A stretch of DNA of 64,000 nt from Sheuella amnicola (GTDB lineage Bacteria; Pseudomonadota; Gammaproteobacteria; Burkholderiales; Burkholderiaceae_B), in assembly GCF_010499255.1 (NCBI RefSeq), contig NZ_JAAGRN010000001.1:1-64000 (forward strand), in the 5' to 3' direction. Both the position numbers and the translations under genes were made by a program. Within the stretch, counting starts at the first letter, position 1. The number at the start of each line of letters is the position of its first letter. A model generated the notes under the pieces. It searched no databases. It was given only the letters and a program-made list of their open reading frames with translations, and had not been told where the DNA came from. Positions 1-64,000 of this stretch are shown piece after piece.

Positions 1-72
1 AAAATCGACTACTGAAAAGGAGAGCTTGGCAGTCTAATCGAGACTAGCAAAATAAATAACATGACAAACTGG

Positions 73-162
73 TGTATCAATATTCAATTGCCGATGTCGG
101 AAAAACTGTATCAAAATTCAATTGCCGATGTCGGAAAAACTGTATCAAAATTCAATTGCCGT
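73..162. repeat. 34-bp tandem repeat, about 2.7 copies
   Basis: Copies begin at 73, 107 and 141. The first two complete copies differ at one base, and the third breaks off after TTCAATTGCC, continuing GTTGACAGCG. The unit starts TGTATCAAAATTCAATTGCC. There are no spacers, so it is not a CRISPR array. Short arrays of a unit starting TGT are typical of IS21-family ends, so this may be the end of a lost insertion sequence; that identification is inference. Confidence 0.8.
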
Positions 163-212
163 TGACAGCGTATTGTGTTCTCTTCATGGTTTTCTCCCAT
201 CTCAGTTTTTAC

Positions 213-246
213 ATCATAGATGTCTACTGATTTGGGGGAATGCCAC
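213..246. repeat. Imperfect dispersed repeat, left copy
   Basis: The stretch containing ATAGATGTCTACTGATTTGG recurs imperfectly at 7510-7543 in the same orientation, with about five differences. The two copies bracket the tRNA scar, the ttr operon and the truncated amidohydrolase. They could be ends or internal pieces of related insertion sequences; the right copy overlaps a transposase-like remnant on the minus strand. Confidence 0.55.
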
Positions 247-404
247 TACCTGAATTTGAAGGTAAGCCAAATATCAGCCAAGCTGAATTGGTCGAACGTA
301 AGAACTTCGCAAGGAAGCGCGAAAAGGAACTCTACGGTCGTGCGGTCAAGGCGGTAATGGAAGCTGGACCAGAGTTCAAAGATGCAATCATGGGATCGGA
401 TTGA
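240..404 (+). CDS. Small charged protein of unknown function
   Basis: A 54-residue ORF starts ATG at 240 with a GGGGG stretch 3-4 bases upstream and ends TGA at 402-404. The product is rich in Lys, Arg and Glu, with a central NFARKREKELYGRAVKAV helix-like segment, and has no membrane segment or signal peptide. I do not recognise it. It sits just left of the putative integration scar, so it may belong to a mobile element that runs off the left edge of the window. It could also be the shortened tail of a larger gene. The ORF is short, so chance is a real alternative. Confidence 0.3.
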   Translation: MPLPEFEGKPNISQAELVERKNFARKREKELYGRAVKAVMEAGPEFKDAIMGSD

Positions 405-438
405 TCCCAGATTGTGCAATTTTTGTACATAAAAAGTG

Positions 439-528
439 GTGATAAGTTGTGTTGCTCAGTGTTGCACAGTGATGGTCTTCGTACGGTAACGCGTTGATAA
501 AATTACACTATTGCATACAACTTATCAC
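439..528. repeat. Inverted repeat beside the tRNA scar (arm-like sites)
   Basis: GTGATAAGTTGT at 439-450 is repeated as its exact inverse complement ACAACTTATCAC at 517-528. Between them lie two near-identical direct decamers, GTTGCTCAGT and GTTGCACAGT, at 451-470. Short paired sites like these, 20-110 bases from a tRNA-derived core, resemble the arm-type sites that tyrosine integrases and excisionases bind. The role is inferred from position. Confidence 0.5.
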
Positions 529-548
529 TAACTTGTGTCAAATCCCTC

Positions 549-594
549 AATCATAATCCGCAGGTACCCTGTTCGAATCAGGGATGCGCCACCA
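549..594 (+). tRNA. 3' fragment of a tRNA-Met(CAU) gene, probable att site
   Basis: The sequence has the anticodon loop ATCATAA, the 3' side of the anticodon stem TCCGC, a perfect T-arm (CCCTG, loop TTCGAAT, CAGGG at 567-583), the acceptor 3' strand ATGCGCC and a terminal ACCA at 591-594. The 5' half is missing: no GGCGCAT acceptor strand, D-arm or GCGGA stem strand is found upstream. It therefore cannot be a working tRNA. A 3' tRNA piece starting in the anticodon loop is what a tyrosine integrase leaves as the distal attachment site of an integrated element. The intact gene would lie outside this window. Confidence 0.75.
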
Positions 595-602
595 CTAAAT
601 TC

Positions 603-638
603 AAGGGTCTTGAAGCATTTTGCTTTAAGGCCTTTTAT
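603..638 (+). terminator. Hairpin and T-rich tail after the tRNA fragment
   Basis: Bases 603-617 pair with 621-635 around a TTT loop, giving about 15 pairs including three G-T wobbles, and a T-rich stretch follows. It lies directly behind the tRNA 3' end, where a tRNA terminator is expected. This suggests that the right-hand flank is the original DNA downstream of the tRNA. Confidence 0.6.
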
Positions 639-647
639 GTTTTTATC

Positions 648-671
648 GTCTATGTAGACAGCATGTAGACA
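648..671. repeat. ATGTAGACA direct repeats
   Basis: ATGTAGACA occurs at 652-660 and 663-671 with a period of 11. The first copy forms the small palindrome GTCTATGTAGAC at 648-659. TGTAGACA motifs are often found between a tRNA 3' end and a P4-type integrase gene, but no integrase ORF follows here. From 672 to 947 I see no convincing gene. Confidence 0.5.
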
Positions 672-947
672 TTTTCTGTCAATCAATGTGTCGTCTATTC
701 GAGAAGAGCCGGGCGGGTTTACGCCGTATTGCGGTATTCAAGTTGATGCCATCCCCTCAAATTTCGTTTTCTGTCAGGTCGATCCTCACCATACCCCCAC
801 CCCCGGAATCGGTTTGGGACTCCTGCGCACCCTTTACACAATAATTTGTACGAACGATTCCTTATATTTTCAAATCGACCACAATATTAAGCAATGTTGA
901 GATCAGGTAAACTTAATAACCAAGACTTTCATTCACCATCTATTTAA

Positions 948-1109
948 GAATGGGGTGAATTTGTTCATGGACTGAATTTACCCAAATTGAGGCCCACAGT
1001 TGTTCAGGGTGGGGCGTTGACCGTAGAACCCGGTCTTTTTAATTATGAAGTGTTCAATCTTTGGGACGATTCCAACTCCCATCATGTCCAAGAGCCACCT
1101 CGTCACTGA
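948..1109 (+). pseudogene. Possible 3' remnant of an unidentified gene
   Basis: The plus-strand frame from 948 to the TGA at 1107-1109 reads as an ordinary-looking peptide of 53 residues, including VVQGGALTVEPGLFNYEVFN and a His-His pair near the end. It has no plausible start codon and is preceded by a TAA at 945. It converges on ttrA. The composition looks like real protein rather than random translation, but I cannot name a family. It may be the tail of a gene cut by a rearrangement. A weak hairpin (GACCG/CGGTC followed by five T, 1019-1040) lies inside it, which argues for caution. Confidence 0.25.
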
Positions 1110-1121
1110 TTACCGGACTCT

Positions 1122-4100
1122 TCATGCCTTCTCGATTCGAGCTGGCAACCCCTGCCTGACAACAGCACCAGACATCCAATCGATCCATGCATTGCTAACG
1201 TCACCGTGTGTTTTGTCGTTCAGACCCAAATCATTCAGATTGATGCCTGCGGCCAACGCAGGGTTATGGGGTAACGGTTTGCCATCCACAATATGCTTTC
1301 TGGCACCAAGGTCAGTATGGCCATAGCCATGTTCAATCGCAATACATCCATCAATCACACCATCGCGAATCATGGCAATGCCGGTCAGTGAACCACCCGG
1401 CGTTGTAATGCGAATCGTGTCGCCATTCTGAATTCCGAGTCGTTTTGCATCTGCACGATTAACTGACACAGGATTGTGCGGATGCACCTGTCGCAACCTA
1501 TCCACGCCAATCGATATGGAACTCATCAGATTGGACTTATATGAAGTCAGTAAAAATGGATAGTCCTGGCTACGGAAAACATCCCGAACTGCCTGCCCAC
1601 CTGCCAGCCTGTTTGGATACCAAGTGGGGCAGCCACAATTGCGCTCTCCGGTCATTGAGTGACGTGTCTTGGATACATCTTCGCTCCAGACTTGCAATGC
1701 AGGTACATGCTTTGATCTCAAGTGCTTTCCATCCCATGCATTTTCGAGTTTGTCAAAACGCCCTCCGCGGGTCATGACCATGGCAACTTCACGCCACTCA
1801 TCTGGCTTTAGTTTCGCTTGAAGAGTCGATACATATCTTTGCATGCCAGTAATCTCCAAATCATCGTCACTGGCAGGTTCAACGGGTTTAACACCAGCGA
1901 AGGCGATGTTGGCAATTCCGCGGAGATAAAAATCTTCTGCGGTTTCAAGATTGAACTTTTCTCCTGCCTTGTTTGTAATCACGCCTTCACCAAATCCCGG
2001 CATCTTCAGACGCTTGGCGACAGCCAACAAAAATGTCTCGAGATTGACAGGTACCCCTGAAGCAGTTTTCGCAACACGCGGTTCAACTGCAGGACAACGT
2101 ACAGTAGAAGTTTTGGCGATGACGTCCGCCCAGGGTGCACCTATACCCCAGCTTTCGTAGGTAATGGTGTCGGGCACAATGTAGTCAGCCATTGCACTCG
2201 TTTCATTGATAAACGGGTCTACTGACACGATGAGAGGAAGCCGTGTTGGGTCACGCAATTGGTCTACCAATGCGCTCTTGAATCCTGCGATGGAATACAC
2301 AGGATTACTCATGTGATTGATCCAGACCTTTGCGTGGTAGGGATAACCTGCTAGACCAGAAGCCAACATCTCACTACTCAATCCCCCAACCAGTGGATAC
2401 CATGGAGCGGGTGCGGGGTATGGGGATTGCCCAGCTTCTTTTTTTCGGCGATATTCACTTGTCTTTTCATAGGGAAAGCGATTGCGTGATAGTGCAACAC
2501 CTTTGGGATCGACTTTCCCAGGAAAGTTTGCAAAGTTGTACTTTGGACCCGGCCCAAAAGGACCGAAGGGACCTGCATCCAGCACCAATCCGCCTTCTAC
2601 GTTGAGGTTTCCGACTAGCGTATTGAGCATCGCTATCGCATAAGCCGTGTAAAAGCCCGCGCCATTCATTGTTCCACCATGTGCATCAGCTACGGCAGAC
2701 TTGCCATAGCTGCTGAATTCACGGGCAATAGATTCAATTTCAGCGCGGGGTACACCGGACAATTCAGCGTATTCATCGAGGGTCTTTAGCTGTGACTGCT
2801 CACGCAACATCGCGAGGGCAGAGCACACTCTTACTGGAGCATTCCCCAAAGACGGGATCTCCATCTGTTCATCAATGAATAGAGCCGCTGAATCTGGTGT
2901 GTCATGTGGCATCAATTTTCCATCACTCACCATTTTCACCACAAACACGTCTGGCGCTTTTTCATCCCCCACCTTCGGCCAGCCAAAATCAGCACCACGC
3001 AAAAAAGTGCCAAAGCGTGGGTGGTTGGGCTCCGCCACTATGAGATGTGTGGCGTTGGTCCAAGAAGCCTCTCCAGCTGCCCTCATCGCTGCGGGCCCAG
3101 GTTGTGAGAGGCATCTTGCGTCAAAATGCTCGTTTTCAATAATCCATCGAATTAAACCCATGGCCAATGCAAGATCTCCTGCAGGCTTTACAGCGACCCA
3201 GCGATTGCCCGAGCCGGCTGCAAAGCTTGAGGAGGTTGGAAGGATGGGAGACACAACGATGTACTTGAAGATGTTCGAGCTGCGCGTACGTGCCTGAGCG
3301 AGCTCACGACCTTGCCGCTGGAATGGATTACCAGACTGCGCAGGTGCCGTGCCAATGAAAAGACCAAATTGTGCATTTGACCAGTCCGGCTTTCCATGTG
3401 GCATGCCAGGGATGTTACCGAGTGCTGCGGCAGCACCGACTCGGAAAGACTGACCGCAGTAGGCTCCGTGGTTGCTAACGTTTACTGTGCCAAAAGACTG
3501 GCGAGCAAATCTGTTGATGAGCGGAGTGCGTCCCTCGTTGGACGCATCGGTCACTAGCAATTGATTCGAAATTGGACCATATTCAGGATTTTCTGGATCA
3601 ATCAGCGTTTTGTTGTCAAAAATGGCTCGCAAGCCATCCACCTGACCTTCACCGAAAAGATTGCCGCCTTCACAGACTTCCTCAATCAACTGTTCAAAAG
3701 TGATGGACATCCATTTTCCCTCACCGCGCTTGCCGACTCTCTTGAGCGGTGTCAGCACGCGGTATGGGCTATATTGCTGCTCCAACATTGAGGATCCGCG
3801 TGCGCATGAAGTAGCGCGTCCTTCAAGTCCCTGCTCCCCTCCTAGCGCAGCATAAACATCGCGCACGTGCATCTCCATCGGTGCAGGATTTGTCGTTGCT
3901 AGAGGATGGTAAGGGTTACCCGCGACCCGGATGATGCGATTTGTTGCAGTGTCCACTCTGACGCGAACACCGCACTGTGTCCAGCATCCCAAACAACTTG
4001 AAGGAGTGACCGTTTGCCCGGGCTGAGTGGACAACAATCCAGTGACTGGATCAATGCTGAATTCGGGTGTAAGAGATTGTCCTCTTGTGCCATGCGCAGT

Positions 4101-4280
4101 TTTGACTCCCGCCGAGCCAGTAGCCAAGCCTTTGACAGCCTTGTAAGCTGTTTCGCCATAGCCTGCAGCAAATGCTGCCAATCCGCCAGCAGCGGCACCA
4201 CCTTGCAGTATGAGCTTTCGGCGCGTGGTATTGGTTTTATTTTGATTTTGTTGACCATTATGGTCTGTTTTTTTGCTCAT
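1122..4280 (-). CDS. ttrA: Tetrathionate reductase catalytic subunit A (molybdopterin)
   Basis: This is the large catalytic subunit of a periplasmic, membrane-anchored tetrathionate reductase, which reduces tetrathionate to thiosulfate as a respiratory acceptor. The product has about 1,052 residues, close to the roughly 1,020 of known TtrA. A Tat signal with Arg-Arg at residues 20-21 (TTRRKLILQG) is followed by a 4Fe-4S motif with Cys 96, 99, 103 and 159. A Cys at 275 in NHGAYCGQSFR is the likely molybdenum ligand. The C-terminus holds the molydopterin-dinucleotide-binding fold. I chose ATG at 4280; a TTG lies 9 bases upstream. It is the third gene of ttrBCA, 79 bases after ttrC. Assignment rests on strong TtrB and TtrC neighbours in the classical order. 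Related arsenate or polysulfide reductases are the alternative. Confidence 0.85.
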   Translation of the reverse strand: MSKKTDHNGQQNQNKTNTTRRKLILQGGAAAGGLAAFAAGYGETAYKAVKGLATGSAGVKTAHGTRGQSLTPEFSIDPVTGLLSTQPGQTVTPSSCLGCWTQCGVRVRVDTATNRIIRVAGNPYHPLATTNPAPMEMHVRDVYAALGGEQGLEGRATSCARGSSMLEQQYSPYRVLTPLKRVGKRGEGKWMSITFEQLIEEVCEGGNLFGEGQVDGLRAIFDNKTLIDPENPEYGPISNQLLVTDASNEGRTPLINRFARQSFGTVNVSNHGAYCGQSFRVGAAAALGNIPGMPHGKPDWSNAQFGLFIGTAPAQSGNPFQRQGRELAQARTRSSNIFKYIVVSPILPTSSSFAAGSGNRWVAVKPAGDLALAMGLIRWIIENEHFDARCLSQPGPAAMRAAGEASWTNATHLIVAEPNHPRFGTFLRGADFGWPKVGDEKAPDVFVVKMVSDGKLMPHDTPDSAALFIDEQMEIPSLGNAPVRVCSALAMLREQSQLKTLDEYAELSGVPRAEIESIAREFSSYGKSAVADAHGGTMNGAGFYTAYAIAMLNTLVGNLNVEGGLVLDAGPFGPFGPGPKYNFANFPGKVDPKGVALSRNRFPYEKTSEYRRKKEAGQSPYPAPAPWYPLVGGLSSEMLASGLAGYPYHAKVWINHMSNPVYSIAGFKSALVDQLRDPTRLPLIVSVDPFINETSAMADYIVPDTITYESWGIGAPWADVIAKTSTVRCPAVEPRVAKTASGVPVNLETFLLAVAKRLKMPGFGEGVITNKAGEKFNLETAEDFYLRGIANIAFAGVKPVEPASDDDLEITGMQRYVSTLQAKLKPDEWREVAMVMTRGGRFDKLENAWDGKHLRSKHVPALQVWSEDVSKTRHSMTGERNCGCPTWYPNRLAGGQAVRDVFRSQDYPFLLTSYKSNLMSSISIGVDRLRQVHPHNPVSVNRADAKRLGIQNGDTIRITTPGGSLTGIAMIRDGVIDGCIAIEHGYGHTDLGARKHIVDGKPLPHNPALAAGINLNDLGLNDKTHGDVSNAWIDWMSGAVVRQGLPARIEKA

Positions 4281-4359
4281 GGCATTCAATCCGGTTGGCC
4301 AGTAGATGCACCGACCCTTAAAGGGTTAATAACTGGCTTGATTAAGTTACGCGTGACAT

Positions 4360-5400
4360 TCAGGACGATTGGCTGCGTACGGCATACTTTGGAAATTTTT
4401 CCAATAAAAATAAAATGGCTGCGATGATCGTTACGCAAAGGCCGAACATACCGAGAATGCCAAGTAAGCCATCACCACCAATAGGCATGTGATAAAGATA
4501 CAAACCGGCACCGTACTTAGGCACCCCCTGAACTGCCATGAAAATGATCCAGCGAAAGACCCATGCTGAGGCCATCAAGGCAGCTGCAACCAGCATGCTG
4601 TAGTGTGGACGCATCAAGAAGCGTGAATGCCTCAGCAACAGACCAAGAATGAATGCTGCAGTTAAAACGGATCCAACCACACTTAGCTTCCAGACAGGGA
4701 ATTGCTCATACAATTTTTTAGCCATGGTGAAGGAGGCGTCATGCCCTAATGCTCCCATTATGGTCCACACGATTGCACTAGCAAACGCAAGTCCAAGTGC
4801 TACCAACCCAAGGCGTCGCAGCAGTTCTGCAGACTCTTTCCCAAGCCCACCGGGTAGCCATCGAACGATCAGCAGCATCGCACCAAGCGCACTCATCCAA
4901 CCTGTCAGCGCAAAGTTGATTGGGAGAAACGGTGTGTTCCAAAGAGGTCGTGACCGCACTACCATCACTTCAAGGCCGGTATAGGCAAGAATCGAAATCG
5001 CAGAAAAGCTGATCAGTACAGCGAACAACCTCAACCAGCCAGTTTTTCCAAACCACCATGCAGCACAAAGGGCCAGCGAAAGAAATACAAACACTGGCAA
5101 TAAATATGCGCCAATGGACATCCAGGACCAAGGCGTGAAATGAGCATAAAAATGCCAAAACCGCCCCGGCTGGTGTAAGTCTGCAAGCAATGAAACAGGT
5201 GCTGCAATCACGCTAATGGCCAGCACCACGACTGCAGCAGGCATCAGCATGGAGGCAGCTCTGCTGTTTCTTGCAAACAGAGTCAATCCTGCAACGGTCA
5301 AAGCTGATGTGGCAGCGATCCCGATAAAAAAGAAATATTGCACTGCCCAGGGAAGCCAAGCTGCTTCATAGGCAGGTGTCAGAAGCTCAACGATTTGCAC
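4360..5400 (-). CDS. ttrC: Tetrathionate reductase membrane subunit C (NrfD-like)
   Basis: This is an integral membrane quinol dehydrogenase subunit of the NrfD/PsrC family, 346 residues with about nine hydrophobic segments. It would anchor the TtrAB heterodimer to the periplasmic face and pass electrons from menaquinol or ubiquinol to TtrB. The start is GTG at 5400 with AGGA about 8 bases upstream, which fits better than later ATG codons inside the first membrane segment. It lies 39 bases after ttrB and 79 bases before ttrA, in the same B-C-A order as Salmonella. NrfD-family sequences vary widely, so the subunit name depends on the neighbours. Confidence 0.85.
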   Translation of the reverse strand: MQIVELLTPAYEAAWLPWAVQYFFFIGIAATSALTVAGLTLFARNSRAASMLMPAAVVVLAISVIAAPVSLLADLHQPGRFWHFYAHFTPWSWMSIGAYLLPVFVFLSLALCAAWWFGKTGWLRLFAVLISFSAISILAYTGLEVMVVRSRPLWNTPFLPINFALTGWMSALGAMLLIVRWLPGGLGKESAELLRRLGLVALGLAFASAIVWTIMGALGHDASFTMAKKLYEQFPVWKLSVVGSVLTAAFILGLLLRHSRFLMRPHYSMLVAAALMASAWVFRWIIFMAVQGVPKYGAGLYLYHMPIGGDGLLGILGMFGLCVTIIAAILFLLEKFPKYAVRSQSS

Positions 5401-5439
5401 AATAATATCCTGGAGTTCGAGTGATTCAACGCGGATCTA

Positions 5440-6216
5440 TCAATGCGACGCGACCAGGCGGACGCTTGCCTGGCCATCTATTCCATTGACAAACTCATCG
5501 GGCAATCCGATGTAAAACACGTTAGGTGCTGTTCCCATATCTGGCTTGAGCACTTTGATGTCTTTTTTGTGTTCAGCAATCGTGCGGGAGATCATGCTGT
5601 TGGGATCATTCAAGTCGCCAATCACGCGCGCGCCACCTACACAACTTTCCACACAAGCCGGCAGAAGTCCGACTTCAAGTCGATGCTCGCAGAATGTGCA
5701 CTTGTCCGCTGTTTGAGTTTCGTGATTGATAAACCTGGCATCGTAGGGACATGCTTGAACACAATAGCCGCAACCAACGCATCTCTCGTTATCCACCAAT
5801 ACCACGCCGTCCGTACGCTGAAATGTTGCCTGAACTGGACAGACGGGTACGCAAGGTGGGTTGTTGCAGTGGTTGCACAGCCTAGGAAGACTGACCATCG
5901 CTGAAGGCGCCGAACTATCCTTGCTTTCGACCTCGTACTGCAAAACGGTTGTTCTGAACTGACCGATGGGGGGTAGATTTTCCATGGAGCAACTGACTGT
6001 GCAAGCCTGACATCCAATGCACTTGCGCATGTCAATTACCATGCCATATCGCTTACCTGGTAAGCCAGGTCTTTTCGGTGGCTGCTCGCCAATCGCTGCC
6101 CGGACGGCTTGAATCGGAATCACCGCTGTTGCTGATGCTCCAATTCCTAAACATCCCTTTAAAAATCCGCGCTTCGTTGCGATCTGAGCATTATCCGAAC
6201 TTGCTGACTTGCCCAT
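5440..6216 (-). CDS. ttrB: Tetrathionate reductase iron-sulfur subunit B
   Basis: The 258-residue product is a four-cluster ferredoxin-type electron-transfer subunit that links TtrC to TtrA. Cys groups appear in order: CIGCQACTVSC, CNHCNNPPCVPVC, CVGCGYCVQAC and the region from CTFC to CVESC. The stretch from RLCNHC to NHETQTADKCTFC is nearly the same as enterobacterial TtrB, which makes the name secure. The N-terminal targeting signal reads ATKRGFLKG, with Lys-Arg instead of Arg-Arg; this rare Tat variant is also known for Salmonella TtrB. It is the first gene of the operon, and an FNR-like palindrome lies 67 bases upstream. Confidence 0.93.
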   Translation of the reverse strand: MGKSASSDNAQIATKRGFLKGCLGIGASATAVIPIQAVRAAIGEQPPKRPGLPGKRYGMVIDMRKCIGCQACTVSCSMENLPPIGQFRTTVLQYEVESKDSSAPSAMVSLPRLCNHCNNPPCVPVCPVQATFQRTDGVVLVDNERCVGCGYCVQACPYDARFINHETQTADKCTFCEHRLEVGLLPACVESCVGGARVIGDLNDPNSMISRTIAEHKKDIKVLKPDMGTAPNVFYIGLPDEFVNGIDGQASVRLVASH

Positions 6217-6282
6217 GTTTCTAGGCCTTACATTCTAAATTAAAAACAGTTATAAGTTTATTTCTATGAGTTATAAAATGGT

Positions 6283-6296
6283 TTGAGATAAATCAA
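6283..6296. promoter_or_regulatory. FNR/ANR-like binding site upstream of ttrB
   Basis: TTGAG-ATAA-ATCAA matches the FNR consensus TTGAT-N4-ATCAA at nine of ten positions. It ends 67 bases before the ttrB start codon, leaving room for a promoter with the site near -41. Anaerobic FNR control of ttrBCA is known in Salmonella. No other regulator binding site was recognised. Confidence 0.6.
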
Positions 6297-6350
6297 GTCA
6301 TAGCTATTTCACGGAAAAGTACCCGCCATGTTCGAGCACATTCCCTCCTT

Positions 6351-6503
6351 TCAATGATTCGTCCGACTTCTGATCATGAATGCGACCAGCGTGACGACTG
6401 TGATCGGGACAACAAAGCTCATCATGACAGTTGAAAAGGCATCATTCGCATCATGCGCCTGGGAGTGGTTTAGTTTGCAATCAACGTAAAAGCTAAGGAA
6501 CAT
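6351..6503 (-). CDS. Small single-span membrane protein, unknown
   Basis: A 50-residue ORF starting MFLSFYVDCK has one clear membrane segment (MMSFVVPITVVTLVAFMI) followed by a short positive tail ending RSRTNH. It lies upstream of ttrB in the same direction, directly after an IS3-family remnant. It may be the tail of a gene cut by that insertion or a small peptide of its own. I do not recognise a family. No strong ribosome-binding site is visible. Confidence 0.25.
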   Translation of the reverse strand: MFLSFYVDCKLNHSQAHDANDAFSTVMMSFVVPITVVTLVAFMIRSRTNH

Positions 6504-6523
6504 CTGGGAGAGTGAGGCCGAGC

Positions 6524-6600
6524 CAGCCAGGCGTAGTAGCCACTGCGATGCACCTTCAATACCCTGCACATCCCCGACAGGCTGAACTCCTGGAGATGAG
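6524..6600 (-). mobile_element. IS3-family orfB transposase remnant
   Basis: The minus-strand frame reads HLQEFSLSGMCRVLKVHRSG followed by YYAWL. This matches the start of IS3-family OrfB transposases, where MCRVLxVxRSGYYAWL precedes the integrase core. The similarity stops after YYAWL, so only about 25 codons survive. The fragment abuts or overlaps the broken 5' end of the amidohydrolase gene on the other strand, so it probably marks the rearrangement that cut that gene. Confidence 0.65.
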
Positions 6601-7335
6601 CTTGACCAAATGCTGGATAAATATGCCCCTATGGGCTATCAAATGGCGTTTCACTGTAATGGTGATGTGGGCTTTGACGTCGTGTTGGATGCCTATGAGA
6701 ACGCTCTGAATAAACATAATCCCATAGGTACTGATCATCGCTGGCGTGTTGAGCATTTGGGCGCAGCGCGTGCAGATCAATTCCAGCGCGCAGAGCGTCT
6801 TGGTGTAACTGTTTCACTTGCACCATTTCAATTCATCTATTGGGGTGATTTGTTAGACGGTACGATGTTTAAGCCGGAATATGGTTCCCAATGGCAGCGT
6901 GCTGGTGATGGCATGAAAATGAAAACACCCACTACATTCCATAACGACGGCTCTGTATCACCGCCAGATACGTTGAGAAATATTCAGCATATGGTGACTC
7001 GTACAACCGATTCTGGCAAGGTTCATGGAGCGAATCAGGCGGTCACCCTAGACCAGGCACTAAGAGCATCAACTATTAATGGTGCATATCAGTTAAAGCG
7101 CGAAAAAGAAATTGGATCTCTTGAGGTTGGTAAGTACGCTGATTTTGTAGAGCTTTCCGCTGATATTACCGCTGTTAAACCCAATGAGATTGTAGAGAAA
7201 GTAAAAGTTAAAGGAACATGGCTTGGCGGTAAAAAAATCGATACTGCAAAGTTCCTTGAGCAAATCTCTGCAATTGATCCTACAGAGCATCAAGGTTTGT
7301 CAAACTCTGCTTTCAAAAATGTCCATGACCATTAA
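6586..7335 (+). pseudogene. 5'-truncated YtcJ-like amidohydrolase
   Basis: The reading frame is open from a TGA at 6583-6585 to TAA at 7333-7335 and holds the C-terminal 40-45% of an Amidohydrolase_3 (YtcJ-type) metal-dependent hydrolase. Recognisable parts are FHCNGD (a metal-ligand His region), WRVEHLGAA, HNDGSVSPPDT and the closing EIGSLEVGKYADFVEL segment of the composite beta-sandwich. Complete relatives have about 550-600 residues. The N-terminal half, with the first metal-binding histidines, is missing and IS3-like sequence lies at the break. The internal ATG at 6610 could still start a 241-residue product, but that product could not be a working enzyme. Confidence 0.8.
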
Positions 7336-7344
7336 TCTCCAAGG

Positions 7345-7396
7345 CCCCTGATCGTATCAGGGGATGGTGACGGCTCTTCCCCATTATCGGGGGAAG
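7345..7396. terminator. Two consecutive hairpins without T-tract
   Basis: CCCCTGA (7345-7351) pairs with TCAGGGG (7357-7363) around a five-base loop. CTTCCCC (7376-7382) pairs with GGGGAAG (7390-7396). They start 10 bases after the amidohydrolase stop. A terminator role is possible, but neither has a run of T. Confidence 0.4.
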
Positions 7397-7411
7397 GATA
7401 CGCATCAAACA

Positions 7412-7543
7412 CAGTAAAAAAATGCCGTTCCAACCGCAGTGAGCCAAGACTCTCAAGCGGTCATTTTCAAAATTCCTAAATCCAAACTCCCTTCGGGACA
7501 TCTTTTCCATCTTAGATGTCCGCTGATTCGTGGGAAATGCCAA
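7412..7543 (-). mobile_element. Probable transposase C-terminal remnant
   Basis: The minus strand encodes EFGFRNFENDRLRVLAHCGW, which resembles the GFRNF-x-NYRLRVL ends seen in some transposases, possibly of the ISL3 type. About 40 codons remain, without the catalytic domain. It lies between the amidohydrolase remnant and the nucleotidase gene and overlaps the right copy of the dispersed repeat. The family call is tentative. Confidence 0.4.
7510..7543. repeat. Imperfect dispersed repeat, right copy
   Basis: This copy contains TTAGATGTCCGCTGATTCGT and matches 213-246 with about five differences and one length change. From here to 7709 I see no gene; the AT-rich stretch 7600-7709 is likely the promoter region of the nucleotidase gene. 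Confidence 0.55.
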
Positions 7544-7709
7544 CCTTCGTCAGTACAAAACATCAGCTCGATCAAGAGCAGATTGCCTCAGTAATACATT
7601 GACCAATATGACAGTTAGTGGTCTGATTGCGAGGAATAAATTGCATTAGATAGCGGTTTCATAATATAAAAAAACTTAGGCATTTTCTTCAAATAAAAAA
7701 CAATAAATC

Positions 7710-9554
7710 ATGTTATTGACTCACTTGAACAGGAAATTGCTGAATTTATTTTCCTCAATCGCTGCCTTAGTCGCACTGATAGGTTGTGCATCTGTAAACG
7801 AGCAGGTGTCTGACAGACAGCCAGTCAAAGTCAAAATTATCGCGATCAACGACCTTCACGGCTATTTGATTCGAGCAGAAAATGCGGAGGTCAATCTTGT
7901 TGATCCTGATGCCTCAAAGGGTCTGACGAGGGTTCAGGTTGGAGGGATTTCATATATCGCCTCTCTGGTTAAAAAATTGAAAGCTGAGAATCCCAACTCC
8001 ATATTTGTGGGTGTTGGAGATCTGATTGGCGGTTCACCAGCTATCTCATCGTTTACTCAGCATGAGGCAACCATCAATATTCTGGGGCAGCTTGGTATGG
8101 AGGTGTCAGTTGTCGGTAATCACGAGTTTGATAAGGGCAAAGAAGAGCTTAAGCGTATCCAATATGGTGGTTGTGCCACAGGAAAAGAAGTCGGTATCGA
8201 AACCTGCGTCAAGAACAATCAATTTCAAGGCGCACAGTTTCAATACTTGGCGGCCAATGTCATTGACCCTCAAACTCAAAAGACGCTATTCCCATCAACA
8301 TATATAAAGGAGTTTGGAAGCATTCGAGTTGGATTCATAGGGGTGACTTTGCTCGAAACACCGAAAGCAACGCGTGGAGCAAATGATCTTATCTTTACTG
8401 ATGAGGTAGAGGTCATCAACTCAAATGCCACTAATCTAAAGGGGCAAGGTGCTGATGCGATAGTTGTACTTCTTCATCAGGGAGGAGGGACTACGGCCCA
8501 AACATTGAACGACAAGCGCTGTCCAGATATCACTGGACCGATTGTTCCAATCATCCAAAGATTGAAAAATGTTGATGCCGTTTTGAGCGGACATACTCAC
8601 AGGGAGTATGTATGCGTCGAACCCAAAACAGGGATCCTGTTCACTCAAGCTGACTACTACGGTAATGTCTTGACAGACATGAACTTTAAGATTGTGCCAG
8701 GCAAAGGAGTGGTGTCTAAAAGTGCTGACAATATGCCGGTCATCACGGATCAGAATAAAAATGTTCCTCGCGGGTATGCCATCCTGAGCAAAGACCCTGA
8801 TGTTCATGTCGAAGTTCAAAGATACAACAAACTTTCAGAAAAAAAACGATCTGAGGTACAGGGCTACACATCAGTTCCCATGCCGCTCATTACGATTCCC
8901 GGAGCCAATTCAAGGAACAACATGGCTGAGCAGGACCTAGGCAACGTTATGGCTGATGCGTTTTTGTCAAGCGCACCAAAATCGATCCAGGCAGACATCG
9001 CGCTCATTAACCCAGGCGGTGTGCGCAGTGGTTTGCGCCGATCCGGTGCGGTGACCTATGACGACATATTTGCTGTGGCACCGTTTGGCAACAATTTGTT
9101 TTATATAGATCTGACTGGCGCGCAGTTGATCCGATTGCTTGAGCAACAATGGGAGAAGCCTAACTGTGACAATAAGCCCTTGGTTATTAAAAACATCAAC
9201 CTGTGCGGTCGTCTGCTACAACCAAGCTCTACATTAACGTACACCTGGGATGTAAGACGTGGTCCCGGTAAAGCATCGGGCAAGGGTGACCTCATCTTGG
9301 TCGATTCGGTCAGAATAGGTCCTAACAAAGAATCACTGGATTTGAAGAAAAAATACAGGATCGTGACGGATTCCTTCCTAGCAGAAGAGGGCGGTGACAA
9401 CTTTACTGTTTTTAAACAAGGCACAGGTTTGCAAGACATTGGCGTGGTCGATATCGAGTCAATCGTTGCCTATATCAAGCAATACCCTAGAGAATCACCC
9501 ATGCCAAAGCCTCAAAAACGTGTCAAATGTAAAGGGTGCCCCGAGCTAGAGTAA
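7710..9554 (+). CDS. 5'-nucleotidase/2',3'-cyclic phosphodiesterase-type lipoprotein
   Basis: The 614-residue product belongs to the UshA-like metallophosphoesterase family, which hydrolyses nucleotides outside the cytoplasm. A lipoprotein signal ends at LIGC (Cys 26). The N-terminal calcineurin-like domain shows NDLHG, GDLIGGSP, GNHEFDKG and LSGHTH, the metal-binding set of this fold. The C-terminal 5'-nucleotidase domain shows NPGGVRSGL, FAVAPFGN and the substrate-clamp region EEGGDNF. It stands alone, with a weak hairpin behind the stop. Nucleotide scavenging for phosphate is the likely role. The exact substrate range cannot be told. Confidence 0.88.
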   Translation: MLLTHLNRKLLNLFSSIAALVALIGCASVNEQVSDRQPVKVKIIAINDLHGYLIRAENAEVNLVDPDASKGLTRVQVGGISYIASLVKKLKAENPNSIFVGVGDLIGGSPAISSFTQHEATINILGQLGMEVSVVGNHEFDKGKEELKRIQYGGCATGKEVGIETCVKNNQFQGAQFQYLAANVIDPQTQKTLFPSTYIKEFGSIRVGFIGVTLLETPKATRGANDLIFTDEVEVINSNATNLKGQGADAIVVLLHQGGGTTAQTLNDKRCPDITGPIVPIIQRLKNVDAVLSGHTHREYVCVEPKTGILFTQADYYGNVLTDMNFKIVPGKGVVSKSADNMPVITDQNKNVPRGYAILSKDPDVHVEVQRYNKLSEKKRSEVQGYTSVPMPLITIPGANSRNNMAEQDLGNVMADAFLSSAPKSIQADIALINPGGVRSGLRRSGAVTYDDIFAVAPFGNNLFYIDLTGAQLIRLLEQQWEKPNCDNKPLVIKNINLCGRLLQPSSTLTYTWDVRRGPGKASGKGDLILVDSVRIGPNKESLDLKKKYRIVTDSFLAEEGGDNFTVFKQGTGLQDIGVVDIESIVAYIKQYPRESPMPKPQKRVKCKGCPELE

Positions 9555-9572
9555 ATAGATTCAAGGTAACGA

Positions 9573-9588
9573 GATCTGCCTGCAGATC
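9573..9588 (+). terminator. Weak hairpin after the nucleotidase gene
   Basis: GATCTG pairs with CAGATC around CCTG, followed by an A/T-rich stretch. The six-pair stem without a clear T run makes it a weak terminator candidate. Confidence 0.35.
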
Positions 9589-9632
9589 AAATTTATTTAA
9601 TGTGAGTAAAGCTTCAAGTAAATGAGCGAATC

Positions 9633-10064
9633 ATGATGAGGATTCCTATCAACTTCTTAACGATGCTATTTGCATTCATTGCGATATGGTGTGGGACGGG
9701 GGGCGATTCATATGCACAAACGAAGCAACCCATTCCCCTAATTGTAGAGGGTCAAATGCAAGGTGCTTTTGCAATGGGCATAGGCCAAACATTGACTGAA
9801 TCCCTGACAGACTCCTCTAACTCAGCTGGCAATGGTGGATGAAACCTGAATCGATATAGGCTTCCACTTAAGGCAGATTGTGCTGTTGGGGAGGCCAGAT
9901 TCAATATTATTCCACCACTGGAGGATGATGAGCCAAGAGGGATTTCAGAGGTGGTTTTTAATCCAGTTCCAGCTGCCATTGTTAATGCAATCGCAGACGC
10001 CACCGGTGTGAGATTCACACAGCTTCCTATCAAGCCGATCGACATAAAGGCAGCACTAAAATGA
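9633..10064 (+). pseudogene. Molybdenum hydroxylase large-subunit remnant with in-frame TGA
   Basis: One frame runs from ATG at 9633 to TGA at 10062-10064, interrupted by TGA at 9840-9842. It begins with a Sec-type signal peptide of about 30 residues ending YAQT. It then jumps to PIPLIVEGQMQGAFAMGIGQ and, after the TGA, NLNRYRLPLKADCAVGE and an ATGVRFTQLP ending. These are C-terminal parts of the xanthine dehydrogenase/isoquinoline oxidoreductase catalytic subunit, normally about 700-770 residues, so some 600 residues are gone. The TGA probably replaces a TGG Trp codon. The end still overlaps the next gene in an ATGA, which preserves the old operon junction. Confidence 0.8.
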
Positions 10065-10582
10065 TAGAAAAAATCAAAATTCAGCTGCGCATCAATGATA
10101 AAGACGTTTCGGAAATAGCGTTTCCAGAGTTGACGTTGGCAGATTTTCTACACGAGAAAATAGGTCTGAGAGGAACTAAAGTTTCCTGCGGGATAGGCGT
10201 TTGTAAGGCTTGCACTGTAGCTGCCAGGAGGCCGGGTCAGTCCAGTTTTGAAAGAATACAGGCTTGTGTCATGCCTGTAGTTGCTTTGAATGGATGCGAC
10301 ATACTGACTGTTGAGGGCTTGGCATCTTCACAATCATTGTCCCTGCAGCAGCAGTCGTTTCTGAAACATTTTTCATTTCAGTGTGGATACTGCGCACCCG
10401 GATTTCTGATGGGGGTGACGCTATTGATCGATCAACTCAAAAGAAAGCCAATCAAACGTGAAAATTTGGATAAACTGATCGAGGAAAATATAGGCGAACA
10501 CATTTGCCGATGTACTGGCTATGCAAAATATTATCAAGCTATTCATGCGATTATTGCAGAGACTCCAGGTCTGGTGGTTTGA
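10061..10582 (+). CDS. 2Fe-2S subunit of a molybdenum hydroxylase (IorA-like)
   Basis: The 173-residue product has the two-domain fold of small subunits of isoquinoline 1-oxidoreductase or aldehyde dehydrogenase types. A plant-ferredoxin-like domain carries CGIGVCKAC and a further Cys (QACVM), and a helical domain carries CGYCAPGF and CRCTGY, each binding one 2Fe-2S cluster. It would pass electrons from the molybdopterin site to an acceptor. Its catalytic partner just upstream is reduced to a fragment, so it is probably an orphan unless another large subunit exists elsewhere. The reading frame itself looks intact. Confidence 0.85.
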   Translation: MIEKIKIQLRINDKDVSEIAFPELTLADFLHEKIGLRGTKVSCGIGVCKACTVAARRPGQSSFERIQACVMPVVALNGCDILTVEGLASSQSLSLQQQSFLKHFSFQCGYCAPGFLMGVTLLIDQLKRKPIKRENLDKLIEENIGEHICRCTGYAKYYQAIHAIIAETPGLVV

Positions 10583-10672
10583 TGTGTTTTTGAGCTTACT
10601 CTGTCGGCAGATTTAACCTTCCACCTGACTATTTTTTACTTCCCAGACTCTTGTAACTGTTTCGTCATTCTT

Positions 10673-11875
10673 ATGAACGCCCCCAAAGACCAAATTGCCT
10701 TCGACATGCTTAAAACCCTGGAGACACAATCCGATGAATTCGTCTCTGTGCGCCGTGATATTCATCAACATCCGGAAATGGGGTTTCGAGAACACCGGAC
10801 AAGTGAACTAGTCGCCAAGTCCCTTGAGAAATGGGGTTACGCCGTGACGCGTGGGATTGGTGGCACAGGAGTAGTGGGGCAGCTAAAGCGCGGCACGGGT
10901 AAAAAGACAGTGGGTATTCGAGCCGATATGGATGCACTACCCATTCAAGAGGCGACGGGTTTACCTTATGCAAGTTGTCATGCAGGCGTGATGCACGCTT
11001 GCGGGCATGATGGCCACACGACGATGTTGCTAGCTGCTGCCAAGCACATCTCTGAAAGTGTGGATTTTGACGGTACGTTGAATTTGATCTTCCAGCCAGC
11101 AGAAGAAGGATTGGGCGGCGCTAAGAAAATGATGGAAGACGGCTTGTTCAAACAGTTTCCCTGCGACGCGGTCTTCGGAATGCATAACATGCCTGGCTAT
11201 CCGCAAGGCCATCTCGTCTTTCGAGACGGTCCCTTCATGGCATCTTCCGATCAGGTGACGATTACGGTCGAGGGAACGGGAGGTCATGGAGCTGTCCCGC
11301 AAAAAGCGGCAGATCCTATTGTTGCCGGATCTGCAATCGTCATGGGTTTGCAAAGCATTGTTGCGCGTAATGTGGATCCTCAGGAAATGGCCGTGATCAC
11401 TGTGGGCTCGTTTCAGGCAGGCCAAGCAAATAATGTGATCCCACAAATTGCGACATTGCGTTTGAGTGTCAGGTCATTGAACAATCAGGTGCGTGATTTG
11501 CTCGAAAAGCGGATTGTCGCGCTTGCACAGGCTCAGGCCGAAAGCTATGGCGTTAAGGCAAAAGTCGAGTATGTACGCAGCTATCCCGTATTGAATAATC
11601 ATCCCAAAGAGACAGACTTTGCGCGGGATGTGGCTGAAGAACTTGTGGGTAAAGATCGCGTGATTAGGCAAGCTCGCGCGTTGACGGGTAGCGAGGATTT
11701 TGCGTATTTCCTGGAACAAGTCCCCGGCAGTTATCTATTAGTTGGTAATGGTGACGGCGAGGGTGATGGGCATGGTGCCTGCATGGTTCATAACCCCGGC
11801 TATGATTTTCATGATGCGAACATTCCAGTCGGTGCGGCGTATTGGTCATTGCTGGTCAAGCGGTATTTGAAGTAG
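10673..11875 (+). CDS. M20-family amidohydrolase (hippurate hydrolase-like)
   Basis: The 400-residue cytoplasmic metallopeptidase-fold enzyme belongs to the M20D group, which hydrolyses N-acyl or amide bonds, as in hippurate hydrolase and IAA-amino-acid hydrolases. Visible motifs are RRDIHQHPEMGFREHRTS near the start, GIRADMDALPI, HACGHDGHT (metal ligands), FQPAEEG (catalytic Glu) and GTGGHGAVPQ in the dimerisation domain, with a late SEDFAYF. Length and motif order are complete. It has its own start 90 bases after the 2Fe-2S gene, and a direct link to that gene is unproven. The substrate cannot be inferred. Confidence 0.88.
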   Translation: MNAPKDQIAFDMLKTLETQSDEFVSVRRDIHQHPEMGFREHRTSELVAKSLEKWGYAVTRGIGGTGVVGQLKRGTGKKTVGIRADMDALPIQEATGLPYASCHAGVMHACGHDGHTTMLLAAAKHISESVDFDGTLNLIFQPAEEGLGGAKKMMEDGLFKQFPCDAVFGMHNMPGYPQGHLVFRDGPFMASSDQVTITVEGTGGHGAVPQKAADPIVAGSAIVMGLQSIVARNVDPQEMAVITVGSFQAGQANNVIPQIATLRLSVRSLNNQVRDLLEKRIVALAQAQAESYGVKAKVEYVRSYPVLNNHPKETDFARDVAEELVGKDRVIRQARALTGSEDFAYFLEQVPGSYLLVGNGDGEGDGHGACMVHNPGYDFHDANIPVGAAYWSLLVKRYLK

Positions 11876-11892
11876 TCGAAACAATCAACTTC

Positions 11893-13056
11893 ATGATCAG
11901 TCGAATTCGCAATCTGGCTACGATTTTATTTTCGGTCGATACGCCCGCCCTATCTGCACAAGAAAGACGTCGTTCCACAGCCGGCGCTTTGCTTGGAATA
12001 GGGTTTTGCGGTCTGATCCTATATTACATTCCGATCTCTTCTCATTGGCTTATTGCTCCGATAGGAGCAAGTGCGGTGGTGCTGTTTACCCTGCCGCATA
12101 GCCCACTCGCCCAGCCCTGGTCGATTATGGGGAGTTATCTTTTCGCGGCATCAGCCGCGCTGTTAAGTGTTGCGCTTATTCCTCAATCACAATTAGCCGC
12201 GGCAGTAGCCGTTGCGGCAACTATCTGGTTGATGGCCAGATTCAATTGTATTCACCCATCTGGTGGAGCTATTGCACTATTTGTCGTGTTGGAGGGGCCT
12301 TACTCGCAAGACAAGATTGGACCAATGCTTGGATTGGTTGCGCTTAACGGAGTGCTCATCTTGCTGGCATCCATATTGGTCAACAATTTGGTGCTTGGCA
12401 GACGATATCCATATCGCCCTAAGGTTGAAGATAAAAATATCCATCAAACCGATGACACGAATCCCTTGGAGCGAAACGGCATTACTCATCCGGATTTGCA
12501 AAGTGCAATGAAAAAGCTCGATACATTCGTTGATGTACAAGAAAACGAGTTGATTCAGATTTATCGATTAGCTGTAGATCATGCATTCGAAAGAAATGTC
12601 GGTTTGACCTGTGGCGACATCATGTCCCGAGATTTGATCACGGTGAATTTCGGCACGAGTCTTGAAGAGGCGTGGAGCCAGCTTCGTAAACACAAAGTTA
12701 AAGCACTGCCCGTTGTCGATAATTTCAATACATTGATCGGGATACTGACCGTTGCGGACTTTTTACGCCAGATGGACGATACGACATCTGCAGGTGTTGC
12801 GATTCGTTTACAAGGGCTACTGAAACGCACTTCTGGCCCGACATCCGAAAAAGCTGAAGTAGTTGGGCAGATCATGTCTTCAAAAGTCTACACTGCCCAG
12901 ACCGATACGCCGATTTCGGAAATCTTGCGACATATGACAGATCACAGTATCCGTCATGTTCCCATTATTGATGATCGTAAAAAAATCATCGGAATCGTCA
13001 CGCAATCGGACCTGTTGGGCGCGTTATATCGACGGCTGGCCCTTTCGGCTGCATAA
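11893..13056 (+). CDS. HPP-family membrane protein with CBS domains
   Basis: The roughly 387-residue product has an N-terminal HPP domain with four to five membrane helices (residues about 25-160, including CIHPSGGA, a variant of the HPP motif). A linker follows, then two CBS domains near the C-terminus (GDIMSRDLITV and GQIMSSKVYTA start them). CBS pairs usually bind adenine nucleotides and gate the attached domain; some HPP proteins have been linked to nitrite transport. I chose ATG at 11893 because an upstream in-frame ATG at 11842 would lie within the preceding gene. The function here is not known. Confidence 0.75.
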   Translation: MISRIRNLATILFSVDTPALSAQERRRSTAGALLGIGFCGLILYYIPISSHWLIAPIGASAVVLFTLPHSPLAQPWSIMGSYLFAASAALLSVALIPQSQLAAAVAVAATIWLMARFNCIHPSGGAIALFVVLEGPYSQDKIGPMLGLVALNGVLILLASILVNNLVLGRRYPYRPKVEDKNIHQTDDTNPLERNGITHPDLQSAMKKLDTFVDVQENELIQIYRLAVDHAFERNVGLTCGDIMSRDLITVNFGTSLEEAWSQLRKHKVKALPVVDNFNTLIGILTVADFLRQMDDTTSAGVAIRLQGLLKRTSGPTSEKAEVVGQIMSSKVYTAQTDTPISEILRHMTDHSIRHVPIIDDRKKIIGIVTQSDLLGALYRRLALSAA

Positions 13057-13096
13057 CTAGTCCGAGATTTTCGATACCTTGTTTTTTGACGCAAGC

Positions 13097-13348
13097 TTAG
13101 TTTTTATTCTTGTTTTGCTTCTTATCGCCGCTTTTACCCTTATCGGTTGGTTGAGCTGACTTTTTTGTATCCGATCCAGGCGCGTACTGTTTAGCGGATT
13201 GCCCAGAACTTTTTTCCTGGCCTGGCGCATATTGCTTTGCGGATTGGCCCGCAGGCTTTGTTTGGCCTGGTGCGTTCGTACTATTGATCTGGGCAAATGC
13301 GGCTGTGCAAGCAAGCGAGGCAACTGCGGAAACTAGAAGCTTTTTCAT
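13097..13348 (-). CDS. Small secreted repeat protein
   Basis: The 83-residue product has a clear Sec signal peptide (MKKLLVSAVASLACTAAFA) followed by a hydrophilic, Lys/Gln-rich mature part. It contains a duplicated block, GQSAKQYAPG, at about residues 33-58. It ends in a Lys/Asn tail. I do not recognise a family; such short Ala/Gln/Lys-rich exported proteins are often annotated as hypothetical. It is convergent with the HPP-CBS gene. Confidence 0.6.
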   Translation of the reverse strand: MKKLLVSAVASLACTAAFAQINSTNAPGQTKPAGQSAKQYAPGQEKSSGQSAKQYAPGSDTKKSAQPTDKGKSGDKKQNKNKN

Positions 13349-13531
13349 TTTGCAAACCCCTAAAAGTTAAGTGCAGTTCATGCTAGCACCGCGAAAGGAA
13401 GTAAAGCAAAATGCAATTGATCTTAAGGGGTATTTTGAAATCGAATGAAACAGACTTTTAGGCAATCAGCGGAGCAGGCTTTGCTTTATGCTATTGTTGG
13501 TTGCAACCATCCGATATCACTAGGAGCTTCC

Positions 13532-14158
13532 ATGTATATCCCGCAGCAGTTCGCCGAAACTCGCGTTGATGAACTGAATCGCATCATCCGTGAAAATTCG
13601 CTTGGCGTATTGGTGACTAAAAATGCGGCGGGGTTTCAGGCAAACCATATTCCGTTCTTGCTGGATCCTGAAAACGGTCCCAACGGTGCATTGATTGCAC
13701 ACGTTGCCCGAGCTAATCATGTTTGGACTGATGTGAAAGACGGGGAAGAAGTGCTGGTGGTGTTTCAAGGCGTGCAGGGATATATATCGCCTAACTGGTA
13801 TCCTGGTAAACAGGAAACGCATCGTCGCGTACCGACATGGAACTATGAAGTCGTCCATGCGCACGGCACGATTCATGTCCATGATGACGAAAGGTTCTTG
13901 CGTGGCGTACTAGCGCGATTGACGCGTCAGCATGAAGCCACCCAGCCTGCACCATGGAAAATGACCGATGCGCCTGCGGACTATCTTGCCGAGCAATTGA
14001 AAAACATTGTTGGAATCGAAATCCGCTTGAGCAAGCTTGAAGGTAAGCGCAAGCTTAACCAGCATCACGAATTGAAAGATCGCGAAGGTGCGATAAGGGG
14101 CTTGAGATCCCAGGGCAATGATGGGCTGGCACAGGCGATGCAGGATGCCAAGAAATAG
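13532..14158 (+). CDS. FMN-binding PaiB-like protein
   Basis: The 208-residue product matches the PaiB/FMN-binding split-barrel family, first described as a negative regulator of sporulation and protease genes in Bacillus and often annotated as a transcriptional regulator. The N-terminus MYIPQQFAET is the typical family start, and motifs ISPNWYP and VPTWNYEVVHAHG are characteristic. I chose ATG at 13532 because AGGAG lies 6 bases upstream; the frame is open for another 29 codons without family similarity. The true role in proteobacteria is unclear. Confidence 0.85.
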   Translation: MYIPQQFAETRVDELNRIIRENSLGVLVTKNAAGFQANHIPFLLDPENGPNGALIAHVARANHVWTDVKDGEEVLVVFQGVQGYISPNWYPGKQETHRRVPTWNYEVVHAHGTIHVHDDERFLRGVLARLTRQHEATQPAPWKMTDAPADYLAEQLKNIVGIEIRLSKLEGKRKLNQHHELKDREGAIRGLRSQGNDGLAQAMQDAKK

Positions 14159-14190
14159 CTTGAATCGGAATGGATAAGCATTTTCATCAC

Positions 14191-14673
14191 ATGAAAACAC
14201 TCATCTTGATGCGACACGCCAAAGCGCAGCATATCAGTTCTGATCTGACGGATTTGCATAGGTCATTGGTGCACCAAGGTATTGAGGATGCAAAGCAATC
14301 CGCAAAAAAGCTGATCAAACATGAACTGAAAATTGATGAGCTGATTTTGAGTCCTTCAACCAGAACCATAGAGACTGCACAAATCCTGAAAGAAGAGCTT
14401 GGCGATCAGATCAAGTCTTGGTCGGTTCAGGAGCGCTTGTACGCATCCGATCTAAACACATTGCTGCGAATAGTGGCCGAAGCTTCAAAAAAGACATCGA
14501 CATTAATGCTTGTTGGTCATAATCCGGAGCTGGATGAAATTGCCGAGCACTTTCTCCACACGCCGCATCATTTGAAAACCGGTGAACTTATCCTTTTCAA
14601 GTTCGACGCGCAATCATGGAACGAAGTAGCCAAGCAAAAACCCACAAAAGTACTCTTTCATGATGAGTTTTAG
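14191..14673 (+). CDS. sixA: SixA-like histidine phosphatase
   Basis: The 160-residue product of the histidine phosphatase superfamily has the catalytic LILMRHAKA box near the N-terminus and VGHNPELDE further down, with a second conserved Arg in LSPSTRTIETA. SixA dephosphorylates phosphohistidine in phosphorelay and phosphotransferase proteins. The family normally starts right at the RHAKA strand, so ATG at 14191 is preferred over 14170. It follows the FMN gene closely and may be cotranscribed. SixA is inferred from size and the RHAKA motif. Confidence 0.75.
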   Translation: MKTLILMRHAKAQHISSDLTDLHRSLVHQGIEDAKQSAKKLIKHELKIDELILSPSTRTIETAQILKEELGDQIKSWSVQERLYASDLNTLLRIVAEASKKTSTLMLVGHNPELDEIAEHFLHTPHHLKTGELILFKFDAQSWNEVAKQKPTKVLFHDEF

Positions 14674-14742
14674 TCCAAATTAAGTTTAGTCAACTGAAGT
14701 AAACTCCACGTTTGACGTAATTTATCCATGTGGAGTCTCGGC

Positions 14743-15576
14743 ATGTCCGATTCGATGTTGCAGTTGGTAAAGGCTTTTTTTCTCGGTGTCGTAGAGGGTA
14801 TCACCGAGTTTTTACCGATTTCAAGCACTGGTCATTTGATCGTTGTCGGTAAATGGATTGAATTCACTTCAACCGAAGGAAAAGCCTTTGAGGTTGTGAT
14901 CCAGTTGGGTTCCATTCTGGCTGTGATGTGGATCTTCCGGCAACGGTTATACAAATTAGTTGGCGGCACTCTGTCGCGCGATCCGGCCGAACTTGCTTTC
15001 ATGCGTAATTTGATCATCGCATTTTTACCGTCGGCGATCATCGGATTTTTATTCATCAAAATTATTAAATCCTTGTTCGAACCATCGACAGTTGCCGTCA
15101 CATTGGTTTTGGGCGGTTTAATCATGCTTTGGGTTGAACGATCCAGGCCCGATGGTCGTCAGCCTGGTCCTGATGTCACTGCTTCGACTCTCGAGGAAAT
15201 CAGTTGGAAGCAGGCGTTAATAGTAGGTTTTGCTCAGTGCCTGGCTATGATCCCCGGCACGTCGCGATCCGGATCGACAATCATTGGTGGAATGCTGGCA
15301 GGCATCGAACGCAAAACAGCGACCGAATTTTCGTTTTTTTTGGCTATGCCAACCATGTTGGCAGCCGCAGGCTACGATATGTACAAAAACGCAAGTGTGA
15401 TTTCCAGTGCGGACATGATTGCCATCGCGGTAGGTTTCCTTTCCGCATTCATAAGTGCGCTGTTGATTGTTCGGGCAGTTTTGGCTTTTATTTCCAACCA
15501 TACATATCGTGTTTTCGGTTGGTACAGGATTGTGCTGGGGTTGATTGTCGGGTTGTGGCTGTATCGTCTAGGTTGA
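14743..15576 (+). CDS. uppP: Undecaprenyl-diphosphatase
   Basis: The 277-residue polytopic membrane protein recycles undecaprenyl diphosphate to the monophosphate carrier for cell-wall synthesis. The two signature motifs are complete: EGITEFLPISSTGHL near the N-terminus and PGTSRSGSTI in the middle. Length equals the usual 270-280. The ATG at 14743 has GGAG upstream and leaves the family-typical N-terminus; an in-frame ATG at 14728 is possible. Loss of this activity gives bacitracin sensitivity in other bacteria. Confidence 0.93.
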   Translation: MSDSMLQLVKAFFLGVVEGITEFLPISSTGHLIVVGKWIEFTSTEGKAFEVVIQLGSILAVMWIFRQRLYKLVGGTLSRDPAELAFMRNLIIAFLPSAIIGFLFIKIIKSLFEPSTVAVTLVLGGLIMLWVERSRPDGRQPGPDVTASTLEEISWKQALIVGFAQCLAMIPGTSRSGSTIIGGMLAGIERKTATEFSFFLAMPTMLAAAGYDMYKNASVISSADMIAIAVGFLSAFISALLIVRAVLAFISNHTYRVFGWYRIVLGLIVGLWLYRLG

Positions 15577-15583
15577 GATCATT

Positions 15584-16171
15584 ATGCTGAAATATAAATT
15601 CGCGCGTGTACTGCTGGCTGGATCCGTTCTAATTGCCTGTGTCAGTACGGCCCAAGCACAGGTGTTCTTCAAAAGTCAGCATCTGGCCGAAAAAATTCTG
15701 GGGCGCTGGTATTCGGAAATTACCCGTGACGATGCCGAGATGCTGACTAAATTTATTGGCGTGACTGAATATTTCAGAAACGGTACGGTCAATTATGAAG
15801 GTCAAATCATCAGTTATGTTAAAGATGATCCTAACGTATCGTATTACTGCGGACACAACGCAACCTATACATGGCAAATCAAGAAAGAGCATTTGTACCA
15901 AACCATGGTTGATGCAAAAGTGTTTCCGAATTACGTGAAAGAGCAGGGAAACGAACTGAACAGCGCGGAGGACATTCAGACCTTGTTGGAATTTTGCGCG
16001 GAGATACAGCGGTTTTATCGAGATGAAAGCCCTAAAGGCAAAACTGAAGAGTATGGTCTGATCCAGATCACGGATGAGAGAATGATCTACCAGTACAAAG
16101 ATGAGAACGGCAAACCCGTGGTCGAAACCGAAACCAAGACTGAGCGTGGTTTCGGTCCCTTCAGACGCTAA
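15584..16171 (+). CDS. Exported protein of unknown function
   Basis: The 195-residue product has a Sec signal peptide of about 25 residues ending AQAQ. The mature part contains two Cys (YYCGHN and LEFCAE) that could form a disulfide, and it is rich in aromatic and charged residues, ending FGPFRR. The HLAEKILGRWYSEI segment resembles lipocalin-like beginnings, but I do not recognise the family. It starts 7 bases after uppP, so the two are probably cotranscribed. It is convergent with a Bug receptor gene. Confidence 0.6.
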   Translation: MLKYKFARVLLAGSVLIACVSTAQAQVFFKSQHLAEKILGRWYSEITRDDAEMLTKFIGVTEYFRNGTVNYEGQIISYVKDDPNVSYYCGHNATYTWQIKKEHLYQTMVDAKVFPNYVKEQGNELNSAEDIQTLLEFCAEIQRFYRDESPKGKTEEYGLIQITDERMIYQYKDENGKPVVETETKTERGFGPFRR

Positions 16172-16178
16172 CGATGAC

Positions 16179-17207
16179 TTACTCCGGCTGTATATTCGCT
16201 TCTAGTGCGACTTTACGATAACGTGCATTTTCATCCTGGATGTACTTTCTGAATTCCGCCGGTGTGGACGGTGAGGGCTGAACGCCACTCTTGGCAAAAT
16301 TCTGTTTGATTTCGTCTGTCTGCAAAATCTTGACTACGGCCTGATTAAGTTTATTGACAATTTCAGGTGGCGTCCCCGCTGGTGCTAGCAGCCCTTGCCA
16401 CGATGATGCTTCGAAGCCTTTAATGGCGGTATCGGATACCGTATCGAACTCGGGAGCGATGTCCAGTTTCTTGTCGGACGTAACAGCCAGGCCGCGAACC
16501 CTGCCGCCACGCACTTGATTGATCAAGGTGGAAAAGGGGTCAATCATAAAATTGATCTGTCCACCCATCAGCGCCTCGATTGCAGGTGAGCTACCTTTGA
16601 AAGGAACATGCGTCATCTTGACTCCCAAGCTGCCAGTGAACGCCTCGGTGATCAACTGGTATGAACTACCGGATGTGCCGTAGAAAATTTCACCCGGCGG
16701 CTTAGTCTTCACGTATGCGATGAGTTCGGCGATGTTTTTGGCCGGAACATTATTGTTGACAGCAACAATCAAAGGCTGTTTTGCAACCATCGATATTTGT
16801 TCGAAGCTTTTGACCGGATCGTAATCCATGCTTTTGAACATGACCGAATTCGTGGCCAAAGGCGCAATGCCGGCCATCAGCAGGGTGTAACCATCCGGAG
16901 CGGCTTTGGCAACTAAGGCACAACCGATCATTCCACTTGCGCCGGGTTTGTTTTCGACGATAACGGTTTGTCCGAGTTCGGCTGACAACTTGCTTGCAAC
17001 CGTGCGTCCCATCACGTCGGTGATGCCGCCGGCGGCAAAGGGCACGATGATCCTGATTGGCTTGTCCGGATAAGCAGCCATGGCTGGCGCGCTGCAAAGT
17101 GTCAGTGCGGCAACGCAGGCAAGCATCGCACGCCTTCGAGAGATTGAATGACCGGCCGCTGCACCGATGCTTTCGTATCGTTTATTTAGTGTTTTCGATT
17201 TTTTCAT
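16179..17207 (-). CDS. Bug/TctC-family substrate-binding protein
   Basis: The 342-residue periplasmic receptor belongs to the tripartite tricarboxylate transporter (Bug) family. The signal region carries SRRRAMLACVAALTL, which could be Tat or Sec. The mature start YPDKPIRIIVPFAAGG and the loop VIVENKPGASG are hallmark positions, and YGTSGSSYQL and FKGSSPAIEALMGGQI are also family-typical. Such proteins bind small carboxylates or related ligands, and paralogues are very numerous in Alcaligenaceae. No TctA or TctB membrane genes are nearby. It is divergent from the oxygenase operon, so it may supply or sense that pathway's substrate; this is inference. Confidence 0.9.
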   Translation of the reverse strand: MKKSKTLNKRYESIGAAAGHSISRRRAMLACVAALTLCSAPAMAAYPDKPIRIIVPFAAGGITDVMGRTVASKLSAELGQTVIVENKPGASGMIGCALVAKAAPDGYTLLMAGIAPLATNSVMFKSMDYDPVKSFEQISMVAKQPLIVAVNNNVPAKNIAELIAYVKTKPPGEIFYGTSGSSYQLITEAFTGSLGVKMTHVPFKGSSPAIEALMGGQINFMIDPFSTLINQVRGGRVRGLAVTSDKKLDIAPEFDTVSDTAIKGFEASSWQGLLAPAGTPPEIVNKLNQAVVKILQTDEIKQNFAKSGVQPSPSTPAEFRKYIQDENARYRKVALEANIQPE

Positions 17208-17334
17208 TTGATATGTGTTGTCCCAAATTCCGTTTCGCTGACGGGTTATTCATTTTTTGTGGCTCAATCGTATCGGAAGAGGATGTGTTCTGTCTCAAAT
17301 ACGGGTAAGTCCTTATATATGAATGACTTTTATT

Positions 17335-17352
17335 AATTGACCGTCCGGATGG
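17335..17352. promoter_or_regulatory. Candidate operator of the TetR-controlled oxygenase operon
   Basis: ATTGACCGTCCGGATGGA is an imperfect palindrome centred on CC|GG, 35 bases before the start of the first operon gene. Its form resembles PaaR/TetR boxes of the ACCGNCCGGT kind. It lies between a divergent Bug gene and the operon. The match is weak and assigned by position. Confidence 0.3.
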
Positions 17353-17386
17353 AAAATTCTAATATTCTCGAATCTTGGAGACAAAC

Positions 17387-17842
17387 GTGAACTTTCTACA
17401 AAAATATTACGACGAGATCGAGGTTGGTGACAGCTATCGATCCAGAGGTCGCACCATCACTGAGGCCGATATCGTCCAGTGGTGTTCATACACGGGTGAC
17501 TGGTATGTGCTGCATAGCAATGAGCACTATGCCGCGCAGACAAGATTCGGCCAGAGGATTGCGCCGGGATTGTTGGTGCTGGCTTACGCCGCGGGACTTG
17601 GCGTACCGCCGGATGCTCCTTCGATCGTGGCCAATTATGGAACGGATCGCTTGCGCTTTGTGGCACCTGTATTTATCGGCGACACAATTCATTTACGGTC
17701 GGCAGTCGTCGAGAAAACCACAAAACGTGAAGGACGCGATGGCGTTCTCAAACTCGACTGGAACGTGCATAACCAAGACGGCACGTTGGTGATGAGCAGT
17801 GATCTGCAGATTCTGATGAGTTTTTCTGGAGCGGCAAAATAA
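17387..17842 (+). CDS. MaoC-like (R)-specific enoyl-CoA hydratase
   Basis: The 151-residue hot-dog-fold protein belongs to the MaoC dehydratase family, which adds water across an enoyl-CoA double bond. The catalytic Asp and His are kept in YTGDWYVLHSNEHYA (Asp 38, His 43). The start is GTG at 17387, with GGAG 7-10 bases upstream; no ATG fits. It is the first gene of the diiron-oxygenase operon, and its TAA overlaps the next ATG by one base. In the phenylacetate pathway a MaoC domain (in PaaZ) hydrolyses the oxepin ring, so a ring-opening or hydration step is a plausible role here. Confidence 0.83.
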   Translation: MNFLQKYYDEIEVGDSYRSRGRTITEADIVQWCSYTGDWYVLHSNEHYAAQTRFGQRIAPGLLVLAYAAGLGVPPDAPSIVANYGTDRLRFVAPVFIGDTIHLRSAVVEKTTKREGRDGVLKLDWNVHNQDGTLVMSSDLQILMSFSGAAK

Positions 17843-18612
17843 TGACAACCGAAGCGTTACGTTTGGAGCTTGCGGGTGGTGTAGCCAACATCGTGATCGA
17901 CCGTCCCGAAAAAAAGAATAGCCTGACCGTGGATCAAATGGGGCAAGTTGGAACGTTTGTCGAGCAAGCAGTTGAGAAGGGTGCACGCTGCATCGTCATT
18001 AAAGGTGTGTCGGATGTTTTTTCGGCAGGCAGGGATTTGCAGGGTGTGGACACCCAAAATGAGGATACGCTGGCGATCATTCGCGAAGTGATTAATCCAT
18101 CTCTGGCAAAAGTCAGAAATTGTCCGGTGCCGACGATTGCATCCGTGAAAGGTCCGGCGCTTGGTTTCGGATTTGGATTGGCCCTGGCTTGCGACATGAC
18201 CTATGCCGCCGATAACGCTTTACTGGGCAGTCCATTTCGCAATATTGGCTTGATTCTCGATTCGGGCGGCCACTTTTATTTGAAGGATCGTGTGGGCGCA
18301 CACCGGGCGGCTGAGATCATTTTTACCGGAAAGATGTTTTCGGGTAAAGACGCGGCAAAAATGGGATTGATCAATCGCAGCCTGGGGGCGATGGATCTTG
18401 ATGAGTTCGTGCAAGCCCTGGCGCGATCAATTGCAAGCGGTCCGACCGCGGCTTTCAAGGCGACAAAAGAAATACTGGCTTGCGGCGACGGTTACGACGC
18501 CATGGCTGAGCTTGAAGCGCATCACCAGTCGACTTTGATACGCGGTGAAGATGGTACCGAAGGAATTCGCGCATTTCAGGAAAAGCGCAAGCCGAAATTC
18601 GTTGGCCGCTAA
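17842..18612 (+). CDS. Crotonase-family protein, PaaG-like isomerase
   Basis: The 256-residue product has the enoyl-CoA hydratase/isomerase fold with the oxyanion-hole segments SAGRDLQG and GPALGFGFG. The two catalytic glutamates of true enoyl-CoA hydratases are absent: GCEL is replaced by GFGL, and QPE by SPF. An Asp sits at position 140 in GLILDSGG, matching the Asp used by PaaG (1,2-epoxyphenylacetyl-CoA isomerase, GLxPDCGG). This argues for an isomerase acting on a ring epoxide or shifting a double bond, not a simple hydratase. It is second in the operon. Confidence 0.85.
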   Translation: MTTEALRLELAGGVANIVIDRPEKKNSLTVDQMGQVGTFVEQAVEKGARCIVIKGVSDVFSAGRDLQGVDTQNEDTLAIIREVINPSLAKVRNCPVPTIASVKGPALGFGFGLALACDMTYAADNALLGSPFRNIGLILDSGGHFYLKDRVGAHRAAEIIFTGKMFSGKDAAKMGLINRSLGAMDLDEFVQALARSIASGPTAAFKATKEILACGDGYDAMAELEAHHQSTLIRGEDGTEGIRAFQEKRKPKFVGR

Positions 18613-18640
18613 TAATTAAACCAAAGCAGGGAGACAAAAT

Positions 18641-19981
18641 ATGAATCGAAACGAATGCCCGCATCTTGCGTTGGATTTCGCGGATCGGGAAACGGTCATT
18701 GCTACGCAGAACGTGAAGCTGGCCGCCATGGGGCAACGTCTTAAAAATCATCCCGAGTGGAAAGAGCATCTTAAAACTGCTGGTGCGACCCCTTTGGATT
18801 TGATGAATCGGGATAATCTGGCACACATACCTACGTTACAGAAATCGGATTTGAGGGCGCGCTATCCCTACCCGATGCTGACTGCCCCCATCCGCGATGT
18901 GGCGCGATTCTGCGCGACATCTGGTACGACGGGGTTGCCGGTTCTTTTCGGATTCACCAAACATGACTGGGAAGTGACACTAGTCAGGCAGTTGACGCGA
19001 ATTTTTCGCACAGTAGGCATGACTGCAGACGATTTGGTTTACCAAGGCTACGGTTACGGACTGTGGATCGGAGGCTCATCAATGGATGAGGCGTTTCGTC
19101 ATTACGGCATGACCAATTTTCCGGTCGGTCCGGGACGTGGCGAGTTGATGGCTACATGGCTGAAAGATCACAAATACACCGCAACCACAATGTCGCCCCT
19201 ATGGTTGTCTACGCTCATCGGCCACGCGCGCAAGGCGGGCATCAATCCGAAAACCGATTGGGCGCTGCGTGTTGGCTTGTTTGGTGGCCAGTCGGTTTCG
19301 ACCGCGTTTCGCAATGAGCTTGAAGCCCAAATGCCTCCCGGTTTCAAAGCACACAATATTTACGGCACGACCGAAGCAGGCGGACCGATCCTGTCAATAT
19401 CCTGCGATCATTCGCACGCTAGCGATGAGATGCATTTGATAAACGATGACACGGTGCTGACCGAAATTCTTGATCCGGTGACGCTAAAACCCGTGTCGCC
19501 CGGGGAGGTTGGCGAAGTCGTGGTGACAACGCTGGACAAAGAGGCATCGCCCGTTTTGAGGTGGCGCACACACGATCTTGTTCGACTGTCTAAAAATCCA
19601 TACTCATGTGCGTGCGGGCGCAATGGCTATCCGTTGATCGGTCGCATCATCGGCAGATCGGACGACATGCTTAAAGTTCGCGGTGTAATGGTTTATCCCT
19701 CTCAGATCGAAGAAATCATCGCAGGCGTGAAAGGCACCACCAAAGAGGCTTGGCAGATATACGTCGACAGTCAGGAGAAAGAGTTGGGCCAGATCGAGGT
19801 CGCGATCGAGCGCATCGCTGGTGCAGCTGCGTCTGTCGCCGATCTGGAGCAGGAAGTGCAAGGGCAACTGAAATCCCGACTGGGACTGACCTGCACGGTG
19901 GTTTGTCATGAGGAGGGGGCATTGCCGCGTTACGAAGCTAAAGCGACGCGTGTGCTGATGCGTCCGCCAAAGTCTAAATAG
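18641..19981 (+). CDS. Phenylacetate-CoA ligase family enzyme (PaaK-like)
   Basis: The 446-residue adenylate-forming enzyme would convert a carboxylic acid to its CoA thioester with ATP. The phosphate-binding CATSGTTGLP lies at 91-100, YGTTEAGGP (the A5 motif) in the middle, and RTHDL with GRSDDMLKVRG near the hinge. A cysteine pair CACG precedes the hinge, as in PaaK relatives. Length fits PaaK (430-445). It is the only ligase in the operon, so it should fix the pathway's entry substrate. Phenylacetate itself is unlikely, because PaaABCD-type oxygenase genes are missing. A strong GGGAGA ribosome-binding site precedes the ATG. Confidence 0.87.
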   Translation: MNRNECPHLALDFADRETVIATQNVKLAAMGQRLKNHPEWKEHLKTAGATPLDLMNRDNLAHIPTLQKSDLRARYPYPMLTAPIRDVARFCATSGTTGLPVLFGFTKHDWEVTLVRQLTRIFRTVGMTADDLVYQGYGYGLWIGGSSMDEAFRHYGMTNFPVGPGRGELMATWLKDHKYTATTMSPLWLSTLIGHARKAGINPKTDWALRVGLFGGQSVSTAFRNELEAQMPPGFKAHNIYGTTEAGGPILSISCDHSHASDEMHLINDDTVLTEILDPVTLKPVSPGEVGEVVVTTLDKEASPVLRWRTHDLVRLSKNPYSCACGRNGYPLIGRIIGRSDDMLKVRGVMVYPSQIEEIIAGVKGTTKEAWQIYVDSQEKELGQIEVAIERIAGAAASVADLEQEVQGQLKSRLGLTCTVVCHEEGALPRYEAKATRVLMRPPKSK

Positions 19982-20024
19982 TTTTGCTGTCGCATCTGTC
20001 ATTTAAAAATCAGGAGAATGCAAC

Positions 20025-21116
20025 ATGAATTCAGTCAACGATAAATTGGGCAATCTGGCCTCTTCGATTCAGGAACCGCCTGAAAAACTTACAGAAGTCA
20101 CCGATCTTGAAAAATTATTATTCGAAACGGGCGAGGCTCCCGTCATCGAAAAGAAAAATATCTTCCCGCTCGAATGGAATGTGCAAACGCCCAAGCTCTA
20201 CGATATCTATGATGGCGCGCGCGATCCGGGTTGGGCGCCGAACAAGTTGCCCTGGGATACCTTGGATCCGAGCAAGTTTACGCAAGACCAACGCTACGCT
20301 ATTGCCTATTGGTTTTCGTTGTTGTCTGTGTTTGACGGGTCCGGTCCGGTCGTGTTCGCACGCGCAATGATCTATACCTACGAAGCCAAAGAAGAAGATC
20401 CAATTCGTAAATGCTTTTTCTCTGTCGTACGCGACGAGATGAATCACGAGGAAATTTGCGGTCGTGCAATCAAAGCGATGACCCCGAACGGTCCGCTTGG
20501 ATACGAGCCGACTACACCACTTGGCAAACTTGCGCGCAACAACGTCGAATGGCTTTACTACAACGGATCGCGCTACTGGAAGGGCTTTAATGCCGCAGTG
20601 GACAAGTACTCATTACCGATTTTGTTTACTTCATTCTTGTTTGGCGAGGTCGCTTCCAGCACGCTGTTTCATGGCATGTACGAGAAGACAACCATTCCGG
20701 TATTCAAGGAGGCATTCAAGCGTATTGGCCAGGACGAGGGACGTCATCTGGGCATCTGTTTGGCCGTGTTGCAAAAACTATTGCCACAATTGACACCTGA
20801 GGACAAGGAAATGATTACCTTGCAGTTGCGCGCCGGGTTCGTGTTCCTTTCCGGTATTTTGTTCGAGCCGCCAGAACATTTCTGGCAACTTCCCGAAACA
20901 TTTATTCCCGCTCAACGGGCACTGGAAGAGGTCGCACGTAGCGCAGGGCTGGGTATCCTCACGCTTGAAGAGCGCAAGGAGAACTGGAAGACTGCCGTGC
21001 TGCGTATGAAAGCCAACCTGGATCCTTATGGCATCGAGTTCCCGGCGCTGCCTGAAGTCGGAATCAGCGGCAAAGAAGTCTCTTTTGATGCTGAAAAAAT
21101 CATTCCGATTTTCTGA
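20025..21116 (+). CDS. Single-subunit ferritin-like diiron oxygenase
   Basis: The 363-residue product shows the carboxylate-bridged diiron pattern: Glu 138 and His 141 (RDEMNHEE), Glu 208 (FLFGEVASS) and Glu 238 with His 241 (GQDEGRHLG). Glu 120 or Asp 104 could be the remaining ligand. Two ExxH pairs about 100 residues apart in a helical protein are typical of BoxB, PaaA and ribonucleotide-reductase-like oxygenases. It is shorter than BoxB (about 470) and lacks the PaaB, PaaC and PaaD partners. It is placed between a CoA ligase and a ferredoxin reductase, so I infer an epoxidase or hydroxylase acting on a CoA-bound acid. A good GGAG site precedes the ATG at 20025. I cannot name a characterised orthologue. 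Confidence 0.8.
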   Translation: MNSVNDKLGNLASSIQEPPEKLTEVTDLEKLLFETGEAPVIEKKNIFPLEWNVQTPKLYDIYDGARDPGWAPNKLPWDTLDPSKFTQDQRYAIAYWFSLLSVFDGSGPVVFARAMIYTYEAKEEDPIRKCFFSVVRDEMNHEEICGRAIKAMTPNGPLGYEPTTPLGKLARNNVEWLYYNGSRYWKGFNAAVDKYSLPILFTSFLFGEVASSTLFHGMYEKTTIPVFKEAFKRIGQDEGRHLGICLAVLQKLLPQLTPEDKEMITLQLRAGFVFLSGILFEPPEHFWQLPETFIPAQRALEEVARSAGLGILTLEERKENWKTAVLRMKANLDPYGIEFPALPEVGISGKEVSFDAEKIIPIF

Positions 21117-21130
21117 GGATTTTTCATATC

Positions 21131-22138
21131 ATGAGCGAATCCAAAGTCACTGTTTTGAATAATGGCATCGTATTCGATGTCCCATTCGATCAGTGCATTC
21201 TCGATGCGGGCCTGGCAAAAGGGATCGCCTTGCCGCATCAGTGCCGCGGGGCATCTTGCGGTCAGTGTAAGGCTCACATCGAGCATGGCACGGTCGATCA
21301 CGGCTGGTCCTTCGGATTTGCCATTACGGACGAAGAAAAAGAGCAGGGCTATTGTTTAATGTGTCAGGCCCATCCGACCAGTCCTGAGCTTTCGATTCGA
21401 ACCGTAGAACCTTTTGGCGAAGCGATTGCGCCTGTTGTTCAATTACAAGGTCAAGTCGTCGCGATCGAGCAATTGAATCATCGAGTGCGTCGTATCATTG
21501 TGCAGACGTCAAATGCTGCGCAGTTATTCAGGCCGGGAGCCTATGCTGAAATTGAATTGCCTGGTATCACTCCTAACCGAATGTACAGTTATTCGAACGG
21601 GGCGACTGATGCCGGTCAGTTGGAATTTTTGGTATCGTTGCACCCTGGTGGAAAAGCCAGCACTTATCTTCACGAACAATTGCGTGTGGGTCAGGTCATT
21701 GACTTGAAAGGTCCCTTCGGTACTTGCCGGTTGCCTGAGGGAAATTGGAATGTCCTGGGTATGGCGGGTGGTACGGGCTTGGCGCCGGTTATTTCGATTT
21801 TCGAGCATGCTCTCGCATCCGGAGCCACTGAAGATTTCTTATTGTTGTTCAGCGTGCTGAAAGACGCTGATGTTTTCGAGTTGGCGCGGTTGAATCGATT
21901 ACAAATGGCTTATCCGAATTTTAAATACGAGATGGTTGTCGCTGAAGCGCCCAGTGTATTTTGCGCGCAGACCGGTCTGATTACGGAGTATTTGCGTAGC
22001 AGATTCGACTCGTTGCAAGGATGGCGCGCGGTGCTTTCCGGGTCTCCCGGTTTTGTCGATGCTGCCACCACGGCATGCGTCGATCTCGGAATGGCTCAAG
22101 ATGCAATGTCGGCCGATAGTTTCACGAATGTCGCTTAG
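21131..22138 (+). CDS. Ferredoxin-FAD-NAD(P)H oxygenase reductase
   Basis: The 335-residue product has an N-terminal 2Fe-2S ferredoxin domain (CRGASCGQC and a later Cys in GYCLMCQAH), then an FAD-binding barrel (RMYSYSN) and an NAD-binding domain (GMAGGTGLAPV). This order matches reductases of soluble di-iron monooxygenases and ring dioxygenases. PaaE has the ferredoxin at the C-terminus, so this is a different type. It would move electrons from NAD(P)H to the diiron protein encoded 14 bases upstream. It is well formed and complete. Confidence 0.9.
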   Translation: MSESKVTVLNNGIVFDVPFDQCILDAGLAKGIALPHQCRGASCGQCKAHIEHGTVDHGWSFGFAITDEEKEQGYCLMCQAHPTSPELSIRTVEPFGEAIAPVVQLQGQVVAIEQLNHRVRRIIVQTSNAAQLFRPGAYAEIELPGITPNRMYSYSNGATDAGQLEFLVSLHPGGKASTYLHEQLRVGQVIDLKGPFGTCRLPEGNWNVLGMAGGTGLAPVISIFEHALASGATEDFLLLFSVLKDADVFELARLNRLQMAYPNFKYEMVVAEAPSVFCAQTGLITEYLRSRFDSLQGWRAVLSGSPGFVDAATTACVDLGMAQDAMSADSFTNVA

Positions 22139-22150
22139 GAACGCTCTTTC

Positions 22151-22738
22151 ATGGCCCGCACAAAGTCTAATGAGTTCGATAGCATCAAGGATCACATACT
22201 GATCTGTGCGACTGGACTTTTTGCGAAGAAAGGATTTTCGAATACGAACATCATCGAGATTGGTCAGGCCTGTCAGGCTTCGAAGTCCAGGATGTATCAC
22301 TATTTTCCATCCAAAGACTCCATGCTCGAAGAGATGCTGCATACGCACGTTCAAGAGCTGCTCCAGCTGGTTTCCGCACTGACTGAGCGTCAGGGGGATC
22401 CGAAAGAGACTTTCGAAGTGTTCATTCGTACTCACCTTGAATACTATTTCGAACATAGCGAGCGTCATTCCGTCATGATTCAGGATGCGGACAATCTGAC
22501 GCCGGATGCGCGTAAAGAACTTAAATCGGCCGAACTCAAGCTTGTCGAATGTTTGACAAGTATTTTGCAGAAATTAAATGCCAAGCGGTTTAGCGACAGG
22601 GATGTGACGTTTTCAAATGCCATGCTGATCTATGGCATGCTCAACTGGACCTACACCTGGTACAAGCCCTCGGATCGCATGTCGTTCGAAAAATTAGCCG
22701 CAGAGGCAACGAGTCTTTGTCTGAACGGAATTCTCTGA
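22151..22738 (+). CDS. TetR-family transcriptional regulator
   Basis: The 195-residue product has an N-terminal helix-turn-helix (FAKKGFSNTNIIEIGQACQA, then SKSRMYHYFPSK) and a variable C-terminal ligand domain. TetR proteins in such operons usually repress until an acyl-CoA or acid intermediate binds, as PaaR does. It is the last gene of the catabolic operon, 12 bases after the reductase. It probably controls its own operon and perhaps the ABC importer that starts 190 bases downstream. Confidence 0.9.
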   Translation: MARTKSNEFDSIKDHILICATGLFAKKGFSNTNIIEIGQACQASKSRMYHYFPSKDSMLEEMLHTHVQELLQLVSALTERQGDPKETFEVFIRTHLEYYFEHSERHSVMIQDADNLTPDARKELKSAELKLVECLTSILQKLNAKRFSDRDVTFSNAMLIYGMLNWTYTWYKPSDRMSFEKLAAEATSLCLNGIL

Positions 22739-22930
22739 TTGGTTTAATCGATTAGGGCGTAGTTAGCAAAAAAAGGTTAGTAGCAAGTTAGTCGGTGTAT
22801 GGCTGTATAGGGTTTATCTTGATATATATATCCAGTTGTTTAACGAATAATTGACCAAATAGAAGATTAATGCGGAGACGCAGGAATTCTCACGGTTGTA
22901 AAAATTTGAAAAATTTTGGTGGAGACTCAC

Positions 22931-24082
22931 ATGATTCGTAGATCTTTTTGTAAAACACTTGCAGCAACTGCCATCCTGGCTACCAGCTTCGGCGTCTCGG
23001 CCCAGAACGCCCCGATCAAGATCGGAGCGGTTCTATCCGTGACCGGTCCGGCATCTTATCTGGGTGACCCTGAGCTCAAAACGCTTCAAACATATGTGGA
23101 AAAGATCAATGCCGAAGGTGGAGTCATCGGACGCAAGATCGAATTGATCCACTATGACGACGGTACCGAAGCAGGCAAGGCCAATAGCTTTGCAAAGCGC
23201 CTGATCGAATCCGACAAAGTTGATTTCATTATCGGTGGTACGACTACGGGCGCGACCATGGCAATGGTTCCGCTCGTCGAAAAAGCAGAAATTCCATTTA
23301 TTTCTCTGGCCGGTGCGGTTGTGGTGATCGAGCCTGTTAAGAAATGGGTATTCAAGACTCCACACACGGATCGTATGGCTGCAGAAAAAGTGTTCGCCGA
23401 CATGAAAAAACGTGGCATCACCAAGATCGCGCTTTTGTCCGATACGGGTGGCTTTGGTCAGTCCGGCCGCAAAGAAGCTAAGGGCGTTATCGATAAGTAT
23501 GGCATTACGCTTGTCGCCGACGAGACCTATGGTCCAGCCGATACCGATGTGACGACCCAGTTAACCAAGATTAAGGGAACGCCTGGCGTACAGGCAATCT
23601 TTGTATTTGGTTTTGGTCAGGGCTCTGCCGTGGCCACCAAAAACTACGGCCAGTTAGGTATCACCGTTCCTATGTATCAGTCGCATGGCGTAGCATCGAA
23701 TGAATACATCACGCTGTCAGGCAAGGCAGCCGAAGGTGTACGTATGCCGACGCCCGCTTTGCTGGTCGCCAATTCGCTGCCCGATAATGATCCGCAAAAG
23801 CCTGTTGTGGTTGGTTACGACAAAACTTATCGCGACAAGTACAAGGCCGATCCATCGACTTTTGGCGGCTATGCCTACGATGCGCTTTATTTAGCCGTCA
23901 ACGCAATCAAGAAGGCAGGCTCGACAGACAAGGCCAAAGTACGTGATGCACTTGAACAGACTGCCGGTTTTATCGGAACTACGGGTAAGTTCAACATGAC
24001 TGCTAAAGATCACATGGGTCTGGATCTGTCGGCTTTCCGCATTGCTGAAGTGCGTAATGGCGCATGGAAGTTGCTTGACTGA
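22931..24082 (+). CDS. Branched-chain-type ABC transporter substrate-binding protein
   Basis: The 383-residue type I periplasmic binding protein (Peripla_BP_6) is the receptor of a LIV-type ABC importer. A signal peptide (RRSFCKTLAATAILATSFGVSAQ) is followed by IKIGAVLSVTGPASYLGDPE, the normal mature start. Paralogues bind branched-chain amino acids, urea, amides or aromatic acids; the ligand here is probably the acid consumed by the upstream operon. I chose ATG at 22931 with GGTGGAG upstream; a TTG at 22916 is in frame. The 190-base gap before it suggests its own promoter. Confidence 0.88.
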   Translation: MIRRSFCKTLAATAILATSFGVSAQNAPIKIGAVLSVTGPASYLGDPELKTLQTYVEKINAEGGVIGRKIELIHYDDGTEAGKANSFAKRLIESDKVDFIIGGTTTGATMAMVPLVEKAEIPFISLAGAVVVIEPVKKWVFKTPHTDRMAAEKVFADMKKRGITKIALLSDTGGFGQSGRKEAKGVIDKYGITLVADETYGPADTDVTTQLTKIKGTPGVQAIFVFGFGQGSAVATKNYGQLGITVPMYQSHGVASNEYITLSGKAAEGVRMPTPALLVANSLPDNDPQKPVVVGYDKTYRDKYKADPSTFGGYAYDALYLAVNAIKKAGSTDKAKVRDALEQTAGFIGTTGKFNMTAKDHMGLDLSAFRIAEVRNGAWKLLD

Positions 24083-24131
24083 AGCGCGATTCAAGCATGA
24101 TCGAATCTGATCGTCACGATAGAGGCAGAGC

Positions 24132-25007
24132 ATGACAGCCGAGTTTTTGCAGTTTCTGTTTTCCGGGATTACGGTGGGAGCAGCGTATGCTTTGGCTGCG
24201 CTTGGTTTCACCATCATCTATAACACCAGTGGCGTGATTAACTTTGCCCAAGGCGAGTTCATCATGCTGGGCGGAATGCTGTCAGCTGCATTACTGGCTT
24301 TTGGTTTGCCTCTTTATCTGGCGATCGCAGTGGCTGTCGTAGCGACAGGTGTAGTGGGTCTGATTGTCGAGAAATTGGTGATCGAACCCGCCAAAAATAC
24401 CGACGTGATCGGTTTGATCATCATCACGATTGGCGCTTCTCTGGCTATTCGCGGATGTGTGCAGGTTTGGATGGGCAAGGGAAATCGCACACTGCCGAGT
24501 TTTTCAGGTGACGCGCCTTTGAAAATTTTCGATGCCAGCTTATTGCCCCAGAGCTTGTGGGTATTGGGGGTTGCTTTTGTCATTGTTTTATTGCTTGGCT
24601 GGTTTTTCGGTAAAACCGTGATGGGTAAATCGATGCTGGCCACTTCCTATAACAAGCTGGCTGCTCAGTTGATGGGTATCAACACTAAATTCATTTTGTT
24701 TTTATCCTTTGGACTTTCAGCGATTCTTGGTGCGATTGGTGGTGCGATTCTCGCTCCTATCACTTTCACGTCCTATGACGTGGGCATTATGCTGGGGTTA
24801 AAGGGGTTTGTCGCCGCAGTGTTAGGCGGCATGGGCAGTGGTGCCGCAGTGGTCGCCGGTGGACTATTGCTTGGCATCGCCGAAGCGATGGCCGCAGGCT
24901 ACATCTCATCCTCGTACAAGGATGCAGTCCCGTTTTTGTTGATTTTGTTGATCTTATTTTTCCGACCCAACGGTTTGTTCGGCGCGAAATCTTCGGAGCG
25001 TGTATGA
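24132..25007 (+). CDS. LIV-type ABC permease (LivH-like)
   Basis: The 291-residue membrane protein has eight or so hydrophobic helices and the family-typical YALAALGFTIIYNTSGVINFAQGEF beginning (given here as the segment near residues 18-42). It forms half of the translocation channel with the LivM-like partner. The stop overlaps the next start by four bases (ATGA), as in most such operons. It follows the receptor gene by about 50 bases. The name denotes family only, since the substrate is unknown. Confidence 0.9.
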   Translation: MTAEFLQFLFSGITVGAAYALAALGFTIIYNTSGVINFAQGEFIMLGGMLSAALLAFGLPLYLAIAVAVVATGVVGLIVEKLVIEPAKNTDVIGLIIITIGASLAIRGCVQVWMGKGNRTLPSFSGDAPLKIFDASLLPQSLWVLGVAFVIVLLLGWFFGKTVMGKSMLATSYNKLAAQLMGINTKFILFLSFGLSAILGAIGGAILAPITFTSYDVGIMLGLKGFVAAVLGGMGSGAAVVAGGLLLGIAEAMAAGYISSSYKDAVPFLLILLILFFRPNGLFGAKSSERV

Positions 25008-25960
25008 CTAACCCGTTTTCGAACGCAAAGGGGTGGAGCCGCTATACAGGGCTACTGTTGTTGGTCGCCATACTTGTGGCGATCCCCTTGTTGTTATCCA
25101 ATAAGTTTTATTTCGATGTGGTTATACGCATCGCGATTAACGCGATTATCGTGATCGGCTTAAATCTTTTGCTCGGTTATGCCGGTCAGCTTAGCCTGGG
25201 GCATGCTGCGTTTTTTGGCATAGGTGCTTATGCATCAGCGGTTTTATCCGGGCCCTTCGGTTGGCCGCCTTTGTTGGCATTGGTGACGGGAGCGGCAGCA
25301 GTCGGTTTGCTGGCGTTCATCGTTGCACGTCCGATTCTCAAGCTTAAGGGTTACATGCTTGCAATGGCTACGCTGGGACTTGGCATCATTATTTCCATCG
25401 CGATTAACAACGAAACACAGTGGACTGGCGGTCCCGATGGCGTCTCCGTCCCTTCGCTGGAAATCTTTGGCTGGACTGTCTCGGGTGACTTGAACTGGTA
25501 CATACTGATCTCGAGCCTTCTTGTACTTGTCGTATGGGGCGCATTGAATCTGATTGATTCACCTGGAGGCAGGGCGCTACAGGCACTGCATGGATCGGAA
25601 GTTGCCGCACGTGTGGTCGGCGTTCAAACCAGCAGATTCAAATCGCGTATTTTTGTTTTGTCGGCTGTGATCGCCAGTGTGGCCGGTAGCTTAACCGCGC
25701 ATTATGTTGGCTTCATCACGCCCGGAATTGCAGGATTTTTTCACTCGATTGAACTGGTCACGATGGTGGTGGTTGGTGGAATGGCCTCGGTGTTCGGCTC
25801 TGTTGTCGGTGCGGCGTTGCTGACGTTATTGCCGCAGTTGCTTGTCAGTTTTGATGGATGGGAAACAGTTGTGTATGGCGTCATCCTGATGTCCACCATG
25901 CTGTTCATGCCCAAGGGTCTTGTGCCTACGCTGGCCAAACGTTTCGGGCAGCGGGGATAA
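25004..25960 (+). CDS. LIV-type ABC permease (LivM-like)
   Basis: The 318-residue polytopic membrane protein pairs with the LivH-like subunit. Family marks are LLLGYAGQLSLGHAAFFGIG near residues 54-75 and the EAA-type loop around ALHGSEVAARVVGV. Helix count and length are normal. The gene ends 5 bases before the ATPase start. It is part of a complete five-gene importer, and its likely job is uptake of the acid activated by the PaaK-like ligase; that link is inferred from gene order. Confidence 0.9.
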   Translation: MTNPFSNAKGWSRYTGLLLLVAILVAIPLLLSNKFYFDVVIRIAINAIIVIGLNLLLGYAGQLSLGHAAFFGIGAYASAVLSGPFGWPPLLALVTGAAAVGLLAFIVARPILKLKGYMLAMATLGLGIIISIAINNETQWTGGPDGVSVPSLEIFGWTVSGDLNWYILISSLLVLVVWGALNLIDSPGGRALQALHGSEVAARVVGVQTSRFKSRIFVLSAVIASVAGSLTAHYVGFITPGIAGFFHSIELVTMVVVGGMASVFGSVVGAALLTLLPQLLVSFDGWETVVYGVILMSTMLFMPKGLVPTLAKRFGQRG

Positions 25961-25965
25961 GCGCC

Positions 25966-26721
25966 ATGCTAAATATACAGAACTTAAGTAAAACCTTCGG
26001 TGGCGTGAAGGCAGTGCAAAACGTTGATTTGGACGTTTCTAAAGGTTCGATTCACTCCGTAATCGGTCCGAATGGTGCGGGCAAGACGACGTTGCTGAAT
26101 CTGATGACCGGAATTTATACGCCCACAACCGGGTCGATGAAGCTCAATGATGAAAGTGTCGATGGTCTGACACCGGACGAGTTGGCCAGGCGAGGGATGA
26201 GTCGCACGTTTCAAAACCTGCAAATCTGCATGAATATGAGTGCGATCGAAAACGTCATGGTGGGGGCGCATCTGCGCCTGAACTATAGTTTGCTTGCCGG
26301 AATTTTCAGATTGCCTGCATTGAGGAAGGCTGATTCAGCGTGTCGAGATGAAGCGCGTGAGTTGATGGATTTTGTTGGCGTCGGTAAGTATGTCGATTAT
26401 GCAGCGAATCAAATGCCCTACGGTGCGTTAAAACGCCTTGAAATCGGTCGCGCGATGGCGGCGCGTCCTTCAATTCTTTTACTGGACGAACCTGCGGCCG
26501 GATTGAATCATACCGAGACCGGTGAAATCGAGGCGTTGATTGCCAAGGTTGCCGATTCAGGCGTCACGATTGTTCTGGTCGAGCACGATATGAAACTGGT
26601 TATGAATTTGTCTACTCGAATCACTGTGCTGGATTATGGCAAGAAACTTGCCGAAGGTACCCCAGCTGAAGTGCGCGCCAATCCGGAAGTGATTGCTGCC
26701 TATCTCGGACATCCGGCGTAA
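25966..26721 (+). CDS. LIV-type ABC ATPase (LivG-like)
   Basis: The 251-residue ATPase has Walker A GPNGAGKTTL, the Q-loop SRTFQNLQ, a signature region QMPYGALKRLEIGRAMA and Walker B ILLLDEPAAGL. The signature reads YGALKR where most LivG proteins have YGxQRR, a small variation. I chose ATG at 25966, just after the LivM stop; longer upstream starts would lie inside livM. It powers the importer together with LivF. Confidence 0.9.
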   Translation: MLNIQNLSKTFGGVKAVQNVDLDVSKGSIHSVIGPNGAGKTTLLNLMTGIYTPTTGSMKLNDESVDGLTPDELARRGMSRTFQNLQICMNMSAIENVMVGAHLRLNYSLLAGIFRLPALRKADSACRDEARELMDFVGVGKYVDYAANQMPYGALKRLEIGRAMAARPSILLLDEPAAGLNHTETGEIEALIAKVADSGVTIVLVEHDMKLVMNLSTRITVLDYGKKLAEGTPAEVRANPEVIAAYLGHPA

Positions 26722-26727
26722 GAGGGC

Positions 26728-27459
26728 ATGATGGTTGAGACAAATAACGGTGCCTCCATGCTTCAGGTTAGGAATCTGACGAGTCATTATGGTCGGATTC
26801 AAGCCTTGCATGGTATCGATCTGGATGTGTATGAAGGTCAATTAGTCGCGCTGGTCGGTGCCAATGGTGCCGGCAAAACGACCTTGTTGCGTGCGATTTC
26901 GGGTGTCCAGCCTGTGAGTGGTGGCAGTATGACGCTGCATGGTGCCGACATTACGAATATGTCTTCAGACAAGCGGGTGAGGGCAGGTATATGCCAGGTG
27001 CCTGAAGGGCGACAAGTGTTTGGTCCAATGACGATCGAGGACAATCTTTTGCTTGGGGCATACGTTCGTCCCAAAGGTGACCTAAGTGCCGACCTTGAAA
27101 GGATGTATGCCTTATTTCCCATCTTGAAAGAAAAACGGCAATTGCTTGCTGGCACACTGTCGGGAGGCCAACAGCAAATGCTCGCGATGGCGCGGGCCTT
27201 GATGGGACATCCTCGATTGTTGTTGCTGGATGAACCGAGCATGGGATTGGCGCCATTATTGGTTGAAGAGATTTTTCGTATCGTTGGCAGTCTAAAAGCA
27301 CAAGGCATCACGATTCTACTGGTCGAACAAAACGCTCAGGCTGCGTTAGCCATTGCCGATCACGGCTATGTGCTCGAAACAGGCATGATCAAGATTTCTG
27401 GACCGGGTGCCGATTTATTGAATAACGAAGAAGTAAAGAGCGCATATCTCGGAATGTAA
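26728..27459 (+). CDS. LIV-type ABC ATPase (LivF-like)
   Basis: The 243-residue second ATPase of the importer has Walker A GANGAGKTTL, signature LSGGQQQML and Walker B LLLLDEPSMGLAP. The C-terminus HGYVLETG is normal for LivF. Start choice is uncertain: ATG at 26728 has GAGGG just upstream, but ATG at 26758 (MLQVRNLTSH) fits the family start better. It closes the five-gene transporter block. Confidence 0.9.
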   Translation: MMVETNNGASMLQVRNLTSHYGRIQALHGIDLDVYEGQLVALVGANGAGKTTLLRAISGVQPVSGGSMTLHGADITNMSSDKRVRAGICQVPEGRQVFGPMTIEDNLLLGAYVRPKGDLSADLERMYALFPILKEKRQLLAGTLSGGQQQMLAMARALMGHPRLLLLDEPSMGLAPLLVEEIFRIVGSLKAQGITILLVEQNAQAALAIADHGYVLETGMIKISGPGADLLNNEEVKSAYLGM

Positions 27460-27486
27460 TCCGAGTGGAAATGATCTGAGGCAAAT

Positions 27487-28053
27487 ATGAGATCAATCGA
27501 TATTATCCATGCCGAGCACCGGGCTTGCGGAGCTGTATTGCAGGCACTGGGATTCATGCTCGACGGAATTCGGGATGGTAAATACAAACCGGACTTCGAG
27601 CTGTTGGCGGCGATGATCGAATACATCACCGAAGTTCCCGATAAGTTGCATCATCCAAAAGAGGATGAGTATTTATTTGTTAAGATCCGTCAACGTGTGC
27701 CGCAAGCTATCGCGTTGCTAGATAAACTGATTGCCGATCATGCAGAGGGTGCGAGAAGAACCCACGCGCTTAGGGATGCGCTAGTCGCTTATGAAGCATC
27801 GGGCGATACCTATTTCAGTACATTTGAATCGATCGCACGCACGTACATCAAGTTTTCGTGGAATCATATTGCATTGGAAGAGCGCGAGTTGCTGCCAATG
27901 GCGGAAAAAGGTTTGAATCCGTCAGATTGGGCCGATATAGACGAGGCTTTTGAAGCCAATCGAGACCCATGGTCGGGGCCGACCGGTGAGTTTCAGGCTT
28001 TGTTTTCTCGCATTGTTTCAATGGTTCCGGCACCTTATGGACTGGGTTCCTGA
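27487..28053 (+). CDS. Hemerythrin-domain protein
   Basis: The 188-residue product matches the HHE/hemerythrin cation-binding family. Likely iron ligands are in IIHAEHRACG, LHHPKEDEYLF, DHAEGARRTH and FSWNHIALEERELLP, giving the expected H-HxxxE-H-HxxxE order. Such proteins bind oxygen or nitric oxide, or sense or store iron. It starts 27 bases after livF and could be read through from that operon. Its link to a diiron oxygenase operon may be meaningful, for example iron or oxygen handling, but nothing proves it. Confidence 0.82.
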   Translation: MRSIDIIHAEHRACGAVLQALGFMLDGIRDGKYKPDFELLAAMIEYITEVPDKLHHPKEDEYLFVKIRQRVPQAIALLDKLIADHAEGARRTHALRDALVAYEASGDTYFSTFESIARTYIKFSWNHIALEERELLPMAEKGLNPSDWADIDEAFEANRDPWSGPTGEFQALFSRIVSMVPAPYGLGS

Positions 28054-28076
28054 TTTGGATATTTTGGAAGTTTTCG

Positions 28077-28859
28077 ATGCAGTCTTTTTTTTTGAATGTT
28101 GTCATATTGTTGCTAGGTCTAATGTGCGTGACCTGGATATCCCATTGGCTTGTTGATCGCCTGATCGATAAAGAAACACTTCAAAAGTTTTATTCGACAT
28201 CCTCGGTTATTTTTCAGGTTCTTGGTTCAATTGCCGGCATCTTGCAAGCCTTTGTCGTGGTGAGTTTCTGGAATGATTTCCAGGATGTGAGCAACTCGGC
28301 GCATCAAGAAGTCGAGAACATCACTGTCACCTATCGAAATATCACCTTGCTGCAAGACTCCCCCGAAAAGACTGTCCTCATGATGCGCTTCAAAGATTAC
28401 GTAGCCTCAATGGTTAAGGATGAAGTGACAGGTCATGCGAATGGGGAAATCGTCAACGTCACAACTCAAAATCGCCAGAACGAATTTTGGACCGCATTGC
28501 AAAAGCTTGCTCCGACGATCCGAACGCCCGGAGACCAGGTAATCTTCCAGTCGATTGTCGCAGACGCGAATGCTGCGGCTAAACTGCGACAACACCGATT
28601 GATCGGTCTGGTATCGTCCGGGGCTACATTATTGTGGGTCGTTCTGATCGGATCCGCATTGCTGGTGATGGCGATCATGGGAATACTCAGTACCGGTCAG
28701 AAAGGTCGGGTTTATTTTCTGCAATGCTTTGGATTGGCGTTCATTTTTGCCATGATGATTTCCATCAGTCTGGATTACAGTATGCCCTATGAAGGGACGA
28801 TGACTATTTCCAGAAACATTTATGATGAACTGTTTGCTCAATTCAGACTGACTCTTTGA
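28077..28859 (+). CDS. DUF4239-family membrane protein
   Basis: The 260-residue protein has two N-terminal and two C-terminal membrane helices with a soluble middle of about 110 residues. The pattern, with VVSFWNDFQDVSNSAHQEVE behind the second helix, is that of the DUF4239 (bestrophin-like) family. No function is established. The C-terminal part ends with an aromatic SLDYSMPYEG segment, also typical. It follows the hemerythrin gene closely. Confidence 0.7.
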   Translation: MQSFFLNVVILLLGLMCVTWISHWLVDRLIDKETLQKFYSTSSVIFQVLGSIAGILQAFVVVSFWNDFQDVSNSAHQEVENITVTYRNITLLQDSPEKTVLMMRFKDYVASMVKDEVTGHANGEIVNVTTQNRQNEFWTALQKLAPTIRTPGDQVIFQSIVADANAAAKLRQHRLIGLVSSGATLLWVVLIGSALLVMAIMGILSTGQKGRVYFLQCFGLAFIFAMMISISLDYSMPYEGTMTISRNIYDELFAQFRLTL

Positions 28860-28877
28860 TACCCGGATACGATAATC

Positions 28878-29564
28878 ATGTTGAAGCTATTTGATCTGGC
28901 AGGCGCGCAAAGCGATCGGCGTTTTAGTCCTTATTGCTGGCGTATCCGCATGGCGATCGCGCATAAAGGCCTTGATGTCGAAACCGTTGCCTGGCGCTTC
29001 GGCGACAAGGATGTCATTGCACCTTCGGGCCAGGGTAAAGTGCCTGTTCTGGTGCATGGAGATAAATGGTTGCATGAGTCGTGGGATATCGCTCACTATC
29101 TGGAGGACACGTTTCCTGATCGACCAACTTTGTTTGGGGGACATCAGGGCATGGCGCTATCTAAGCTGTATTCCAACTATGGTGATGTGATTGCAGGCCA
29201 GGTTGTTCGTTTTGTTTTGCTTGATATTTATAACCACCTGCACGATACCGATCAGGCTTATTTCAGGCAGTCTCGAGAGCAACGCTTTGGCGCCACCCTT
29301 GAGCAAGTTGTGGCTGATCGCGATCACAAGCTGCAAGGTTTTAGAGATAGCCTGCACCCCTTGCGCATGACCTTGCGTTCACAGCCATTTTTTGGCGGTG
29401 AATCGCCTCTGTATGCTGATTACGCCATTTTCGGAGTGTTTCAGTGGGCGCGTTGCATTAGCCCTTTCAAGCTGCTTGAATCCGATGATCCGATCGCGCA
29501 ATGGCGTTCACGACTATTGCAGGCATTTAATGGCTTGGCCGGATCCGCTCCCGGCTACGATTGA
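28878..29564 (+). CDS. Glutathione S-transferase family protein
   Basis: The 228-residue protein has an N-terminal thioredoxin-like domain (FSPYCWRIRMAIAHKG, with a Ser/Cys active-site region) and an all-helical C-terminal domain. The segment GQGKVPVLVHGDKWLHESWDI contains the cis-Pro and glutathione-binding Glu-Ser positions. Related bacterial GSTs include beta-etherases and epoxide-conjugating enzymes, but the substrate here is unknown. It may protect against reactive intermediates. Confidence 0.82.
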   Translation: MLKLFDLAGAQSDRRFSPYCWRIRMAIAHKGLDVETVAWRFGDKDVIAPSGQGKVPVLVHGDKWLHESWDIAHYLEDTFPDRPTLFGGHQGMALSKLYSNYGDVIAGQVVRFVLLDIYNHLHDTDQAYFRQSREQRFGATLEQVVADRDHKLQGFRDSLHPLRMTLRSQPFFGGESPLYADYAIFGVFQWARCISPFKLLESDDPIAQWRSRLLQAFNGLAGSAPGYD

Positions 29565-29575
29565 ACTCATCAATC

Positions 29576-29971
29576 ATGACGACTTGTCCTTGTGGACGCC
29601 TGCAGGGCAAAAAAACTTTGTCTTATGTTCAGTGTTGCGGTCGTTATCTGGAATCGTTTGACTCCACACCTGCTCCAGATCCTGAAAGTTTGATGCGATC
29701 AAGGTATTCAGCCTTTGTGCTTGAACGTGCCCAATATCTACTTGATACATGGGATGAAAAACACAGGCCGGCACAACTGGATTTTGATCCCGATGTGAAA
29801 TGGCTTGGTTTAGCGGTTAAGGCACATCGCATGCTTGGCCCGGATCATGCCGAGGTCGAGTTCATCGCCAGAAGTCGTCTGCATGGTATAGCCACTCGTT
29901 TGCATGAGCTGAGTTGTTTTGAGCTTCGAGACCGGAGGTGGTATTACGTTGATGGGGTCATGTTGAAATGA
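29576..29971 (+). CDS. YchJ-family SEC-C/NTF2-like protein
   Basis: The 131-residue product has an N-terminal zinc-binding CPCG segment with a later CCGRYLES, and an MRSRYSAFV motif, all marks of the YchJ (UPF0225) family. The family has an NTF2-like fold and no settled function. I chose ATG at 29576; the frame is open from a TTG at 29561. Its end overlaps the start of the Nudix gene by four bases, so the two are translationally coupled. Confidence 0.83.
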   Translation: MTTCPCGRLQGKKTLSYVQCCGRYLESFDSTPAPDPESLMRSRYSAFVLERAQYLLDTWDEKHRPAQLDFDPDVKWLGLAVKAHRMLGPDHAEVEFIARSRLHGIATRLHELSCFELRDRRWYYVDGVMLK

Positions 29972-30516
29972 ATGCGACTGCGATTCGACACATTCGCAAT
30001 CCCGACAATCCTTATTACCACTTCGGCGTGAATCCGACTGTTGATTTAATGGTCGTGGCGCCGGATGAGCGTATTTTGCTGATTCGTCGTAGCGAGACCT
30101 CCGAAGCTTGTGCCGGACTATGGGCTTTGCCGGGCGGATTTATCGGTACGGATGCAAAGAGAGGCGATCCCTGGGAAGAGGGTAAGGAGTCTGCGGAGTT
30201 TGCCGCCAGAAGAGAGTTGCGCGAGGAAACGAATCTGGATTTACCACCGGATTCGCAAATTGTTTTGATTGGCACCTATGAAGGCAATCAACGTGATCCC
30301 CGTGATAACGAAGAGTCTTGGACCAAAACATATGCTTATTTGCATCGGATTCATCCTGAAGTCTTTCATGCCCAGAAGAATCAGTTGCGGGGAATGGACG
30401 ATGCAAGTGATGTTGCTTGGTTGAAACTGTCCGAAATTATTTCTATGCATCGGCGTGGCGAGATTGCCTTCGATCATATGAAAATCATACTGGACGCCAT
30501 GCAATTACTTCGCTAA
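29968..30516 (+). CDS. Nudix hydrolase
   Basis: The 182-residue product has a Nudix box spread over GGFIGTDAKRG and AARRELREETNLDL, with the REL-x-EE core complete. Nudix enzymes hydrolyse nucleoside diphosphates linked to another group, such as ADP-ribose, NADH or CoA. The substrate cannot be told from sequence. The four-base overlap with the upstream YchJ-like gene shows shared translation. Confidence 0.85.
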   Translation: MNATAIRHIRNPDNPYYHFGVNPTVDLMVVAPDERILLIRRSETSEACAGLWALPGGFIGTDAKRGDPWEEGKESAEFAARRELREETNLDLPPDSQIVLIGTYEGNQRDPRDNEESWTKTYAYLHRIHPEVFHAQKNQLRGMDDASDVAWLKLSEIISMHRRGEIAFDHMKIILDAMQLLR

Positions 30517-30633
30517 TCGGCTGGTAATGGGCGATTGATTATTCTTCCGTGCCCGGTCGCGTGATTTTAGATAGAATCGAGTAAGAAAATTTTAAAAATT
30601 AATTAATGAAGTCCACTCATTCGGAAGAGCAAT

Positions 30634-31803
30634 ATGACATTAAAAGGTAAGGCTTACATTATGGGTGCCTATGAGCATCCGACACGTTATGCGCCCGACA
30701 AGTCGGTCACGCAGTTGCATGCCGAGGCGGCCATGGGAGCGCTGCGCGATGCAGGGTTGTCGATACAGGACGTGGATGGTTATTTCTGCGCAGGAGATGT
30801 GCCGGGTTCGACACCTTTGTCGATGGCAGAGTATCTGAATTTGAATTTGAAATGGATGGATGGATCCGAGCTCGGTGGATGCTCGTACATGGTTCATGTC
30901 CGTCACGCAGCTTTGGCGATTGCCGAAGGAAAGTGCTCGGTTGCGCTGATTACGTTAGCCGGTAAGCCCAAAAGCATGGGCATGGCAACCGGAACTAAAC
31001 CGCGCGCGCTGGGACCTGAGCGCCCCGAGACTCCGTTTGATCTGCCGTATCAGACAACTATCACAGGAGTCTATGGCAATCTGGCGCAACGTCATATGTA
31101 TGAATATGGCACGACTTCCGAGCAGATTGCCGCTGTCAAAGTGGCTGCTTCAATTCACGCCCAGTACAACGAGAATGCACTGTTGCGCAAGGTTGTTTCT
31201 GTCGAGGATGTCGTGAATTCGCCGATCATCGCTTCACCTTTGCATCGCCTGGATTGTTGTGTGATTACCGATGGTGGCGGTGCGTTGATACTGACCAATG
31301 CCGAAATCGCTAAAAAATTGAATCGTCCGCGCGTGCGCGTGATAGGAACCGGCGAAACGATTAATACCAGTCGAGGTGGATATCTTGATGCGACCAGTTC
31401 TGGCGCGGCTGTGACCGGCAAGATGGCATTCGAAGAGGCCGGTGTGTCGATAAACGACATTAAGTATGCCTCTATCTATGACAACTTCACCATCATGGTG
31501 CTTATTCAGCTTGAAGATCTGGGATTCTGTAAAAAGGGACAAGCCGGCGCATTCGTCGCTGAAGGCAACTTGATTTCCGGTAAGGGTAAGTTGCCATGGA
31601 ATACCGATGGCGGTGGTCTTTGCAATAACCATCCAAACAATCGTGGGGGTATCACCAAAGTGATCGAGGCGGTTCGACAGCTCAGGGGTGAAGCACATCC
31701 CGCGGTGCAGGTTAAGAACTGCGACATCGCGCTTGCGACCGGCCCAGGCTTGGTGTTAGGTGTCGGACATGCCCACTCAACCATCATTATGGATCGCGAA
31801 TAA
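30634..31803 (+). CDS. Thiolase-superfamily protein (SCP2-thiolase/Ltp2-like)
   Basis: The 389-residue product belongs to the lipid-transfer/SCP2-thiolase group. A Cys lies at the nucleophile position (ELGGCSYMVH) and a His in LCNNHPNNRGGI, which differs from the GHPxGxSG of condensing thiolases. Several enzymes of this type with a DUF35 partner cleave beta-hydroxyacyl-CoA as aldolases rather than thiolases. The next gene, starting 3 bases later, is such a DUF35 protein, so a two-part acyl-CoA cleaving enzyme is likely. The substrate is unknown. Confidence 0.83.
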   Translation: MTLKGKAYIMGAYEHPTRYAPDKSVTQLHAEAAMGALRDAGLSIQDVDGYFCAGDVPGSTPLSMAEYLNLNLKWMDGSELGGCSYMVHVRHAALAIAEGKCSVALITLAGKPKSMGMATGTKPRALGPERPETPFDLPYQTTITGVYGNLAQRHMYEYGTTSEQIAAVKVAASIHAQYNENALLRKVVSVEDVVNSPIIASPLHRLDCCVITDGGGALILTNAEIAKKLNRPRVRVIGTGETINTSRGGYLDATSSGAAVTGKMAFEEAGVSINDIKYASIYDNFTIMVLIQLEDLGFCKKGQAGAFVAEGNLISGKGKLPWNTDGGGLCNNHPNNRGGITKVIEAVRQLRGEAHPAVQVKNCDIALATGPGLVLGVGHAHSTIIMDRE

Positions 31804-31806
31804 ATC

Positions 31807-32211
31807 ATGACTGCACAATCGACAAAAACATATCTGGACGATATTTTCGCGACTTCGTATCCCGAAAATGCGCCTTTCTGGGAAGCTGCGGCAAACAACC
31901 GTCTGCTGGTCAAGACATGCAAGACTTGTAAAAAAGCGCACTGGTATCCGCGCGTGGTTTGCCCTTTATGCGGCAGTGACGACACTGAATGGAAAGAGGC
32001 GAGTGGTCATGCCACAATTTACTCATTCAGCGTGATCGAGCGTGCCGATCCGCCTTATGTATTGGCTTACGTCGAGCTTGAAGAGGGACCGATCGCAATA
32101 ACCAATCTGGTTGATTGCGATTTCAAATCGATCAAGATCGGAGATAAGGTGAAGGTGCAGTTTCAGCAGACACCCGAGGGTCGTAGCGTCCCGGTTTACA
32201 AGCCTGTCTGA
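31807..32211 (+). CDS. DUF35 zinc-ribbon OB-fold protein
   Basis: The 134-residue product has an N-terminal zinc ribbon with two Cys pairs (CKTCKKAHWYPRVVCPLCGS) and an OB-fold starting at ATIYSFSVIER. These proteins form complexes with thiolase-like proteins and stabilise or channel acyl-CoA. It is encoded directly after the thiolase-like gene and should be its partner. Confidence 0.9.
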   Translation: MTAQSTKTYLDDIFATSYPENAPFWEAAANNRLLVKTCKTCKKAHWYPRVVCPLCGSDDTEWKEASGHATIYSFSVIERADPPYVLAYVELEEGPIAITNLVDCDFKSIKIGDKVKVQFQQTPEGRSVPVYKPV

Positions 32212-32221
32212 AGCAAATCTG

Positions 32222-32665
32222 CTATCGGTTCGTGACCCGGAGTAAATCCGCGGCACGGACTAGTGTCTCGGGCATGGGCACAGTACGGTTGGTTGTCGTA
32301 TCCACATAAACGTGCACAAAATGCCCCTGCGCCGAGGCCACTTCTTCATCGTTGCGAAATACGCCAAATTCGTAACGGATACTGCTGTTGCCAAGGTGGG
32401 CGAGTCTCAAGCCAACGTATACCGTGTCCGGAAACGCCAGTGAGCTGTTATAGCGGCACTGGGTTTCGGCGACCAAGCCGACGACTTTCGAGTTTTGAAG
32501 ATCAAGCACCCCCTGCTGAATCAGGAAGGAATTGACTGCCGTATCGATGTACGAGTAATAAACGACATTGTTCACATGCCCAAAAATGTCGTTGTCTTTC
32601 CAGCGCGTTTCGATTTTATGGAAGTGCGCAAAATCACTTCGGTTTTCTGCAGGGGAGCGACTCAT
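32222..32665 (-). CDS. 4HBT-type acyl-CoA thioesterase
   Basis: The 147-residue hot-dog-fold thioesterase shows the family-typical TRWKDNDIFGHVNNVVYYSY, in which the Asp of the motif is the catalytic residue. It would hydrolyse an acyl-CoA such as 4-hydroxybenzoyl-CoA or a medium-chain acyl-CoA. I chose ATG at 32665; a start at 32704 would lie inside the upstream CoA-transferase gene. It is 17 bases downstream of that gene on the same strand and convergent with the DUF35 gene. Confidence 0.87.
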   Translation of the reverse strand: MSRSPAENRSDFAHFHKIETRWKDNDIFGHVNNVVYYSYIDTAVNSFLIQQGVLDLQNSKVVGLVAETQCRYNSSLAFPDTVYVGLRLAHLGNSSIRYEFGVFRNDEEVASAQGHFVHVYVDTTTNRTVPMPETLVRAADLLRVTNR

Positions 32666-32681
32666 GATTTCGGTTCGGGGG

Positions 32682-33905
32682 TTAGATGATGCCTTTGCTG
32701 GCAAGTTCGTCGATTTTCTGCTTATCCATTTTCAATACGTTTTCCAGAACATCGCGGCTGTGCTCACCAAGTGCAGGTGCCGATCGGGTGTGCTGGATAG
32801 GCGTATCGGAAAAGTTCATTGGACTGGCAACAGCAGGTGCCTGAACGCCAATCGCATGGGGTAATGATCGCTTGAGGTTGCGATGAATCACCTGTTCGTG
32901 TTCGAAAACCTGCTTGAGATTATTGATCGGACCGCAAGGAACATTAGCTGCGTCCATCAGAGCAACCCAGTCATTCATATTGCGCTTGAGCAATGCCTCG
33001 GCGATGATTGGCACCAGAATCTGACGATTCACATTGCGTTGCCCTGACGAGTGGAAGCGTTCATCCGTGCCCAGTTCGGGCAATCCGATCACATTGCACA
33101 ATGACACGAATTGGCTGTCGTTACCGACCGCGACAATCATGTTGCCGTCCGCAACCTTGAATACCTGGTAGGGCACCATATTCGAATGTGCATTGCCCAT
33201 ACGTTGAGGGATGACGCCCGACAGGAAGTAGTTCATCGACATGTACGAGGTCAATGCAACCGTACAGTCGAGTAATGCCAGATCAATGTACTGGCCTTTG
33301 CCGCTGATGTGTCGGTGCTCGATTGCAGCCAAAATCGCGCTCGTCGCATACATGCCTGTGATCAGGTCGCTGACTGCGACACCGGCTTTCATGGGTTCTC
33401 CGCCGGGCTGGCCGTCGGGAATGCCTGTGAGGCTCATTAGTCCGCCCATGCCTTGAAAAACGTAATCGTAGCCGGGCAGTTCGGCATAGGGACCTGATTG
33501 ACCAAATCCGGTGATCGAGCAATAAACCAGTCGGGGATTGATTTTTTGCAGGTCTTCCCAGGCTAATCCATAGCGTGCCAGATCGCCGACTTTGTAGTTT
33601 TCGACCACGACGTCCGAAATCTTGGCTAGTTCACGAATGATTTCCTGACCCTCGGGCTTCGATATGTCGACCGTCAGGGACTTCTTGGCCCGGTTGACTG
33701 CGAGAAAGTAGGCCGAATCTTTTGTGTCTTTGCCATCTGCATCCTTCAAAAACGGAGGGCCCCAAGCACGCGTGTCGTCGCCTTTTTTGGGGCGTTCGAT
33801 TTTGATGACCTCGGCACCCATGTCTGCAAGGTTTTGAGTTGCCCAGGGGCCGGCAAAAATACGTGATAAATCCAGAATGCGTAAATGACCGAGTGCTGAT
33901 TTCAT
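32682..33905 (-). CDS. CaiB/BaiF class III CoA-transferase
   Basis: The 407-residue product belongs to the family III CoA transferases, which move CoA between carboxylic acids. The N-terminal ILDLSRIFAGPWATQNLADMGAEVIKIERP and the VNRAKKSLTVDISKPEGQ segment are hallmark positions (given piecewise). A conserved Asp in VAVSDLITGMYA is the likely catalytic nucleophile. It is cotranscribed with the thioesterase. The substrate is not determined by sequence. Confidence 0.9.
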   Translation of the reverse strand: MKSALGHLRILDLSRIFAGPWATQNLADMGAEVIKIERPKKGDDTRAWGPPFLKDADGKDTKDSAYFLAVNRAKKSLTVDISKPEGQEIIRELAKISDVVVENYKVGDLARYGLAWEDLQKINPRLVYCSITGFGQSGPYAELPGYDYVFQGMGGLMSLTGIPDGQPGGEPMKAGVAVSDLITGMYATSAILAAIEHRHISGKGQYIDLALLDCTVALTSYMSMNYFLSGVIPQRMGNAHSNMVPYQVFKVADGNMIVAVGNDSQFVSLCNVIGLPELGTDERFHSSGQRNVNRQILVPIIAEALLKRNMNDWVALMDAANVPCGPINNLKQVFEHEQVIHRNLKRSLPHAIGVQAPAVASPMNFSDTPIQHTRSAPALGEHSRDVLENVLKMDKQKIDELASKGII

Positions 33906-34011
33906 TAAAGTTGTCTTCTAAACTGAATCTTGGTTAAGTTGATCACTAGATCATAGCGAAAACTAATACAGTGCGCAGATGCCTTGCTCAATTGCAAATG
34001 ACCGGACGCCT

Positions 34012-34464
34012 TTACTTGGCTTTCGATAATCGAGAGTAAGCCTTGGTAATGAGTGCTGAGATCACTTCCGATTTCGGTTCTTTCAATTGATCAGCCAATG
34101 TCTGAAGTTTTTGCGTCACCTCCGGCGACAAAATCACTTCGACGCGCTTGGAGCCGGACTCTAGACGTTCACGCCTGTGTTTAGCTGTGCGTTCAACCGC
34201 ACTGATCGGATTCTTTGATCTTGGGCGTCCTCTGCGAGATAGGCCGGGCAGAAACCCCTGGTGAATATTAATATCCGGATTTTTAGCTCGTGATTTACTT
34301 GCCTGGCTCGCTTGAATTGTTGATTCCGTGTCTTCAATTTTGGATTTTTTTGGAATCGATGATGATTTAGATTTCTTAAGGCTACCGGATTTATGAGCTG
34401 GCTTTTGATTTTCTGTATCCGGATTTCCGAATAAATCAAGATTGGGTGGTTTAGGAATAGTCAT
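34012..34464 (-). CDS. Ribbon-helix-helix DNA-binding protein with basic tail
   Basis: The roughly 150-residue protein has a Lys/Ser-rich, probably disordered N-terminus (residues 15-70), an AT-hook-like RRGRPRSKNP, and a C-terminal ribbon-helix-helix (KRVEVILSPEVTQKLQTLAD and after). Such proteins act as small repressors or nucleoid-like factors. The start is uncertain: ATG at 34464 is used, a GTG lies at 34476. A perfect TATCCGGATA palindrome sits about 40-50 bases upstream and may be its operator. It stands alone between the CoA-transferase and a Bug gene. Confidence 0.65.
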   Translation of the reverse strand: MTIPKPPNLDLFGNPDTENQKPAHKSGSLKKSKSSSIPKKSKIEDTESTIQASQASKSRAKNPDINIHQGFLPGLSRRGRPRSKNPISAVERTAKHRRERLESGSKRVEVILSPEVTQKLQTLADQLKEPKSEVISALITKAYSRLSKAK

Positions 34465-34504
34465 TGCATCTGCCACAAACCAAAAGTTAATCCAAGTAAA
34501 TTAT

Positions 34505-34514
34505 TATCCGGATA
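34505..34514. promoter_or_regulatory. TATCCGGATA palindrome, possible RHH operator
   Basis: A perfect 10-base palindrome lies upstream of the ribbon-helix-helix gene. TATCCGGAT recurs inside the gene at 34416-34424, and ATATCCGGAT at 34271-34280. Autoregulation is a hypothesis. Confidence 0.4.
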
Positions 34515-34608
34515 TTGTAATTGGTTAATTTGTGATCGGTTAACTATTCGAAGCATGGGGGCGATTTTCGGTTTGTAATCGAAGATCGCCCTGATCATGC
34601 AGCCTGAA

Positions 34609-35592
34609 TCACTCCGGCTTCAAACCTGCTTCATCAAAGGCTTGTTTCCAGATACCAAGTTGATCCTTGGTGAAGTTTCCAAGCCATTGAGGAGTCGAGC
34701 CTTCAAGCTTAAGACCTTGTTTTTCGACGCGTTCGCGTATGTCGGGGCGACTCATCACATCTTTAAGCGCTTCGCTCATTTTTGTAGCGATTTCGGGCGG
34801 CACTTTTGCCGGACCGTACAGTGCGGCAAAGGTAGCTGGCTTTAAGGGAGGCAGGCCGGCTTCGGCAACAGTCGGCACATTGGGCAAATAAGGTACCCGC
34901 TCGGGCAACACAACCGCCAGGGCACGTAATTTGCCTTCGTTAATCTGGTTGAGTGTGCTGGTGGGTGTCGAGAATGTCAGCTGGATATGACCACCGAGAA
35001 TATCGTTGACGGTGGGACCTTCGCCCTTGTAATTCACTGCATTCATGTCCACTTTGGCCTGATCGCGAATCGAGGCGTACATCAGTTGTGTCACGCTGCT
35101 ATAACTGCCGTAATTAAGCTTGCCGGGATTGTTTTTGGCGTAAGTGATGAGTTCGGCAGCTGTTTTGACAGGTACGGTCGGATTGACGACCAGGACATAA
35201 ATGTAGCGGCCAACCAGCGAAATCGGGGTAAAGCTGGTCACGGGATTGTAGGGTGGATTCTTCTTTAGAAGCGGAACCTGCATCATTGGCGTATTGGAAG
35301 CCAGAAAAAAGGTGTGTCCGTCCGGCTCGCTTCTCAAAACATAGTCAGCAGCAATGGCGCCATCGGCGCCGGGTTTGTTTTCGATAATGACTGTTTGGCC
35401 AAGTTTCGTTGTCAAAGCTTGTGCCAACACTCGGGCAACGACATCAGTTGATCCACCGGGTGGAAACTGCAAGACAATACGAATAGGCTTACTCGGCCAT
35501 GCTTGCGCCTGGGCGATTGCAGGCAGACACATCGCACTTGTGGCAAGTGCAACGGTGCTGACTATTTGCTTGAAAAAAGTGCGTTTTTTCAT
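34609..35592 (-). CDS. Bug/TctC-family substrate-binding protein
   Basis: The 327-residue periplasmic receptor has a Sec signal (MCLPAIAQAQA), then WPSKPIRIVLQFPPGGSTDV and VIIENKPGADG, the standard Bug positions. NYKGEGPTVNDILGGHIQL and the C-terminal KPATFAALYGPAKVPPE part are also typical. It is encoded 21 bases downstream of a DctA-like symporter gene on the same strand, so the two may bring in related organic acids. No TctA or TctB genes are near. Confidence 0.9.
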   Translation of the reverse strand: MKKRTFFKQIVSTVALATSAMCLPAIAQAQAWPSKPIRIVLQFPPGGSTDVVARVLAQALTTKLGQTVIIENKPGADGAIAADYVLRSEPDGHTFFLASNTPMMQVPLLKKNPPYNPVTSFTPISLVGRYIYVLVVNPTVPVKTAAELITYAKNNPGKLNYGSYSSVTQLMYASIRDQAKVDMNAVNYKGEGPTVNDILGGHIQLTFSTPTSTLNQINEGKLRALAVVLPERVPYLPNVPTVAEAGLPPLKPATFAALYGPAKVPPEIATKMSEALKDVMSRPDIRERVEKQGLKLEGSTPQWLGNFTKDQLGIWKQAFDEAGLKPE

Positions 35593-35613
35593 GTTGTCTC
35601 CATTTGTTGTTGA

Positions 35614-36939
35614 TCAATCTTTTACGCCATGCATATGTGCGCTGGCTTCCTGCTCGATTGCTGCGGCGCGAATTTTTGCATCGTGTACTGATAATAATTC
35701 ACCTTCAGATTTTGCGATGACAGCTGCCGCAATCGAGTTGCCGACTGCGTTGGTTGCCGAGCGCCCCATGTCCAGGAAGGTATCGATCCCCAATATCAAT
35801 AAAAGTCCGGCCTCGGGGATATTGAATTGGTTCAAGGTGGCTGCTATGACAACCAGCGAAGCGCGTGGTACCCCGGCCATCCCTTTGGAAGTCAGCATCA
35901 GAATCAGTAGCATACTGATTTGCGTGCCCAGATCGAGTTGAATGTCATATGCCTGTGCGATGAACAGTGTGGCGAAGGTGCAATACATCATCGACCCGTC
36001 CAGATTGAACGAGTAACCTAACGGCATGACAAAGCTCGAGATTTTGCGATTGACACCAAAACGATCCAATCCGTCCAGGATTTTCGGATAGGCCGCTTCT
36101 GAGCTTGCGGTGGCAAAAGAAATCAGAAAAGCTTCGCGTACATTGATCAGCAATTGCTTAATGCGCTTACCCAGAAACAGGTAACCGGCAAAAATCAGCG
36201 CACACCAAAGCAAAATAAGCCCCAGATAGAAGTCCACCATGAAGATTGCGAACTGGGCCATGATGCCAATGCCGTTTTCTGCAATAGTGGCGGTAATCGC
36301 TGCAAATACGGCAAGAGGTGCGAACTTCATCACATAGCCGGTGATCTTGAGCATGATGTGCGACAAATCGTCGATTGAGGCAAGCAGGTTTTTGTTTTTT
36401 TCGCCAATTGCAGACATTGCGATGCCAAAAAATAATGAAAATACGACAATTTGCAGTATTTCGTTTTTGGCCATTGATTCGATCACAGACTGCGGGATCA
36501 GGTGTTTGACGAATTCATTCAATGAGAATCCGCCTTGGGCTAAATTGGCTGATGCATTGCTATCGGGAAGTGGAAGGTGCAAGTAATAGCCCGGCTCCAA
36601 CAGATTGGAAAGAGTCATTCCGAGGAGCAAGGAAAATAATGATGCAGTCAGAAACCAGGCTAGGGATTTTGCGAAGATTCGCCCGACAGAGCTGGCATCC
36701 CCCATGTGCGCTATACCGACCACCAGCGTCGAAAACACCAACGGTGCGATGATCATCTTGATTAAGCGCAAAAATGCATCCGAAATCACTGAAAAATAGC
36801 CGGCTATGTGTAGTGCGCTTTCTGGGCTGGCTGTTTGGGTATTGATGACATATCCTGCCACAATGCCCAGAATCATTGCGTAAACAATAATCAGTGGCGA
36901 ACTTTTTTTCTCAGTACGGGTGCTGCTTGGGTGAGTCAT
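35614..36939 (-). CDS. Dicarboxylate/amino-acid:cation symporter (DAACS)
   Basis: The 441-residue membrane carrier belongs to the glutamate/C4-dicarboxylate symporter family. Marks include IKMIIAPLVFSTLVVGIAHM early, a serine-rich ISFATASSEAAYPKIL (HP1 loop), and LDGSMMYCTFATLFIAQAYD. LTSKGMAGVPRASLVVIAATL (HP2 loop) lies near the end. It would import aspartate, glutamate or C4-dicarboxylates with protons or sodium. The C-terminus ends HMHGVKD. It is upstream of, and possibly cotranscribed with, the Bug receptor. Confidence 0.9.
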   Translation of the reverse strand: MTHPSSTRTEKKSSPLIIVYAMILGIVAGYVINTQTASPESALHIAGYFSVISDAFLRLIKMIIAPLVFSTLVVGIAHMGDASSVGRIFAKSLAWFLTASLFSLLLGMTLSNLLEPGYYLHLPLPDSNASANLAQGGFSLNEFVKHLIPQSVIESMAKNEILQIVVFSLFFGIAMSAIGEKNKNLLASIDDLSHIMLKITGYVMKFAPLAVFAAITATIAENGIGIMAQFAIFMVDFYLGLILLWCALIFAGYLFLGKRIKQLLINVREAFLISFATASSEAAYPKILDGLDRFGVNRKISSFVMPLGYSFNLDGSMMYCTFATLFIAQAYDIQLDLGTQISMLLILMLTSKGMAGVPRASLVVIAATLNQFNIPEAGLLLILGIDTFLDMGRSATNAVGNSIAAAVIAKSEGELLSVHDAKIRAAAIEQEASAHMHGVKD

Positions 36940-37029
36940 TTGTATTCGGTTTCAAATTTGAAAATGGATAAACATTTAAGCATATCCTCATGTTAAAAAA
37001 GACCGATGACAAGAATGGAGGGGATCTGG

Positions 37030-38406
37030 ATGAGTAATGTATTCAGGATAGGAAATTGTGCTGGTTTTTCGGGAGACCGTGTAGACGCGGCTAGCCCTGT
37101 AGTGGATACGCTGATTGAAGCAGGGGGGCCTTGCGCTATTTTTTTCGAGACTCTGGGTGAGAGAACGGTTGCGCTAGCTCAACTTGAAAAAAGACGCGAT
37201 CCCTCGCGTGGTTATGAGCCTATGCTTGAGCGGTTGCTTGAACCGATTTTGGTGCGTTGCGCAAAGCACGGTATTCCGATCATAGGCAATTTTGGCGCCG
37301 CGAACCCGCCGGGAGCGGCCAAACTGATTGCACAATTAGCTAAGCGACTCGGCTTGCCCGATCTGAAAATTGGTGTGGTGTACGGAGACGATGTTCGCGA
37401 TCGCCTTAACCTGGAGACTCACGCCGTGTACGAGGCTGATACCGGGTTGGACATGGGTGGTGGTGATGTTGTTTCTGCGAATGCCTACATTTCGGCCAAA
37501 CCGATTGTCGAAGCTTTAAAAGCCGGGGCTCAGGTCGTGGTGACGGGGCGCACGGGAGATCCATCTCTTGCGCTGGCTCCATTGATGCATCACTTCGGAT
37601 GGTCGGAAGACGACTGGGCAAAATTGGCGATCGGTGCAACGGCAGGCCATTTGCTGGAATGCGGAGCCCAGATCACTGGTGGTTATTACTATGATCCGGG
37701 TTTCAAGGATATTCCTGATCCTGCCAATATCGGATTTCCAATTGCCGAAGTAGGGGCTGATGGCAGCCTGGTTATCACTAAGGCAAACCGCACAGGCGGT
37801 CTGGTCAACGCACAAGTCGTGAAAGAGCAATTGCTCTACGAAATTCATGATCCGAGTCGATACATTACCCCTGATGTGATTCTGGATTTATCGGGTGTGA
37901 CCGTAACCGAAATCGGAAAGGATAGGGTACAGATCAAGGGTATCAAGGGTAGTGCTGCTCCAACAACCATTAAAGCGACCGTTTGCTTTGATGGCGGCTG
38001 GTTAGGCGAAGGAGAGATATCTTATGCGGGACCGAATTGTCGTGCGCGTGCCCGAATCGCTGCAGATGTGCTGCTTGAGCGATTGAAAATCCGAAAGCTT
38101 GACGTTCAGGCGCGTGTCGATCTGATTGGAGTTGCCAGTGTCCATGATGGAGATGGCGGTACCAAATGGCGTGAGTCCATGGCAGAACCGGACGACATTC
38201 GCGTTCGACTGGCTGTGTCGGCTCGTACGCAGGACGATGCGGATCAGGCTGCACGTGAAGCACTGGCCCTGTATTGTTGCGGCCCTGCCGGAGGGGGAGG
38301 TGTGCGATGGAAAACCACGCCGCGCATTCGCACCCAGTCTTATTTAATGCTGCCAAGTGATTTGTCACCAGGCTGCACAGTTCATACGGCCAAGGAGCTT
38401 GCGTGA
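37030..38406 (+). CDS. AtuA-family protein (DUF1446)
   Basis: The 458-residue product belongs to the AtuA family, named after an acyclic terpene utilisation gene in Pseudomonas, whose biochemical role is not established. Family marks are FRIGNCAGFSGDR near the start, GNFGAANPPGAAKLI and VVTGRTGDPSLALAPLMHHF. I chose ATG at 37030, with GGAGG 9-13 bases upstream; an ATG at 37006 is in frame but lacks a site. The stop overlaps the next start (TGATG). Terpene-specific partners (atuB-H) are not seen, so the substrate here may be different. Confidence 0.85.
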   Translation: MSNVFRIGNCAGFSGDRVDAASPVVDTLIEAGGPCAIFFETLGERTVALAQLEKRRDPSRGYEPMLERLLEPILVRCAKHGIPIIGNFGAANPPGAAKLIAQLAKRLGLPDLKIGVVYGDDVRDRLNLETHAVYEADTGLDMGGGDVVSANAYISAKPIVEALKAGAQVVVTGRTGDPSLALAPLMHHFGWSEDDWAKLAIGATAGHLLECGAQITGGYYYDPGFKDIPDPANIGFPIAEVGADGSLVITKANRTGGLVNAQVVKEQLLYEIHDPSRYITPDVILDLSGVTVTEIGKDRVQIKGIKGSAAPTTIKATVCFDGGWLGEGEISYAGPNCRARARIAADVLLERLKIRKLDVQARVDLIGVASVHDGDGGTKWRESMAEPDDIRVRLAVSARTQDDADQAAREALALYCCGPAGGGGVRWKTTPRIRTQSYLMLPSDLSPGCTVHTAKELA

Positions 38407-38786
38407 TGACTACCAATCAATCGAACCATACTCCCGATACTTTTGTGACTGTACCCCTGCATCGCGTTGCGCATGGCCGGGCAGGCGATAAAGGCAATCG
38501 TCTGAATGTCAGCATCATGCCCTATGACTCTGACGCTTTTTCGCTGCTTGCGGAACAATTGACCGAACAATGCGTGCTTGGTTTGTACAAGCATCGCGGA
38601 GCGAGTTCGGTCAAGCGTTACGACCTACCTTTGCTGCCCGCGATGAATTTCGTGATTGACGATGTGCTCGAAGGAGGCGTGAACGGTAGCCTCAATCTGG
38701 ATGGTCACGGCAAGAGTAATTCTTTCATCTTGCTGGCCATGCCTGTACGGGTTCCAGCTAAATTTGTGAAGCAATCTGCATCCTGA
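38406..38786 (+). CDS. AtuA-associated ferredoxin-fold protein
   Basis: The 126-residue product matches the small domain often fused to, or encoded after, AtuA proteins. The motif HRVAHGRAGDKGNRLNVSIM and the later RYDLPLLPAMNFV and LDGHGKS are typical. It overlaps the AtuA stop codon by one base, so translation is coupled and the two probably form one complex. Function is unknown. In other genomes the pair is often in organic-acid or acyl-CoA clusters. Confidence 0.85.
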   Translation: MTTNQSNHTPDTFVTVPLHRVAHGRAGDKGNRLNVSIMPYDSDAFSLLAEQLTEQCVLGLYKHRGASSVKRYDLPLLPAMNFVIDDVLEGGVNGSLNLDGHGKSNSFILLAMPVRVPAKFVKQSAS

Positions 38787-38817
38787 GACCAAAATCAAAT
38801 CAATAAATGGAGACAAT

Positions 38818-39828
38818 ATGTTCGAGATACAAAAAACAATCAAACGCTATGCAGGCCTTTCGGTTTTATCGATGCTTTCGGTCGGTTTGACGATTACTGC
38901 GGGTACTGCCTGCGCTCAGGCAGAAAAATGGCCTGAAAGAGCGGTCAAAATCATTGTGCCTGCTCCACCCGGAAGCGCCCCGGATGGTCTAGTGCGCATG
39001 TTTGCCCAGAAATTTTCCGTGATGTGGGGACAAACAGTCACTGTTGAAAATATCGTGGGCGCCTCGGGCAACATCGGAACGGATCGTGCAGCCAAGTCAC
39101 CTGCGGATGGATACACCTTATTGTTCAATACGATGGGACCGATTTCGGTCAATTACACCTTGTTTAAAGGCAAATTACCCTATGATCCGGTGAAAGATCT
39201 TGCTCCGATCAGCCTCATCGCCAAGATGCCTAACTTTGTGACAGTACACCCGAAGTTACCGGTGAATTCGGTAGCCGAATTGATCGCTCTTGCCAAAAAA
39301 GAGCCTGGCAAATTGCGTTACGGCACAGCGGGTCCGGGTACGACACAGCACTTGTCGGGTGAGCTGCTCAATTTGCGTGAAAGTATCAAGTTGACTGCTA
39401 TTCCGTATAAGTCCAGTGCGCAAATGACGACCGATGCGATAGGTGGCCAGATCGAGATCATGTTCCATAATGCTCCCGTAGTGTTGCCTCATATCAAGTC
39501 GGGAGCACTCAAGGCGCTTGCGATCACGAGTGCGACTAGATCGCCCTCCGCGCCAGATGTCCCGACCATGGCCGAGGCGGGTGTTCCCAACTTCGAAATC
39601 ACGGCCTGGTTTGGCTTCATGGCGCCGGCGGGCACTCCCAGGCCAATTATTCAAAAAATATCGGCCGATGCCGCTAAGGTCATTGCAATGCCGGATGTGC
39701 GCGATAGCATTCTGGCCAAGGCAACTGTCCCTGTTTCATCCACCCCTGAAGAATACGCAGCATTCATTCAGTCCGAAATTAAAAAATGGAGTGAAGTCGT
39801 CAAGTTGACCAATATGCAAGTGGATTGA
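38818..39828 (+). CDS. Bug/TctC-family substrate-binding protein
   Basis: The 336-residue periplasmic receptor has a signal ending ACAQAEK and a mature start KWPERAVKIIVPAPPGSAPDG. Then come TVENIVGASGNIGTDRAAK and YGTAGPGTTQHLSGELL, typical Bug elements. It follows the AtuA pair by 31 bases, with a GGAGACA ribosome-binding site, so it probably belongs to that operon and delivers its substrate. The ligand is not predictable. Confidence 0.9.
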   Translation: MFEIQKTIKRYAGLSVLSMLSVGLTITAGTACAQAEKWPERAVKIIVPAPPGSAPDGLVRMFAQKFSVMWGQTVTVENIVGASGNIGTDRAAKSPADGYTLLFNTMGPISVNYTLFKGKLPYDPVKDLAPISLIAKMPNFVTVHPKLPVNSVAELIALAKKEPGKLRYGTAGPGTTQHLSGELLNLRESIKLTAIPYKSSAQMTTDAIGGQIEIMFHNAPVVLPHIKSGALKALAITSATRSPSAPDVPTMAEAGVPNFEITAWFGFMAPAGTPRPIIQKISADAAKVIAMPDVRDSILAKATVPVSSTPEEYAAFIQSEIKKWSEVVKLTNMQVD

Positions 39829-39876
39829 TCAATACTTTTTTGTCTGGTTAATTCGCAACGGTTACGGCACCTGAAT

Positions 39877-41505
39877 TCAGGTTGCCGTTGCCGCACCGAA
39901 CTCTTGATTTCTCAATACGCGCCTCATCAGTTTGCCCGAGGGGTTTTTGGGCAAAGATTGCACGAACTCGATTTTTCTGGGGTACTTGTACGGTGCGGTC
40001 GTTTTTTGTACATGCTGCTGAATCTCTTTGACCAGAGCGTCAGATGCAGCATAGCCCGGACGAAGGATGATGAATGCTTTAACAACTTCACCCCGTTGGG
40101 CATCCGGACTGGCCACGACTGCGCTTTCAAGTACTGCAGGATGTTCAATCAAGACGTTTTCGACTTCGGTCGGTCCAATCCTATAACCTGCAGAACTGAT
40201 GATGTCGTCAGTTCTTCCGGCGTAAAAGATGTAGCCATCTTCATCACGGTAAGATAAATCACCTGTCAGCCAGTAGTCTTTACCGTTGACGTGCCTGATG
40301 TTGTCTGCGGTCTTTTTTGGGTCTTTCCAATATCCCAGCATGAATTGCGGGTTGGGTAATTCCATTGCAAGGTGGCCATCCTCCATGGGGCCCAGAACTT
40401 CGTCTTCGGGACTGAGGATTTCAAAGCGCGTACCGGGAATGGCTTTGCCCATTGAACCGGGTTTGACCGGCAGGCAGGGATAGTTTAGTACGGTCATCAG
40501 CGTTTCGGTTTGACCATAACCATCCAGTAATTGCGCTCCTGTCATGTCATGCCAGCGTTTCACGATATCGGGGTTCACCGATTCTCCCGCAGATACGCAC
40601 AGCCTGAGTGCAGACAAATCGTAGTCCTTGGTGGAAAGATTGACCAGATGTCTGAACTCGGTTGCGGGACCGCAAAATACGGTCACTTTGTATTTTTCAA
40701 GCAGGCGCAAACGTTCGGTCGCGTCGAATTTGCCATCATAGAAAAGGACGCAACTTCCGCGACTCCATGGGCCGAACAGAATGCCTGTGCCTGCTTTGGC
40801 CCATCCGGTATCCGCTGTGCACCATTTGATATCGGACTCAACCAGAGTCTGCCACCATGCGGCCGATAATCGCCAGGAGAAGACCCCTCTGCTTGAGTGT
40901 AATACTCCCTTGGGTTGGCCGGACGATCCCGAGGTGTAGTAAAGCAGGGCAGGATCTTCGGCCTGCATGATCGCGCATTCAAACGTGTCGGGTTGATGTG
41001 TGGATGCTTCTAAAGACATCCATCCTGTTGGCATGTCGGAAGGATGACCGACTGCGATTCGTACCGAAAGCGCATCGCAAGAATCGAACTTGTGCGTGTT
41101 GGCAAGCGTCGTGATCGCGGCAATCGCACCTGAGTGCCCAATTCTGAATGCGACATCCTTTTCGGTCAGCATTTCGATGCAAGGGATTGGAATGGCGCCT
41201 GTTTTCATGCAGGCGACCATGGCAATCTGCCATTCAGGGATGCGCGGCATTAGGACCAGAATGCGATCGCCTTTTTTCACTCCATGCTTGACCAGAAGAT
41301 TGGCAAGCTGATTCGTCAGTCGGGTGATATCGGAATAGTTGAATAATCGTTCGTCACCTTGATCGTTACACCAGATCAGCGCAGGTTTATCGTTTCGATA
41401 GGTTTGCGCATCGATGACATCATGTCCGAAATTGAAGGTGTCAGGCACCTCCAGCACAAAATCACGCGCTGTCGCATCGTAATCGTGCATGGCTTGTAGC
41501 ATCAT
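39877..41505 (-). CDS. Acyl-CoA synthetase (AMP-forming)
   Basis: The 542-residue adenylate-forming enzyme has LLYYTSGSSGQPKGVLHS (phosphate loop), DGYGQTET and YWLTGDLSYRDEDGYIFYAG, and a C-terminal catalytic Lys in KNPSGKLMRR. It is closest in style to medium-chain or benzoate-type acyl-CoA synthetases. ATG at 41505 has a GGGGGAG site just upstream. It is convergent with the Bug gene and would activate a carboxylic acid with ATP and CoA. Confidence 0.9.
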   Translation of the reverse strand: MMLQAMHDYDATARDFVLEVPDTFNFGHDVIDAQTYRNDKPALIWCNDQGDERLFNYSDITRLTNQLANLLVKHGVKKGDRILVLMPRIPEWQIAMVACMKTGAIPIPCIEMLTEKDVAFRIGHSGAIAAITTLANTHKFDSCDALSVRIAVGHPSDMPTGWMSLEASTHQPDTFECAIMQAEDPALLYYTSGSSGQPKGVLHSSRGVFSWRLSAAWWQTLVESDIKWCTADTGWAKAGTGILFGPWSRGSCVLFYDGKFDATERLRLLEKYKVTVFCGPATEFRHLVNLSTKDYDLSALRLCVSAGESVNPDIVKRWHDMTGAQLLDGYGQTETLMTVLNYPCLPVKPGSMGKAIPGTRFEILSPEDEVLGPMEDGHLAMELPNPQFMLGYWKDPKKTADNIRHVNGKDYWLTGDLSYRDEDGYIFYAGRTDDIISSAGYRIGPTEVENVLIEHPAVLESAVVASPDAQRGEVVKAFIILRPGYAASDALVKEIQQHVQKTTAPYKYPRKIEFVQSLPKNPSGKLMRRVLRNQEFGAATAT

Positions 41506-41583
41506 GTCTCCCCCAGTGCTAAGTTGTAACGGCGTTGCGATTTCTATGCCCGCATCCGCCTGATCTGAATCGTTAAATGAACG

Positions 41584-42201
41584 TTAAACGATCGACAATA
41601 CCTGATCGACGGGAAGACGCGGTTTTTGGGGCCAGTTTCCGGGAGCAGGATAGCCGACTGCGAGCAGCATGGCAGGCACATCGTTGTCGGTCAGATTGAA
41701 TTCTTTGGCAACACCGGCAGGGTCGAAGCCGATCATCGGCCCACTAATCATGCCCATTCCCTGAGCGGCCAACATCAAGTTCATTGTTGCCATCGATGCC
41801 GATCGGATAGCTTCGTCTCGTTGGCGTTGTGGATTTTCAGCATACCCGGCCGTTGCCATGGCTACCCATGAGTCGTGCATGGCCTGATCGAGCAATCCCG
41901 TTTTCAATGATGGTTGAAGCGCACGGGAGAGTGATTGATGCGGGGCAAGCGTGCCGCAGATAATGAATGTCACTGATGCATCGGCGATTTTTTGCTGACC
42001 ATAAGCAACTGCCTTTAATCGTTCTTTAGCTTCGGCGGTATGGACTGCGATGAACTTCCAGTTTTGAAAGTTGAATGCAGATGGCGCGCGCGTCGCGAGC
42101 CGGACAAGCTCTTGGATTTCGGATACGCTGATTTTTTTGGTTGTATCGAACTGATTCGCTGAAATTCGCTGTTCGATCAAATTTGTAATGGCTTGTTTCA
42201 T
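41584..42201 (-). CDS. Nitroreductase-family flavoprotein
   Basis: The 205-residue product has the FMN-binding nitroreductase fold: RLATRAPSAFNFQNWKFIAV near residue 32-52 and GMGMISGPMIGFD later. Such enzymes reduce nitroaromatics, quinones or flavins with NAD(P)H. The physiological substrate is unknown. It is 4 bases downstream of the chagasin-like gene on the same strand, so they may be cotranscribed. Confidence 0.88.
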   Translation of the reverse strand: MKQAITNLIEQRISANQFDTTKKISVSEIQELVRLATRAPSAFNFQNWKFIAVHTAEAKERLKAVAYGQQKIADASVTFIICGTLAPHQSLSRALQPSLKTGLLDQAMHDSWVAMATAGYAENPQRQRDEAIRSASMATMNLMLAAQGMGMISGPMIGFDPAGVAKEFNLTDNDVPAMLLAVGYPAPGNWPQKPRLPVDQVLSIV

Positions 42202-42205
42202 GAAC

Positions 42206-42694
42206 TTACTTTAATCCTTGAAGTAATACGGAGGCGCGTTGGTCCGAGTGGTTGAATGGTTCCCAGGATCGCCGGTATGTCCAAGTGACGCGTTGTTCGG
42301 ACAAGCAGGGGAAATCCGGGTCGTGTCTGAGCGTAAATCGTTGCTTGACCGGGGCACCGGCCAAGGGTTGCCCTTCGGTTGGCGTGCGCGAGGTTTCCAT
42401 CTCAAACTCTTTAACAAGATAGCAACGTTTTTCGCGAGTGAGTTGGGTTGCATCCCAGCGATAACCCGTGGAGGGATTACTGATCATTTCGATCAGGACG
42501 ATTTCGCCTAGCTCTAGATGCAGCGCAATCTCGTCGCCGCCATTTAACTCGATCGATCTCAAAGCCGCTGAGCCAGATTGATTGGTCGAAGGGGGCTGCG
42601 CAATATCGGCTGCCGGCACATAAGCAGACAACGATGTCAGCAACCCGAAAGCGCAGGCTTGGTATAACTTATTGACGTGCTTGAACTTGAACAT
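42206..42694 (-). CDS. Chagasin-like (I42) exported protease inhibitor
   Basis: The 162-residue product has a signal peptide ending VPAADI. The mature domain carries the I42 inhibitor marks: SNPSTGYRW (the BC loop NPTTGxxW of chagasin) and RRSWEP (the FG-loop RPW/F motif). Family members block cathepsin-like cysteine proteases. Such a gene in a free-living betaproteobacterium may protect against host or competitor proteases. It lies 9 bases downstream of the large dehydrogenase gene. Confidence 0.85.
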   Translation of the reverse strand: MFKFKHVNKLYQACAFGLLTSLSAYVPAADIAQPPSTNQSGSAALRSIELNGGDEIALHLELGEIVLIEMISNPSTGYRWDATQLTREKRCYLVKEFEMETSRTPTEGQPLAGAPVKQRFTLRHDPDFPCLSEQRVTWTYRRSWEPFNHSDQRASVLLQGLK

Positions 42695-42703
42695 GTATGA
42701 AAA

Positions 42704-45676
42704 TCAAATTGCCTGCGCGAGAACGACGGCGCAATGCAAAGCCTCAGTTTGTGCGCCATCGCGAATTTGATGTCGACAGCTTGTGCCATCGGCCACGACG
42801 ATGGCATTTTGCGGGCGGGATCGCACCGCAGGTAACAAAGACAGTTCTGCCATTGCCATGGAAGTACCATAATGTTCGGCCTCATAGCCGAAGCTGCCTG
42901 CCATCCCGCAACAAGAGGATTCTATCGTAGATACTTTCAAGTCCGGAATCCAACCCAGCACCGTTTGAACCGGACTGAGTGCGTCGAATGCTTTCTGGTG
43001 ACAGTGCCCATGCAACATGATTGTATCGGTTGGGAGCGGTTTAAGTCGCAGATTCAACCTGCCGGCATTCTTTTCTCGAACCAGAAACTCTTCGAACAGA
43101 AATGCGTGATCTGCAATGAGTTTTGCTTCCGATCCGTAGCCGTATTGCATAAACTCGTCTCGCATCGTCAATAAGCAAGATGGCTCGAGTCCGACAATGG
43201 CTACACCGCGCCTGACAAAGGGTAACAATGCTTTGATCGTACGTTGCGCCTCGGTTTTCGCTTTTTCGACCTGTCCCGTCGACAAAAATGTTCGACCACA
43301 ACAAAGCGGACGTTGATCCTCAACGGTATTCAGGTGAACGGTATAGCCTGCAGCCTGCAGTACTTTCAAGGCAGCACGGGCATTATCGGATTCAAGATAA
43401 TTATTGAATGTATCGACGAAAAGTAGAACTTCTTTTTTGTCACTCGCATTCTGATCTGTTTGATTCACAATTGAATGCCCATTCAAGAAAGGCGATTCGA
43501 ATTTGGGCAATGAACGCTGTGTCGCGAAACCAAGCGTGCGTTTAGCTAAATGACCAATGAAGGGAAGTCGCTGAGCGGCGTCGAGTATGCTGCCGATTTT
43601 AGATGCCCACGGGGCATAGTGCGGCATGCCGGCAATCAGTTTTTCACGCAATGAAAGGCCATGCTTGTCGGACCATGCGGCTCGAGCCTCGATTTTCATT
43701 TTTGCCATGTCCACACCGGTTGGACAGTCGCGCTTGCATCCTTTGCACGATACGCAAAGGTCGAGTGTCTCTTTGACGTCCTGCCCGGTGAGTCCTTCCG
43801 GTCCAAGTTGACCGGATATAGCTAGGCGCAAGGTGTTTGCGCGTCCACGCGTCAAGTGCTGTTCGTCTTTGGTGACGCGATAACTCGGGCACATGGTGCC
43901 GGCATCGAATTTACGGCAATGACCATTGTTGTTGCACATTTCAACTGCCGAAGCCAATCCGTTGGTCACATCGTTTCCGGTGCCGGGTGCCGTTTCGGCT
44001 CCGGTCATCGGGTTGCGCACGACGTTCCATGCCGACCAGTCCAAAGCTGTCTTGATCGGAATCACGGCATAGTGTTCATTGAACCTGAATTTGCTGCGAT
44101 CATCCATCTTAGGCGGATTGATGATCTTGTCAGGGCTAAACAGATTGTTCGGATCGAAAAGCGTTTTTATTTCGGAAAATGCCTGATGAATGCGTGGCCC
44201 GTATTGCCACTGCACCCATTCGCCCCTGCAAAGGCCATCCCCATGTTCCCCCGAAAACGCGCCTTTATACTCGCGAACCAAGGCGGCTGTTTTTTCTGCA
44301 ATCTCGCGCATTTTGTGTGCACCATCACGACGCATATCCAGAATCGGACGCACATGTAATGTACCGACGCTGGCATGGGCGTACCAAGTGCCTTCAGTGC
44401 CGTATTCGTGAAATATTTCGGTCAAACGACTTGTGTATTCGGCCAGATGTTCGAGCGGGACGGCACAATCCTCGACAAAAGAAACGGGTTTGCCGTCACC
44501 ACGCATACTCATCATGATGTTCAAGCCGGCCTTGCGTACATCCCATAATGCCTTTTGCGCATTGGCCTGCGGCATTTTGACTACACAGTTCGGCAGTCCG
44601 AGATCACTTAGCAGTGTGTCAAGCTCATCGAGCTTACGAATCAAGCCGGATTGATCGTCACCCGCAAACTCAACCAGCAAAATGGCTGCAGGCTCTCCAA
44701 CAAGCGCTTTTTCGATGACAGGTTTAAATGCCGGATTGCTGATCGCCAGGTCGATCATTGTGCGATCAACCAGTTCGACTGCGGTGGGTTGAAGCTTGAC
44801 GATGTGCTGTGTTGTTTCCATCGCTTTGTAAAAGCTTTGAAAATTCACAACCCCCAGTGTTTTGTGCTTTGGGATCGGACTTAATTTAAGCGTGATTTGT
44901 CTACTGTAGGCAAGGGTACCCTCTGACCCGACCAGTAGATGAGCCAAGTTAGCCACGCCATCATCCGAGTACGCTCTGGGATTCTGACAATCGAAAATAT
45001 CCAGGTTGTAACCTGCGACGCGTCGAAGGACTTTCGGGATGCGTTCGGCGAGTTCGCCTCGTTCACGCATGGCGATACGGGTTACTTCCTCGTGAATGTT
45101 TTGCAGTCGCGAGCCACTTATCGGCTGACTCACCGGGCCGAATCTGGCTTGCGTGCCATCAGCCAGCACGGCATCGATGCTCAACACGTTGTGGACCATG
45201 TTGCCGTATTCGATCGAGCGCGATCCGCAAGAGTTATTGCCGGTCATGCCACCGATCGTACATTGTGCACTTGTCGATACGTCTACCGGAAACCACAGGC
45301 CATGGGGCTTGAGGAATGCATTCAAATGATCAAGCACTATTCCGGGTTCGACTGTCACTGTGCGAGCAACGGGATCGAAGTCGATAACATTGCATAGCCA
45401 TTTGCTGTTGTCGATGATCAATGCGTCGCCAATCGTCTGGCCGCATTGACTCGTGCCTGCACCGCGGGATATGACAGGAGCGTTAAGGTCGCGGGCAATA
45501 TCAAGGGCTCGCAGCACATCGGCTTGATCCCGAGGTACGACTACGCCGGTCGGAATGATCTGGTAGATCGATGCATCGGTAGAGTATCGACCCCGACTGG
45601 CTGTATCAAACAGCACATCGCCGCGGATTTCTTTCTTGAGTATGTTCGCGAGCGGCGAAGGCATGCTTGAACCCAT
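42704..45676 (-). CDS. ydiJ: FAD-linked dehydrogenase fused to Fe-S and CCG domains (YdiJ-like)
   Basis: The roughly 990-residue three-part enzyme resembles E. coli YdiJ (1,018 residues), a D-2-hydroxyglutarate dehydrogenase. The N-terminal FAD-binding p-cresol-methylhydroxylase-type domain is marked by PVISRGAGTSQCGQTIG and IGGMTGNNSCGSRSI. An FAD-linked oxidase C domain comes next. Two 4Fe-4S motifs follow (CNNNGHCRKF...CPSY, CVSCKGCKRDCP) and a C-terminal CCG region (CCGMAGSFGYE). It would oxidise a 2-hydroxy acid and pass electrons to quinone. I use ATG at 45676; ATG 45664 is possible. D-lactate or glycolate oxidation remain alternatives. Confidence 0.83.
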   Translation of the reverse strand: MGSSMPSPLANILKKEIRGDVLFDTASRGRYSTDASIYQIIPTGVVVPRDQADVLRALDIARDLNAPVISRGAGTSQCGQTIGDALIIDNSKWLCNVIDFDPVARTVTVEPGIVLDHLNAFLKPHGLWFPVDVSTSAQCTIGGMTGNNSCGSRSIEYGNMVHNVLSIDAVLADGTQARFGPVSQPISGSRLQNIHEEVTRIAMRERGELAERIPKVLRRVAGYNLDIFDCQNPRAYSDDGVANLAHLLVGSEGTLAYSRQITLKLSPIPKHKTLGVVNFQSFYKAMETTQHIVKLQPTAVELVDRTMIDLAISNPAFKPVIEKALVGEPAAILLVEFAGDDQSGLIRKLDELDTLLSDLGLPNCVVKMPQANAQKALWDVRKAGLNIMMSMRGDGKPVSFVEDCAVPLEHLAEYTSRLTEIFHEYGTEGTWYAHASVGTLHVRPILDMRRDGAHKMREIAEKTAALVREYKGAFSGEHGDGLCRGEWVQWQYGPRIHQAFSEIKTLFDPNNLFSPDKIINPPKMDDRSKFRFNEHYAVIPIKTALDWSAWNVVRNPMTGAETAPGTGNDVTNGLASAVEMCNNNGHCRKFDAGTMCPSYRVTKDEQHLTRGRANTLRLAISGQLGPEGLTGQDVKETLDLCVSCKGCKRDCPTGVDMAKMKIEARAAWSDKHGLSLREKLIAGMPHYAPWASKIGSILDAAQRLPFIGHLAKRTLGFATQRSLPKFESPFLNGHSIVNQTDQNASDKKEVLLFVDTFNNYLESDNARAALKVLQAAGYTVHLNTVEDQRPLCCGRTFLSTGQVEKAKTEAQRTIKALLPFVRRGVAIVGLEPSCLLTMRDEFMQYGYGSEAKLIADHAFLFEEFLVREKNAGRLNLRLKPLPTDTIMLHGHCHQKAFDALSPVQTVLGWIPDLKVSTIESSCCGMAGSFGYEAEHYGTSMAMAELSLLPAVRSRPQNAIVVADGTSCRHQIRDGAQTEALHCAVVLAQAI

Positions 45677-45704
45677 GATATTTCGGTCGAACCTATATTT
45701 GAAA

Positions 45705-46916
45705 TTACGATTGCGAGAAATAGTCCATGCCGGCCTGAACACCACTGCCGGAAAGTTTGACTCCGGATAGCTTCAGACCCATTTCTATGCCGGTAAGCGT
45801 GGCAAGTAGGGTGAGGTCATTGCTGTCGCCCAGATGTCCAATACGGAACATGCGGCCTTTGAGCTTACCCAGACCGGTTCCGAGCGACATATCGAATCGT
45901 TTCTGAATCAATTGACGTACGGCGTCTGCATCAATTCCATCCGGTGTGATCACTCCGGTTAACACTGGAGAATACAGTTTGGGATCTGCGCATTGAATCG
46001 GTAACCCCCATGCCTGAACGGCCGATCTGACACCTTTTGCCCAGCGCTGATGCCGGGCGAAAACCTGATCCATCCCTTCCTCTTCGATCATATCTTGCGC
46101 TTCAGACAAACCATACAGCAGATTAGTGCTTGATGTACTGGGCCAGTATCCGCCTTTGTTCATGTCTACGATTTCATCCCAGGCCCAGAATGCACGTGGC
46201 ATCTTGGCGCTTTTGGAGGCTTCGATCGCGCGTGGGGACAGTGCATTGAAGCTGATGCCGGGCGGCAGCATCAAGCCCTTTTGCGATCCGCTGATCGATA
46301 CATCCGCTCCCCATTCGTCGTGGCGATAGTCGGCACTGCCCAAACCGGAAATCGTATCAACCAGCAAAAGGGCAGGGTGTTTGGCTGCATCGATAGCTTT
46401 GCGAACGGCTGCAATATCAGATGTGACACCAGTTGATGTTTCGTTATGTACGACACAGACGGCTTTGATGCTGTGTCCCGTATCTTGTTTCAGGCGATCG
46501 AATATCAGATCTGCCTGAACGCCCTGACGCCAGCCCGGCGCTTGCGGCAAAACCTCGTCGCTTCCCTGGTAGCTCAGTATTTCTGTTTTTAATCCCATAC
46601 GGGTTGCAAGCTTGTTCCATAACGACGCAAATTGTCCGGTTTCGAACATCAGAACATGATCACCTGGACTTAGCGTATTAACCAGTGCAGCTTCCCAAGC
46701 TCCGGTGCCCGATGCAGGGTAAATCACGACCGGGTGTCTGGTCTTGAAGATTTTCTGCATTCCGGCAATGACTTTAAGCCCTAACGCGCCAAACTCCGGG
46801 CCGCGGTGATCAATCGTCGGATAGCTGATGGCACGCAGAATTCTGTCGGGTACAGGGCTAGGACCGGGAATTTGCAGAAAGTGTCGGCCGGTCGGATGAA
46901 AGTCGAGTTTGATCAT
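45705..46916 (-). CDS. Class V aminotransferase (serine/alanine-glyoxylate type)
   Basis: The 403-residue PLP enzyme has IPGPSPVPDRILRAI and the PASGTGAWEAALVN loop typical of alanine/serine-glyoxylate aminotransferases. The PLP lysine is in ISGSQKGLMLPPG. It moves an amino group to glyoxylate from serine or alanine, giving glycine and hydroxypyruvate or pyruvate. It lies directly upstream of the FAD dehydrogenase on the same strand (29-base gap), suggesting a shared role in C2/hydroxyacid metabolism. Confidence 0.88.
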   Translation of the reverse strand: MIKLDFHPTGRHFLQIPGPSPVPDRILRAISYPTIDHRGPEFGALGLKVIAGMQKIFKTRHPVVIYPASGTGAWEAALVNTLSPGDHVLMFETGQFASLWNKLATRMGLKTEILSYQGSDEVLPQAPGWRQGVQADLIFDRLKQDTGHSIKAVCVVHNETSTGVTSDIAAVRKAIDAAKHPALLLVDTISGLGSADYRHDEWGADVSISGSQKGLMLPPGISFNALSPRAIEASKSAKMPRAFWAWDEIVDMNKGGYWPSTSSTNLLYGLSEAQDMIEEEGMDQVFARHQRWAKGVRSAVQAWGLPIQCADPKLYSPVLTGVITPDGIDADAVRQLIQKRFDMSLGTGLGKLKGRMFRIGHLGDSNDLTLLATLTGIEMGLKLSGVKLSGSGVQAGMDYFSQS

Positions 46917-47008
46917 GGCGGATTCCGTTAGGGGGATCGGAGAAAATTACCACATCGTGGAACTACAATCCACAGGGTCAGTTTGTTTTATTTGAGGGAA
47001 GCTCATTC

Positions 47009-47803
47009 ATGAATAGCCAGGAACGCGATGCATTAAATCTTTTCCTTGAGCAAATGGTTCAGGCACGTCCAGGACCCAAGGATCAGGAGGCTGAAACACT
47101 CATCAGATCGGCAATGGAAAAGCAGCCCGATTCGGGATATTTGCTGGTACAGCGCGCAATGCAATTCGATTTGCTGTTGCAACAGGCTCAATCAAGAATG
47201 ACTGACATGCAGGCTGAAATCGACCAGCTGAAAAAAAAGATCGACAAGCCGGTGGATAAATCTGCTGAAACCAGCTTTCTTGGCGATGTTCACGCCTGGG
47301 GGCGGACATCACCGACGGGGCCCACCTCAGTGGTTGCTTCATCCGGCTCTACTTCTTCAGGATCGGGGATGGTACCGTCGGCGAGTGCAACAGGTCCCGC
47401 ACCCGTTAATCAGACTTTGCGCGCAAGTGGGGCGGCTGCGGCGACTGCGCCGTCTGCGCCGTCTGCGCAACCCGCACCCGCACCCGTCTCGGCGCCCTCG
47501 ACCTGGGGCTCAGGCTTTCTTGGTAGCGTTGCGACAACCGCTGCAGGTGTCGTCGCCGGTTCATTCCTTTATCACGGGATTCAAAACCTGATGAGCTCAA
47601 ATCATGGTGCGAGTGCATCGAACGCATCGAACGCATCGAACGCGTCGCCAGGAGGGCGAGAGTCTTCGGGTGGCACCGATTGGGATCAATCCGTCGCGCC
47701 TTCTTCAGGGCATGTATACACAGCCTATGTGGATAATGATGTGGTGGATGAGTCCGGTTCAGATATGGACGGTGGTTTTGGTGATGGAGGTGATGGCGAG
47801 TGA
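47009..47803 (+). CDS. DUF2076-family protein
   Basis: The 264-residue product starts MNSQERDALNLFLEQMV, the typical DUF2076 N-terminus, with a coiled coil at about residues 48-82 (QAQSRMTDMQAEIDQLKKKI). A Ser/Ala/Pro-rich linker follows, then a short hydrophobic stretch (GFLGSVATTAAGVVAGSFLY), an (ASN)n repeat and an acidic Gly-rich tail ending DGGDGE. The function of this family is not known; it is often called a periplasmic ligand-binding sensor without evidence. A 9-bp triplication encodes the ASN repeat. Confidence 0.75.
   Translation: MNSQERDALNLFLEQMVQARPGPKDQEAETLIRSAMEKQPDSGYLLVQRAMQFDLLLQQAQSRMTDMQAEIDQLKKKIDKPVDKSAETSFLGDVHAWGRTSPTGPTSVVASSGSTSSGSGMVPSASATGPAPVNQTLRASGAAAATAPSAPSAQPAPAPVSAPSTWGSGFLGSVATTAAGVVAGSFLYHGIQNLMSSNHGASASNASNASNASPGGRESSGGTDWDQSVAPSSGHVYTAYVDNDVVDESGSDMDGGFGDGGDGE
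47615..47641 (+). repeat. 9-bp in-frame tandem repeat (GCATCGAAC x3)
   Basis: Three exact copies plus a partial GCGTCG copy encode Ala-Ser-Asn repeats in the DUF2076 protein. In-frame arrays like this can vary in number by slippage. Confidence 0.85.
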
Positions 47804-47807
47804 GCGC

Positions 47808-48428
47808 CTAGCCTTTATTTAGCCGCTCCAGATCTTGCGGCGTATCTACGTCGATGATGTAGTGATCATTATCGGTATGCCATCTCTCAACAAGATCGGG
47901 GTGCGTATCGATGAAATCCCGACAAGTCATGCGGCCCGACTGCGATTGTTGGGCCCGAAGCACAACTCCGGATAGCAACACAGGGTTGCCGCGTTGCCCC
48001 TTCACAACTGGGTATAGGATTTCTTTGCCGGGGGGGCGTTGTGCGAATGCGGTCAACAACTCAATCATGTCTTTCGCATCAATTAATGGTTGGTCGGCAA
48101 GCGCAATGATGACCGCATTGCAATCCGGATTGATGGACGTCAGTCCAAGTTCTACTGAGCTTTGCTGACCTTGATCGGGAGCCGGGTTACGCAAAATTTT
48201 GATGAGCGTCTTGTCAGTGCCGTCTTGGTGCATGATTTCATGCAGTGCATCTTCGATCTGTTGAAAATAGTATCCCGTTACGACGCAAATTGATTGGGTA
48301 CCTGCCTGTCGTAGGCTATTTAGCTGCCTGTAGAGAAAAGATTCTCCGTTGTGCATCAACAATGATTTCGGTATATGCCCCATTCGGGAGCCTTCACCCG
48401 CCGCAAGCAAGACTGCGCAAATTTTCAA
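47808..48428 (-). CDS. MobA/MocA-like nucleotidyltransferase
   Basis: The roughly 206-residue NTP-transferase has LAAGEGSRMGHIPKSLL, the GxxxRMGxxK nucleotide-binding motif, and ALADQPLID for metal binding. This is the pattern of molybdenum-cofactor cytidylyl- or guanylyltransferases. The enzyme may serve molybdoenzymes such as TtrA or the disrupted hydroxylase, but distance makes this only possible. There is no ATG; TTG at 48428 with CGGAG 7 bases upstream is the best start, and TTG at 48434 is the alternative. Confidence 0.8.
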   Translation of the reverse strand: MKICAVLLAAGEGSRMGHIPKSLLMHNGESFLYRQLNSLRQAGTQSICVVTGYYFQQIEDALHEIMHQDGTDKTLIKILRNPAPDQGQQSSVELGLTSINPDCNAVIIALADQPLIDAKDMIELLTAFAQRPPGKEILYPVVKGQRGNPVLLSGVVLRAQQSQSGRMTCRDFIDTHPDLVERWHTDNDHYIIDVDTPQDLERLNKG

Positions 48429-48578
48429 TTGCAACTCCGAGTTTCATTTTTTTCATTTCAAGGGCGACCGCCTTCAAGAGCACGTCCACTTAAGGCTTCT
48501 ATTAAAACCTTAATTGGAACTGTGAGCGCATATTCATTGTTATAGTCTTCCTTTAGTCGTTTTTACCGAGCAAAATCC

Positions 48579-49295
48579 ATGGCGCAACAGCCTATTTCGA
48601 TCAATCCGACACGCACGCATCGCTTAGCTGTCGCCAAAGCGCTTAATGAATCCCGGCCGACCACGATTCTGGATATTTGTTGCGGCGACGGTTGGTTGCC
48701 AGAAAGTCTGGAATATCCCGCGCATATCCACGGTCTTGATCTGTATGCTGAATCTCCAAGTGGATACGCCTTATTTCAAAAAGGGGATTTCAATCTAGGG
48801 GTGCCGGACAATCTAGGTCGATATGACGCCGCGATTTGTTGCGAGGCAATGGGTTATTTGCAAAACCCCGGACTGTTTTTGCAGAGTGTGCGGGCGCACT
48901 TGAATCCGGGCGGTCGATTCATTTTGTCGGTGCCCAATCCAAACTACGCCGGCGCCAGAATCAATCATTTGATTCAGGGATTTCCCAGATCGTATTCGTG
49001 GTTTTCCCAAAATGATACGCCCGAGCCCCATATGCCATGGCTTACGCTCGGACTCTTTCAGTTATGGCTTTTGCTGGGATTAAACGGTTTCAAGGACATT
49101 ACAGTGCTTGAGGTTCAAGAGCCCAAACCCCGCAGATCATGGGAGCGACTTGTGGGTTGGATCATCAAGGCTTACGCCAGAAAACGCGTCAGGAAAGCAA
49201 AAAACGAAAGCGTTCGCAGACTCTGGGAGCAGGCGCTTTCGGATCAGGTTGTGTACGGCCGGCAGCTTGTTGTTTCAGCCGTTGCCTGTGATTAA
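48579..49295 (+). CDS. Class I SAM-dependent methyltransferase
   Basis: The 238-residue product has the SAM-binding start TILDICCGDGWLPESLEYP and a following acidic HGLDLYAES, then GGRFILSVPNPNYAGARINH. The arrangement fits Methyltransf_11/23-type enzymes of unknown acceptor, and CCG replaces the common GCG in motif I. A short basic C-terminal tail follows. It is convergent with the small secreted gene, overlapping it by four bases. Confidence 0.8.
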   Translation: MAQQPISINPTRTHRLAVAKALNESRPTTILDICCGDGWLPESLEYPAHIHGLDLYAESPSGYALFQKGDFNLGVPDNLGRYDAAICCEAMGYLQNPGLFLQSVRAHLNPGGRFILSVPNPNYAGARINHLIQGFPRSYSWFSQNDTPEPHMPWLTLGLFQLWLLLGLNGFKDITVLEVQEPKPRRSWERLVGWIIKAYARKRVRKAKNESVRRLWEQALSDQVVYGRQLVVSAVACD

Positions 49296-49501
49296 CGTGC
49301 TGTTGAAGTTGAACCCGATTTCTTGGCTGTCGAACTCTTTGAACTCTTCGATTTTTTCGACTTTTTTGTCTGTTTTTTGCTGTTGGATTTTTTCTTTGCG
49401 GTTTGCTGAGTGCCCGTCGACGATGTTTGTGCGGCCACCGGAGCAGCTTGAGCCAAGCCGAACAATGCAACCAGAACGACTACTGCAAGCTTCTTCAACA
49501 T
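49292..49501 (-). CDS. Small exported Lys/Ser-rich protein
   Basis: The 69-residue product has a Sec signal peptide (MLKKLAVVVLVALFGLAQAA), followed by a very basic Ser/Lys/Thr tail of about 45 residues (QTAKKKSNSKKQTKKSKKSK and on). Low complexity makes homology useless, but such short basic exported proteins are common in Burkholderiales. No function is assigned. It overlaps the methyltransferase stop. Confidence 0.6.
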   Translation of the reverse strand: MLKKLAVVVLVALFGLAQAAPVAAQTSSTGTQQTAKKKSNSKKQTKKSKKSKSSKSSTAKKSGSTSTAR

Positions 49502-49617
49502 AAAATTTCCTTTATCTACTAAATAATTTGAAGCGAAAACCGCATTAATTCAAATTTGTTAAACAATGTAACAAATTATAAGTCTTGTATGCGTATGGAA
49601 ACAGGAATAATCACGTG

Positions 49618-50442
49618 ATGAATGAATTTTCTTCGCAAAATCTTCGTGTCGCTTTGGCGGGGTTGGGCTCGGTTGGAAGGTCTATTGCGAAAGCATTAGT
49701 GGCCGGTGAGGTTCCTGGCGTAGAGTTGGTGGCGGTGTCGGCAAAAAACCACCAAAAGGCCAAGGACTTTTTGTCACAATACGCATCGAATGTGCAAGTG
49801 GTTGAAGTGTCGCATTTGTCCGACAAGGCAGACCTGGTGATTGAGTGCGCGCCGGCATCGGTGTTTGCTGAAATCGTTGAGCCGGCGCTTCGGGCGCGCA
49901 AACAAGTGATGGTGCTATCGGTCGCAGCATTGTTAAAACATCCATATCTGATCGATTTGGCCAAGAGCCAGGGCACGGTGATGCATGTTCCGACCGGTGC
50001 GCTGATCGGTTTGGACGCAATGCTCGCTGCGGCGCGAGGTACCATTCACTCGGTCAAAATGATTACCCGTAAGCCTCCTTCAGGTCTGGAAGGGGCGCCT
50101 CATTTGGTCAAAAATAATATTGATGTGCAAAATCTGACCGCACCACTCAAGGTTTTTGAAGGAAATGCCCTGGATGCCGCAGTCGGGTTTCCCGCAAACG
50201 TGAATGTTGTGGCAGCGCTGTCTTTGGCGGGTATTGGTCCGCAGCGAACCATGCTTGAAGTCTGGGCCGATCCCGGAATTCATCGCAATTCCCACACAAT
50301 CATCGTCGATTCAGACTCGACCCGTTTCACCTCGACGATGGAAAATCTGCCTTCCGAAAACCCTAAGACCAGCAAAATTGTGAGCCAGAGTGTGATTGCT
50401 TTGCTTGGCAAAATGAGATCAAGCTTCAGGATCGGAACATGA
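49618..50442 (+). CDS. nadX: Aspartate dehydrogenase (NAD biosynthesis type)
   Basis: The 274-residue product belongs to the L-aspartate dehydrogenase family (NadX), which oxidises aspartate to iminoaspartate, an alternative to NadB for making NAD, or a deaminating enzyme. A Rossmann start (RVALAGLGSVGRSIAKAL) and the family segments MHVPTGALIGLDAMLAAA and KPPSGLEGAPHL are clear. ATG at 49618 follows an AGGAA site; an upstream in-frame start exists at 49585. NadA and NadC are not in the window. Confidence 0.85.
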   Translation: MNEFSSQNLRVALAGLGSVGRSIAKALVAGEVPGVELVAVSAKNHQKAKDFLSQYASNVQVVEVSHLSDKADLVIECAPASVFAEIVEPALRARKQVMVLSVAALLKHPYLIDLAKSQGTVMHVPTGALIGLDAMLAAARGTIHSVKMITRKPPSGLEGAPHLVKNNIDVQNLTAPLKVFEGNALDAAVGFPANVNVVAALSLAGIGPQRTMLEVWADPGIHRNSHTIIVDSDSTRFTSTMENLPSENPKTSKIVSQSVIALLGKMRSSFRIGT

Positions 50443-50508
50443 TTGTGCAAGATCGGTGATCAGGCTTGCGTGGGGCGCCATGCACCGATCGAGGTAGGCC
50501 ACAGACCC

Positions 50509-51393
50509 TTAAGCTACACGAGCTTGTTTTTCACGAGGCAGATCCAGAGTGGTCACGCGTGTGAGTTCGCGTTTGTACTTTTTGTCATCAAAAGGACGTG
50601 CGCGATGCATGGTGGTCCTGTTATCCCAGATCACCAGATCATTGAGTCTCCATTCATGCGAAAACACGAATTTGCGCTGGGTTGCGTGTTCGATCAGGTC
50701 TTTCAGCAGTAAACGTCCCTCGGGAATAGGCCATTCGATGATGCGGGATGCGTGTGATGCCAGATAAAGGGATTTGCGCGGAGAGTCTTGGCAAATTTTG
50801 ACTAGCGGGTGAGTTGCGCCCGGCAAGCGCTCACTTTCTTCCGGAGAAAAATCAAATCCCATCGTATGTCTTGAATACACGATCGAGTGATTCACATGCA
50901 AACCTTCAATGGTCCTTTTTGTTTCGTCATCGAGCGCGTCGTAGGCGGCGCGCATGTCTGCAAATTCAGTGTCGGCACGAACCGGGGGGATATTGCGCGC
51001 GTAAAGCATCGAATAGCGGCCGGCCGGATCTTCAAAAGAAGCATCGGTGTGCCAGATACGATTGCTGATTCCGTTCATGCGGCGACGGTCTTCCGCCCCC
51101 AGAATATCTCCGTCTTGCCCGACATTCGAAATATCGGTTAATGCCTCGTTACCGTAGCGATTTTTGGCTAACACCGATGAGGAAGTTTTCGCATGCAACT
51201 CACCGTCCATGCGTTTTGCGAAATCAAGCTGCTCTTGAGCGCTAAAGTGCTGATCTCTGAAGACCAGAACACTGTATTGCGCCATGGCATCCCTTAATTC
51301 CTGCAACGTTTGTTCGTCATAGGTTTGATTCAGGTCGATTGCACTGACCTCAGCACCAAAGTCAGGATGTATCCGTTTAAAGCTCAAACTCAT
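50509..51393 (-). CDS. TauD/TfdA-family 2-oxoglutarate dioxygenase
   Basis: The 294-residue Fe(II)/2-oxoglutarate dioxygenase has the facial-triad HTDASFEDP (His-x-Asp) and the distal His in DNRTTMHRARPFD. The Arg RELTRVTTLD binds 2-oxoglutarate. Relatives cleave taurine, 2,4-D or other sulfonates and ethers, and the sequence is nearer TfdA style than TauD. A sulfate/sulfonate context lies several kilobases away, but the substrate is unknown. It is convergent with the aspartate dehydrogenase gene. Confidence 0.87.
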   Translation of the reverse strand: MSLSFKRIHPDFGAEVSAIDLNQTYDEQTLQELRDAMAQYSVLVFRDQHFSAQEQLDFAKRMDGELHAKTSSSVLAKNRYGNEALTDISNVGQDGDILGAEDRRRMNGISNRIWHTDASFEDPAGRYSMLYARNIPPVRADTEFADMRAAYDALDDETKRTIEGLHVNHSIVYSRHTMGFDFSPEESERLPGATHPLVKICQDSPRKSLYLASHASRIIEWPIPEGRLLLKDLIEHATQRKFVFSHEWRLNDLVIWDNRTTMHRARPFDDKKYKRELTRVTTLDLPREKQARVA

Positions 51394-51561
51394 GTCGTCC
51401 CCTCGGTTGAAACTAACTTAGTATTTCTTAATCATTTGAATTATTTGAAATTATTCGGATAAATATACTCCTACTCCAAACCAGTTTTCTACATAGTGGT
51501 TACGGTGATACTATTTTGGGTTATTGAACTTAACCATTTGTCTTCAGCTTGTAACAATTCC

Positions 51562-53421
51562 ATGAGTATTTCATTAAATGCACCCGAATATGTCCGCCAC
51601 GAGGGTCTAAAAAAGTGGGTTGCAGAGATTGCGGCTAAGACGCGTCCTGCAAAAATCGTTTGGTGTGACGGTTCTCAGGAAGAGTACGACCGTTTATGTG
51701 CCGAAATGGTGCAGGCTGGGATGCTGCAAAAGCTCAATCCAGCTAAGCGCCCCAATTCATATCTGGCTCGCTCGTCTCCCGATGACGTGGCGCGCGTGGA
51801 AGACCGCACGTTCATTTGTAGCGAGAAAGAGGCGGATGCAGGCCCGACCAATAACTGGATCGCCCCTGCCGAGATGCGCGCTAAATTGGACGAATTGTTC
51901 GATGGGGCCATGCAAGGGCGTACGCTTTATGTCATCCCTTTTTCGATGGGACCTCTGGGATCTCCAATCGCTCAAATCGGAGTCGAGTTGTCTGACTCCC
52001 CGTATGTAGTCGTCAACATGCGCATGATGACGCGCATGGGCAAGAAGGTTTACGACGTGCTGGGTAGTGAAGGCGAATTCGTGCCTTGCATCCATACAGT
52101 GGGTGCGCCACTGGCTGCGGGTCAGGCTGATGTAGTCTGGCCTTGCAATTCGACCAAGTACATCGTTCATTTTCCGGAAACACGCGAAATCTGGTCCTAC
52201 GGTTCGGGCTATGGCGGAAACGCACTGTTGGGTAAAAAGTGTTTCGCCTTGCGCATCGCATCGACAATGGGGCGTAGCGAAGCAGATGGCAAATCGCCAG
52301 GTTGGCTGGCCGAACATATGCTGATCTTGGGCGTTGAAGCGCCGTGGGGCAAGAAGTATCACGTTGCGGCCGCGTTTCCTTCGGCATGCGGCAAGACTAA
52401 CTTTGCCATGTTGATTCCGCCCGCAGGTTTAGCTCAACAAGGTTGGAAAATCACCACGATCGGTGACGACATAGCCTGGATTAAACCTGATGCTAAAGGC
52501 AATCTGCGTGCGATCAATCCTGAGGCGGGTTATTTCGGAGTTGCGCCGGGCACCAACAAGTCTTCAAACTACAACTGCATGGCGACCCTCAGACAAGACA
52601 CGATCTTTACCAACGTCGCTTTGACCGATGAAGGCGATGTCTGGTGGGAAGGCATGACCAAAGAGCCGCCCGCTCACGCCATCGATTGGCAGGGACGCGA
52701 CTGGACGCCTGAACTAGCGAAAGAGAAGGGCGTCAAGGCCGCTCATCCGAATGCACGTTTTACGGTTTCTGCAACCATGAATCCCGTGCTTGATCCCGAA
52801 TGGGATAACCCGGAAGGAGTCGTCATTGACGCATTCATTTTTGGTGGACGCCGCTCGACTACTGTGCCATTGGTAACCGAAGCACGCGACTGGGCAGAAG
52901 GTGTCTATATGGCCGCCACCATGGGGTCGGAAACGACAGCAGCGGCAATGGGACAGCAAGGCGTGGTTCGCCGCGATCCTTTCGCGATGCTGCCCTTCTG
53001 CGGCTACAACATGGCTGAATACTTCTCGCATTGGCTCGAACTGGGTCAGCACCTTGAGGCATCCGGCGCCAAGTTGCCGAAGATTTTCTGCGTTAACTGG
53101 TTCCGTACAGATGAAAACGGTAAGTTTGTCTGGCCTGGCTTTAGTGAAAACACCCGCGTTCTGAAGTGGATGCTTGGTCGAATAGAAGGCGAAGCAGCGG
53201 GGCGTGAACACGTGTTCGGCATTACGCCAAGCTATGACGATCTGGACTGGGCGGGTATGGACTTTTCGCTCGAGAAGTTTTTGACAATCACCTCGATTGA
53301 TGCGGATGCGTGGCGCAAAGAATTCGAATTGCACTCCGAACTCTTTGATAAGCTGGCAGCGGGTTTGCCTCAGCGTCTTTTGGCGATCAAGGCCGAGTTC
53401 GAGGCTAGACTCGGCAACTAA
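51562..53421 (+). CDS. pckG: Phosphoenolpyruvate carboxykinase (GTP)
   Basis: The 619-residue enzyme converts oxaloacetate and GTP to phosphoenolpyruvate, the first step of gluconeogenesis. The length equals the GTP-dependent type. Key motifs are [14 protein letters not shown] (P-loop), [14 protein letters not shown] (metal and nucleotide site) and [18 protein letters not shown], with a [11 protein letters not shown] substrate loop. I chose ATG at 51562; the frame is open from 51496. A strong terminator follows. Growth on organic acids, suggested by the rest of the window, would need this enzyme. Confidence 0.95.
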
Positions 53422-53440
53422 TAGCTTTGGTTTCGAATTA

Positions 53441-53471
53441 AAACGGCCTCAAACATGAGGCCGTTTTTTTT
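53441..53471 (+). terminator. Strong rho-independent terminator after pckG
   Basis: AAACGGCCTCA (53441-53451) pairs perfectly with TGAGGCCGTTT (53456-53466) around AACA, and the T run continues to 53471. It sits 20 bases after the pckG stop. Confidence 0.92.
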
Positions 53472-53514
53472 GAGGGTTCCGTTAAAAGGGTTGAATCCCC
53501 CAGGAGACATTGGC

Positions 53515-54765
53515 TCAGCCTGCGCGTTTCAACATCGCATGCAGCAAGACATTGCATCCCGCCTCAAGATGTTCAGGTTTCGCATCTTCGATTTCATTGT
53601 GGCTGATGCCATCCTTGCAGGGCACAAAAATCATGGCGGTCGGTGCGACACGAGCAAGATAAACCGCATCATGCCCGGCGCCACTGACTACATTCATTTG
53701 GGATAAGCCGATATTTGTAGCACCGGCGCGAATGGCTTCGACAAGCGGCTCTGCAAAGGCTTGCGGAGGAAAGTAAACCACCTGTTTCAAGTCGATTTCG
53801 ACGTCGCCCTTTTTTGCGATGCTGGCGCATTCAGCGTGGAGGGTATCGACCATCTTGGTCAAGGTCTGATCATTGTCGGCACGAAGATCCACAGACATCT
53901 TGACCGTACCCGGAATAACGTTACGCGAGTTCGGATACACATCCATCATTCCAACAGTACCGCGGGCGTTAGGTGCATGATCGAGGGCCAAACGGTTCAC
54001 CAACTGCACGACATGCGAGGCAGCCAGCAGGGCATCGTGCCGAAGATTCATCGGAGTCGGGCCAGCATGCGCCTCGGATCCGGTGATAACAACATCGAAC
54101 CATCTCTGCCCAAGTGCGCCGGTGACGACTCCAATGGTGATGTCGTTGGCTTCAAGGACAGGGCCTTGTTCGATATGTGATTCGAAGTAGGCGGCGATGC
54201 CAGAAGGACTGACGCTATCTTTGCCCGCATAGCCGATGGCTTCAAGCGCATGGCCCACAGTGATTCCGTCACGGTCTTTTTGCACCAGCACATCATCGAT
54301 TTTGAATTCACCAATAAATGTGCCCGATCCCATCATGACAGGCACAAAGCGCGAGCCTTCTTCGTTGGTCCACACAACAACCTCGAGAGGGGCTTCTGTT
54401 TCGATGCCTGCATCATTGAGGGTATTGAGGACTTCGATGCCGGCCAATACGCCGTAGTTTCCGTCGAACTTGCCCCCTGTTGGCTGGGTATCGATGTGAC
54501 TGCCGGTCATGACGACGGGAAGATTGGGATTTTTGCCCGCCCGGCGCGCAAAAATATTGCCGATATGGTCGACACGGATAGTGCACCCTGCTGCGCGGGC
54601 TTCATTGACAAAGAATTCACGGCCCTGGCGATCCAGGTCGGTTAAGGCTAAACGACAAACACCACCTTTTTGCGTTGCGCCAATTTTTGCCAGACGCATC
54701 AGCGAATCCCACAGTCTTTTTCCATTGATACGCAGGTCGGTAATGGATTTTGCAGCATTTGTCAT
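53515..54765 (-). CDS. M20-family N-carbamoyl-L-amino-acid hydrolase/allantoate-type amidohydrolase
   Basis: The 416-residue binuclear metal hydrolase belongs to the hydantoinase/carbamoylase group. Family marks are MTGSHIDTQPTGGKFDGNYGVLAG (metal ligands), VWTNEEGSRF (catalytic Glu), SHIEQGPVLE and AGHDAVYLAR. It would remove a carbamoyl group from an N-carbamoyl amino acid or ureidoglycolate-type compound. I chose ATG at 54765; the frame extends upstream but without family-like sequence. It is divergent from pyruvate kinase. Confidence 0.87.
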   Translation of the reverse strand: MTNAAKSITDLRINGKRLWDSLMRLAKIGATQKGGVCRLALTDLDRQGREFFVNEARAAGCTIRVDHIGNIFARRAGKNPNLPVVMTGSHIDTQPTGGKFDGNYGVLAGIEVLNTLNDAGIETEAPLEVVVWTNEEGSRFVPVMMGSGTFIGEFKIDDVLVQKDRDGITVGHALEAIGYAGKDSVSPSGIAAYFESHIEQGPVLEANDITIGVVTGALGQRWFDVVITGSEAHAGPTPMNLRHDALLAASHVVQLVNRLALDHAPNARGTVGMMDVYPNSRNVIPGTVKMSVDLRADNDQTLTKMVDTLHAECASIAKKGDVEIDLKQVVYFPPQAFAEPLVEAIRAGATNIGLSQMNVVSGAGHDAVYLARVAPTAMIFVPCKDGISHNEIEDAKPEHLEAGCNVLLHAMLKRAG

Positions 54766-54885
54766 TAAAAATACTCCGGAAGTCTGGTTTAATGGATCGT
54801 ATCTAGGCACGCAACTGCTGTCAAACAGCAATCGTGCACAGCTATTGGGCACATCCTGTTTTTGATCATATAAGGTTTTAAACGC

Positions 54886-56331
54886 ATGAAACTCGACGCG
54901 ATCTCCCACCGTAGCCGAAACACCAAGATTGTTGCCACGTTGGGTCCCGCAAGCAGTGATCCCGAGACAATTCGACAACTATTCGATGCCGGCGTGGATG
55001 TGTTCAGGCTGAACTTCAGCCATGGTGCGCATGCGGATCATCAGGCCCGTTACGATGCGATCCGCCAGATCGAGGCCGATGTAGGTCGTCCGGTCGGAAT
55101 TCTGATGGACTTGCAGGGGCCCAAGCTGCGCCTGGGCAAGATTGTCGGTGGCAAGATGGCGCTTGAAACCGGACAGGAACTACGCTTGGATTTGAATCCC
55201 GATATGGGTGAAAACGGTCGCGTGCCGTTGCTTCATCCAGAAATCTTTGCAGCGGTTCGTCCGGGTGACGAGCTGTTGATCGATGATGGGAAGGTGCGCT
55301 TGCGTGTGCTTGAATGTTCAAAAGATCATGCCAAGGTCATCGCGCTGAATGCCGGCGTGATTTCCGATCGTAAGGGCGTAAATGTTCCCGGGGCGATTTT
55401 GCCTTTATCAGCTTTGACCGAAAAGGATCGGGAAGATCTTGAGTTCGGATTAAGTATCGGCATTGACTGGATCGCATTGTCTTTCGTGCAGCGTCCTGAG
55501 GATATTCACGAGTTGAAGAATATCGTCGGCAACCGCGCCTGGGTGATGGCCAAACTTGAGAAACCTTCCGCGATCGACTCGCTGGATGCGATTGTTGCCG
55601 CTGCTGATGGCGTGATGGTTGCGCGGGGTGATCTGGGCGTGGAGTTGCCGCCCGAGGAAGTCCCCGTTTTGCAAAAGCGCATTGTGCGTGCCTGTCGTGA
55701 GGCGGGCAAGCCCGTGATTGTGGCCACGCAAATGCTTGAGTCGATGATTTCAACACCGGTTCCTACGCGGGCGGAAGTGAGTGATGTGGCTACCGCCGTT
55801 TATGATGGTGTTGATGCGGTCATGCTGTCTGCCGAGTCGGCATCCGGAGCGTATCCGATCGAAGCGGTCACGATGATGGATCGAATTTTGCAAAGCACCG
55901 AGCGAGATCCTTTGCAGCGCATCACCATGGATGCAGTTCATTCGCGTCGCCATTCCGATACGCGTGATGCGATTTCGGCTGCGATCAGAACAGTCGCGGA
56001 GACATTGCCTGTTGCCGCGACGGTTGCTTTCACATCATCCGGTACGACAACATTGCGGGTTGCGCATGAGCGTCCGCGCGCTCCGATTTTGAGTATGACG
56101 CCAGTGCCTGCCGCAGCGAGAAGGCTTTCTCTTGTCTGGGGAGTACATTCAATCCAGTCTTCCGATGTCGTCAGCATCGAAGAGATCGTCATGCATGCTA
56201 CGCGAGCTGCTGCCAAGCACGGTTTTGGAGTGCCGGGGCAGGCGTTACTGATCGCCGCGGGAACGCCGTTTGGCGTTTCGGGTACGACCAATATGCTTCG
56301 AATTGCGTGGATCGGGGATGCGCCTAACTAA
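54886..56331 (+). CDS. pyk: Pyruvate kinase
   Basis: The 481-residue glycolytic enzyme transfers phosphate from phosphoenolpyruvate to ADP. Motifs are TKIVATLGPASSDPE at the start, MAKLEKPSAIDSLDAIVAA (Lys and Glu of the active site), VARGDLGVELPPEEVP and VMLSAESASGAYP. The C-terminal allosteric domain is complete. It opposes the gluconeogenic PEP carboxykinase encoded about 1.5 kb away. An ATG start at 54886 gives the normal N-terminus. Confidence 0.95.
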   Translation: MKLDAISHRSRNTKIVATLGPASSDPETIRQLFDAGVDVFRLNFSHGAHADHQARYDAIRQIEADVGRPVGILMDLQGPKLRLGKIVGGKMALETGQELRLDLNPDMGENGRVPLLHPEIFAAVRPGDELLIDDGKVRLRVLECSKDHAKVIALNAGVISDRKGVNVPGAILPLSALTEKDREDLEFGLSIGIDWIALSFVQRPEDIHELKNIVGNRAWVMAKLEKPSAIDSLDAIVAAADGVMVARGDLGVELPPEEVPVLQKRIVRACREAGKPVIVATQMLESMISTPVPTRAEVSDVATAVYDGVDAVMLSAESASGAYPIEAVTMMDRILQSTERDPLQRITMDAVHSRRHSDTRDAISAAIRTVAETLPVAATVAFTSSGTTTLRVAHERPRAPILSMTPVPAAARRLSLVWGVHSIQSSDVVSIEEIVMHATRAAAKHGFGVPGQALLIAAGTPFGVSGTTNMLRIAWIGDAPN

Positions 56332-56356
56332 TGCTCAGGCAACGGATGCCCGGGAA

Positions 56357-57436
56357 CTAATGTCCGAACACTCTTAACCCGTTCGGGATCAGTTTCACAT
56401 GCATTCCTTCTTTGAGGGATGCATCGTCGACCCGATTGCGCGGCCAATGCACTTCAAACTCCAGTGGTCTGCCGGATTCAGTCAATGCATCCGAAGATGT
56501 CAACTCGATTCTTGAAGTCGGACCGAAAGACAAAATTCGATCAATGACCGCAGGGATTCCCACTTGACTGCTTTGCTGCGTCGCGATGTCCAGATCCGAT
56601 GGCCGTGCGAAGGCAATCGCTTTGGATTGATCCTCCAGATCGCTCGCATCGGCTTGTTCCAGGATCAGATCGCCGAACTTGAATTGACCGCGACTGATGG
56701 TGCCTTCAAAACGATTGACGTTACCCAGAAAACCATAGGCGAAAGGTGTGGCTGGATGGTCGTAGACCTCCTGCGGCGAACCGATCTGTTCGAGCTTGCC
56801 CTGGTTCATCAAAACAACAGTATCGGATACTTCAAGCGCTTCTTCCTGGTCGTGAGTCACGAACACAGAAGTGACATGCAGGTCATCGTGCAATCTGCGC
56901 AACCATTTGCGCAATTCTTTTCTGACCTTGGCATCCAGCGCGCCGAAAGGCTCATCAAGCAAAAGCACTTTGGGCTCAATCGCAAGAGCTCTTGCCAACG
57001 CGATCCGCTGGCGCTGGCCACCCGATAGCTGCGAAGGAAACCTGTCTTTTAGAAACTTGAGCTGCACCATGTCGAGCAGTTCATGCACTTTGGCCCGAAT
57101 CTGATCTTCGCTTGGACGTTGCTTTTTGGGTTTGACGCGTAATCCAAAGGCGACGTTCTCGAATACGCTCATGTGCCTGAAAAGTGCGTAGTGCTGGAAC
57201 ACGAATCCCACCTGTCGTTCACGGGCATCGGTCAGCGTCGCATCATCGTCTTCAAGATAAATGCTGCCGAAATCGGCTGTTTCGAGGCCGGCGATGATCC
57301 TTAGCAAAGATGTTTTGCCGCAACCCGAGGGTCCAAGCAGTGCAACGAGTTCACCCGAGTCGATACGAAGATTGACGTTGTTTAGAACACGAATTGGTCC
57401 AAAATTTTTGGTGACGTTCTTGACTTCGATACTCAT
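56357..57436 (-). CDS. cysA: Sulfate/thiosulfate ABC ATPase
   Basis: The 359-residue ATPase has Walker [11 protein letters not shown], signature [14 protein letters not shown] and Walker [16 protein letters not shown], plus the C-terminal TOBE-like regulatory domain of CysA. ATG at 57436 overlaps the cysW stop by four bases. It is last of the sbp-cysT-cysW-cysA order. It hydrolyses ATP to drive sulfate and thiosulfate import for cysteine synthesis. Thiosulfate from tetrathionate respiration could also feed it, though the link is only suggestive. Confidence 0.94.
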
Positions 57437-58305
57437 GGCAAACCTCGTTCGATCGATTCTTCCGCCACTCTTTGCCGCCACTCGACGAAAGTCTTGATGA
57501 TGAGCGTCAATATGGCCAGCAAAGCAAGCAGCGATGCTAGCGCGAAGGCCGCGACGGATTGATATTCGTTATATAAAATTTCCACCTGCAAAGGCATGGT
57601 GTTGGTCTGACCGCGAATGTGTCCCGAGACAACCGCGACTGCTCCAAACTCGCCAAGTGATCGCGCATTGCACAGAATCACGCCATAGATCAATCCCCAT
57701 TTGATATTGGGTAAAGTCACGCGGCTAAATATTTGCCAGCCTGTAGCACCCAATACGACCGCAGCTTGTTCTTCGTCCGTTCCTTGTGCCTGCATTAGTG
57801 GGATGAGTTCGCGGGCGATAAATGGCAGGGTGACGAAGATCGTTGCCAGCACCATGCCGGGGACGGCAAAAATGATTTTGATATCGTGCGCGAGTAGCCA
57901 ACCGCCAAACCAACCGTTTGCGCCGAACACAAGCACGTAGACCAGTCCGGCAACAACCGGCGATACTGAAAACGGCAGATCGATCAGTGTGATGAGAAAG
58001 GCTTTGCCTTTGAAATCATGTTTTGCGATGGCCCAGGCAGCGGCAACGCCAAAAAACAAATTCATCGGTACGACAATGGCCGTGATGACCAATGTCAGCC
58101 TGATGGCAGACCATGCATCGGGATCTGCCAGGCTAGTGAAGTAAGTATCCCAGCCTTTGCGAAGTGCTTCGGTCAGGACGGCTGCTATTGGCAGAACCAG
58201 AAACAGAAATACGAAGGTCAGTGCGAAGCCGATCAGCAATCGCCTCACCCATTTCGATTCCTGACTGGCTTGAATGTCACGCGGGGTGATTCTTTGCTTG
58301 CTCAT
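57433..58305 (-). CDS. cysW: Sulfate ABC transporter permease CysW
   Basis: The 290-residue permease has about six membrane helices and the EAA-like loop [20 protein letters not shown]. The segment [22 protein letters not shown] near the C-terminus is a CysW mark. It forms the channel with CysT. Four-base overlaps with both neighbouring genes show translational coupling. Confidence 0.93.
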
Positions 58306-59183
58306 GATTTCATGCCTACCCGTTGACGTTGCCAGGCCTGCAGCGCGTTGATGATCATCAGCAGAATGAACGAGCCGATCAACATCACCACGGCAACTGC
58401 GGTGGCCCCCGCGAAGTCGTATTGTTCAAGCTTGCCAATGATGATCAGGGATGTGATCTCCGAAACCATTGGCATATTGCCCGCAATGAAAATCACCGAA
58501 CCATATTCGCCGATCGCTCGAGCGAAAGCCATCGCGAAGCCGGTCAGCAAAGCAGGCGTGATCGTTGGCAGAATGATTTTGGAAAATGTTTGCCAAGGTG
58601 TGGCACCTAAACATGTGGCGGCTTCTTCCAGTTCTTTTTCTGCGTCTTCAAGCACAGGCTGGACCGTGCGCACGACAAACGGAATGCCGATAAAAACCAG
58701 AGCCACCACCACACCAGCCGGTGTGAATGCCACCTGGATTCCCCAGGATTCAAGGTACTGACCGATCCAACCATTGCCAGCCAACAGCGCTGTAAGTGAG
58801 ATGCCGGCTACAGCCGTGGGCAAGGCAAAGGGAAGATCAATCATGGCATCGACGATTTTTTTGCCCGGAAACTCGTATCTGACCAGAACCCATGCAAGTA
58901 TCAGGCCACAAACCAGATTAAATGAGGCAGCTAAAAACGCAGCACCAAAAGTCAGTCTGTATGAAGCCACCACGCGTGGCGCGCTGACAGCTGTCCAGAA
59001 CTCCTGGAAACTCAGGGTAAAAGTTTTGAAAAACAGTGCCGACAAAGGAATCAGCACGATCAGGCTAAGATAAAGCATGGACAAACCAAGCGTTAGGCCG
59101 AAGCCCGGCAAGACGCGCTTGGGTTTAAGGCGATGCTGATTGGACTGCCCGGCTACCGGCAATGCGGTTGCGGTGATATTCAT
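58302..59183 (-). CDS. cysT: Sulfate ABC transporter permease CysT
   Basis: The 293-residue permease (also called CysU) has six or seven membrane helices, [19 protein letters not shown] and the EAA-like [23 protein letters not shown] loop. It begins directly after the stop of the binding-protein gene (TAA-ATG). Its tail [22 protein letters not shown] is the CysT mark. The four-gene order and overlaps fit a normal sulfate importer. Confidence 0.93.
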
Positions 59184-60182
59184 TTATTTTCCGACAGTGT
59201 AAATCTTGTCGAACAATCCACCATCGTTGAAGTGAACCTTTTGTGCCTCGGCAAGACTGCCGAAATATTCTTCGACCGTAAAGAATTGGATCGGCTTGAA
59301 AATATCTTTGTATTTGGCCAGTACAGCAGGCGATCTTGGACGAATGGCATGCTTGGCGGCAATCTCTTGTCCCTGATCCGAATATAAAAACTCCAAATAC
59401 GCTTTTGCTTGTTCGCGCGTACCTTTCTTGTCAACCGTACGATTGACGAGGGCAACCGGGTTTTCGGCCACGATGCTGGAAGAGGGGTGGATCACGTCGA
59501 CCTTGCCTTCACCGAATTCACGGTTCACCGACACCACTTCGGATTCGAATGTGATCAAAACGTCGCCAATATTGCGTTGCAGGAAAATCGATGTGGCATC
59601 GCGACCGCCTTTAGCCAGAATCGGTACGTTTTTGTACAGCGAAGTGACGAATTCCTGGGCCTGAGCATCCGTGCCACCTTGTTTGCGTACCTGGCCCCAT
59701 GCTGCGAGATACGCCATGCGCCCGTTACCGCCAGTCTTGGGGTTGACCACAACGACTTTGATTCCAGGCTGGGTTAGATCTTTCCAGTCGTTGATTTTTT
59801 TTGGATTGCCGCGTCGCACCAGGAACAGCATGGTCGATGTCGTCGGCGAGGCGTTATTGGCAAACTCTTTACGCCAGTCTTTCGAAACGACCCCGGTGCC
59901 GGCTAAAAAGTCCACGTCCGTCGTTGTGTTCATGGTGACGACGTCAGCAGCCAATCCATCGTTTACGGCTCGCGCCTGGGCGCTTGAGCCACCATGAGAC
60001 TGATCGATCTTGATATCTTTACCGGTCGATTTTTTGTAGTGTTCGATAAAGGCCGCGTTGTAGTCCTTATAGAACTCACGCGCAACGTCATAAGACACGT
60101 TCAGAAGAGAGGTTTGGGCGTGGCTAAGCGGTGTGGTCAGGACGGCGATGGCACTAACAGCGGCCAGAATAATCTTCTTCAT
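59184..60182 (-). CDS. sbp: Periplasmic sulfate-binding protein
   Basis: The 332-residue receptor has a signal peptide ending LSHAQT, then LLNVSYDVAREFYKDYNAAF. The segments DQSHGGSSAQARAV and KTGGNGRMAYLAAW are Sbp/CysP ligand-binding regions. It is the first gene of the sulfate operon. The upstream 100 bases to trxC are AT-rich and probably hold the promoter. Sbp (sulfate) and CysP (thiosulfate) are not clearly separable by eye. Confidence 0.93.
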   Translation of the reverse strand: MKKIILAAVSAIAVLTTPLSHAQTSLLNVSYDVAREFYKDYNAAFIEHYKKSTGKDIKIDQSHGGSSAQARAVNDGLAADVVTMNTTTDVDFLAGTGVVSKDWRKEFANNASPTTSTMLFLVRRGNPKKINDWKDLTQPGIKVVVVNPKTGGNGRMAYLAAWGQVRKQGGTDAQAQEFVTSLYKNVPILAKGGRDATSIFLQRNIGDVLITFESEVVSVNREFGEGKVDVIHPSSSIVAENPVALVNRTVDKKGTREQAKAYLEFLYSDQGQEIAAKHAIRPRSPAVLAKYKDIFKPIQFFTVEEYFGSLAEAQKVHFNDGGLFDKIYTVGK

Positions 60183-60284
60183 GTGAACCCTACATTTAAG
60201 ATCTACGAAACAGGGATCTCATTTTGATCGGGTTCTTTAAAACCAACAAACAAAAATTATTTCTATCTATATATCTTTTGGTTA

Positions 60285-60731
60285 TTAAGACTTGTGCGAG
60301 CCATCAATGTGCTGCAAGACTTGGCCGATCAGCTCTTCTAGTTGTGCGGGTGGCAAGGCTCCAGAAACCCTTCCAAGCTCTGTTGCGCCTGAAAAAACCG
60401 CCAGAGTGGGGATCGATCGAATATTGAATCGCGCCCCCAGTGCTTGCTGAGCTTCGGTATCGATTTTTGCGAAAATGATTTTTCCGCCATGCTTTTGTGC
60501 AGCTGCTTTGAATGTGGGTGCAAACGAACGGCAAGGTCCACACCAAGGCGCCCAGAAATCGATGATCAAGGGCAGGGCACTTTGTGCCTGCAATGATGCC
60601 AGTCCTGAAGCATCAAGTTCATGCACGCCATTCAGAAGATTTTGTCCGCATGAACCGCATACCGGTTGCTCTGCGAGTCGTTCATCGGGAACTCGATTAG
60701 CTTTTTGGCAATGTGGGCAATTCAGCAACAT
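60285..60731 (-). CDS. trxC: Thioredoxin 2
   Basis: The 148-residue protein has an N-terminal zinc motif with two Cys pairs (CPHC and CGSC) ahead of a thioredoxin fold with active site WCGPC. This is the TrxC type, which in E. coli is induced by oxidative stress. The length is slightly above the usual 139. It is 100 bases from sbp on the same strand. The 60732-60951 gap before the next gene holds only an AT-rich stretch and a doubtful 45-codon minus-strand ORF. Confidence 0.93.
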   Translation of the reverse strand: MLLNCPHCQKANRVPDERLAEQPVCGSCGQNLLNGVHELDASGLASLQAQSALPLIIDFWAPWCGPCRSFAPTFKAAAQKHGGKIIFAKIDTEAQQALGARFNIRSIPTLAVFSGATELGRVSGALPPAQLEELIGQVLQHIDGSHKS

Positions 60732-60951
60732 TTTTGGACTCCAGTCTCGCAGTTATATGCATCTAAAGGGCAGAGATACCTTTTCATTTTTTCACGGATC
60801 GGCTTGATTTGCCATACTCAGATAACCTTCGGGGTGTACGCTATCTCCTGAAGAGGTGGCTCGATAGCGGGTTAAAAGCAGACTGCTTGCGGATATAGCT
60901 AAAATCATCCCAGCCAAAATTAAATCCATAATGGAAACCGGAGACAATTGA

Positions 60952-61944
60952 ATGAAATCCAGACGTAATTGGTTGCAAACAGGCTTGGCCTTTACTTTAG
61001 TTACTGGCGTACTTGGCGCAGGATTTTCTTTCCAGGCGCAGGCTCAGACTGCATCATTTCCAAACAAAACAATACGCATCCTTGTTCCTTTCACGGCAGG
61101 TAGCGGTGCAGATGTATACGCCCGATATTTCGGTAAAAAAATTTCCGAAATCCTTAAACAACCGGTGATTGTCGAAAACAAGCCCGGTGCCGGTGGGTCG
61201 TTAGCTGTTCAGGCACTTAAGGCTGAACCCGCAGATGGATATACGATTTTCATGGGCAGTAATTCGCCTATGGCTGTCAACGTGGTTGCAATCAAAAACA
61301 TGAACTACGATCCCGTCAAGGATTTGCGTCCGATTGCAGGAACGACAAGATCCATGGCAGTCTTCATGACATCGCCGCAATCTCCTTTGAAAACGGTGAA
61401 AGATCTTGAAGAGCGGGGACGCAAGCAGCCGCCCCTGAATGCAGGTTTCTATTCCCCCGGTTATGAGCTTGCTGCAGCGCAATTCACCTCCAAGGCAGGC
61501 ACACCTTTTCAAACTGTGAATTACAAAGGCTTATCCCAGACGATGACTGACGTGATCGGAGGACAAGTTGATCTGGCCGTGGTTGATTCGACCGGTTCCG
61601 TTGCTTCGGCCGCATCCGGTAAGTCGCATGCGATTGCCGTGACTGGCGACCAGCGTCATCCCGAACTGCCCAACGTGCCAACGCTGAAAGAAAGTGGATA
61701 TCCCGATGCGGTGCATTACAGTTGGACATCGTTCTGGGTGGCAGCGAATACGCCCGATTCAATCGTGAAGGTTTTGTCCGATGCGATGCAAAAGGCCTTG
61801 GCTGAGCCGGATTCCAAGACTTTTGTCGAAAAAACGGGTGGCGAATTGATGCCCTTGAATCCGGAACAGATGCGCCAGTTTCAATTGAATGAAATCGAAC
61901 GCTTTCGCAAGGCTGCACAAGCTAGTGGATTCAAGCCTGAATAA
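60952..61944 (+). CDS. Bug/TctC-family substrate-binding protein
   Basis: The 330-residue periplasmic receptor has a signal peptide ending QAQAQT, then FPNKTIRILVPFTAGSGADV and VIVENKPGAGGSLAVQAL. GGQVDLAVVD and LPNVPTLKES also fit Bug receptors. A GGAGACA site precedes the ATG. It is encoded upstream of a beta-hydroxyacid dehydrogenase and a permease; it may deliver a hydroxyacid-like ligand. Confidence 0.9.
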   Translation: MKSRRNWLQTGLAFTLVTGVLGAGFSFQAQAQTASFPNKTIRILVPFTAGSGADVYARYFGKKISEILKQPVIVENKPGAGGSLAVQALKAEPADGYTIFMGSNSPMAVNVVAIKNMNYDPVKDLRPIAGTTRSMAVFMTSPQSPLKTVKDLEERGRKQPPLNAGFYSPGYELAAAQFTSKAGTPFQTVNYKGLSQTMTDVIGGQVDLAVVDSTGSVASAASGKSHAIAVTGDQRHPELPNVPTLKESGYPDAVHYSWTSFWVAANTPDSIVKVLSDAMQKALAEPDSKTFVEKTGGELMPLNPEQMRQFQLNEIERFRKAAQASGFKPE

Positions 61945-61999
61945 ATCATTAACAAGCACATCACAATCACAAAACAAATAAGCAGGGGATCTATCAAAA

Positions 62000-62899
62000 A
62001 TGAAAGTCGGTTTGATCGGGTTAGGTAATATGGGTTACCACTTCGGTTCGCGTCTGTTGGCCGCGGGTCATGAACTGGTGGTGTTCGACAATAGCGCAAC
62101 CGCGCTGGAACGTCTTCGCGAAAAGGGCGCGCAAATTGCCTCCAGTTCATGTGATCTTGCCGATCAGGTTGAACTGGTTTTGTTATGCCTGCCGATGCCC
62201 AGCATTGTCGAGTCGGTTGTCTGTGCCGACGATGGCGTTATGCACGGTAAAGCTGTGCGTACTATTGTCGATCTGTCGACAACAGGTCCCTCGGTGACTG
62301 ACGCAGTTGCCAAGCGTGCAGCCGAGCGCGGTATTGAATGGGTGGGCAGTCCGGTTAGCGGCGGCACGATTGGTGCTGAAAAGGGGACGCTGACACTCAT
62401 GGCCTCCGGCCTGGATTCCGCCTTCAAGGCTGCCGAGCCGATTTTGCAGGTATTGGGAAAAAATATTTTCTATCTCGGAGCGACCCCCAGCCTGGGGCAG
62501 ACGATGAAAATCGTCAACAACACATTGTGCGCTGTGAGCATTGTCGCCAGTTGCGAAACGCTTGTTTATGGCGCCAAGGCCGGCCTTGATCCGCAAACAA
62601 TGCTTGATGTGATCAATGTGTCGAGTGGCCGGAATTTTGCTACGCAGGAAAAAATTCCACAGTGCATTGTCAATCGTGAGTTTCCGACTCGCTTCACGAC
62701 TGATTTACTGCATAAAGACATCAAGCTTTGCATGGAAGAAGCCGAAAAACTTGGTGTCCCGATGACGGTTAGTCCTGCAGCCAGACAGTTTCTGGCATTT
62801 GCGATCAGCCAAGGCGATGGGCCACGTGATTACGCCAATATCATTCGCCATATCGAGGGCTGGGCGGGTCAAGAGTTTGGCAAAGCTGTGTCTAAATGA
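62000..62899 (+). CDS. Beta-hydroxyacid dehydrogenase family (GarR/MmsB-like)
   Basis: The 299-residue NAD(P)-dependent enzyme has the Rossmann start VGLIGLGNMGYHFGSRLLAAG and DLSTTGPS. The substrate loop is SPVSGGTIGAEKGTLTLM, and the catalytic Lys lies in MKIVNNTL. Members reduce or oxidise tartronate semialdehyde, 3-hydroxyisobutyrate or related acids. It overlaps the permease start by four bases and follows a Bug receptor, so these three genes may form one uptake-and-oxidation unit. Confidence 0.9.
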   Translation: MKVGLIGLGNMGYHFGSRLLAAGHELVVFDNSATALERLREKGAQIASSSCDLADQVELVLLCLPMPSIVESVVCADDGVMHGKAVRTIVDLSTTGPSVTDAVAKRAAERGIEWVGSPVSGGTIGAEKGTLTLMASGLDSAFKAAEPILQVLGKNIFYLGATPSLGQTMKIVNNTLCAVSIVASCETLVYGAKAGLDPQTMLDVINVSSGRNFATQEKIPQCIVNREFPTRFTTDLLHKDIKLCMEEAEKLGVPMTVSPAARQFLAFAISQGDGPRDYANIIRHIEGWAGQEFGKAVSK

Positions 62900-64000
62900 A
62901 TCAGCCAGAAATGACCGCCGCTAACCCAGCCCAACGCCTTAGTCCTGTCGCAGCGATTGCCATTATCGTCGGTATTGTCGTAGGCGCCGGAATTTTCAAA
63001 ACACCATCAATGGTGGCTGGTGTCACGGGTGACGTTGGCTGGATGATTGTCGCCTGGGTGCTGGGTGGCGTGATTTCGTTGGCCGGCGCCTTATGTTATG
63101 CGGAGTTGGCAACGACTTATCCGCATGCTGGTGGCGACTATCATTTTCTGGCGCGTGCTTTCGGTAAGCCTGTTTCGTTTCTGTATGCCTGGGCCAAGGC
63201 AACTGTGATCAATACCGGTTCGATTGCCTTGTTGGCCTTTGTGTTCGGGGATTACATGTCCAAGGTGGTCTCCCTTGGTACGTATTCCACCGCGATCTGG
63301 GCTGTCGGTATTGTTGTTGCGCTCACATTGATCAATCTGATCGGTATTCACGCTGCATCCTGGGTGCAGACTTTTCTGACGATCATCGAAGTCACGGGAC
63401 TTGTTTGCGTGGCGATTGCCGGCTTTGTGCTGGCTGGTGATGCGCCGGCATCACCGGCTGCGTTTTCGACTTCTCCTAGCCTAGGCATGTTTGGCCTGGC
63501 AATGGTATTCGTGTTGCTGACCTATGGTGGCTGGAACGAGGCTGCCTACATTTCCGCCGAAGTCCGTGGCGGAAAACGGGCGATCGTGCCGGTCATTGTG
63601 CTGAGCATCTTAATCCTGACCGTCATTTATGTTCTGGTCAATATCGCGATTTTGGCTGGTATGGGGTTGACGGGGTTGGCCGATAGCAAGGCTGTGGCGG
63701 CCGATCTAATGGGGCGCGCCTTCGGACCTTGGGGGGAGCGGGCATTAGGTGTGTTTGTTGCCATTTCGGCATTGACCAGTATCAATGCGACCATGATTGT
63801 AGGAGCCCGTACCAATTTCGCACTTGGTCGCGACTGGCCCGCTTTGCGGTTCATGAGCGGGTGGCAGGCGTATCGCGGATCGCCTGTGGCGGCTTACTGG
63901 GTACAGTCAATACTCAGTCTGGCACTTGTCGGCCTTGGAATCTGGCAAACCGATGGTTTCGAGGTCATGGTCGAATTCACCGCCCCGGTATTCTGGAGTT
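62896..64000 (+). CDS. APC-family amino-acid permease, 3' end outside the window
   Basis: The frame from ATG at 62896 stays open to the last base, giving 368 residues of an amino-acid/polyamine antiporter-type carrier. The first helix carries IIVGIVVGAGIFKTPSMVAG, the unwound-helix motif of APC transporters. Further helices follow, with YAELATTYPHAGGDYHFL and VLLTYGGWNEAAYISAEVRG. The start overlaps the dehydrogenase stop (ATGA). The C-terminal helices are not seen, so the exact subfamily is open. Confidence 0.88.
   Translation, partial: MNQPEMTAANPAQRLSPVAAIAIIVGIVVGAGIFKTPSMVAGVTGDVGWMIVAWVLGGVISLAGALCYAELATTYPHAGGDYHFLARAFGKPVSFLYAWAKATVINTGSIALLAFVFGDYMSKVVSLGTYSTAIWAVGIVVALTLINLIGIHAASWVQTFLTIIEVTGLVCVAIAGFVLAGDAPASPAAFSTSPSLGMFGLAMVFVLLTYGGWNEAAYISAEVRGGKRAIVPVIVLSILILTVIYVLVNIAILAGMGLTGLADSKAVAADLMGRAFGPWGERALGVFVAISALTSINATMIVGARTNFALGRDWPALRFMSGWQAYRGSPVAAYWVQSILSLALVGLGIWQTDGFEVMVEFTAPVFWS

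Follow-up and report, generated by a model that had tools for sequence, protein, structure and literature searches.

A Putative Coenzyme A-Dependent Pathway for an Arylacetic Acid in Sheuella amnicola, with a Single-Polypeptide Diiron Protein as the Candidate Oxygenase

An operon of 12 codirectional genes on the + strand, at positions 17387 to 28053 of the window (i.e., the whole 64,000-nucleotide stretch of Sheuella amnicola DNA analyzed here), probably specifies an aerobic pathway of the CoA-dependent ("hybrid") type, whose substrate would be an arylacetic acid and not phenylacetate itself. The candidate oxygenase is a diiron protein of 363 amino acids, which is encoded together with a reductase, a ligase, an isomerase, and a ring hydrolase; the semialdehyde dehydrogenase that would complete the hybrid-pathway set is encoded at a separate paa locus. 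The reactions and the substrate proposed below are all inferred from sequence and gene context.

Organization of the operon

The genes are listed below; where two values are separated by a slash, the second is the profile cut-off.

17387-17842, +: MaoC-type hydratase, putative oxepin-CoA hydrolase; GTG start; Pfam MaoC, 83.5 bits
17842-18612, +: crotonase-family protein (ECH), putative PaaG-like epoxide-to-oxepin isomerase; ECH_1, 163 bits
18641-19981, +: PaaK-like CoA ligase, putative substrate an arylacetic acid; PaaK, 247/646.3 bits
20025-21116, +: diiron protein, 363 amino acids, putative single-polypeptide arylacetyl-CoA oxygenase; conserved ExxH pairs; AurF, 29.4/29.6 bits
21131-22138, +: ferredoxin-FAD-NAD reductase, putative electron donor; Fer2, FAD_binding_6, NAD_binding_1
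22151-22738, +: TetR-family regulator; TetR_N and TetR_C_24
22931-24082, +: LIV-type solute-binding protein; Peripla_BP_6, 213.8 bits
24132-25007, +: livH, LIV permease; BPD_transp_2, 131.8 bits
25004-25960, +: livM, LIV permease; BPD_transp_2, 127.1 bits
25966-26721, +: livG, LIV ATPase; ABC_tran and BCA_ABC_TP_C; start taken as the ATG at 25966
26728-27459, +: livF, LIV ATPase; ABC_tran
27487-28053, +: hemerythrin (HHE) protein; Hemerythrin, 59.4 bits

The intergenic distances range from -4 to +49 bp, apart from one gap of 177 bp ahead of the importer, which is measured to a TTG at 22916; the start of the binding protein is more likely the ATG at 22931. Profile matches placed every gene named in an earlier sequence-only reading at the position and on the strand given there. 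Its start at 17387 is also correct, the GTG being preceded by GGAGA (the open reading frame list had used a TTG at 17375), whereas its end at 27459 falls short, as the hemerythrin gene continues the run 27 bp past livF. Promoter-like sites (5, versus 6.5 in shuffled sequence) and terminator-like sites (10, versus 7.6) are close to the shuffled counts. The operon itself lacks a dehydrogenase gene, which counts against the proposed pathway. A thiolase gene (30634-31803) and its OB-fold partner (31807-32211) were left out of the pathway because of their low identity to the Variovorax operon counterparts (41 to 43% for the thiolase and 22 to 24% for the OB-fold proteins).

Enzymes encoded with the diiron protein

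The order MaoC-ECH-ligase-diiron protein-reductase is shared with three Variovorax replicons; this conservation of the enzyme gene order is what the sequence-only reading required. In two of these operons (VAI-C and PDNC026), a PaaN dehydrogenase is encoded within the operon (624.7 and 609.9 bits against a cut-off of 578.75); the third operon (RA8) has no PaaN, which counts against the proposed pathway. An indolepyruvate oxidoreductase gene comes after the Variovorax operons.

The MaoC protein is 69 to 70% identical to those of two Variovorax operons. Its best solved relative is PaaZ (E = 1.8e-23), and the Asp...His pair is retained, with a score of 112 of 562.8 bits on the PaaZ NCBIfam model, below the cut-off. 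The ECH protein, 55 to 58% identical to the Variovorax proteins and 32 to 33% to the aligned PaaG rows, scores 156 of 345 bits on the PaaG model, likewise below the cut-off; its Asp140 is the Asp common to the PaaG rows, and Glu is absent at both hydratase positions. The ligase is 67 to 68% identical to its Variovorax counterparts and 31 to 34% to true PaaK rows, and its best PDB match is PaaK (2y4o, E = 3.6e-59). The best NCBIfam scores of the reductase, which is 50% identical to those of Variovorax, are to MmoC (191/500) and BenC (183.5/430), with 86.8/420.8 to PaaE, all below the cut-off. The TetR regulator is 53% identical to the TetR protein that heads the RA8 operon.

Relation to phenylacetate degradation

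The sequence-only reading stated that neither the paa nor the box set is present. This is correct for the window and, in the case of BoxB, for the whole Sheuella genome, in which none was found; a canonical paa locus, however, lies on a different contig, with PaaA, PaaC, PaaE, PaaN, PaaK, and PaaG above the NCBIfam cut-offs. Because the host has PaaABCDE, and a PaaK at that locus that is just 31% identical to the operon ligase, we infer that the operon serves another substrate, i.e., that it would be a second epoxy-CoA pathway in this host, for another arylacetic acid.

Among the 13 loci with relatives of the diiron protein, 6 are near true paa genes (5 directly adjoining and 1 within 10 kb), and the reductase gene immediately follows the diiron gene in 10. 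Six close relatives were found in 300 Burkholderiales genomes, all of them within the 63 genomes that have PaaG (p = 7e-5, relatedness being ignored). Three of these six genomes have the diiron-reductase pair, paaN, and paaG, yet no PaaA/PaaC-family protein (E = 1e-3). One of the three, G205, is a single contig with PaaN, PaaG, PaaH, PaaI, PaaK, and a thiolase above the cut-offs. Since the pair occurs in paa clusters without PaaA/PaaC, it looks like a stand-in for PaaABCDE. PaaG alone was rejected as a marker of the paa pathway: of the 63 genomes with PaaG (E = 1e-95), 21 have no PaaA/PaaC at E = 1e-30, and PaaN is above the cut-off in just 5 of these 21.

Some genomes count against the proposed role. 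G187 and G211 have PaaN but lack both the diiron protein and canonical PaaA/PaaC, although a divergent PaaA_PaaC protein is present in G187; the diiron gene lies outside paa contexts in G584 and Nonomuraea, and in Nonomuraea no reductase adjoins it; and G172 has no PaaK at E = 1e-100. The pair also occurs alongside paaABC in G218, Vitreoscilla, and G038, in the last within about 20 kb. This co-occurrence would fit a different arrangement, in which the diiron protein is a second phenylacetyl-CoA oxygenase, e.g., for another oxygen level, and the operon serves phenylacetate beside the host PaaABCDE. The binding protein of the operon is 67 to 68% identical to those of two paa clusters, and the hemerythrin adjoining LivF may indicate oxygen handling, both in keeping with such a role. 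We nevertheless regard it as unlikely: the operon has its own hydrolase as well as its own ligase and isomerase, both distant from the PaaK and PaaG rows, and the diiron proteins of the paa clusters and that of the window fall in different clades.

The importer, which the sequence-only reading had taken as the pathway's own, is not conserved with the enzymes. Its binding protein is 29% identical to those of the Variovorax operons, i.e., the importer there is a different one, and just 34% identical to that of the Vitreoscilla paa cluster; both values count against the proposed pathway. Relatives of the binding protein sit in paa clusters or adjoin indolepyruvate oxidoreductase genes. LivF is 67% identical to its G218 homologue. 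In G218 and G111, a hemerythrin domain and LivF occupy a single open frame, and the window hemerythrin is 36% identical to the hemerythrin domain of the G218 frame. A 335-amino-acid "hypothetical protein" of Pseudosulfitobacter, considered as a further oxygenase, was rejected as PaaX-like.

Diiron protein

Both ExxH pairs noted in the sequence-only reading (Glu138/His141 and Glu238/His241), as well as Glu208, are invariant in all 12 aligned rows, which comprise 11 close relatives (the window protein included) and a 12th row at 23% identity. Asp104 is proposed as the helix-1 ligand because the position aligned with it is an invariant Glu in all three rows of the 23%-identity subfamily. With two ExxH pairs and further carboxylates, the sequence is that of a diiron carboxylate protein (ferritin-like/R2-like), and iron binding is predicted.

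The protein shows no similarity to PaaA, PaaC, or BoxB, in keeping with the sequence-only reading. It has no NCBIfam match at E = 1e-3 and reaches no NCBIfam cut-off; the PaaA_PaaC Pfam profile gives no match at E = 1e-3, and BoxB (TIGR03225) gives none at that threshold and is absent from the NCBIfam matches up to E = 10. The hhalign probabilities are 0.2% for PaaA and 0.1% for PaaC, each represented by a small four-row alignment, and 0.2% for three BoxB rows. Searching the PDB with the single sequence gave three matches, none believable (best E = 0.37), and no relative was found in viral contigs. An AlphaFold2 model built from two rows (the window protein and L001, a relative 69% identical to it) has a pLDDT of 41.6.

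The Pfam AurF profile matches residues 114 to 304 at the borderline cited above, exceeds its cut-off in L001 (31.3 bits), and matches all 12 rows of the alignment (A9) at E = 0.1. An AurF-type enzyme would oxygenate a substituent (an amino group or a side chain) or hydroxylate the ring, with no epoxide or oxepin. The PaaG-like and PaaZ-like neighbors, the PaaN in the operons of two relatives, and the pair in paa clusters without PaaA/PaaC better suit ring epoxidation and hydrolytic opening, and AurF-type chemistry seems rather improbable here. Rubrerythrin matches are weak (22.1/22.8 bits in the window, and 25.4 bits, above the cut-off, in L001), and an encapsulin ferritin-like cargo profile matches in the wider set at about 1e-4, which would fit a noncatalytic ferritin-like protein that handles iron, peroxide, or oxygen. 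That role appears very unlikely in view of the reductase gene lying directly next in most loci and the three paa genomes in which nothing of the PaaA/PaaC family accompanies the diiron protein; moreover, the best solved matches of the diiron profile are R2 and R2-like oxidases, which cover most of the helical core (E = 1.8e-4 and weaker).

Proposed pathway

In the favored arylacetic acid pathway, the importer would take up the acid, and the PaaK-like ligase would convert it to the arylacetyl-CoA. The diiron protein, with electrons from the neighboring reductase, would epoxidize the ring instead of PaaABCDE; the PaaG-like protein would turn the epoxide into an oxepin-type ring, which the MaoC protein would open hydrolytically. 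A PaaN-type semialdehyde dehydrogenase, supplied in Sheuella by the separate paa locus, would oxidize the aldehyde, and β-oxidation would follow. The TetR protein would regulate the operon, and the hemerythrin may buffer oxygen. A third variant of CoA-dependent oxygenase, as first suggested from the letters alone, is retained as the best reading rather than as an established one, with PaaN in two Variovorax operons and three paa clusters without PaaA/PaaC in its favor. The substrate range of "aromatic or heterocyclic" acids suggested with it can be narrowed to arylacetic acids, with 4-hydroxyphenylacetate and indole-3-acetate as candidates, neither of which is favored.

A wider scenario can be put forward more tentatively. 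A diiron family with no detectable relation to PaaA, PaaC, or BoxB may epoxidize arylacetyl-CoA with one catalytic polypeptide and a reductase, and may have replaced PaaABCDE in some phenylacetate degraders; a second clade, that of the window and Variovorax, may have been drawn into a separate pathway, together with a ligase, isomerase, and hydrolase of its own, and the substrate there would be a hydroxy- or heteroaryl-acetic acid, perhaps one originating from tyrosine or tryptophan. Should the diiron protein prove to be an arylacetyl-CoA epoxidase, two proteins, not four or five, would suffice for a difficult dearomatization, the epoxy-CoA strategy would gain a third kind of oxygenase besides paa and box, and the second clade would give access to an arylacetic acid pathway. 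The candidate one-protein iron oxygenase, in a setting where degraders of phenylacetate-like compounds usually rely on an unrelated multipart enzyme, suggests a possible overlooked route of aromatic-ring attack. PaaA and PaaC are used as genomic markers for aerobic phenylacetate breakdown. According to a 2026 survey (PMC13186573), PaaA/PaaC occur in all 825 ligase genomes, in a genome set that had been prefiltered for PaaABCDE colocalization; a genome of the G205 type, which lacks PaaA/PaaC despite a full paa set, would drop out of a survey filtered in that manner.

Comparison with known systems

The R2 and R2-like ligand-binding oxidases resemble the diiron protein over most of the helical core but are very distant, as the window protein scores 15.2 bits on the R2-like oxidase model, whose cut-off is 194. 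AurF acts on the amino group of aminobenzoate; the AurF N-oxygenases share the borderline Pfam match, whereas the window gene is grouped with a CoA ligase, an isomerase, a hydrolase, and a dedicated reductase. BoxB is a diiron protein that attacks a CoA-bound aromatic substrate, as is predicted here, but it has about 475 amino acids and its own profile. The paa pathway (PaaABC(D)E) is similar in its types of ligase, isomerase, and hydrolase and in the PaaN of the two Variovorax relatives. It differs in that the window ligase, ECH, and MaoC proteins score far below the PaaK, PaaG, and PaaZ cut-offs, and in that the window has one diiron polypeptide and a BenC/MmoC-like reductase instead of PaaA-E.

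Organization of the operon

The operon comprises 12 co-directional genes at positions 17387 to 28053 of the window. ORF calls and Pfam matches confirmed the gene coordinates of the sequence-only reading, which had closed the operon at 27459, before the hemerythrin gene. In order, the genes encode a MaoC protein, a crotonase (ECH), a PaaK-like ligase, a 363-aa diiron protein, a ferredoxin-FAD-NAD reductase, a TetR regulator, a LIV-type binding protein, two permeases, two ATPases, and a hemerythrin. The intergenic gaps range from -4 to +49 bp; the one exception precedes the binding-protein gene and measures 177 bp if a TTG is taken as the start codon of that gene. The following features of the window are referred to here.

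16179-17207 (-), TctC-type binding protein, divergent from the operon (Pfam)
20025-21116, diiron protein
21131-22138, reductase
27487-28053, hemerythrin
30634-32211, thiolase-like and ChsH2-type OB-fold genes side by side, approximately 3 kb downstream
34609-35592 (-), TctC-type binding protein (read by eye)
38818-39828 (+), TctC-type binding protein (read by eye)

Diiron protein

Both ExxH pairs of the diiron protein are as first described; E138, H141, E238, and H241, as well as E208, are invariant in 12/12 aligned rows. No NCBIfam model matches the window protein at E 1e-3. When the limit is relaxed to E 10, an R2-like oxidase model (15.2 bits against a cut-off of 194) and a cyclase model (10.9 against 391) appear; encapsulin ferritin-like and R2-like models are hit by other members of the set, with E values of about 1e-4 to 1e-3. 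For Pfam AurF, it scores just under the cut-off (29.4 of 29.6 bits), and its 69% relative from the MAG locus L001 scores just over it (31.3) and also exceeds the Rubrerythrin cut-off (25.4 of 22.8). When a 12-row profile was compared with the PDB, R2 and R2-like oxidases ranked first (best E 1.8e-4), and PaaA, PaaC, and BoxB were absent from the names of the 28 entries that matched at E 10 or better. In profile-profile comparisons, a subfamily from other Burkholderiales with about 23% identity scored 99.3%, and PaaA, PaaC, and BoxB scored 0.2%, 0.1%, and 0.2%, respectively; because the alignments are small (3-11 rows), a distant homology to the latter three may still exist. D104 falls opposite a Glu that is invariant in the 23% subfamily, which too appears uncharacterized. 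Its members (loci L016 9773-10678, L009, and L010) have the same presumptive iron ligands, and that of L016 adjoins a TctC-like gene, read by eye. In a tree with several weak forks and with long branches flagged by the program, the window protein groups with Variovorax (97/94) and with L001, labelled Alphaproteobacteria (91/95), separately from the diiron proteins of paa clusters. The family is rare: it is found in 2/398 Pseudomonadota genomes (Sheuella amnicola and G584), 1/369 genomes of the class (S. amnicola), and 2/6 in the family of genome G205.

Conserved operon in Variovorax

A tblastn search of 72,556 plasmid records with the diiron protein gave six matches, three of which are Variovorax replicons (VAI-C, RA8, and PDNC026; 77-79%); with the ligase at E 1e-60, these three are the only plasmid matches. 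The sequence-only reading had proposed gene order in other genomes as a check, and the order MaoC-ECH-ligase-diiron-reductase is indeed kept in all three (read from ORFs in the unannotated PDNC026), with OB-fold and thiolase genes inserted between ECH and ligase. The pair at 30634-32211 of the window echoes this insertion but is poorly conserved with it. Identities between the window and VAI-C/RA8 are 69-70% (MaoC), 55-58% (ECH), 67-68% (ligase), 80-81% (diiron), and 50% (reductase) by alignment, and those with PDNC026 are 71% (MaoC), 70% (ligase), and 78% (diiron) by tblastn. The RA8 operon starts with a TetR gene, 53% identical to that of the window. PaaN exceeds its cut-off within the operons of VAI-C and PDNC026, and the RA8 operon has no PaaN. 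Downstream of all three lie an FAD-linked oxidase gene and an indolepyruvate ferredoxin oxidoreductase gene, identified by family scores only in VAI-C, where HppD is also present. In Variovorax, these neighbors suggest arylpyruvates and, through them, arylacetyl-CoA.

Association with phenylacetate genes

Close relatives of the diiron protein occur at 13 loci: the window, L001, genomes G038, G218, G111, G205, G172, and G584, the three Variovorax replicons, Nonomuraea, and Vitreoscilla. Six of these are near paa genes, directly beside or one gene off in G218, G111, G205, G172, and Vitreoscilla and within 10 kb in G038. The reductase gene lies directly 3' of the diiron gene in 10/13; of the others, G111 has a same-size ORF that may encode it, the L001 contig ends, and no reductase was seen next to the Nonomuraea gene. 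The latter relative (Nonomuraea gerenzanensis, L030 11962-12984) is from an actinomycete and is 55% identical, and no paa genes were recognized beside it.

Among 300 Burkholderiales genomes, six, including S. amnicola, have a close relative, and all six fall within the 63 PaaG genomes (E 1e-95; Fisher p 7e-5, uncorrected for relatedness). Three further genomes matching at 23-24% were excluded from this count; neither PaaG nor PaaA reaches the applied thresholds in any of them. PaaA/PaaC (PF05138) is present in S. amnicola, G038, and G218, and G111, G205, and G172 (completeness 100, 99, and 99%) have no PF05138 match even at E 1e-3. The single-contig G205 has PaaN (917.6/578.75 bits, score/cut-off), PaaG (368.9/345.15), PaaH (697/669.4), PaaI (169.7/118.9), PaaK (701.9/646.3), and a PcaF-type thiolase (725.8/597). 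In its 316-346 kb stretch, with a homoprotocatechuate dioxygenase set at the far end, no candidate oxygenase for the paa set other than the diiron-reductase pair was recognized by eye.

Other results count against the association with phenylacetate genes. PaaA/PaaC is missing at E 1e-30 from 21 of the PaaG genomes. Five of them have PaaN over the cut-off; the diiron protein is present in three of these five and absent from G187 and G211. The paa cluster of G187, lacking canonical PaaA/PaaC and the diiron protein, has a divergent PaaA_PaaC protein (265 aa, 73 bits) between PaaN and PaaG, possibly another oxygenase replacement:

L032 (G187:C8:148000-167000) 7866-8663, divergent PaaA_PaaC protein

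G211 has a PaaA_PaaC match of 19 bits only, and G172 has no PaaK at E 1e-100. PaaA/PaaC accompanies the pair in G038, G218, and Vitreoscilla and lies elsewhere in the genome in G584. The G584 pair (L025 9836-12017, L026) lies in a same-strand run after Rieske, DUF1302-like, DUF1329-like, MFS, and meta-cleavage-type genes, read by eye, a neighborhood that hints at another substrate.

Importer and possible second substrate

The LIV binding protein of the window shares 67-68% identity with its counterparts in the paa clusters of G205 and G218, and 55% and 48% with proteins from a Paracoccus paa cluster and from a site next to paa genes in Pseudosulfitobacter, respectively. Identity is 58% with a V. 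boronicumulans protein encoded next to genes for indolepyruvate oxidoreductase and alpha-hydroxy-acid oxidase, but falls to 34% for the Vitreoscilla paa cluster and to 29% for the binding proteins of the Variovorax operons themselves. These similarities would fit an arylacetate-type importer, which is outside the conserved operon core. Contig 6 of S. amnicola carries a canonical paa locus (PaaA 540/280, PaaC 276/133, PaaE 451/421, PaaN 880/579, PaaK 742/646, and PaaG 427/345), and the operon ligase is 31% identical to its PaaK; the simplest reading is therefore that the operon may serve a second substrate beside canonical paa.

Proposed pathway and comparison with known systems

In the alignment, the ECH has the Asp common to the PaaG rows and has no Glu at either hydratase position. 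The closest solved relative of the MaoC protein is PaaZ, and the Asp...His pair is kept. Together with PaaN in two relatives, these features fit a route in which the diiron step would form an epoxide, the ECH would convert it to an oxepin, and the MaoC protein would open the ring hydrolytically.

The putative oxygenase family appears uncharacterized: no paper describing the diiron protein was recognized in an open-access literature search, and the word "Diiron" is absent from the main text of PMC13186573. According to that study, every one of the 825 ligase proteomes retains PaaA and PaaC once the set has been filtered for co-localization with PaaABCDE; it also mentions configurations in which PaaABCDE is missing, in paralogue settings such as that of Cupriavidus. 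Genes with a hemerythrin motif have been published in benzoate clusters, and protection or storage of oxygen has been proposed as their role (PMC6449761). Another oxepin-CoA hydrolase is described in PMC9007349 for bacteria with a separate dehydrogenase.
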